Below the pieces are notes generated by a model. The model made no database searches and was not told the DNA's origin. It saw only the letters and a list, made by a program, of their open reading frames with translations. Below are positions 1 through 24,265 of a stretch of DNA of 24,265 bases, piece by piece (the first letter of the stretch is position 1; each line of letters opens with the position of its first letter). Origin of the DNA: a virus. Made by a program: the position numbers and the translations under genes. The stretch lies in IMG/VR virus record IMGVR_UViG_3300021170_000201, positions 1 through 24,265 of that record; one strand, given 5' to 3'.

Positions 1-95
1 CCCCCCCGCCGCTCCCGCCGCCGCCTCCGCCGCCCCCGCCGCCCCCGCCGCCGCCCCCGCCGCCTCCGCCGCCGCCTCCGCCGCCCACGCCGCCG
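1..95. repeat. CCG/GCC-rich low-complexity tract
   Basis: An almost pure run of C and G in an imperfect CCG/CCT triplet pattern. On the minus strand it keeps one reading frame open and encodes an Ala/Gly/Glu-rich tail of the gene at 1-549. It lies exactly at the window edge, so its true length is unknown, and triplet runs like this are prone to assembly or length error. Confidence 0.8.
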
Positions 96-549
96 CCTTC
101 CATTCATCGGCGGCCACACTACCGCCAGCGATCAAACGCGCATACAGTCCTGCTACCTGTTCAATAGCCGCTTTCACGTCCGCGCGGTCACCCCCAAAAC
201 GAATCACTCCGTCTGTAGGATCAACTAGCAACCAGTGTATGAATCTCGCGGTCACTAGACTCAGGTCCGCGCCGGGTTTGATGGCTTTGAGGAATCTGGC
301 CGGCCACGCTTGCGCGGTCCCATTGTCCAATCGCTCGAATAGGGTATCTTCCAGATACGCGATCGATGCCGGAATACCTAGCTCAGTCTCATATGCCTGA
401 TGGTTCGAGCCATGAATTGTACAGCCCACAGCGCATCCCTTGCCGTCTTCCCAATACTGGCCCTTGATTAGTTCGTCTGCCTTGGCGTGCGCGCGTACCC
501 TCGCGAGATAGCGCTTTTTTATCTGTGGATCTCCATGAAATGCAGTCAT
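1..549 (-). CDS. Phage protein with Ala-rich tail, partial at window edge
   Basis: The frame is open from an ATG at 549 to the left edge (183 codons, no stop seen), so the 3' end is missing. The first 150 or so residues are ordinary globular sequence beginning MTAFHGDPQIKKRYLARV and containing YWEDGKGCAVGCTIHGSNH; this resembles a hypothetical protein seen repeatedly in phages and bacteria, for which I know no function. From about residue 150 it turns into Ala/Glu/Gly repeats, probably a helical or flexible tail. The ATG overlaps the stop of the upstream HNH gene by 4 nt (ATGA), so the two are probably translationally coupled. It belongs to the leftward operon that starts near 2452. Confidence 0.8.
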   Translation of the reverse strand, partial: MTAFHGDPQIKKRYLARVRAHAKADELIKGQYWEDGKGCAVGCTIHGSNHQAYETELGIPASIAYLEDTLFERLDNGTAQAWPARFLKAIKPGADLSLVTARFIHWLLVDPTDGVIRFGGDRADVKAAIEQVAGLYARLIAGGSVAADEWKAAAWAAEAAAEAAGAAAGAAGAAEAAAGAAGG

Positions 550-998
550 TCCGTCTCCTTCTCAATAGGTGATTTATGCTGGTTTCCGCCCACGCGGACG
601 ATATGCGGGCTGCCTCGATGTTTTAGTCTCAGGTAGTGTTTATTACACAATCCACGCGCGTGCTGTGGATCTCCGCAAAGGTAACAAGTCCCGCGCGTTC
701 TGTGTATACGCCGATGACAGCTTACACACAAACGCTCTAGGTTATCAGGGGAGTTATTCCGCCAGTTCTCATCCTTGTGGTGAACATCCGTAGGGCCGCG
801 CTTGCCGCAACGCTCGCAAGTATTTCCAGGACCTTTAATGGCACGCGCGTGTACATGCGCCGCGTTATAGCTCAGTCCACGTTTAGTGGCCTTAGCGCTG
901 TTGTTTCTAGCTGAGCATTTCAGACTGCAAAAACGTCGCCGTTTAAGAGCCGATAGGTGTTCAAGCGTGCCACTGGCATACCTTTTACGAGTGAGCAC
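546..998 (-). CDS. HNH endonuclease
   Basis: A likely DNA nicking or cutting nuclease of the HNH (treble-clef) type. The core is clear: a C-x2-C pair at residues 61/64, the HH dyad at 73-74, an Asn at 86, and CVSCH at 91-95 followed by H99. A second zinc knuckle follows (C105, C108, C118, H121). The annotated start is GTG at 998, but reading upstream in the same frame gives CEWCSKV, an extra C-x2-C that would pair with FCSLKC at 24-28, before a stop at 1023-1025. A GTG at 1050 in another frame would join this frame with a 1-nt shift. The 5' end may therefore be frameshifted or eroded. Phage HNH proteins can be homing enzymes or packaging helpers; here the enzyme is far from the terminase. Confidence 0.85.
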   Translation of the reverse strand: MLTRKRYASGTLEHLSALKRRRFCSLKCSARNNSAKATKRGLSYNAAHVHARAIKGPGNTCERCGKRGPTDVHHKDENWRNNSPDNLERLCVSCHRRIHRTRGTCYLCGDPQHARGLCNKHYLRLKHRGSPHIVRVGGNQHKSPIEKETE

Positions 999-1054
999 TT
1001 TGGAACACCATTCGCAATGCGGCTAGCAGTTCCGTTTCTAGTTTCGTCACGAGG

Positions 1055-1621
1055 TCACGCGATCAGGTCACTAGGGCAGGGCAGGAGATTAGCTGCGTAA
1101 CTCCAGTCACCCTTGACCGCACGGCGCAACATTCGGTAGGCCGTCTCGCCTGGGAATGGATAGACCTTGCTTACGTGCTTTCTGAGGTAATCCGCGCGTT
1201 CGGACTCACTGTAGCAGTTCTCCCAGGTCTGTCGGCAGTCCTCAACTTCGTATTCGCTCCACAGGTCCTCATCGATCACGGGATAGTCCGCCAGTTTGCC
1301 TATGATCTTGTCCGCCAATTCGAGCGCGGCCACGTTCGATTCATGGATAGCGATCCATTCGACCCATCCGCATGCCCAATGGGACTCACGAACTACCGTT
1401 AGTCCAGTTCCTTCGATCATGGAATCGTCGTATCGATTGGACGGGACCATGACTTCTACTTCGGGCAGTCGCTTGAGTGCCTTGAGCATGGCCGCAAAGT
1501 TAGCGCGTTCGAGTGCGTCAGAGTCGCGCGACTGGCCTACACCGGAGCTATACCAGTTCTCCCAGGTCGCGCCCATGTAGTGCTGTGGGCGAGTCCATTT
1601 GCTGATGTTTTCGTATGCCAT
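1055..1621 (-). CDS. Hypothetical phage protein, 188 aa
   Basis: Not recognised. An acidic, aromatic-rich soluble protein (many Trp and Tyr, e.g. YMGATWENWYSSG near the N-terminus and HWACGWVEWIAIH near residue 80), with no signal peptide or membrane segment. The start ATG at 1621 is supported by GAGAGG about 6 nt upstream on the minus strand. It is the third-last visible gene of the leftward operon, 52 nt after the end of the 1674-2033 gene and followed by the HNH gene. Position and size suggest an early accessory protein, for instance host takeover or anti-defence, but nothing in the sequence shows this. Confidence 0.75.
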   Translation of the reverse strand: MAYENISKWTRPQHYMGATWENWYSSGVGQSRDSDALERANFAAMLKALKRLPEVEVMVPSNRYDDSMIEGTGLTVVRESHWACGWVEWIAIHESNVAALELADKIIGKLADYPVIDEDLWSEYEVEDCRQTWENCYSESERADYLRKHVSKVYPFPGETAYRMLRRAVKGDWSYAANLLPCPSDLIA

Positions 1622-1673
1622 TTTGTCCTCTCTATGGTTCGTTCGGTTGTTCGGATGGGAGCTAGGACGCGCC

Positions 1674-2033
1674 CTAGCCCATTTGCTCTAATGCTAGTTC
1701 AGCCTTGACCACGCGTTCATACTCGGAGTAGCCAAAGCATCCCCTGAGCGACTGTACAACGTGGTCTAGTTCGTCGCGCATGACTACGTACCAAGCCTTA
1801 CCTCTCCATTCGTCTTGATACTCCTGGGATTCATCGTCCATGAACGATTCGTCAGCGTCGTAATCCGGGCAGGTCTCGAATGTGTAGCCGTTCTCGACAG
1901 CCCAGGTTTCAGCCTTAGCTAATGCGCGCGCGGATCGTTCGTGGCCTTGCTCTTGTGTTTCGCCTTGAGCCACGCCATAACCCGCGTGCTCGTAGAAGAA
2001 TTGCTCTTGTTTTGTCAGTGCTGTGGTTGTCAT
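1674..2033 (-). CDS. Hypothetical acidic phage protein, 119 aa
   Basis: Not recognised. The protein is strongly acidic in its middle (DYDADESFMDDESQEYQDEW, residues about 57-76) with a Gln/Glu-rich N-terminal third and WYVVMRDELDHVV in the C-terminal half. Soluble, no export signal. The ATG at 2033 has AAAGGA upstream at a usable distance. It sits between two other small genes of the leftward operon. The very acidic composition is typical of DNA-mimic and anti-restriction proteins, but also of many ordinary small phage proteins, so this is not a functional call. Confidence 0.75.
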   Translation of the reverse strand: MTTTALTKQEQFFYEHAGYGVAQGETQEQGHERSARALAKAETWAVENGYTFETCPDYDADESFMDDESQEYQDEWRGKAWYVVMRDELDHVVQSLRGCFGYSEYERVVKAELALEQMG

Positions 2034-2071
2034 GGTCTTTTGTCCTTTCGTTCGATGGATTGGTCGGGGAA

Positions 2072-2452
2072 TTAGGCCGTTCGATTCACTGCTGTGAATG
2101 CTGGAGTGACTGAGTTATAGTCCTGCACAATGCGGTCCATGTAGGACTGGAGCGAGGTATCACAGCGTCCCACGCATGAACTTGGCCACTGATTACCGCG
2201 CACAATGTAGTACTCCATTTGATCGTGCGAGATCCAACGCGCACAGAATACCGTTCCATCGTTGGCCACGCGAAATACCATCGGCGCTTGTGCGGCTATG
2301 TATGTGTCCTCTAAGATCGTTTGCGCGCGGAGCTTCGCATCGGTGACTGACTCACCCACGCAAATATCAGTTACGTTATTCAGCGTGGCCTTGACTGGCA
2401 TGTGCTTATCGCGCTTGCCAAACATCGTTTTGTTAGGTTGAGTTTCAATCAT
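2072..2452 (-). CDS. Hypothetical phage protein, 126 aa, first gene of leftward operon
   Basis: Not recognised. A soluble alpha/beta-looking protein without motifs I can assign. The ATG at 2452 lacks a Shine-Dalgarno sequence but has a TATTAG hexamer 9 nt upstream, so the message may be almost leaderless. A second in-frame ATG at 2401 (MPVKATLN) is an alternative start. As the first gene after the control region it should be the most strongly expressed member of the operon, and the 13-bp motif at 2468-2480 sits directly against its -10. Confidence 0.75.
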   Translation of the reverse strand: MIETQPNKTMFGKRDKHMPVKATLNNVTDICVGESVTDAKLRAQTILEDTYIAAQAPMVFRVANDGTVFCARWISHDQMEYYIVRGNQWPSSCVGRCDTSLQSYMDRIVQDYNSVTPAFTAVNRTA

Positions 2453-2461
2453 GGACTAATG

Positions 2462-2488
2462 CTAATACTTCTAGGTGAAGGATGCAAG
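2462..2488 (-). promoter_or_regulatory. Promoter of leftward operon, with embedded operator
   Basis: On the minus strand a TATTAG hexamer (2467-2462) lies 9 nt before the ATG at 2452. A weak -35-like CTTGCA (2488-2483) lies upstream with a short 15-nt spacer. The spacer contains the repeated 13-bp motif CTTCTAGGTGAAG in inverse orientation. A protein bound there would block the promoter. The -10 match is only 4 of 6, so this rests on position and the repeat motif. Confidence 0.4.
2468..2480 (+). promoter_or_regulatory. Repeated 13-bp operator-like motif, copy 1
   Basis: Reads CTTCTAGGTGAAG exactly. The same sequence recurs at 3078-3090 (last base differs), 3212-3224 (first base differs) and, inverted, 22753-22765. 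All copies are outside genes. The ends CTTC/GAAG are complementary, with an asymmetric TAGGT centre. The pattern resembles stoperators of temperate actinophages in being short, asymmetric, intergenic and repeated, but no repressor gene is in the window. Confidence 0.6.
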
Positions 2489-2516
2489 CGAAATCGTACA
2501 TACTCTCAAAAGAATC

Positions 2517-2532
2517 TTCCATGCTGGAATTT
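2517..2532. promoter_or_regulatory. AAATTCCAG/CTGGAATTT palindrome, degenerate copy
   Basis: TTCCA, two bases, then CTGGAATTT. The right half is identical to the perfect palindrome at 3176-3194 and the spacing is the same; the outer left arm is lost. It lies 37 bp from operator-like motif copy 1, between the divergent starts at 2452 and 2674. Confidence 0.5.
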
Positions 2533-2657
2533 TGAGTCCGTACAGCTGGCCTAGCGCCACTGATGGTAGCGGCCCGGAGGGACGATAACATCAGCATATA
2601 CAGGACGTTATACTGATCGACTGATGTATAAATATTCCTTATCCGACCTGCTGATCA

Positions 2658-2663
2658 TATAAT
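2658..2663 (+). promoter_or_regulatory. -10 hexamer TATAAT of the zinc-finger gene
   Basis: A perfect TATAAT lies 10 nt upstream of the ATG at 2674, with no Shine-Dalgarno between them and only a poor -35. The normal start site would leave a leader of about 3 nt. The hexamer overlaps an earlier ATG at 2662, which argues that 2674 is the true start. Confidence 0.5.
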
Positions 2664-2673
2664 GTCTATTGGC

Positions 2674-2862
2674 ATGAAACGCGATTCAGATTGGCTTTGC
2701 CAGTACTGCTCACACTGGAATCGATCGCACAGAGGGACATGCGCGGCCTGCCGGCGCTTGCCTGCGTCCCTTGCTCGCACTACTAGGTTAAGGTTACGTG
2801 AGCTACGCCAGGCGGCCATTGACGATCACGTGCGACGGCGCGCCGGCCTCATTGTCCCATAG
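2674..2862 (+). CDS. Small RanBP2-type zinc-finger protein, 62 aa
   Basis: The N-terminal 26 residues fit the RanBP2 zinc-finger consensus exactly: W7-x-C9-x2-C12-x3-N16-x6-C23-x2-C26. In eukaryotes such fingers bind single-stranded RNA or ubiquitin. The rest is a basic, Arg-rich helix (RLRLRELRQAAIDDHVRRR), suitable for nucleic-acid contact. An ATG 12 nt upstream in frame would add four residues but falls inside the -10 box. It is the only gene in an otherwise regulatory region, transcribed rightward on its own. A nucleic-acid-binding regulator is plausible but unproven; it could also be a generic zinc ribbon. Confidence 0.7.
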   Translation: MKRDSDWLCQYCSHWNRSHRGTCAACRRLPASLARTTRLRLRELRQAAIDDHVRRRAGLIVP

Positions 2863-3077
2863 TCTGATTGTCCCTTTGTTCCTGCTAACAGTGATTAGCA
2901 TGAGTGCCTCGCTAGGCTGATGAGACTGTCGCTTCGCGCCATCTTCATCAGTGCGGCATATCGCTATAACCCTTGATTCTATTGCCCAATATGCCAGCGC
3001 TTCATTGTTCTAGGGGGCCATAGGGGGGTCGTGAGGCGCGCGCCGCATCTGTGCAGTTCTATAAAAAATAAAACGTC

Positions 3078-3109
3078 CTTCTAGGTGAACAGGAGATCGC
3101 TAGGCGAAG
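3078..3109 (+). promoter_or_regulatory. Tandem operator-like motifs (copy 2 plus variant)
   Basis: CTTCTAGGTGAAC at 3078-3090 is followed by CTAGGCGAAG at 3100-3109. The CTAG cores are 19 bp apart, close to two helical turns, so two proteins could sit on the same face. An A/T-rich block lies just upstream at 3061-3074. Confidence 0.5.
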
Positions 3110-3124
3110 CCATATATCGTTGGA

Positions 3125-3139
3125 TCGTGCGAAGCACGA
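3125..3139. other. Short perfect hairpin
   Basis: TCGTGC, loop GAA, GCACGA: a 6-bp GC-containing stem with a tight loop (TTC on the other strand). No T-run follows on either strand, so it is not a standard intrinsic terminator. Confidence 0.45.
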
Positions 3140-3175
3140 GACTATGATGGATGGTCTGAGCCGCTGTGCCGGTCA

Positions 3176-3194
3176 AAATTCCAGCCTGGAATTT
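3176..3194. promoter_or_regulatory. Perfect 19-bp palindrome AAATTCCAGCCTGGAATTT
   Basis: Nine-base arms AAATTCCAG and CTGGAATTT around a single central C. This is the best copy of a palindrome also seen at 2517-2532 and 22610-22628. It lies 4 bp before a TTGACT -35-like element and 17 bp before operator-like motif copy 3, as expected for a dimeric regulator controlling the operon at 3269. Confidence 0.6.
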
Positions 3195-3197
3195 ACC

Positions 3198-3224
3198 TTG
3201 ACTTGGTGGACTTTCTAGGTGAAG
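3198..3224 (+). promoter_or_regulatory. Candidate early promoter with operator-like motif copy 3
   Basis: TTGACT (3198-3203) matches five of six -35 bases. The motif TTTCTAGGTGAAG (3212-3224) lies in the expected spacer region. No good -10 hexamer is visible at 16-18 bp, so the promoter is only a candidate. The leader would include the Shine-Dalgarno sequence used at 3269. Confidence 0.4.
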
Positions 3225-3268
3225 ATAGGTCATACATGCGGGACGTAACGAAAACGAAGGAGGTAAGG

Positions 3269-3424
3269 ATGAGTAAGCGCCTTCCGTGGAATCACCAATC
3301 CCGTTATTGCGTCTACTGTGGCCGCGTTGGGCCGCGCACGTATGTCCTGGGAGGTTGGGCGCACAAGCGCTGCATCCCATCTCGAAAGCTGGAGAAACGG
3401 AAGAAAGCGGAGAAAACCACATGA
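3269..3424 (+). CDS. Small basic zinc-ribbon-like protein, 51 aa
   Basis: Begins MSKRLPWNHQSRYCVYCGRV. A C-x2-C pair near residues 14-17 and a later HKRC motif could bind zinc, and the tail is Lys/Arg-rich (RKLEKRKKAEK). The start is fixed by a strong AAGGAGG ending 5 nt before the ATG at 3269; earlier in-frame ATGs at 3203 and 3236 lack this. It is the first gene of a chain of overlapping small genes (ATGA with the next). Function unknown; nucleic-acid binding is plausible from charge and cysteines. Confidence 0.65.
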   Translation: MSKRLPWNHQSRYCVYCGRVGPRTYVLGGWAHKRCIPSRKLEKRKKAEKTT

Positions 3425-3588
3425 CACCGAACATCAAGGCCGCTACCGAGTTGACACGGGGTCAACGTATTTGCCGAGAGCGCGGCTACCACGATGACGA
3501 GGAGTTTATTGACCCGCAGTCCGGTGGATTCACGCGTTGCAAGGATTGTGGATTGGAGATCGACCGGGAAGAAGATGAAGCATGGTGA
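3421..3588 (+). CDS. Small zinc-binding-type protein, 55 aa
   Basis: Begins MTPNIKAATELTRGQRICRE and contains a C...H pair (ICRERGYHDDEEF) followed by a C-x2-C knuckle (TRCKDCGLEI), a C/H plus C-x2-C pattern common in small phage zinc proteins. The tail is acidic. Its ATG overlaps the previous stop (ATGA) and its own stop shares one base with the next ATG (TGATG), so it is translationally coupled on both sides. Function unknown. Confidence 0.65.
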   Translation: MTPNIKAATELTRGQRICRERGYHDDEEFIDPQSGGFTRCKDCGLEIDREEDEAW

Positions 3589-3686
3589 TGATCGCCGAGG
3601 ACCCGCAGACGAACTCGCGCGGCGCAACCGACAGCGCTGGACGTAACGAAGAAACGATCCAAGGAAGGGAGCAAGCCGGAAAATGA
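3588..3686 (+). CDS. Very small hypothetical protein, 32 aa
   Basis: A short frame bridging the neighbouring genes: its ATG overlaps the stop of the previous gene by one base and its TGA overlaps the ATG of the next (ATGA). The peptide begins MIAEDPQTNSRGATDSAGRN and is polar. The perfect stop-start junctions on both sides are the only evidence. An ATG at 3582 is an alternative start. It may be just a linker keeping ribosomes coupled. Confidence 0.4.
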   Translation: MIAEDPQTNSRGATDSAGRNEETIQGREQAGK

Positions 3687-3910
3687 GCATGACTGATCCC
3701 AAAGCGCAGCAGGAAGCACCATCGGTGACCCATCGCTACGACCAGCCGTTTGAGTTGATAATTCAGGCGATCTGCACAACGCGGCAAGTTCAGGCCACAC
3801 TCAAAGAACAGGACCTATGGGAGATCTGGCGCTTTTGTAGGGGAGATTTCGAGCGGTTTTTGTTGCTGCTTAAGTTTCTAGCCAAGCATGGCACCGGATT
3901 TGGAGGCTAG
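3683..3910 (+). CDS. Small hypothetical protein, 75 aa
   Basis: Not recognised. A Gln-rich N-terminus leads into a predicted helical C-terminal half with bulky hydrophobics (LWEIWRFCRGDFERFLLLLK). No signal or full membrane span. AAGGAAGGGA lies 14 nt upstream of the ATG at 3683, and an in-frame ATG two codons later is equally possible. Coupled to the tiny frame before it. Probably an early accessory protein. Confidence 0.6.
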   Translation: MSMTDPKAQQEAPSVTHRYDQPFELIIQAICTTRQVQATLKEQDLWEIWRFCRGDFERFLLLLKFLAKHGTGFGG

Positions 3911-3914
3911 GCCG

Positions 3915-4163
3915 ATGAGCAACCCAATCAAAGCTCCTGAGGCGCGCCGCCGCGATCCAAGAATTGAGCCTAAGCCTGGTGACGTGCTGTGCCGTGGTAA
4001 ACAGCAACGCCGCGTATGCGTCATTGGGCCGTTCTTCAAGCCCAATGTAATTGGCGTTCACTACATCAACAAGACATCGAAAAAGGGTGTTATGTCATGG
4101 GTGCAGATGATGCTGTGGCGAACATGGGCTAAGAAAGCGGAGGTGCTCCATGCAGCCGACTGA
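3915..4163 (+). CDS. Small basic hypothetical protein, 82 aa
   Basis: Begins MSNPIKAPEARRRDPRIEPK. The segment PGDVLCRGKQQRRVCVIGPF followed by a beta-rich stretch and SWVQMMLWRTWAKKAEV looks like a small SH3-like beta fold with a Trp-rich tail, which is only an impression. The start at 3915 is chosen because GGAGG lies 8 nt upstream; an upstream ATG at 3888 lies inside the previous gene. Overlaps the next gene by 14 nt. Function unknown. Confidence 0.6.
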   Translation: MSNPIKAPEARRRDPRIEPKPGDVLCRGKQQRRVCVIGPFFKPNVIGVHYINKTSKKGVMSWVQMMLWRTWAKKAEVLHAAD

Positions 4164-4485
4164 GCCGCGCCGCCCGGATGGGTGGTATTGGGTGCGTCGC
4201 ACTGCTTCAAGTGGCTGGCAACCGGATTGTTTCAGCGCCGACGATCAGTGTTGGACTTGTCAGCGTGGCGAACCATTTGAAGTTGGCCCACGCATTCCAT
4301 TTCCTAGCGTACTAAGGACAGGGCAGCTTGACGAGCAGCCTGCCCCACGCGATGCCGCGCCCGCGTGCCCGGTGACGGCGCAACGAGTAAGTGAGATGTT
4401 TTTGATAATCCCAATAGATATGGTTTCGGTGCGAACAGACTTGATGATGCTCCATCACTGGCTCGAAGCTCGGGAGGCACGGTGA
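4150..4485 (+). CDS. Hypothetical protein, 111 aa
   Basis: Not recognised. The N-terminal half is Trp/Tyr-rich (RRPDGWYWVRRTASSGWQP), resembling small phage proteins with a WYWV-type beta motif. The C-terminal half is helical with hydrophobic residues (SEMFLIIPIDMVSV). GGAGG lies 7 nt upstream of the ATG at 4150. Overlaps the preceding gene by 14 nt and the DnaA-like gene by 4 nt (GTGA). Confidence 0.6.
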   Translation: MQPTEPRRPDGWYWVRRTASSGWQPDCFSADDQCWTCQRGEPFEVGPRIPFPSVLRTGQLDEQPAPRDAAPACPVTAQRVSEMFLIIPIDMVSVRTDLMMLHHWLEAREAR

Positions 4486-4760
4486 TCCTTCCCCCACGTA
4501 TTAGAGCACTAGTAGAAGATGTCGTGGCCGAGTCTAAAGAATCCGGCGTGGTCACCGTTGAGTCGGTGCTTAGTAAATCCCGCAACCCCTATGTGATGGC
4601 GGCGCGTCGGGATTTGATTATTCGATTGCGCGGCCCAGGCTTTAGGCTGTCATTTCCCGCCATCGGTAGGCTGCTCAATAGGCACCACGCATCGATCATG
4701 TATTACGTGCAGGAGAAACAGTTAATTGAACCGGAGGAGATGGGAATATGGCCGATTTAA
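4482..4760 (+). CDS. Stand-alone DnaA domain IV-like DNA-binding protein, 92 aa
   Basis: From residue 28 the protein follows the DnaA C-terminal DNA-binding domain: VLSKSRNPYVMAARRDLIIR matches the start of domain IV (vl..sR...v..AR...iyL), FPAIGRLLNRHHASIMYYV matches the DnaA signature region (IG..f.rdH.TV). There is no AAA+ ATPase part, so it could bind DnaA boxes or a phage site without the initiator motor. It may redirect host DnaA, act in phage replication, or be a transcription factor. Start is GTG at 4482, overlapping the previous stop (GTGA). It is the most informative gene of the early operon. The match is by eye. Confidence 0.7.
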   Translation: MILPPRIRALVEDVVAESKESGVVTVESVLSKSRNPYVMAARRDLIIRLRGPGFRLSFPAIGRLLNRHHASIMYYVQEKQLIEPEEMGIWPI

Positions 4761-5022
4761 CGAAACGGGAAGCTCGGAGCGGCTAAGGAAAGCAGCCAAA
4801 GCGTTGGCCGATACGATGGAGACGTGCCATATTTGCGAGGGCACGGTCTTGGTGGAAGAAGGCCCAATTCACTGCGAGGATTGCTCGTATTATTGCGAAG
4901 AGCACGAGGGGCCGGAATGTCCGCGCTTGGACAATCTACATGCGGATCTGAAGAGGGCGCTCGCCGCAATGGAAGCGGAGCGCGTCAAGGAGCCGGAGGA
5001 GCAGGAACGGCCGGCGGGGTGA
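4726..5022 (+). CDS. Small Cys-rich zinc-binding-type protein; start uncertain
   Basis: The frame holds CHICEG, then CEDCSYYCEEHEGPEC, a two-knuckle zinc pattern, followed by a charged helix ending in EPEEQERPAG. The 5' end is doubtful. The strong Shine-Dalgarno (GGAGGAG near 4733-4739) fits an ATG at 4748 in a different frame that stops after 12 codons (MADLTKREARSG). A -1 shift near 4780 would join that start to this frame. Otherwise translation starts at TTG 4726 or ATG 4816, neither with good support. Overlaps the convergent gene at 4985 by 38 bp. Confidence 0.55.
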   Translation: MNRRRWEYGRFNETGSSERLRKAAKALADTMETCHICEGTVLVEEGPIHCEDCSYYCEEHEGPECPRLDNLHADLKRALAAMEAERVKEPEEQERPAG

Positions 5023-5203
5023 TCGGATGAGATGCCTGCCATGCGGCGATCTGCTTAAGCGTGTCCGCATTGGATGAATCCGCGGCATCCAGGTTAACGA
5101 TCAATGTTGTAGTCCCAGTAGCCCGGTCGTGGATGAGCGTGTAAATCTGCAAAGCACCTGGAATGGCGATCTGCAATAGGTTGAGGATGGCAGTCAGTGG
5201 CAT
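4985..5203 (-). CDS. Small hypothetical protein, last gene of fibre/lysis operon
   Basis: A 72-residue protein with a hydrophobic N-terminal segment (PLTAILNLLQIAIPGALQIY), possibly an amphipathic or membrane-associated helix, and a Pro-rich C-terminus. The ATG at 5203 is preferred: it follows GGAGG by 6 nt and shares a TGATG junction with the lipoprotein gene. A GTG one codon earlier is possible. Its 3' end overlaps the convergent early operon by 38 bp with no visible terminator. Its place after lysis genes hints at a lysis accessory, unproven. Confidence 0.6.
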   Translation of the reverse strand: MPLTAILNLLQIAIPGALQIYTLIHDRATGTTTLIVNLDAADSSNADTLKQIAAWQASHPITPPAVPAPPAP

Positions 5204-5676
5204 CACGCTCCTCCCAGAACTACTTGAACGGCGGCTAGTGCGCCCTGAAGTGTCACCAGCGCGAGTTGCACCTTCTGCTTCGTCGCGGCATCTTTGATCC
5301 CTAGCAATCCAGACTGAAGAGACGTATTGACCGTAGCCACAATTGGCTTAAGGACCGCCCATACGTTCGTCTGTTGCGCCGACGTAAGCTGGCTCAGGTT
5401 TCGGATGAGATTGGAAGCCTGTGCGTCGGCTTGTGTGATTGTCGAGCAGATGTTGAGGATTGCGCGGGTGTCGGCGTCGTTAACGAGCCCTTGACCGTTG
5501 GCAATGATGACAGTTGACGTGATCGTGTTCACGGAGCCTGCGATGTCGGCAACCGCTTTCGCCACCGTATCATAGGGAGTTGCGGTGGACGATACTGCGC
5601 CAGGAGTTCCAGGGGCTACCGTCTTAGGCGCACACCCCGCCAGCCCGAGTGCAAGGACGAACGCGGCGAGCCTCAT
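5203..5676 (-). CDS. Lipoprotein, 157 aa, possible outer spanin
   Basis: The N-terminus MRLAAFVLALGLAGCAPK is a clear lipoprotein signal with lipobox LAGC (Cys15 lipidated). The mature part is a Ser/Thr/Ala/Val-rich, probably helical, chain (AVADIAGSVNTITSTVIIAN, later helices with Gln and Ala). It lies four genes downstream of the murein enzyme at 6182-6562, where Gram-negative phages often keep outer-membrane spanin lipoproteins. At 157 aa it is longer than a typical o-spanin, so another surface or exclusion role is possible. Overlaps the upstream gene by ATGA. Confidence 0.7.
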   Translation of the reverse strand: MRLAAFVLALGLAGCAPKTVAPGTPGAVSSTATPYDTVAKAVADIAGSVNTITSTVIIANGQGLVNDADTRAILNICSTITQADAQASNLIRNLSQLTSAQQTNVWAVLKPIVATVNTSLQSGLLGIKDAATKQKVQLALVTLQGALAAVQVVLGGA

Positions 5677-5840
5677 ATGGCGTATTTATCTCCGTATGCC
5701 TTGAGGTAGTCGCTGGCCCGCATGTCGTCCGGGTGATTGAGATTCACGGTGGTCATCAGCCTGATCGTTGCCCAGTACACAAGGACGCTAGGAAGATGCC
5801 AAACCACCCACATCACGAATCGTTCCTTGAAGCGTCTCAC
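5673..5840 (-). CDS. Small single-span membrane protein, 55 aa
   Basis: Starts at GTG 5840, overlapping the previous stop as GTGA; a longer version from ATG 5921 would run 85 nt into the upstream gene and is unlikely. A positively charged N-terminus (RRFKERF) precedes a hydrophobic segment (VMWVVWHLPSVLVYWATIRL), so it is probably an inner-membrane protein. Given the neighbouring lipoprotein gene, an inner-membrane spanin or holin accessory is conceivable, but the part after the membrane segment is short. Confidence 0.6.
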   Translation of the reverse strand: MRRFKERFVMWVVWHLPSVLVYWATIRLMTTVNLNHPDDMRASDYLKAYGDKYAI

Positions 5841-6166
5841 AGCCCCAGCCTCGCTTTCTCGCTGGTGTACCACTGCTTCACGGCGTCGTTGGCGCTCACG
5901 TTCATCGGCGCGGTGAGCCACTTGTTGTACACGAACACCGCATAGACGTTCACGCCGTTGTCAATCGTTGCCTGGAAATCATCAGGCAGCGGCCACGTGT
6001 TCGGCGGATACGAACTCGCTATGATGTTGAAGTAATCGCGCATCTGCGTAGGCGTCGGCGGCGGCGAGTTGCCGATGTAGCTGCCAAGCATCGGGTCAGT
6101 GTGAATGCGCTCATCGCGGATCGCGCCGTAAACCTCTTGCTCGAACGGTGTGGGTGTGCCTGCCAT
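5837..6166 (-). CDS. Hypothetical protein, 109 aa
   Basis: Not recognised. A soluble protein beginning MAGTPTPFEQEVYGAIRDER, with an NSPPPTPTQ linker around residues 33-41 and a Trp/Tyr-containing C-terminal half. AAGGAG lies 5-6 nt before the ATG at 6166. Placed between the lysin candidate and small membrane genes and coupled downstream by GTGA. Confidence 0.65.
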   Translation of the reverse strand: MAGTPTPFEQEVYGAIRDERIHTDPMLGSYIGNSPPPTPTQMRDYFNIIASSYPPNTWPLPDDFQATIDNGVNVYAVFVYNKWLTAPMNVSANDAVKQWYTSEKARLGL

Positions 6167-6181
6167 CGGGGTCTCCTTGAT

Positions 6182-6562
6182 CTACGTTACTACTTCCGCG
6201 ACTGGCCGAGCAATCACCTTGATTTCCTCATCTGCGCTCGCCGTCAATTCGTGCCTGCATTCGTGGCCGATCACGATACACCCGAGGCTCGCATCGTGGT
6301 TGATATTGTCGCCGTGAATCAGAAAGCCCGAGCGGCCCAGGGTATCGGTAAACTCCTCGGGCGTGAGCCGGATCGTCAGTGGCCCCTTCTCGGTACTAAC
6401 TTCTCCCAGGACGTACATGCCTACCGGGATCGGACCCACATCGCGCACTTCCTGGAGCAGCGGATTGTCCCGACCATCACCGTGGCCGCTATAGCCTTGT
6501 CCGCACAGCGACCCATCGGGGCGGTAGAGATTGCCGGTGGATTGAACGTAGAGCCAGGGCAT
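6182..6562 (-). CDS. Tlde1/DUF2778-like L,D-transpeptidase-fold enzyme (lysin candidate)
   Basis: The pattern GYSGHG..NP, then GPIPVGMY (43-50), then GRSGFLIHGD (76-85) and ASLGCIVI (91-98) fits the DUF2778/Tlde1 family, a YkuD-related murein L,D-carboxypeptidase/transpeptidase. The likely catalytic residues are H83, S92 and C95. Known relatives are type VI secretion effectors that attack tetrapeptide stems of peptidoglycan. Here it sits in a phage operon with three small membrane proteins and a lipoprotein, so it probably provides the lytic activity. No signal peptide is seen, so it would need a holin. TGATG joins it to the upstream membrane gene. Confidence 0.75.
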   Translation of the reverse strand: MPWLYVQSTGNLYRPDGSLCGQGYSGHGDGRDNPLLQEVRDVGPIPVGMYVLGEVSTEKGPLTIRLTPEEFTDTLGRSGFLIHGDNINHDASLGCIVIGHECRHELTASADEEIKVIARPVAEVVT

Positions 6563-6759
6563 CAGGAGTGGCTATGGAGATGCCAGGGAGTGGGGATACT
6601 GCCGGTGAACATGGCGATGACAAGGATGAGTAGAATAACTCCGCAGACCCACAACGCGGGAGGGAAGTTAGCTAGGAATTTGGTGCAGATGACATACATC
6701 GCCCAGCCCAGAATGCCCAGAACCAGAATGTCAATCAGAAGCGGGATAAGCTGTTCCAT
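6562..6759 (-). CDS. Holin-like membrane protein, 65 aa
   Basis: Two hydrophobic segments: about residues 4-27 (LIPLLIDILVLGILGWAMYV) and 33-52 (PALWVCGVILLILVIAMFTG), with a short His-containing tail. Size, topology and its place directly before the murein enzyme (TGATG overlap) fit a class II-type holin. Similar two-span proteins of unproven role are common in phages. GGTGAGGT precedes the ATG at 6759. Confidence 0.65.
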   Translation of the reverse strand: MEQLIPLLIDILVLGILGWAMYVICTKFLANFPPALWVCGVILLILVIAMFTGSIPTPWHLHSHS

Positions 6760-6785
6760 ACCTCACCGCCTTTCGATCAATCCTA

Positions 6786-7169
6786 TCACGGCTGCTTGTC
6801 AGTCGGCGGAATAGGATTCGGGTTCGGAATGGATACCTCAACCTTCGAGGTTTTCTCGGTGACGTTGGTGATCTTTTCGGGCGTGATCTCGACATGCGAC
6901 GCTTCAGCGGCGGTCGCCTGCCCGGTGCCTGTTCCCATGCCGCGAGGCACCGAAGCAACTACGGTATCCTGGCCCTTCCAGGCATTCATGGCTGAGATGC
7001 GCTGGCCGACCGCGAACTTGATGACGCCCAGGAACCATTGGCCGTAAACATTCTCGGGCGTCGGGAAGGTGTTGACCATATGGCCGACGATAGCCAGCGC
7101 CGTCGAGCCGGAAACGAAAAGCTCTACGCTTTGGAAGGTGGGCAGATAGTCTGAGATCACCAGCATCAT
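6786..7169 (-). CDS. Hypothetical lysis-region protein, 127 aa
   Basis: Not recognised. A moderately hydrophobic N-terminal half (SVELFVSGSTALAIVGHMVN) that could form a membrane helix, then a Thr/Glu/Val-rich segment and a Pro-rich end (IPNPNPIPPTDKQP). AAGGAG lies close before the ATG at 7169. Located between two holin-like genes; may be a lysis regulator or membrane-anchored accessory. Confidence 0.65.
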   Translation of the reverse strand: MMLVISDYLPTFQSVELFVSGSTALAIVGHMVNTFPTPENVYGQWFLGVIKFAVGQRISAMNAWKGQDTVVASVPRGMGTGTGQATAAEASHVEITPEKITNVTEKTSKVEVSIPNPNPIPPTDKQP

Positions 7170-7178
7170 GGTTGCTCC

Positions 7179-7469
7179 TTATCGGCCTTCGTACTGCTGC
7201 TGCGGCTTTGGCCCGATTCCACCAATCGCTGCGTGATTCGTCCTAGAGAAGTAAAATCCTACCACAGTTCCAAATGCAACGCTCATGATCGTAGGTATCG
7301 GCTTGTCGCTGCCCTTGTAGGTTTCATAGATTCCGGCCCACATGGTCGAGATCACCACGATCAACGCGACCGTCGCCTGCGTGTACTCCCAAATCAGGTT
7401 GACCTTGCGCTGGCCGGCAGTCGTAATGTCCTGCTGCGCGGTAGTCGTGGCCGGAAGTGAGTCGTTCAT
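7179..7469 (-). CDS. Holin-like membrane protein, 96 aa
   Basis: A polar N-terminus, membrane segment 1 at about 32-48 (ATVALIVVISTMWAGIY) and segment 2 at about 61-75 ending in GTVVGFYFSR, a signature I associate with phage holin families that end in GFYFG. Its ATG abuts the stop of the large exported protein (TGAATG). Two candidate holins in one cassette could be holin and antiholin. Confidence 0.65.
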   Translation of the reverse strand: MNDSLPATTTAQQDITTAGQRKVNLIWEYTQATVALIVVISTMWAGIYETYKGSDKPIPTIMSVAFGTVVGFYFSRTNHAAIGGIGPKPQQQYEGR

Positions 7470-10400
7470 TCACTGAATCTTCGCACTTCCCGATATCGAA
7501 ACGCTACCTGAGATCGTTGTGCCCGCATTACTAGGAGGTGAGGTAACACGAATCGCCGGCCAGCTTGCCGCAAATCCCATGCCAAATAGTTGCCCTGGAT
7601 ACTTACCCATCGCCAACTGCGCGTCCGTCAAATTCGATGCTCCGATGTTGTTACCGATGGAGTTAGGATCATCGGCGAACCCAGGAGCGTTCCACCCTGC
7701 CTTGCTCCAGATCGCCCGATAGAGCGTATCGACTGTAGCTAAGTTGGCCGGTGTCGGATTGTCCTGATACCACTTAGTTATTGCGCTAAAGCCTTCCTGA
7801 TTTAGTTGCTCGCCCTCTACTTGGAAATTAACCGTTGGAGGGTTGCTACCAAAGCCGCATCCTGGAATACGCCAGATAAAGGTTTGCGAGATTCCAGCCT
7901 GCGACCCTCCGGACTCGCACGCTCCGTAAACCCGTCCGTAGAAGATGCTGTTGTTCTCGTAATTGAACCCGTATGTGTGCATCCACGCACCCGCCGCCGA
8001 TGACAGCGCAGTATAGGTCGTACCGAGAGGCGAATCGAGCACTGCGGCTAGCTTCATACCGTAAGTCTTGATGCCTAACATAAATGGCTGCTGCCCAAAT
8101 CCAGAGATCCCGTTGATGTAGTTAAACTGCCAGTTGGTCCCGCTAGTTCCCGTAAAACTCCGATCCAAAGTGATCGAGCTTGAGTTATTGAAGATGCAAC
8201 CGTAGTTATTTTGGAGAGCCGTATCGTTATTACTTTGGCCGTAGGTCGCCGAGTAAGGAGCCGAGTCGTTGGTGAGAATCGGCGTCTCCGTCATGTAGCT
8301 GACAGAACCGGAACTCCCCGGCCATAGCACGGAGATTTGGCCATGTGTCGAATCTGTACGAAGGAACTGGTAATGTCTTCCGCCAAGCCAGATTATCCCA
8401 GCTGTCGATGAGAACGTTCCGCTAGTTGCCGTGATCGCATTGCTGCCGGTCATGACTGTCGCAGTTCCGCTATCAAGACCAGAACACATCCCGCTCGTAA
8501 GACCAGAGCCGGTGAGTGCCGAAGATCCGTTCGTCATCGTCACTTGGGTTTGCGCCGACCACAGCAACCCATTCGCCCATGAGTTGGTGAATACGCCGCC
8601 ACCGCTCCCGGCACAAGCTACATCGCGGTTATAGAGCGTATTGGCTCCAGGACCAATTGCGTTCCTCCAGTACGTGCGCCAAGGAATGCCGCCTGGAGCG
8701 CCCATGCTGATCGTGTCTGGATCGTAGATAGCACCGAGGATCAACCATGTGCCTAGATAGCCCGAGTCGCGAGTGTCATAGGCGCTGCATCCAGCAGATC
8801 CGATAGATCCATTCGCGAACCAGGGTCGCAAGTCATTAATCGACGGAGTTCCGTAGAGGACGTAATGCGCGACTTCTCCGATCACGCCGCCGCCTAGAAA
8901 CAGCGGAGAGTAAGCTTGTCGATAGCCACCAGCGAACACTGGAAACTTCAGCCAGTTGTTGGCTACATGATCCGCCATGTTCTTGGCTTGGATCAGCCCT
9001 GAACGTTCATAGAGCGATATCCAGGCGAGACTCTCTCCGTAGAAATTTATCCCGCCAAGGCTACTCTGATTAAGATAGCCATTGAGCGGCCCTTGGTCGG
9101 CCCAAGCGTAGGTCCCGGTGAGCGTGCCTATTCCGTTTAGTGGTGCAATATCGTACCCGCTGAGGTTTAGGCCATTGTCGTAAAAGCACGTCGTATCGCT
9201 CTCGCATCCGGTGGTCGCCCATTGAAGATTTCCGGTTCCAGAATAGGGGGATTGCCGATTGAAACCAGTGACGATATAGCGATAGAACGGCTTGATTACT
9301 TTGTAAGTTAGCCCGGTATTGGTATCCCCTGTCGATGGGAAATTGCGATTCAGCGTGAGACTAGTGTCGCTATTAACGCTTGTCACCCAAGCTACGAACT
9401 TGAAGGGCGTAGAACCGTGGGTGCCTAACACGCAGACCGCATCTCCTGCGACTACATTCGCCATCCATGCTGTACCAGATCCCGTCATCGTGGCAGAGCT
9501 AGCCGTGAGTCCAGCGGTACCGGTTGAGTAGGATACCGGACCTCCAGGACAGGCTGCTGCTGCCAGTCCTATAGTGCTCAGGAAACTCGTGCCAGTGCCT
9601 TTGATAAGTTGCTGACCTACTACCGCACCCATTGACCAGGACTGTGCAGCCGCGTAATTTGTGAAGCCGAGGTTATTCCAGAAAGACCCGCTGCCAGCCG
9701 GGCTGCGCCCGTCATAGCAGACCGTCAGGGTGTTTCCCGAAGCGCCGCATATTCGGATTTCTTCATACGGGCCGAATACGTCTCCCGCAATAGACGCCTG
9801 AATCATGATACGTGTGGGAGTTCCTGGAAGGCTACTCAAGTCCAGCTTAGTTGCATCGGCCACAGTGATCGTCGTATCGGTCGAGTTTATACCCGCCGCA
9901 AGCGTCGTTCCAGTAGTTCCCTGGCTGCTGCCAATTCCCATGAACTGGTAAGCCACAGTGCCGGTTTGCGGATTTGCCCAGTCAGGATTTGCGTCCGTGT
10001 AGCTGCTATATGGAAACGGCGTATTATAGACCGTGGCTCGCTGATTCATCGCTGCTAAGTTGCGCTCATCGGCAAAGCCCCAAGGGTTCTGTCCCAGGGC
10101 TATCGTCGGTCCGAAGATCGACGTAAAGTTTGCACTTCTGGGGATCACCACGCCGTTGGCATCGAAGTTAACCGCGCCAATGTGCGCCGTTCCGCAGTGC
10201 ATATTCGCGCCGTCGCAAAGCTGAATTGTGTAGTCGCCGAACGCCGCTCCTGTGACGGTGGGCATCGCAACTGTGGTGCTGTTGAATGTGAGCGATGAGC
10301 ACGACACCGGCCCCGTTCCAGGATCGTAAGCGGTACACGACCAGTTGTAACCCGACCAGCCGCCTGTGGACGCTGAACCGTCGAGGCCGTTAGTTGCGCC

Positions 10401-10505
10401 CACTTTCCAAGACTGAATTGGTCCCCATGAAGGCGCGGGATTGGTTTTGATAACGGCGGTCTGCGCGAAAGCGGTAGCGGCGAGAAGGAAGAGGGCGAGT
10501 TTCAT
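7470..10505 (-). CDS. Very large exported phage surface/fibre-like protein, about 1011 aa
   Basis: The N-terminus MKLALFLLAATAFAQ is a Sec signal peptide with cleavage near residue 15; this ATG is preferred over an upstream ATG at 10604 that adds 33 polar residues. A PKD-like stretch (LDGSASTGGWSGYNWSC) comes first, then long Gly/Ser/Thr-rich beta sequence. Around residues 500-570 there is a helix-rich block (SGLIQAKNMADHVANNWLKF) that might be an alpha-toroid or glycan-active domain. Cysteine pairs such as CSAYD and CDGANMHC suggest disulfides. It lies in a phage operon between collagen-like and lysis genes. I cannot assign a family; a tail fibre, depolymerase or secreted adhesin are all possible. 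Confidence 0.75.
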   Translation of the reverse strand: MKLALFLLAATAFAQTAVIKTNPAPSWGPIQSWKVGATNGLDGSASTGGWSGYNWSCTAYDPGTGPVSCSSLTFNSTTVAMPTVTGAAFGDYTIQLCDGANMHCGTAHIGAVNFDANGVVIPRSANFTSIFGPTIALGQNPWGFADERNLAAMNQRATVYNTPFPYSSYTDANPDWANPQTGTVAYQFMGIGSSQGTTGTTLAAGINSTDTTITVADATKLDLSSLPGTPTRIMIQASIAGDVFGPYEEIRICGASGNTLTVCYDGRSPAGSGSFWNNLGFTNYAAAQSWSMGAVVGQQLIKGTGTSFLSTIGLAAAACPGGPVSYSTGTAGLTASSATMTGSGTAWMANVVAGDAVCVLGTHGSTPFKFVAWVTSVNSDTSLTLNRNFPSTGDTNTGLTYKVIKPFYRYIVTGFNRQSPYSGTGNLQWATTGCESDTTCFYDNGLNLSGYDIAPLNGIGTLTGTYAWADQGPLNGYLNQSSLGGINFYGESLAWISLYERSGLIQAKNMADHVANNWLKFPVFAGGYRQAYSPLFLGGGVIGEVAHYVLYGTPSINDLRPWFANGSIGSAGCSAYDTRDSGYLGTWLILGAIYDPDTISMGAPGGIPWRTYWRNAIGPGANTLYNRDVACAGSGGGVFTNSWANGLLWSAQTQVTMTNGSSALTGSGLTSGMCSGLDSGTATVMTGSNAITATSGTFSSTAGIIWLGGRHYQFLRTDSTHGQISVLWPGSSGSVSYMTETPILTNDSAPYSATYGQSNNDTALQNNYGCIFNNSSSITLDRSFTGTSGTNWQFNYINGISGFGQQPFMLGIKTYGMKLAAVLDSPLGTTYTALSSAAGAWMHTYGFNYENNSIFYGRVYGACESGGSQAGISQTFIWRIPGCGFGSNPPTVNFQVEGEQLNQEGFSAITKWYQDNPTPANLATVDTLYRAIWSKAGWNAPGFADDPNSIGNNIGASNLTDAQLAMGKYPGQLFGMGFAASWPAIRVTSPPSNAGTTISGSVSISGSAKIQ

Positions 10506-10594
10506 GATAAAATAAACATGGGCGCGATCCCGCAATCCTTGGGTGCCGGGCCGTGACTGCTGCGGTGACTTGCTAACGGCATCCGAGGATTGCT

Positions 10595-11255
<661 letters not shown>

Positions 11256-11259
<4 letters not shown>

Positions 11260-12830
11260 CGTTGTGTTATGTTTCCTATCAGGGAGATTAGCCCGCGAGA
11301 AACGGAACTTGGAAGAAGTCCATAAGATTGTATCTTGCTATCTTGCGTGGATACGTAGATACGTCCATTAGTCACCACAGGCGCAGCAAACTTCGTCATA
11401 TTCCCCAATGCGTCTTGTCCCGATGTGCCGCTATTCCAGTATTCCGCTAGTGTGGTCGGGTTAAGGGCACGCAGTGTCCCTTGTTGAACCGCCGTGTGGC
11501 TTGTGGTCGCCGTCGTCTCGACCCACAATATGCCGTTCGATGCCCCATTGATGCTGCCGAACATTTGGGCGGGTCCGTAGTTTCCGTAGCTATTCGTCTG
11601 CGTGGCAAGCGGTGTGGTTGTGAATGTACTGCCCCCGAATGTGAAGGCATATATTGATCCGGCGCTCGTGGGTAAGTAAAGTACGTTGTTCATGAACGCT
11701 CCACCATAAGAGCCGGTTTCAGAACCGGGAGTACCCATCGCGTTGGTCTTGAAAGTTTGAAGCGAGCAGCCACTTGACCCTTGTAGATGCCCCATGCAGG
11801 TCGTGTCGATAAGGTAGACATTAAAGTCTTTCCCTGCGACAATCGCGAAGTTAGTACTGGGGATCAGCATTGCCCGGTTCGCGGAAACGTCCGCATCGAC
11901 CGAATCAATCGCAGCATTGTTGGATGGCGTGAACCAATCAAGAACGGACAGCGTGGGGGAAAGCTTTACCGTGCTATCGGAGAAATTTGTCACGCCATCG
12001 TAGCCACCATCGTTGCCAGTGGTCACGTAAATATTGCCGCTTCCGTCTACAGCCGGAGCGCCACCCGACATCCAGACACCACCGCCATACCCATTGGGCG
12101 TAGAGCACCAAATTCCAGCTTGCGATAAATCGGACGTGTTGTAGGCAAATACCCATCCATGCCAGGGGCGCGTATCGTTCAGAGCGCCGAAGGCTACATA
12201 AACTTTATTGTTGGCGAGAGCGAGACCGGCCCGCTGAAATTCAAAGCGCGGATAAAATAGGAGATTCGCTCCGCTGGTCGTATCGCCTTGCCCCACGTCT
12301 CCCGTTCCAACGACTTGGCCGGAGATCGTCGCGGTCAGCAGAGTCGATCCGGTGGTGAGATCCAATTGCCGTATTACCCAGTTGGGCGTACTGGTGTCGC
12401 ACACCACGTAGAGCTTGGAGTTGGCGACATCAACGACCGGAGTTGAAAGACAACCGAGCGAACCGTACAACCCACCCTCAGCGACCGGATAACTCGCATA
12501 GGGACTAGCGAAGGCTAAATTGCTCCAGACGGTAGCTCCTGGCCTATTGGCGTCAAAGGCGTAGACACTGTTGTTCATCGTGACTACAATCAGTAAGTCG
12601 TGGACGACGCCAGAAGTCGTGACTGCCGGAACGAACAATGGCTGAGAGAACACATGGCCATCTGTGGCCCAACCTCCGAACAAGCCAAATTTGCCTGTCG
12701 TTACGTTGGTCGGTGTTAGCTGTGTCTCGGTCGAGACAGAATTGTTGCGATTACCGTCAACATTCGACGTAGGGATGCTAGCTGCTTTACTCAGCAGGAC
12801 AAGGCAGAGTACTAAAAACAATCGCTTCAT
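11256..12830 (-). CDS. Exported PQQ-type beta-propeller protein, 524 aa
   Basis: Signal peptide MKRLFLVLCLVLLSKAAS, then repeated beta-propeller blades: GHVFSQPLFVPAV, NNSVYAFDANRPG, NSKLYVVCDTST, NNKVYVAFGAL, GNIYVTTGND, GSIYAFTFGG and NGRIYVSTQDSK. Such blades (xVYAFDAxTG type) occur in PQQ dehydrogenase-like and outer-membrane assembly proteins, usually cellular rather than viral. No quinone or calcium ligands can be identified, so it is more likely a binding protein than an enzyme. It sits one base after the fibre stop, in the same transcription unit as phage genes, suggesting a captured host gene used at the cell surface or on the virion. Confidence 0.8.
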
Positions 12831-12831
12831 A

Positions 12832-15018
12832 TTACGGCCCCGTCCAGTGAATCAAAGCCACGTCCGTTTGATTATTAATAGGATTAGACCCCCAACCAAC
12901 CTGAGATACACTCGCCAGAAACGACGTGGCAGAACGGCTGTCAAACTGATTCCAATGGAAACTATCTGCCGAATAGTTGTAAACCATCGTCGTGCCGTTA
13001 TAGACCAATTGAAGGCACGAAGGGTTACCGACTATAACAGATGTCCTGGAAGGACCGGAATTATTCCATTCTAAGCGAACTGTGCTAAATGCCGATGACG
13101 TTGTCCATTCAGACTCGATAAGCGCCCAGGTCGTCGGTTCGGCCTGCAAGTTAAAGCTAACCCACTTTGTTCCATCCCCAAAATACAAACCGTAACCTGC
13201 AAATCCACCATCGCTACCGGCGGTGTCATGCAAAAAACAGGCTGTTAGGGTAAACGACCCACCTGGAGCTGCTTTGTATCGGATACGGGCAGAATTGGTC
13301 GTGCCTCCGTTAGCCGGACACGACTCATATTCATACCCGTTTGTAGAATCAATCGTGCAAGAGCCTTGGTTTGACCATGTCCACCCAGTTGACGTTGGTC
13401 GTGTCACATTTCCGAGCATTCCAGAGAAATACGACCACGTATTCGTGGACGAACAACGTGCTGTATAGACCGAATTGGTCATGTAGTAAAGATCGTTTGT
13501 GGTGCATGTAGCTGGCAGAGAAGCTGCTGTTCCTTGGGTGATATTAGATCCGCTAACCGTCACGGCCCCAGTCATCCCATTAACGCTCGTCACAGGAGCA
13601 GCAGTCGCCGCAAACGGCATAACACCCCCCGATCTCTGCGTGATCGAATTGCTTGTGCTACCGGTCGAGGTCGTAACTGTGAAATCCACAAACAACGCGG
13701 CAGTTAAGTCTATATTCCCGGATACCGCTGTGTTCGTGTCGTTGAATACGCTGTCGGGAGAAGTTGATAGAGAGCCAAGATCAACCGTCAAAGGGCCATG
13801 TATTTCCAGATTTCCAGTTGCTCCAACCGCCGCCGTGTACCCAAGGAAATTTACATTCCAAGTGTTATTGGTCGAGTTTGCCAGGGTCGCGGTAGAAGCG
13901 ATCGATGCGAGCGTAACTACTGTACCACTACCGCAGCCTGAGACGGTGCAGAGTTTGACCTTGAAGGTCAGTGTGGGGGTCTGCCCAATGGGAGTAGTGT
14001 AGACCCCTGCTCCGTTGAACAGAAATGGCTGACGTAAACTATTGAAGTAGCCAGCGGTCAGCGTAAGTTCGATCAACTGCTGTTCCGATGTTGAGTTTGC
14101 CGAGACGGTAATAGGGGTGACACTCGTAACTGAATTTCCAGACCCGCCACCACCAGAGCCGCACGGAGATCCAGCCGTCCCCAATTTGTACTTCGATCCT
14201 GACACCACCCAGTTGGCGCAATCCCCGTTAACCGGGGTGACCGTAAACTGTGGTATCTTTGCATCGGCGCTCCCTTGCGCGGCGTGTAGCATATCGGCTG
14301 TGGAGTCGTAGCCAATGGCCCCGTTAATTGCCGTTGTCAGACCGACCCCCACAGGTGCCTTGAAAGCGCTCGCCCCAGTAGACGCACTCATATCGAGTGT
14401 CATCGCTGACGATCCGGTATTAATACCTTGGTTGCGAACCAGATTGGCTGTGTCTGTAAGATTAGTAGAAGTGAATCCAGTAAAAACTCCCGTAGATACA
14501 CCTGAGGATGGAGTTCCCCAAAGCAGGAACTGATTGACAGAAGGAGCCGCACCGGGATACTTCAACCCGTAGCTTGTAACCGACGTTGGTCCGAGTAGGC
14601 TGATCGCGTTAGTCCCTAGTGTTGGGAGTGTCCCTTGACCGATATCTAAAGCTCCCGCAACGCCACCACCTGATCCGGCGATGAAGCTTAACGCCTTGAA
14701 GTTGCCAGAACTATCCGAAGTAACCACGCCCGTACTACACGGCCCAAACGCATTCGCAACATTGCACTGCACATCTCCAGGCGAGCCTCCAGGGAATACG
14801 GGGGTGCCGCCGCCCAACGTAGCCCACACTCCTGTAGACGGATTGCACCAAAATGGAGTTCCTGCCGAGGCGCTGCTGAAATCGAATTTGAGTGCAGGAC
14901 AGGCTCCGCTCGGATCGGCGGTTGACAGCTTGACCGGAGCGATGGTCACTTGGGCGAAAATTCCAGCTTGGAAGAATGCCGATACTGACAAAAGTAGCAG
15001 GAGCCGTTCTAGCTTCAT
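12832..15018 (-). CDS. Exported tail-fibre-like protein, 728 aa, first gene of leftward late operon
   Basis: Begins with signal peptide MKLERLLLLLSVSAFFQA ending at IFAQ. The body is Gly/Ser/Thr-rich beta sequence. Near residue 475-490 the motif VTSVNGMTGAVTV is a hallmark of phage tail fibres. After it, a domain from about 530 to the end (GSFTLTACFLHDTAGSDG...) looks like a jelly-roll/lectin domain for binding sugars. Several Cys pairs suggest oxidation outside the cytoplasm. The ATG at 15018 has no Shine-Dalgarno but a TATCAT 6 nt upstream. It diverges from the small terminase gene. Family: fibre, confident; why it is exported is unknown. Confidence 0.8.
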   Translation of the reverse strand: MKLERLLLLLSVSAFFQAGIFAQVTIAPVKLSTADPSGACPALKFDFSSASAGTPFWCNPSTGVWATLGGGTPVFPGGSPGDVQCNVANAFGPCSTGVVTSDSSGNFKALSFIAGSGGGVAGALDIGQGTLPTLGTNAISLLGPTSVTSYGLKYPGAAPSVNQFLLWGTPSSGVSTGVFTGFTSTNLTDTANLVRNQGINTGSSAMTLDMSASTGASAFKAPVGVGLTTAINGAIGYDSTADMLHAAQGSADAKIPQFTVTPVNGDCANWVVSGSKYKLGTAGSPCGSGGGGSGNSVTSVTPITVSANSTSEQQLIELTLTAGYFNSLRQPFLFNGAGVYTTPIGQTPTLTFKVKLCTVSGCGSGTVVTLASIASTATLANSTNNTWNVNFLGYTAAVGATGNLEIHGPLTVDLGSLSTSPDSVFNDTNTAVSGNIDLTAALFVDFTVTTSTGSTSNSITQRSGGVMPFAATAAPVTSVNGMTGAVTVSGSNITQGTAASLPATCTTNDLYYMTNSVYTARCSSTNTWSYFSGMLGNVTRPTSTGWTWSNQGSCTIDSTNGYEYESCPANGGTTNSARIRYKAAPGGSFTLTACFLHDTAGSDGGFAGYGLYFGDGTKWVSFNLQAEPTTWALIESEWTTSSAFSTVRLEWNNSGPSRTSVIVGNPSCLQLVYNGTTMVYNYSADSFHWNQFDSRSATSFLASVSQVGWGSNPINNQTDVALIHWTGP

Positions 15019-15039
15019 GAGGGTATGATACTGGATATT
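15019..15039. promoter_or_regulatory. Overlapping divergent -10 elements, leaderless both ways
   Basis: The 7-bp TATGATA (15024-15030) reads as TATGAT rightward and TATCAT leftward. Rightward it is 10 nt from the ATG at 15040; leftward 6 nt from the ATG at 15018. Neither gene has a Shine-Dalgarno sequence. One -10 region therefore probably serves both the late fibre/lysis operon and the packaging operon, so RNA polymerase binding in one direction would exclude the other. Confidence 0.5.
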
Positions 15040-15780
15040 ATGCCCCGGCCCAAGCCCAAACCCTTGATGCTAGAAAAAGGCGGCTCGACGCGCGGCCTTG
15101 TCCCCTCTTCGGCATTCGCCCGATTCGACATCACGTACAACGAGTACTTGGCCACTTTGGACCCGCGCGGCGACACCAAAGATTCTGCCGCGATCCGCCT
15201 CGCCTTGGCCGGGTCGTCCGATATTCGCTTCCGCAATTTCCTCGAAATGGCGTCGAATCCGCAGGTCAAAGGCTGGACCCTGGCCGCGATCGCCAAACAC
15301 TGCGAGATTGGCCTGACCGAATTTCAGGACTGGCGGCAGAAAGCTCAGACGCAACGGATTCTCGCCAAGGCCCAGGAGGGAATGCTCAAGGTCACGGACG
15401 ACTTGGTAGAGAATGCTCTCAATCGCGATGTGACCTGTGATCGCTGCGATGGCTTCGGCTCGGTAGTCTGTGACTCCAAAGCCCCGAAGTCTACCCCCGG
15501 CCTGCGTCGCATTAAGGGCATGAAATCTGCCGACGATACCTGGATGCGCGACTGCCCTACCTGCAAGGGTAAAGGTGTCCTGCGTGCCTCAGGCAGTGAA
15601 CATGCCATCGATAAGCTCATCGATATGACCGGACTGTCGAGCAAGGGCAAAGGCGGCAGCGGCCCATCTGTCACTCTAAATTTCGGTGGCGCGAGCATGG
15701 AATCCGCAGTAGACCGTCTCTCCAAGATCACCTTCGACGTGAACGATCCCATCGACGTAGATCCATCTCCCCAGAACTAG
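15040..15780 (+). CDS. Putative terminase small subunit with CxxCxGxG zinc motif, 246 aa
   Basis: Residues about 79-100 (WTLAAIAKHCEIGLTEFQDW) form a helix-turn-helix of the kind used by small terminases to bind packaging sites. Helices follow, then two zinc knuckles CDRCDGFG (133-140) and CPTCKGKG (172-179), the DnaJ-type CxxCxGxG pair, separated by about 35 residues. The end (NFGGASMESAVDRL) is conserved-looking. Its place upstream of TerL supports a DNA-recognition role. Start 15040 (MPRPKPK) is preferred to ATG 15025, which lies inside the -10. It is separated from TerL by a fibre gene. Confidence 0.65.
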   Translation: MPRPKPKPLMLEKGGSTRGLVPSSAFARFDITYNEYLATLDPRGDTKDSAAIRLALAGSSDIRFRNFLEMASNPQVKGWTLAAIAKHCEIGLTEFQDWRQKAQTQRILAKAQEGMLKVTDDLVENALNRDVTCDRCDGFGSVVCDSKAPKSTPGLRRIKGMKSADDTWMRDCPTCKGKGVLRASGSEHAIDKLIDMTGLSSKGKGGSGPSVTLNFGGASMESAVDRLSKITFDVNDPIDVDPSPQN

Positions 15781-15783
15781 TCC

Positions 15784-15789
15784 TATAAT
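15784..15789 (+). promoter_or_regulatory. -10 TATAAT for the rightward fibre gene
   Basis: A perfect TATAAT lies 7 nt before the ATG at 15797 and 3 nt after the upstream stop codon. There is no Shine-Dalgarno and no clear -35. Predicts a leaderless message. Confidence 0.5.
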
Positions 15790-15796
15790 CGTTGGC

Positions 15797-17527
15797 ATGA
15801 ACCGGACTCTTCTTGCTCTTGTCTTGCTGTGTCTCAGTTCCCTGCCCGCTTTCGCCATCCAATCGGCCACCGGATGGTGTGAAAAGGGCGGTCAGCGCGT
15901 CATTATCTCGAACAATGGGCAGACTTCCAGCGGCTATTTCCAGCGCTCGTTTCCCTCCTGCACGATCACGGTCTATCTGACCGGTACTTCCACTCCCGCG
16001 ACGATCTATTCGGACGGTAGCATGACACCGCTATCGAACCCCTTCTCGGCCACGGTTACCGGCCAGTGGATCTTCTATGCGCCAGACGGCAACTATGACG
16101 TGCAATACTCCGGCACCGGCGTCGGTAGTCCGTTCAAAATAGTCAATCTCCAGTTGCTCTCATCGAGCGGCGGCGGGGGCGGCGGCACAGGCACCGTGAC
16201 TAATACCGGCACGTTGACTTCAGGCCAGTTGATTCGCGGTAACGGCGGCGTGAATATCACAGTCGGCGACCTAGCGGGTGACATCTCGACCTCAGGGACT
16301 CTCACCACCACGCTCGCCACAGTCAACAGTAATGTCGGCTCTTGCGGCGATGCAACTCACGTCTCCCAGATCACCTTGAATGCCAAGGGACTCGCCACGG
16401 CTTGTACTGCCGTCGCGATCACATCGGGTGGCACTCCCGCTTTCTCGTCCATTACATCGGGCACGAATACGGCCGCCGCGATGCTCGTCGGATCAGGTGG
16501 ATCTTTTGGCTATACAGGCACCGGCACGGTCAGTGCCAACCAAATCCTCAATACGGCAATCACTGGGTTCACCGGCATCATCAAGATGACTTCAGGCATC
16601 CCATCGGTTGCCACATCAGGCATAGATTACGTCGGCCCCGCCACCGTGACGACCTACACAGCCGGGGCCAAACAGACTCTCTCGCAGTCGGCCACTACAG
16701 CCGGATTCAATTTGGGCGCTCTATCGATCGATCCATCGGTCCCGGTTCAAGGCGATCTCTGGTACAACGGCGGCGTATTGAAGTATCGCACCGCCTCGGC
16801 GACTCTGCTGGTCGGCGGCAGCGCCTCCTATACCACGGTCACTTTCTCGTCCACGCCGACGTTCACCGCTGTATCTACTACCGCCGACTCCTGGACGATG
16901 ACCCTGACCGGCAACGTGTCCTCGTCCACACTTACCGGCGCAACCACGGGCGAGATCCTGACATTCAATCTCTGTCAGGATGGAACCGGCTCCCGCACGT
17001 TTGTTCCGCCGGCCAACGTGCTCAACATGGGCACAATCGGCTCAACCGCATCTTCCTGCTCTCATCAGACTTTCGTGTTCGACGGCACGAACGCTCAAGC
17101 GCTCGGGGTCATGATCATTACCGGAGTCGCCGGGTCGTCGATCACGATGCCGGGGTCCACGTCTGGTTCTACGGTCGTGCAGCCCCAAGCCATCGCTGCC
17201 GGTACTGCCAAGCTGCCTGCCCAATCTGGCTCGATTCCGACTGCATATTTCTGCGGCGCGACGAGCGGCAATGCAGCCTGTGCGAACACCGATACGGCTG
17301 GTACCGGACGCATGATCGGCGGGATAGCCACTCTCGCGTCAAACAGCGCGGTCATTTCCGGTATATCGCCTGCCTTCACTAGCACTTCTACCTTCGCCTG
17401 CGCGGGTCAGGATACTACAACGATCACAAATCCGGTCAAGATCGTGAATACGTCGGCTACTTCGATCACGATAACCAACAATACAGGGGCCACAGATACG
17501 GTGAATTGGGTTTGTTATGGGAATTAG
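15797..17527 (+). CDS. Exported tail-fibre-like protein, 576 aa
   Basis: Signal peptide MNRTLLALVLLCLSSLPAFA, then a small domain (to about 115) and a Gly-rich hinge (SSGGGGGGTG). Residues about 140-210 carry the repeated fibre motif TGTLTSGQLIRGNGG and DATHVSQITLNAKGLATA, a well-known phage tail-fibre pattern. A long beta-rich C-terminal part follows, ending in a domain with Cys pairs (FCGATSGNAAC, FACAGQ). It is inserted between the small terminase candidate and the TerL genes, an odd place for a fibre. Start is fixed by the leaderless promoter and signal peptide. The other fibre (12832-15018) is similar in style but divergently transcribed. Confidence 0.8.
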   Translation: MNRTLLALVLLCLSSLPAFAIQSATGWCEKGGQRVIISNNGQTSSGYFQRSFPSCTITVYLTGTSTPATIYSDGSMTPLSNPFSATVTGQWIFYAPDGNYDVQYSGTGVGSPFKIVNLQLLSSSGGGGGGTGTVTNTGTLTSGQLIRGNGGVNITVGDLAGDISTSGTLTTTLATVNSNVGSCGDATHVSQITLNAKGLATACTAVAITSGGTPAFSSITSGTNTAAAMLVGSGGSFGYTGTGTVSANQILNTAITGFTGIIKMTSGIPSVATSGIDYVGPATVTTYTAGAKQTLSQSATTAGFNLGALSIDPSVPVQGDLWYNGGVLKYRTASATLLVGGSASYTTVTFSSTPTFTAVSTTADSWTMTLTGNVSSSTLTGATTGEILTFNLCQDGTGSRTFVPPANVLNMGTIGSTASSCSHQTFVFDGTNAQALGVMIITGVAGSSITMPGSTSGSTVVQPQAIAAGTAKLPAQSGSIPTAYFCGATSGNAACANTDTAGTGRMIGGIATLASNSAVISGISPAFTSTSTFACAGQDTTTITNPVKIVNTSATSITITNNTGATDTVNWVCYGN

Positions 17528-17529
17528 GC

Positions 17530-17543
17530 TTCTAGGTTAAACT
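17530..17543 (+). promoter_or_regulatory. Candidate promoter of terminase genes with partial operator motif
   Basis: TTCTAGGT (17530-17537), the left eight bases of the repeated motif, abuts TAAACT (17538-17543), which is a plausible -10 lying 7 nt before the ATG at 17551. No Shine-Dalgarno is present. It may be only a chance partial match. Confidence 0.35.
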
Positions 17544-17550
17544 GTAGTTC

Positions 17551-17790
17551 ATGCTCCGCGCCCTGCTTGCGATCTTCCGTCCGATGGCGACGATTGCCCG
17601 CGAGCTGACTACTCTCCGCGAACTATATGAGCTTGACCTTGGTTCTCGTCAGCCGCCGCTCTTTCGTGTGACCGAAAAACCAAATAAGCGCGACACGGAA
17701 GTTTCATATTCGGGCGTCGAAGATTTGCGACCCGGCTACAAACGCTGGTTCCAGCCCGAGGACGAGGAAGAGGAAGATGTACAGTCCTGA
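17551..17790 (+). CDS. Small protein upstream of large terminase, 79 aa
   Basis: Not recognised. An amphipathic hydrophobic N-terminal helix (MLRALLAIFRPMATIARELT) leads into a helix, then an acidic tail (PEDEEEEDVQS). It overlaps the TerL ATPase gene by 14 nt, so it is co-translated with the packaging motor and may be an accessory subunit. Starts at ATG 17551 with no ribosome-binding site, consistent with the leaderless pattern. Confidence 0.65.
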   Translation: MLRALLAIFRPMATIARELTTLRELYELDLGSRQPPLFRVTEKPNKRDTEVSYSGVEDLRPGYKRWFQPEDEEEEDVQS

Positions 17791-19024
17791 CATCATCGAC
17801 CGCCGCCTCCATCAGGCCAAGAAACAGGGCGAAGTGTTTCAGCGTCTGCCGCGCGATAAGTCAATCGATATCGCGGCAAAGCTGGAGCGGCTGCGGATCG
17901 GGCGTGATGGCAAACCGCTGCCCGAGGGCCAGCTCAGTCGCCCGCTTAATGCCGCCGAACAAGCGCACATTCATTCGGAGCGGTTGATATCGAAGTGCGA
18001 CTTCGAGTACTGGTTCGTCCGCTATGCCTGTCTGGAGCTTGATCCCGGTGTGTGTGACCGAAGCGGCGTCGGGCCGCCGATCTTGCTTGAGTCGCAGCGC
18101 AGATATATTACGTTGTTTGGCCGCCGAGAAAAGGAGTGCCATGAAGAGCAGAAAAAGTACAAGTTCACCGAGGGTATTCTTGCGTATGTACATAAGTGCA
18201 GGCAGGTCGTTGCGACCGCGACTGTCCGTGGTATCTCGCAGCACCGTCTACTCTTTTGGCCAGGAACCCGTGGCTTTGCTGCGAGCCTTGATGACGAGAG
18301 AAAAGGAGAGCTTTTCAAACGTGACCATCTCATCCTTGACAATCTCCCCTTTTGGCAAAAACCAAGAATCTATCCAGATGTGAAGGATACCGAATTAGGC
18401 TTTGAGCCACCGGTCTCCTCGCGTATCAACTACCAAGCTGAGAATCAGCAGTCTGGTATCGGCGTCGGTACGCAGAATGACGTGTCCCATCTGACTGAGG
18501 TAGCTCTCTGGCAATACCCAGGCCGCATCCGCTACAGCTTCATTCCCTCGCTGCCCAAGGCGATCACGACCTTTCACGTGCAGGAATCGACATCCGATGG
18601 CAAAGGGAACTACTGGCATGAAGTCACTGAGGCCGCACGTCATCGCCGACGAGGATACGAGTCCTGGATCTACGCTTTCATCCCGTACTATACGAACCGA
18701 CTCAAATACCGCTCGAATCCTCCGAATGACTGGACGCCAGCCGAGCACACGTTGCGCCACGCCGAACTGATCGAGCGCACGAGTCCTGAGTTCTTCGATG
18801 GCATGACGATACATCCGTCGAGGGAGCAGCTATTCTGGTGGGAATCCACTCGGGCACAGCATGCACTGAATGGTGAACTCGCGACCTTCTTAACAAATTA
18901 CCCTGCAACTCCAGAGCAGTCGTTCCAGTCGCCATCACAGGGTGCGCTGCCCGTCGAGTTGATCGAGCAGATGGAAATGGAATGCAAAGATCCGGTTCAC
19001 TATGAGGTCGAAGTCGCTGCCTGA
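17777..19024 (+). CDS. terL: Large terminase, ATPase half (split TerL)
   Basis: The packaging-motor ATPase. A Walker A-like motif lies at 140-150 (KCRQVVATATV; usual form K[AS]RQxGxST, so it is divergent). The sequence LLFWPGTRGFAASLDDERK follows. Walker B-like DVSHLTEVALW (235-245) has the catalytic Glu at 241, and HVQESTSDG (267-275) is the ATPase coupling motif. The protein ends at residue 415, before any nuclease domain, with a TGA that overlaps the next ATG (TGATG). A normal TerL carries both domains in one chain of about 500-700 residues; here the two are separate. Confidence 0.85.
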   Translation: MYSPDIIDRRLHQAKKQGEVFQRLPRDKSIDIAAKLERLRIGRDGKPLPEGQLSRPLNAAEQAHIHSERLISKCDFEYWFVRYACLELDPGVCDRSGVGPPILLESQRRYITLFGRREKECHEEQKKYKFTEGILAYVHKCRQVVATATVRGISQHRLLFWPGTRGFAASLDDERKGELFKRDHLILDNLPFWQKPRIYPDVKDTELGFEPPVSSRINYQAENQQSGIGVGTQNDVSHLTEVALWQYPGRIRYSFIPSLPKAITTFHVQESTSDGKGNYWHEVTEAARHRRRGYESWIYAFIPYYTNRLKYRSNPPNDWTPAEHTLRHAELIERTSPEFFDGMTIHPSREQLFWWESTRAQHALNGELATFLTNYPATPEQSFQSPSQGALPVELIEQMEMECKDPVHYEVEVAA

Positions 19025-19923
19025 TGCCCCAGCAAGCATTTCACGTCTCCGGCTCTCATCTCGACTTGACGCTCGAATCGGACGAGTCTATTGCTCAAGA
19101 TCCGCGCGGCCTCGTCCATGTGTGGCAGGAACCTGTGCAGCACGCCCGCTATATCATCGGCTGCGATCCAAGTGTCGGTATCACAGGCTGGCGGCGCGAC
19201 CTCGCAACAGATGGCGACCATAAGACTGACAACTCGGCCATCGAAGTGTTCCGCGTTGATGCCATCAAATCTCCCGTTATGAAGGATGGTCAGTCTGAGA
19301 TAGACCCGATCACCAAGGCCCCCAAATTCCTCTATCGCGACCTTCAAGTCGCCGAGTTCTTCGCCCCGGTAGATGCCGTAGAGATCGCCCGTGTGTGCAA
19401 TATCCTCGGCCGTATCTATGCCGGTGATCAGGACGATCAGGCCGAACTCATATACGAAGCCTATCCCGGCCCCGGTGTCTTGACCACTCAAGAACTCATG
19501 CGCCTCGGCTACACCAATTTGTGGTACTGGGAAACCATCGCGGATTCAGTCGCCGAGCAGACTTCGAGTGTGGGTTGGCACTCGAACATGAATACGCAGA
19601 AGATCCTGTGGTACAGGTCCCGGCGTCATCTATTGGAGCGTAAGGCCAAGATTCAGTCCCAGTGGCTACTCGCCGAATATGCCAATGCTGTCATCGACAT
19701 CGAAAAGATGCGCGCTCGCGCCGCTTACGGTTTCCACGACGATCTGATCCAGGCGGCAAATATGTGCTTTTGGGCTGGGCATAAGTGGACCTATGATCCC
19801 GAGCGCACCTGGGAACCCGTGACCGAAACTGCTATCGTCGAGCCTCAGCGCTCCGCTCCCGTACTCGGCGAATACCGCTCCTACAAAGAAGTCTGGGCCA
19901 ATGCTCTCGACGGCTGGGATTGA
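19024..19923 (+). CDS. terL: Large terminase, RNase H-like nuclease half (split TerL)
   Basis: The headful or site-cutting nuclease. Acidic residues fit an RNase H fold: D48 in YIIGCDPSVG, E145 in ELIYEAYPGP, and D239/D240 in GFHDDLIQAANM. The protein ends DGWD at residue 299. It starts at ATG 19024, sharing one base with the ATPase stop, so translation probably re-initiates there. About 20 N-terminal residues precede the first nuclease strand, suggesting a genuine start rather than a broken gene. Whether the two halves assemble in one complex must be tested. Confidence 0.85.
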   Translation: MPQQAFHVSGSHLDLTLESDESIAQDPRGLVHVWQEPVQHARYIIGCDPSVGITGWRRDLATDGDHKTDNSAIEVFRVDAIKSPVMKDGQSEIDPITKAPKFLYRDLQVAEFFAPVDAVEIARVCNILGRIYAGDQDDQAELIYEAYPGPGVLTTQELMRLGYTNLWYWETIADSVAEQTSSVGWHSNMNTQKILWYRSRRHLLERKAKIQSQWLLAEYANAVIDIEKMRARAAYGFHDDLIQAANMCFWAGHKWTYDPERTWEPVTETAIVEPQRSAPVLGEYRSYKEVWANALDGWD

Positions 19924-19962
19924 CACATACAATCGCCAGAGCGTATCCTGGGCTAACATCAG

Positions 19963-20238
19963 ATGGCGTCGAACATCAGACCAAATACACCATCGACGCA
20001 GAGCGGGGAGGCCGTTCCTCCGAGCGCTTCCCCACTCATCCGGCCGCCGCTGCCTCCAGCCTCTTATCCCGCGCAGCCGATTAAGTGTTCTGTCGAGATC
20101 GATGGCTACCAGGCATACGCGATGGTGCTGATCGAGCCACATATTCTGAAGCGGTTGCGGACCCGGTATCCGAATAACCTGGACGATATGCTGTGGGATA
20201 ACGTGTTCAAGCGAGCGCTGTACGATGCAGTCTACTGA
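19963..20238 (+). CDS. Hypothetical protein, 91 aa
   Basis: Not recognised. The first 40 residues are Pro/Ser-rich and unstructured, then a compact segment (IKCSVEIDGYQAYAMVLIEP) and a helix. The ATG at 19963 has a TAACAT 3 nt before it and no clear Shine-Dalgarno. It overlaps the zinc-ribbon gene by 14 nt, the same overlap as seen at 17777 and 4150. Position between TerL and portal suggests a head-assembly accessory. Confidence 0.6.
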   Translation: MASNIRPNTPSTQSGEAVPPSASPLIRPPLPPASYPAQPIKCSVEIDGYQAYAMVLIEPHILKRLRTRYPNNLDDMLWDNVFKRALYDAVY

Positions 20239-20626
20239 GGTTCTTTGTGTGGCGTGTGGTCAAACATACGGCATCGGGGAATATCCATATTGCCCACATG
20301 GACGACCACACGGCGGCACGCTACTTAGCTCTATCCACCCATCCGAGCGGGCAGTCGTCTATCGAAACCCTCGGACAGGCGAAGTCCGCTACCCCGCCCG
20401 AGCCGATCAAGCGGTCCCGGAAGTCTATGCAAAACAGGGCTACCAGCGGCAGGAACTTGCAACGCCTCAAGCTATCCGCCAGTTCGAGAAAGATACTGGA
20501 CGCATTCATGAACGATCTCATTACGACCCCGGCTCAGGCCGAGCTGATCGAGACAATGCTCGGGAGGCCGAACCCTACCACCGCGACCCGGAAGTGACTC
20601 ACCGTCTAGTAGAAGCGCTCCGATGA
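20225..20626 (+). CDS. Zinc-ribbon phage protein (FmdB-like), 133 aa
   Basis: A C-x2-C pair at residues 8-11 (LCVACGQTYG) with a later PYCPHGRPHG gives a short zinc ribbon. It is followed by SERAVVYRNPRTGEVRYPAR, a motif of a phage family with ribbons resembling FmdB. The rest is polar and helical (RQFEKDTGRIHERSHYDPGS). Found just before the portal gene, as in related phages. Role unknown; may bind DNA or head proteins. Confidence 0.65.
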   Translation: MQSTEVLCVACGQTYGIGEYPYCPHGRPHGGTLLSSIHPSERAVVYRNPRTGEVRYPARADQAVPEVYAKQGYQRQELATPQAIRQFEKDTGRIHERSHYDPGSGRADRDNAREAEPYHRDPEVTHRLVEALR

Positions 20627-20629
20627 GTC

Positions 20630-20635
20630 TATAAT
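20630..20635 (+). promoter_or_regulatory. -10 TATAAT of the portal gene
   Basis: A perfect TATAAT lies 8 nt before the ATG at 20644 and just after the previous stop. No Shine-Dalgarno and no good -35. Predicts a leaderless portal transcript in addition to readthrough. Confidence 0.5.
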
Positions 20636-20643
20636 CGGTCTCA

Positions 20644-22611
20644 ATGGCCGACAAATTCTTCGACCTCCCGCCCATTCGTGACGACGCAGCCCAGCCCGGA
20701 ACAGTAGACTACGCTATTTTGCAGTGGTGCGAGGACCGTCTTCAGCGCGGTCAGCAGTTCGTTGAAGCCTCGGTCGGCTATGACAATATCAACCGCGCTC
20801 TAGACGGCGTATTTGCCAACGAAAAAGAAACCGCCGCGTCCTACGTTCCCACGCCCAAACCCTTATCCCGCACCAAGGCCAACCTAGTCGCGAAGACAGC
20901 CGAAGACCTGACCGCCCTCCTGACTGATACGCGCGTCTTTTGGAATTACGCGACACACAATCCCAAGTACGAAGAACAGGCCCGCATCTCGAACAAACAG
21001 GCCGAAGACTGGTACACCTCCCGGCTAATCGATCTCCGCATCGCCGACGCGATCCGCTACTATACCGTGGCCGGTTCTGGCTTTGTCCACCTCTACTACT
21101 CGCGCCGGCTGAACGACATGATGGTCGAGGCAGAAGACCCCCGCTCGGTCTTTCCCATCGAGCCTATTTCCTACCACACAGTCCAGGATGCGCTTGGCAT
21201 CATCATCCGTAAGGCCCGCACGCCCAACTGGGTCAAGGCCGAATACGACAAGGATGTGAAGGCCGATATCGGCGACCCTGGTATCTTCGGCTGGTTCACC
21301 CGCGTGATCGGCGGCATGGCGAAGAATAAGCATTCCGGTCCCTTGTCCAAACGAGCAGGCGACGACGATGCCATTCCGGCGACTCCCACTGTGTTTGTCA
21401 ACACGATGTATTTGGATGACAAGCGAGTCAATAAGACCAAAGATCATGTCCTGATGGGCGAGTGGGAAAAGGATGACAAGGGCAAGGACCAGCCTAAGAC
21501 TCAGTGGTCCTACCGCGTGGCCCCTGGTGCGCCGTTATATCCATTCAAACGCTTGATCGTCTGGGGTGGCGGCGCTCTGCTTTATGATGGCCCCTCGCCC
21601 TACTGGCACGGCAAGTATCCCATCATCAAACTGACCTTGAATCCTTGGCCCAAATCCTGGCTTGGGAAGGGGCCGCTGTGGGACGTGCTCCCGCTCAATA
21701 CATCGCTCAACTCTCTGCTTCGCGTAGTGGACGATCATGCCGCGATGGTCGCCCAACCCGGTGTAGTCGCCGACCGCAATGTGTCCAAGTCCGAGATGGA
21801 CAAGTTCAACTCGCGGGCACCCGGCTACAAGATCCGCACCAACTTGGCTTCGGGCAAGGGTATCCAGGTCGTCATCCCGCCGCCGCTCGATCAGTCTCTC
21901 TGGCAGCACATCTCCTGGATACAGGACATGATCAAGCAACTGTCGGGCACTGCCGATGTGTCCCAGATGGCGCAGCTCGCCCAGATCCCCTCCGACGATA
22001 CGATCGACACGATCATGAAAGCCATGACCCCTGGTGTGCGCCTCCGCTCGCGCATCCTCGAAGGCTTCATGAAAGAGTTCGCCGAGATGTATCTCTATTG
22101 CATCGCCGAGTTTGACACCCTGCCCAAGCGTGTAGCCAAGTTCGGCCCTGACGGTGTGACTGCCGAGGACTATGACTACGACCCCGGCACATTCATCCCG
22201 GACGATGTACCGGACGGATCTCCTGGCGATATCGCCTCGACCGAAGACGCACTCGGGCTGGATAATCCGCGCCCAAGATACGAGCGGGCCAAGGCCATGC
22301 TCACTGCATTCACGTTCAACTTCAAGCCGGGTTCACTGCTCAATAGCGCCGCGACACAGGACCGGCTCGAAGACCTGCTCCTGTCCAAGATGGGGTATCT
22401 CGACGCCTTCACTCTCATGGAAAATCTCGGCAAGATGAACTTCGCGCCGCCGAGCATCAAGGTGCCCAACTCGATCTTGGAGCGCTTGCAGCTTCAGCAG
22501 GCTTTAGGTATCGGCATGATCGCCAATGCTCAGGGCAGAAAAGCGACCGATCAGGCACCGCCTAGTTTGCAGTCTCAACCAGGCGGCGACGCGACCTTGG
22601 CTACGAGCTAA
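20644..22611 (+). CDS. Portal protein, 655 aa
   Basis: The dodecameric ring through which DNA enters the head. Evidence is the length, its position two small genes after TerL and upstream of a scaffold-like gene, and internal features: SRTKANLVAKTAEDLTALLT, the helix RYYTVAGSGFVHLYYSRR near 138-155, a central clip/crown-type region and a long helical stem region (TADVSQMAQLAQIPSDDTID) near 435-460, with an Asp-rich C-terminal section. No transit signal. The start at 20644 is set by the leaderless promoter. Portal type (podo-, sipho- or myovirus) cannot be told from the sequence alone. Confidence 0.8.
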   Translation: MADKFFDLPPIRDDAAQPGTVDYAILQWCEDRLQRGQQFVEASVGYDNINRALDGVFANEKETAASYVPTPKPLSRTKANLVAKTAEDLTALLTDTRVFWNYATHNPKYEEQARISNKQAEDWYTSRLIDLRIADAIRYYTVAGSGFVHLYYSRRLNDMMVEAEDPRSVFPIEPISYHTVQDALGIIIRKARTPNWVKAEYDKDVKADIGDPGIFGWFTRVIGGMAKNKHSGPLSKRAGDDDAIPATPTVFVNTMYLDDKRVNKTKDHVLMGEWEKDDKGKDQPKTQWSYRVAPGAPLYPFKRLIVWGGGALLYDGPSPYWHGKYPIIKLTLNPWPKSWLGKGPLWDVLPLNTSLNSLLRVVDDHAAMVAQPGVVADRNVSKSEMDKFNSRAPGYKIRTNLASGKGIQVVIPPPLDQSLWQHISWIQDMIKQLSGTADVSQMAQLAQIPSDDTIDTIMKAMTPGVRLRSRILEGFMKEFAEMYLYCIAEFDTLPKRVAKFGPDGVTAEDYDYDPGTFIPDDVPDGSPGDIASTEDALGLDNPRPRYERAKAMLTAFTFNFKPGSLLNSAATQDRLEDLLLSKMGYLDAFTLMENLGKMNFAPPSIKVPNSILERLQLQQALGIGMIANAQGRKATDQAPPSLQSQPGGDATLATS

Positions 22612-22628
22612 ATTCCAGGCTGGAATCT
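22610..22628. promoter_or_regulatory. AAATTCCAG/CTGGAAT palindrome after portal
   Basis: ATTCCAG (22612-22618), a central G and CTGGAAT (22620-22626); the flanking bases agree partly with the 19-bp palindrome at 3176-3194. It starts on the portal stop codon and is followed by only TCTTT, too short for an intrinsic terminator, so it looks like an operator. Confidence 0.55.
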
Positions 22629-22740
22629 TTGGAGAGGACGGTCGGCTTTTACACTGATCCGCTTCTTGGCCTCCCGGTTTCCCGGACGCGGCGAGTATCC
22701 GACGAGGTGCCCTCTGTCCATCCCAAGTTTTACCACATCC

Positions 22741-22765
22741 TCTAGGTGACAGCTTCACCTAGAAG
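22741..22765. promoter_or_regulatory. Paired, inverted operator-like motifs
   Basis: TCTAGGTGA (22741-22749) and TCACCTAGA (22755-22763) form a perfect 9-bp inverted repeat with a 5-nt spacer. The right half read on the minus strand is the full CTTCTAGGTGAAG (22765-22753). It lies 12 bp upstream of a good -35, so it could bind two regulator molecules that control the genes from 22820. A hairpin in RNA is possible but no T-run follows. Confidence 0.6.
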
Positions 22766-22777
22766 CCAACTGCCTTG

Positions 22778-22807
22778 TTGACAATAACTTACACTTTGCC
22801 CTATTCT
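22778..22807 (+). promoter_or_regulatory. Promoter TTGACA-18-TATTCT
   Basis: A perfect -35 TTGACA (22778-22783), an 18-nt spacer and TATTCT (22802-22807), 4 of 6 to consensus, 12 nt before the ATG at 22820. This is the only visible promoter with a strong -35. It begins the head-protein genes after a 208-nt gap that otherwise holds no gene. Confidence 0.6.
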
Positions 22808-22819
22808 GATCCGCAGTAC

Positions 22820-23017
22820 ATGGCAGACAAAGATCCACTTTGGATCGAGCACTCGGGAATGCAGAAGGGCGCTCTGACCAAGAAAGCCAAATCAGCCGGT
22901 ATGGGTGTCCAATCCTTTGCCAAAAAGAACGAAGGTTCTCCCGGCAAACTACGCAAGGAATCGCGCCTCGCCGAGACTTTATCCTCACTGCGCCGCAAAG
23001 GAGCCACGAAAGCATAA
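22820..23017 (+). CDS. Small phage head-region protein, 65 aa
   Basis: Begins MADKDPLWIEHSGMQKGALT; the sequence HSGMQKGALTKKAKSAGMGV and then SPGKLRKESRLAETL matches a small basic family often encoded near phage portals (KGAL...K...L...A..L pattern). The function is unknown to me; basic charge suggests DNA or scaffold contact. The ATG at 22820 is favoured over 22775 because the -35 and -10 lie between them. Its stop overlaps the next start (TAATG). Confidence 0.65.
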   Translation: MADKDPLWIEHSGMQKGALTKKAKSAGMGVQSFAKKNEGSPGKLRKESRLAETLSSLRRKGATKA

Positions 23018-23193
23018 TGGCCAAAGAACACGAGCATCACATGGGTCATGAGAAGAAAGAGCACGGCATGGGCGGCAAGCATAAGGAGTCCCACGGCCAG
23101 CCCGGTTTGGGCAAAAAGATGGCCGGTTTCAGCTCCAAGGTCGGCAAGAATCACAAACACTTCGGCAAGGAGATGTCTCCAGCCGGGAAGTAA
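23017..23193 (+). CDS. Histidine-rich small protein, 58 aa
   Basis: Begins MAKEHEHHMGHEKKEHGMGG. Nine His in 58 residues and many Lys and Gly, with no hydrophobic core. A metal-binding or disordered role is possible, and such His-rich tails are known in metal-handling proteins; in a head module it may be a decoration or DNA-contact peptide. Coupled to the previous gene by TAATG. I do not recognise the family. Confidence 0.55.
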   Translation: MAKEHEHHMGHEKKEHGMGGKHKESHGQPGLGKKMAGFSSKVGKNHKHFGKEMSPAGK

Positions 23194-23195
23194 TC

Positions 23196-23597
23196 ATGGC
23201 ATCCTTTGCCCCACCTCCGGCACCTTCAGGCGTGAGCGCGGCCCCGCTGCCTCCGCTGCCAAACCTTCCTTCGACCGCTGCTCCTGGGCCGGGGGGCGAC
23301 TCCACATCGTCCCCCCTCGCCTCCCTGATGAGCGGAATCATGCCGGTCAAATCGGCTGTCGATGCGATCAACGCAGCATGCAAACAGATCGTCCAATCGG
23401 GTGTCGTCCCTGGCGCACCTGAAGTCTGTGCCCAAATCATCGCAGCGGCTCAATCGCTTCTCCCTATGGCTGCACAAGCGGCTATGCAATCTGCCGGACC
23501 AACCGGTCCCCCGGCTGGCGGTCCACAAGGTGGCCCTCCCGGCATGTCGCCGATGCCGCCGCCTCCCGGCGCGCCGCCCAACTTAGGAGGCATGTAG
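23196..23597 (+). CDS. Pro/Ala/Gly-rich hypothetical head-region protein, 133 aa
   Basis: Low-complexity ends (ASFAPPPAPSGVSAAPLPPL and GGPQGGPPGMSPMPPPPGAP) flank a compact helical centre with two Cys (SAVDAINAACKQIVQSG, EVCAQIIAAAQSLLPMAAQA). No export signal. It starts 2 nt after the His-rich gene and lies before the scaffold candidate. Possibly a minor head protein or scaffold cofactor. Confidence 0.6.
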   Translation: MASFAPPPAPSGVSAAPLPPLPNLPSTAAPGPGGDSTSSPLASLMSGIMPVKSAVDAINAACKQIVQSGVVPGAPEVCAQIIAAAQSLLPMAAQAAMQSAGPTGPPAGGPQGGPPGMSPMPPPPGAPPNLGGM

Positions 23598-23604
23598 GAG
23601 CCTT

Positions 23605-24265
23605 ATGACTGCCAAAGAGAAATTGAAGTGGCTCATTGAAGATGCCGGTCTCGACGAGGCTACGGCGAAGGCGATCCTCGACAACGAGAAGCTGGTCAAG
23701 AAGGCCGACAAGTTTGTGCAGCAGGACGAGTACGATTCCTTGCAGGCTAAGGCCGCCGAGCTTGAGATGAGTTACAACGGCACCAAGGACAAGCCTGGTG
23801 CCAAGGCATATCAGGACTGGTACGCGGCTAATTTCAACAAGGTCAAGGAATACGAGACGGCCCTGGTGAAGTACCAGGAGCGCTTTGGCGCTCTCGACGC
23901 GACTGTGCCTCCCGATGACAAGAAAGGCAAGCCTGTGCAGCTGACCCAGGAAGACATCGACCGCCGTGTCAACGAAGTCATTCAACAGAACTATGCGCCG
24001 CGCTGGTCGGACTTGCTCACGAGTACCGGCACCATCGTTCAAAAGCACATGCGGGCGGGTCGCAAGACCGACATTGACTTCAAGCGACTGTCCGAGATTG
24101 CTCAGACTAAGAACAGTGACCTGCTCGCCGCCTACGATGAATACGATGCGCCCGAGCGCGAAGCCGCCGCCAAAGCCGCAACCGACGCCGAAGTGGATCG
24201 CCGCGTCAACGAGAAACTAGCCGCTGCGCGCACTCAGCAGTTCTTCCCCTCTGGCGCGGATGCAA
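23605..24265 (+). CDS. Scaffold-like protein, partial at right edge
   Basis: Open for 220 codons to the edge with no stop. It is highly charged and helical: MTAKEKLKWLIEDAGLDEAT, LVKYQERFGALDA, EDIDRRVNEVIQQN, then RREAA-type Ala/Glu/Arg sections near the end, the profile of a phage scaffolding protein and placed where one is expected, between portal and the (unseen) major capsid gene. AGGAG ends 4 nt before the ATG at 23605. A capsid protein fused to a scaffold domain cannot be excluded because the C-terminus is missing. Confidence 0.65.
   Translation, partial: MTAKEKLKWLIEDAGLDEATAKAILDNEKLVKKADKFVQQDEYDSLQAKAAELEMSYNGTKDKPGAKAYQDWYAANFNKVKEYETALVKYQERFGALDATVPPDDKKGKPVQLTQEDIDRRVNEVIQQNYAPRWSDLLTSTGTIVQKHMRAGRKTDIDFKRLSEIAQTKNSDLLAAYDEYDAPEREAAAKAATDAEVDRRVNEKLAAARTQQFFPSGADA

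Follow-up and report, generated by a model that had tools for sequence, protein, structure and literature searches.

Tailed phages are taken to assemble entirely in the cytoplasm. Virion proteins made with signal peptides are known from the filamentous phages, namely the coat proteins pIII and pVIII. Exported phage proteins described so far include endolysins, spanin lipoproteins and Lom (PMC6116005, PMC12633290, PMC12309495), and P1 Lyz is disulfide-regulated (PMC6116005). Among the closest described counterparts of the spike studied here are the head-binding tailspikes of cyanophages Pan3 (9vyg) and Pam1 (7eeq), Enterobacter phage Arya and Serratia phage MTx, which have a homologous N-terminal domain that anchors them to the virion. 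Searches of open-access papers found no account of tailed phages whose spikes are exported by Sec, and the preliminary description of the locus as an undescribed system is not contradicted by that literature.

The window, that is, the whole stretch of DNA analysed, is a virus record of 24,265 bases. Six of its genes had been proposed to encode fibre or surface proteins with Sec signal peptides, and all six N-termini were present as open frames. The features of the window are as follows:

15797..17527, plus strand: tailspike/fibre of 576 aa with predicted signal peptide (signal-peptide rule; tailspike domain homology; PDB profile; fold match)
12832..15018, minus strand: fibre of 728 aa with predicted signal peptide (signal-peptide rule; C-terminal phrog_19068 domain, 2e-12)
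11256..12830, minus strand: probable beta-propeller of 524 aa with borderline signal peptide (PQQ_2, 1.4e-4, below cut-off)
10993..11259, minus strand: small, predicted secreted protein of 88 aa with 2 mature cysteines (signal-peptide rule)
10593..10996, minus strand: collagen-like fibre of 133 aa with predicted signal peptide (Pfam Collagen, 4.3e-9; signal-peptide rule)
7470..10505, minus strand: large protein of 1011 aa with predicted signal peptide, possibly glycan-active (signal-peptide rule; phrog_1980, 1.2e-8)
4985..7469, minus strand: small genes contiguous with the signal-peptide module, apparent lysis cassette (abutting or overlapping frames; Rz-like spanin match weak, 0.028)
7179-7469, minus strand: transmembrane holin-like protein (PHROG holin, 0.039, weak)
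6562-6759, minus strand: transmembrane protein (in the apparent lysis cassette)
6182-6562, minus strand: Tlde1-domain protein without signal peptide (Pfam PF10908, 4.2e-12; phrog_24118)
5203-5676, minus strand: lipoprotein (lipoprotein leader at 5676)
17777..22611, plus strand: packaging genes without signal peptide (TerL ATPase part, putative TerL nuclease part, portal; Tunturi_1 homology)
20644-22611, plus strand: portal (phrog_156, 2.3e-15)

From 15018 to 7470 the five genes of the module share one strand, with most frames abutting or overlapping (the GTG start of the gene at 10996 overlaps the stop of the gene upstream), and the run passes into the genes at 4985..7469, among them a holin-like, a Tlde1-domain and a lipoprotein gene. 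These form an apparent lysis cassette, an assignment that is weak by score. An ORF at 15025-15780, inside the interval 7470-17527, is not fibre-like and has no signal peptide. The portal and TerL of the window showed 24-26% identity to those of the cultured podovirus Tunturi_1 of Tunturiibacter (Acidobacteriota), and 63-78% to those of closer IMG/VR relatives. From these matches, together with homologues of the 7470 protein in an Acidobacteriota genome, we infer that the phage probably infects Acidobacteriota.

Additionally, the large terminase of the window is seemingly encoded at 17777-19923 by two genes that overlap by one base, one for the ATPase part and one for a putative nuclease part, and in the relative L002 (7626-10270) the two halves are separated by an HNH-like gene, versus a single gene product of 724 aa in Tunturi_1. 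An HNH endonuclease gene (phrog_1271, 9e-15) is located at 546-998 of the window.

Signal peptides were assigned by a rule that required a positive n-region, an uncharged hydrophobic 8-mer and a -3/-1 cleavage site. Five of the six proposed signal peptides passed: those starting at 15018 (MKLERLLLLLSVSAFFQAGIFA, cleavage before Q), 11259, 10996 (GTG start), 10505 (MKLALFLLAATAFA, cleavage before Q) and 15797 (MNRTLLALVLLCLSSLPAFA, cleavage before I). The sixth, at 12830 (MKRLFLVLCLVLLSKAA), is borderline, failing the strict rule owing to Lys15; its homologues have hydrophobic leaders (L133, 68% identity, starting MKTILFFAFLVLSLNLGA; L005, 47% identity, starting MKTLILLAIYLV). The 10505 start is nested within a longer GTG frame (10604), and only the 10505 start gives a signal peptide. 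None of the 26 other window genes examined passed the rule; the leader at 5676, that of a lipoprotein, is a signal of another type. On annotated starts the rule gave false positives in 3 of 49 genes of T7, all short, and in 1 of 56 of Tunturi_3, i.e. 2-6%; at 5% per gene, five of six would pass by chance with a probability of about 2e-6.

The product of ORF 15797 comprises a signal peptide (1-20), a head-binding domain (about 22-121) with the cysteine pair C28/C55, and a fibre shaft. The domain, of about 100 aa, aligned by tblastn with the start of the tailspikes of Arya, ECOO78 and MTx; the annotated homologues examined, these and others, begin directly at the domain. A profile of the signal-peptide-bearing domain matched the PDB entry 'Tail spike protein' of Pan3 (9vyg, 3e-4) and, weakly, the 'Tailspike head-binding domain' of Pam1 (0.32). 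An AlphaFold2 model had a pLDDT of 87.6, its top matches among solved folds were 9vyg and 7eeq (probability 1.00, E about 0.01), and in BFVD it matched predicted phage spike structures, the best at 4e-7. Sequence and fold, together with the tail-operon position in relatives, agree in identifying the N-terminus of the mature 15797 protein as a tailspike head-binding domain. Among the six proteins of the window, this is the only one with a demonstrated anchor domain. The gene adjoins the packaging genes, and the window ends short of the tail-core genes. In two relatives (G005 and G007) the corresponding spike gene lies between T7 gp11-like and nozzle-like genes, labels that were read from position and sequence, and in G009 the same slot is occupied by an orthologue without signal peptide. 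The anchor domain and the operon slot in relatives strongly imply that the 15797 family belongs to the virion.

Conservation of the signal peptides in related phages had been suggested as a check, and they were found on fibre or spike genes of the TerL relatives and of the cultured phages Tunturi_1 and Tunturi_4, with none on the genes for capsid, portal or tail core. The relatives L002, L003 and L005 have such fibre-like genes in the same neighbourhood, with differing fibre bodies. In Tunturi_1 they are present in gp12, gp13, gp14 (annotated tail spike), gp16 and gp17 (annotated virion structural protein), and none was detected in its terminase, portal, capsid, gp11, gp30, gp31 or internal proteins. 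All the large spike or fibre candidates of this phage (gp12, 13, 14 and 17) carry one, and its annotated tail fibre without signal peptide measures only 125 aa. In the siphovirus Tunturi_4 they were found in gp113, gp114 and, from an upstream start, gp111 (L011, 30076-33171). The annotated start of gp111, at 30433, skips an in-frame upstream start that adds a clear signal peptide. The fibres of Tunturi_3, which shares its host strain with Tunturi_1, have no signal peptide; a host requirement was therefore rejected as the cause, and the trait belongs to phage lineages. The relatives G005 and G006 also keep fibre-like genes without signal peptide, so that host binding by their virions might not depend on exported spikes.

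In loci of about 10 kb, signal peptides were found on 37% of the genes of at least 300 aa near signal-peptide-bearing domains versus 7% near domains lacking one, with the domain gene itself included and gene calls made mechanically. The domains detected by Pfam in a set of 55 proteins with signal peptides include pectate lyase, beta-helix and LamG domains, and also F5/8 and Ig-like ones. Such domains are typical receptor-binding or depolymerase parts. A scan of Acidobacteriota genomes detected the head-binding domain in 2 of 396 and TerL in 1 of 396.

Some further observations were made on these loci. A Terriglobia MAG (L102, 7845-9491) encodes a 548-aa protein with signal peptide and head-binding domain next to non-phage genes and a transposase-like gene. 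Beside the terminase of L005 (5690-6325) lies a protein with signal peptide that, judged by eye, resembles a cohesin-type domain with a dockerin-like repeat (DLTGDGVCNIFDVVRVV) after it. Five contigs of about 60 kb (G001, G003, G005, G006 and G007) contain, also by eye, runs of small glycosyltransferase- and methyltransferase-like genes on the strand opposite to the structural genes.

The cysteine pair C28/C55 of ORF 15797 is conserved and coupled to the signal peptide. Among 75 non-redundant members of the domain, 48 had both signal peptide and pair, 21 had neither, six had a signal peptide without the full pair and none had the pair alone; four leaders missed by the rule were assigned by eye, and one retrieval pattern demanded the second cysteine, so that the set leans to cysteine-bearing rows, with signal peptides unaffected. 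Two members nested in signal-peptide clades, L037 and L069, have lost the signal peptide and both cysteines, in-frame stops upstream leaving no space for a leader. On the tree the signal peptide changed five times independently, only two of these on well-supported branches, and the coupling tested by independent changes alone was not significant, the changes being too few and the power low.

Even cysteine counts are expected of disulfide-bonded proteins and not of cytoplasmic ones. Whole mature proteins with signal peptides showed an even to odd ratio of 56:15 (71 clusters, p 1e-6), compared with 72:83 for conserved cysteine-containing genes without signal peptide (155 genes; Fisher p 6e-6 for the difference). 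In the window, cysteine pairs had been reported throughout the module; this holds for five of the six proteins, with 14, 10, 16, 4 and 2 mature cysteines, and not for the propeller, with five. The leader-linked pair and the bias to even counts are signs of oxidative folding and indicate that the signal is in use.

The other five proteins of the module are more heterogeneous. The 12832..15018 protein has an N-terminal DPSGAC...C module and a VTSVNGMTGAVTV motif, and a relative (L135) carries a signal peptide and the same cysteine module. PSGAC...C..G.W is a second module linked to leaders that is seen repeatedly near N-termini, and the 12832 protein has a form of it. The collagen triplets noticed previously were confirmed by Pfam (PF01391, 4.3e-9). 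The beta-propeller is a less secure assignment, the PQQ_2/BamB-like match (1.4e-4) being weak and below the curated cut-off. A protein like the 88-aa one in size and plan is encoded at 4597-4953 of L002, adjoining its signal-peptide-bearing spike.

The 7470 protein has a tail-fibre-like stretch at 325-405 and full-length homologues, at 43% and 37% identity, in the Acidobacteriota genome G198, beside glycosyltransferase-like genes. Its structure model was unusable (pLDDT 29.5), searches of phage records with it and with the propeller gave no match, and neither did a search of viral contigs with the 7470 protein. The homologues in G198 (L144 and L145, contig 24) are two tandem secreted proteins, and next to them is another secreted protein, which carries a PATC...C motif like that of fibres. 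The earlier suggestion of factors that modify polysaccharide is plausible for the 7470 protein, given its secreted homologues beside glycan genes. This protein, the propeller and the 88-aa protein may leave the cytoplasm and yet not become part of the virion, and these three and the collagen-like protein may act outside it.

Export of the spikes, as proposed previously, is well supported at the level of sequence by the conservation of signal peptides in related and cultured phages, the linked cysteine pair and the even-cysteine bias. We infer that the signal peptides are cleaved, that the proteins reach the periplasm and that they become part of the virion by docking at lysis. The host-binding tail appendages would be synthesised as Sec precursors, cross the inner membrane and shed their signal peptides, and the spikes would fold in the periplasm with disulfide bonds. 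Heads and tail cores would meanwhile be assembled in the cytoplasm. Docking is placed at lysis because spikes and tail cores would sit in different compartments; lysis would mix these, the N-terminal head-binding domain would dock on the tail, and the virion would be completed outside the cytoplasm. Among the functions proposed for the module, late addition of fibres at lysis fits best, because the 15797 protein has a tailspike head-binding domain at its mature N-terminus and because the tail-operon slot that holds the signal-peptide gene in some relatives holds an orthologue without one in another. No support was obtained for superinfection blockers, no homology being seen. On balance, we favour the view that these are virion spikes which leave the cytoplasm through Sec, fold oxidatively in the periplasm and dock at lysis. 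Whether this extends to a widespread class of tailed phages, with cytoplasmic capsid and tail core and Sec-exported, disulfide-bonded periplasmic spikes joined only at lysis, we consider evenly balanced.

A different role for exported proteins would be outside the virion, in the periplasm, at the surface or in the medium, e.g. degrading polysaccharide and thereby freeing progeny or stripping receptors. The full-length homologues of the 7470 protein, chromosomal and secreted beside glycosyltransferase-like genes, agree with it, and so do the pectate lyase, beta-helix, LamG and F5/8 domains of the 55 proteins and the signal-peptide-bearing anchor-domain protein lying amid non-phage genes in a Terriglobia MAG. 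It is nevertheless unlikely, since a head-binding domain would be useless on a protein outside the virion, the exported spike of relatives takes the place of a virion spike within the tail operon, and in Tunturi_1 gp12, 13, 14 and 17 all have signal peptides, the annotated tail fibre without one being only 125 aa long.

Two other explanations do without export of a folding spike. A hydrophobic N-terminus kept on a virion protein assembled in the cytoplasm, as a membrane-active or oligomerising helix, would agree with the helix at 2-13 in the model of ORF 15797; the classical -3/-1 cleavage sites, the linked cysteine pair and the even-cysteine bias make it improbable, as does the complete lack of a hydrophobic N-terminus in homologous spikes. 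Still more improbable is the capture of genes from host secreted proteins, with signal peptides as leftovers on spikes that fold in the cytoplasm. Domains in common with a host chromosomal cluster, and similar leaders in front of very diverse fibre bodies, would be explained by it, but the leaders are kept across highly diverged phages, their loss goes with an absent cysteine pair, and the anchor domain is of phage type.

If spikes are indeed exported, tailed phages would have a second assembly route and disulfide-stabilised receptor-binding proteins, and spikes could build up at the envelope of the cell ahead of lysis, which may affect receptors and superinfection. Predicted secretion signals stand on the host-binding spikes of a sizeable group of tailed phages, cultured phages of soil Acidobacteriota among them, and gene callers may clip such leaders, as in Tunturi_4 gp111. 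The proposal is directly testable in the cultured Tunturi_1, Tunturi_2 and Tunturi_4, with Tunturi_3 as same-host control lacking signal peptides; the paper describing these phages does not mention signal peptides and contains no virion proteomics or localisation.

With regard to known systems, filamentous phages also make virion proteins with signal peptides, but they are ssDNA phages that leave the cell by extrusion through the membrane, with no lysis, and their proteins are unrelated. Sec-exported endolysins (Lys44 of fOg44, SAR endolysins; PMC6116005) are likewise phage proteins exported through the host Sec system before lysis, and differ in being lysis enzymes rather than virion components. 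The chimeric MAT fibres of Bdellovibrio (PMC10769870), compared by description only, have a signal peptide, a beta-rich domain of about 130 aa and then phage-fibre-like adhesive tips, and are encoded and displayed by the predatory bacterium. WceF of Pantoea stewartii reportedly has a tailspike-like fold that the bacterium uses on biofilm glycan (PMC7949094), and is a host enzyme. The head-binding tailspikes share with the spike described here the anchor domain, the variable depolymerase or lectin bodies and, as seen in relatives, the tail-operon position; the annotated homologues examined start at the domain, without signal peptide or cysteine pair.

Follow-up and report, generated by a model that had tools for sequence, protein, structure and literature searches.

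The large terminase (TerL) of the phage lineage described here is very probably encoded by two genes, whose separate polypeptides would form the motor and the cutter of DNA packaging. TerL is almost always one protein and is used as a universal single-chain marker of tailed phages. The lineage is represented by the window, a 24,265-base IMG/VR virus record analysed at its full length, and by 78 IMG/VR contigs. These relatives were gathered by IMG/VR scans with single proteins and then with alignments, and their open reading frames (ORFs) were profile-searched. Across the 79 records, the two halves are split in 67 and fused in seven, while five hold one half only. The two-ORF layout of the window recurs in 66 other contigs and is therefore not a product of chance. 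The earlier note on this DNA had proposed comparing relatives for the same split; with 67 of the 74 records having both halves found to be split, a fused TerL in all relatives is not what was seen.

The split locus of the window

The two TerL halves were located by ORF calling at 17777-19024 (ATPase) and 19024-19923 (nuclease). They belong to a packaging operon with the portal gene close by, a neighbourhood also present in the contigs L001 and L004. The features of the locus are as follows.

15025..15780 (+): candidate small terminase, 251 aa, with CxxC motifs; by position only
17551..17790 (+): small gene, 79 aa; 14-nt overlap with the ATPase start; similar ORF in L001 and L004
17777..19024 (+): predicted TerL ATPase subunit gene, 415 aa; from the ORF, an AlphaFold model and structural alignment
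19004..19008 (+): GAGGT, possible Shine-Dalgarno-like element inside the 3′ end of the ATPase gene; from the sequence
19022..19026 (+): TGATG junction, 1-base overlap of the TGA stop and the ATG start; from the sequence
19024..19923 (+): predicted TerL nuclease subunit gene, 299 aa, RNase H/RuvC-like; from the ORF, AlphaFold, Foldseek and VIA-align
20644..22611 (+): portal protein; PHROG 156 portal (E 2e-15) and tblastn to the Tunturi_1 portal (E 6e-26)

The TGA stop of the ATPase ORF occupies 19022-19024, and its A doubles as the first base of the nuclease ATG. The nuclease frame is open from 19006 only, which leaves 16 nt common to both open frames before the first stop. The earlier note had read from the letters this pair of ORFs, the TGATG junction with one common base, the ATPase motifs KCRQVVATATV, HLTEVALW and QESTSDG, and the nuclease residues D48, E145 and D239-D240; all were found in place.

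In L001 and L004 the ATPase is immediately preceded by similar ORFs of 96-98 aa, counterparts of the 79-aa gene, which probably belongs to the same operon as the ATPase. A similar upstream ORF in the same two contigs corresponds to the candidate small terminase, for which no convincing family match was found in Pfam or PHROGs. Elsewhere in the window, on the minus strand, there are an HNH endonuclease gene (546-998; Pfam HNH, E 6e-5), a Tlde1-domain protein that is possibly a cell-wall-acting enzyme (6182-6562; Pfam, E 4e-12), a protein with collagen-like GPP repeats (10595-11044) and a 524-aa protein with a weak match to a PQQ-like beta-propeller (11256-12830).

Predicted domains and active sites

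Neither TerL half has a significant terminase match in Pfam or PHROGs, so the domains were identified from predicted structures and from tblastn matches to annotated TerLs. In a set of 24 related contigs (23 of 60-68 kb), each with one ATPase-profile gene (read in two frames in G023), the Pfam family Terminase_6N had zero matches, and no terminase other than that ATPase was detected. These phages can therefore seem to lack a terminase.

Both halves were modelled with AlphaFold from alignments of their own relatives. The ATPase model is confident (pLDDT 83, pTM 0.82), with a Foldseek match at E 2.5e-9. Structural alignment with VIA-align gave Z 21.9 to the T4 gp17 ATPase 2o0j (rmsd 3.3 over 276 residues) and Z 21.1 to residues 73-360 of gp17 chain 3cpe. 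As modelled, the window ATPase ORF has a P-loop ATPase domain of the TerL fold. The nuclease model is of moderate confidence (pLDDT 68, pTM 0.71). It matches 3cpe in Foldseek at E 3e-7, and VIA-align gave Z 18.7 to residues 375-562 of 3cpe (rmsd 2.7 over 182 residues) and Z 18.4 to the G20c nuclease 5m1f. The second ORF is thereby predicted to encode a nuclease domain of the RNase H/RuvC-like type, whose catalytic residues are acidic. The pair tiles the single gp17 chain, the ATPase covering 73-360 and the nuclease 375-562, so the break falls in the inter-domain linker. The window halves would hydrolyse ATP for packaging and cleave DNA. An alignment that combined fused with half sequences placed nuclease rows on ATPase columns; it was left out of the folding and the halves were modelled separately.

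The putative active-site features, located by conservation, are listed below.

18191..18226 (+): variant Walker A, HKCRQVVATATV, ATPase residues 139-150; conservation in 70 sequences
18479..18511 (+): Walker B region, DVSHLTEVALW, ATPase residues 235-245
18581..18601 (+): coupling-motif-like QESTSDG, ATPase residues 269-275
19165..19167 (+): predicted catalytic D48 of the nuclease, invariant in 77/77
19456..19458 (+): predicted catalytic E145 of the nuclease, invariant in 77/77
19738..19743 (+): predicted catalytic D239-D240 of the nuclease; D240 in 77/77, D239 in 73/77

Within the Walker A variant, the motif KCRQVVATATV spans ATPase residues 140-150, and K140, R142, Q143 and T147 are invariant in all 70 ATPases. 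The position of the canonical P-loop lysine (A146) is held by A, F, Y, M, H or V in the 68 of the 70 sequences that were listed. T4 gp17 has the canonical P-loop lysine, which is missing at the matching position in the window clade. By analogy with K76 of lambda gpA, the invariant upstream K140 may take its place; a search of the open-access literature for K76 found nothing. The canonical Walker A lysine varies among TerLs, and its absence alone does not exclude membership. In the Walker B segment HLTEVALW (residues 238-245), E241 is invariant (70/70) and T240 is present in 69 of 70; in the coupling-motif-like segment the same holds for E270 (70/70), with T272 in 65 of 70. The nucleases share a further invariant residue, E111, in 77/77.

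A few members depart from this pattern. D239 is replaced by Gly in the nucleases of L074, L127, L128 and L130, three of which are fused. The nuclease of L055 (5256-6163) lies in two overlapping frames, probably through sequencing error. The ATPase of L086 (4001-5223) is in two frames that meet at about residue 278, which represents either sequencing error or a second break.

The window pair is a two-gene homologue of TerL rather than an ordinary TerL, in which both domains are found in one chain. It resembles T4 gp17 in having both domain folds, as predicted for the window, but gp17 is one polypeptide and the window encodes two.

Junctions, inserted genes and history of the split

Split members reach down to approximately 33% ATPase identity. 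The junctions take various forms (ATGA, TGATG, TAATG, TAA directly followed by ATG, and TAG with GTG) and use all of the stops TAA, TAG and TGA. Thirty of the non-redundant junctions measure less than 100 nt; the longer ones number 23, and 0.1-1.9 kb separates the halves in 23 non-redundant lineages. The intervening sequence encodes HNH_3 endonucleases in L001 and L066, a C5-cytosine methyltransferase in L074, an N6/N4 DNA methyltransferase in L120 and a Methyltransf_24 protein in the L143/L080 group; other members with inserts contain small unknown ORFs. The inserted genes carry their own stops, so no fused product is possible in those lineages. The boundary between ATPase and nuclease behaves like an ordinary intergenic site.

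The window itself is a single contig in which one indel within the 16-nt frame overlap would join the frames, as expected if a sequencing or assembly error had broken a normally fused TerL. Against such an error stand the 67 split records with their many junction types in all three frames, the inserts in 23 lineages, and the near relatives L015 and L002, which are split as well at junctions unlike that of the window. This explanation is considered extremely improbable. The earlier note had favoured a genuine split over a sequencing error, and base-calling error is now excluded as a general cause, since junction types differ and whole genes intervene.

Programmed frameshifting or stop readthrough could also yield a fused TerL from two ORFs, and -1 is the commonest relative frame of the halves (32 of 55 non-redundant records, with 0 in 10 and +1 in 13). 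However, no slippery heptamer was found within the 16-nt frame overlap of the window, and recoding is poorly compatible with the use of three frames and three stop codons or with the inserts in 23 lineages. The nuclease moreover has its own start, usually overlapping the ATPase stop by 1 or 4 nt. Recoding is thus regarded as very unlikely.

Splicing, either of an intron or through a split intein, could join the halves too, since TerL genes are known targets of both. In the Jug huge phages, terL is found in 2-3 ORFs split by spliced group I introns (PMC12363816), and the TerL of Mic1 contains two inteins (PMC7156551). One split member of the clade, L155, has an intein inside its ATPase gene (1030-3333; Intein_splicing E 1e-14, LAGLIDADG_3 E 3e-16); it interrupts an NY/CATPEESF motif, and its last residues, before C, are HN. 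Against splicing of the two halves, there was no Rfam match at gathering score to an intron in the window, L001, L021 or L030, the window junction has no intervening sequence and is too tight to accommodate an intron or intein, and in L001 the end of the HNH gene overlaps the proper nuclease start by 4 nt. Splicing of the halves has a next to negligible probability. The Jug phages, with several terL ORFs in endonuclease-rich genomes, have in common with the window clade a TerL spread over separate ORFs; their introns are spliced out and the frame restored, whereas no intron was found in the window clade, whose nuclease has a start codon of its own.

Homing endonucleases make genes in pieces, as in T4-like nrdA. 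The HNH genes between the halves of L001 and L066 resemble this arrangement, but most clade members have no endonuclease at the junction.

Two separate gene products remain the preferred reading, and the second appears to be translated in step with the first. Coupled translation is likely because 25 of the 29 close junctions have a stop/start overlap, of 4 nt in 19 and of 1 nt in six, and in 20 of the 29 the 20 nt before the nuclease start include a Shine-Dalgarno-like match of 4 nt or more. The mean match is 3.4 nt compared with 1.6 nt when shuffled, and none of 2000 shuffles reached 3.4, although the shuffles were mononucleotide and did not keep the relatedness of these related sequences. 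The GAGGT of the window lies 15 nt ahead of the nuclease ATG, a spacing longer than ideal, so coupling there may depend more on the stop/start overlap.

The history of the split was examined on a concatenated IQ-TREE tree of 57 rows. The split or fused state changes five times on this tree, with the same number across bootstrap trees and on separate quick trees of the ATPase and of the nuclease. A single clade of all split rows was rejected (AU p ~3e-37). With fused outgroups, the cheapest history places a single fission after the L087 branch, followed by four re-fusions (L032, the L128 group, L140 and L159); if re-fusion is forbidden, 21 separate fissions are needed. The linker of L032 exceeds the split pieces in length and lacks a Met where the old start lay, as is expected of a re-fusion. 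One ancient fission followed by four re-fusions would thus be the simplest history. The root and the direction of change are the weakest step, the outgroup and L087 branches being long. The distant contigs L037-L045 have both domains, when both are seen, in one ORF and are possible closer fused outgroups for rooting.

In close pairs, dN/dS is approximately 0.02-0.11 for both halves; the comparison of the window with L015 was left out owing to saturated synonymous sites. Both halves are under purifying selection. With the intact catalytic residues, this supports the earlier suggestion of a functional rather than recently broken split. It also bears on whether one half is decaying or employed otherwise, for example the nuclease as a free enzyme outside packaging. 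An unlinked nuclease would be usable elsewhere, and the genes lie up to 1.9 kb apart. However, low dN/dS in both halves, the retention of active sites, the constant gene order, the five-change pattern in the separate trees and the repeated fusion to the ATPase all argue against such a role, which is judged very improbable.

The proposed motor and known systems

We infer coupled translation, complex formation and a division of labour, all three, with the two proteins reassembling into one packaging motor. In this scheme the ATPase protein would act as the translocating ring at the portal. Ribosomes re-initiating at the overlapping TGATG would make the nuclease from the same mRNA, and the nuclease would dock on the ATPase via contacts that are intramolecular in T4 gp17. 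It would cut the concatemer when packaging begins and again when it ends.

In the translocation model of T4 gp17, the nuclease and ATPase domains belong to a single chain and the former moves against the latter. It is quite possible, though short of probable, that the nuclease of the window clade is instead an independent subunit acting in trans, with its own stoichiometry and timing and not as five tethered copies; on this reading the boundary has served as a true intergenic site long enough to gather unrelated genes, and fission and re-fusion have both been tolerated. If this is true, DNA translocation needs no covalent link between ATPase and nuclease. A clade with separate, gene-interrupted or re-fused halves is a natural test of the need for that link, and separate genes let the nuclease be removed or titrated with the motor untouched.

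A two-gene TerL is a kind already known. In most Arthrobacter cluster AY phages, including BillyTP (PP978841) and RadFad, the TerL domains are encoded by two separate, consecutive genes (PMC11920828). Those of BillyTP lie at 600-1679 and 1663-2259, with a 17-nt overlap. As in the window, the ATPase gene is directly followed by the nuclease gene. The AY split is seen in a narrow actinophage cluster, whereas that of the window clade extends to approximately 33% identity, with inserted genes and re-fusions. No AY phage was among the tblastn matches of either window half at E 0.01. Beyond the AY case, a search of the open-access literature for split terminases brought up examples due to introns or inteins; a paper on OM43 phage concerns DNA polymerase rather than terminase. 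Judged by that literature, the novelty here lies in how deep the clade is, in the genes inserted between the halves and in the re-fusions.

All split relatives found are metagenomic contigs, and tblastn found no cultured phage of the split clade. Two contig scans of GTDB species genomes found no relatives and hence no prophage or host link. The closest cultured relatives of the window are Tunturi_1 and Tunturi_2, with 26% identity over 83% for the TerL ATPase and 24% over 75% for the portal. Their genome size and TerL-portal neighbourhood are similar to those of the window clade. Both infect Tunturiibacter (Acidobacteriota) and have podovirus particles and 63 kb genomes (PMC11924767). The TerL and portal similarity offers an Acidobacteriota host for the window phage as a lead only. 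The Tunturi TerL is one gene of 723 aa, in contrast to the two genes of the window clade. Inspection of ATPase tblastn matches found a single TerL gene in each of the isolated phages Tunturi_1, Pseudoalteromonas H6/1, Vibrio 1.182, Roseobacter CRP-7, ctHz2215, Klebsiella SopranoGao and Erwinia PEp14.
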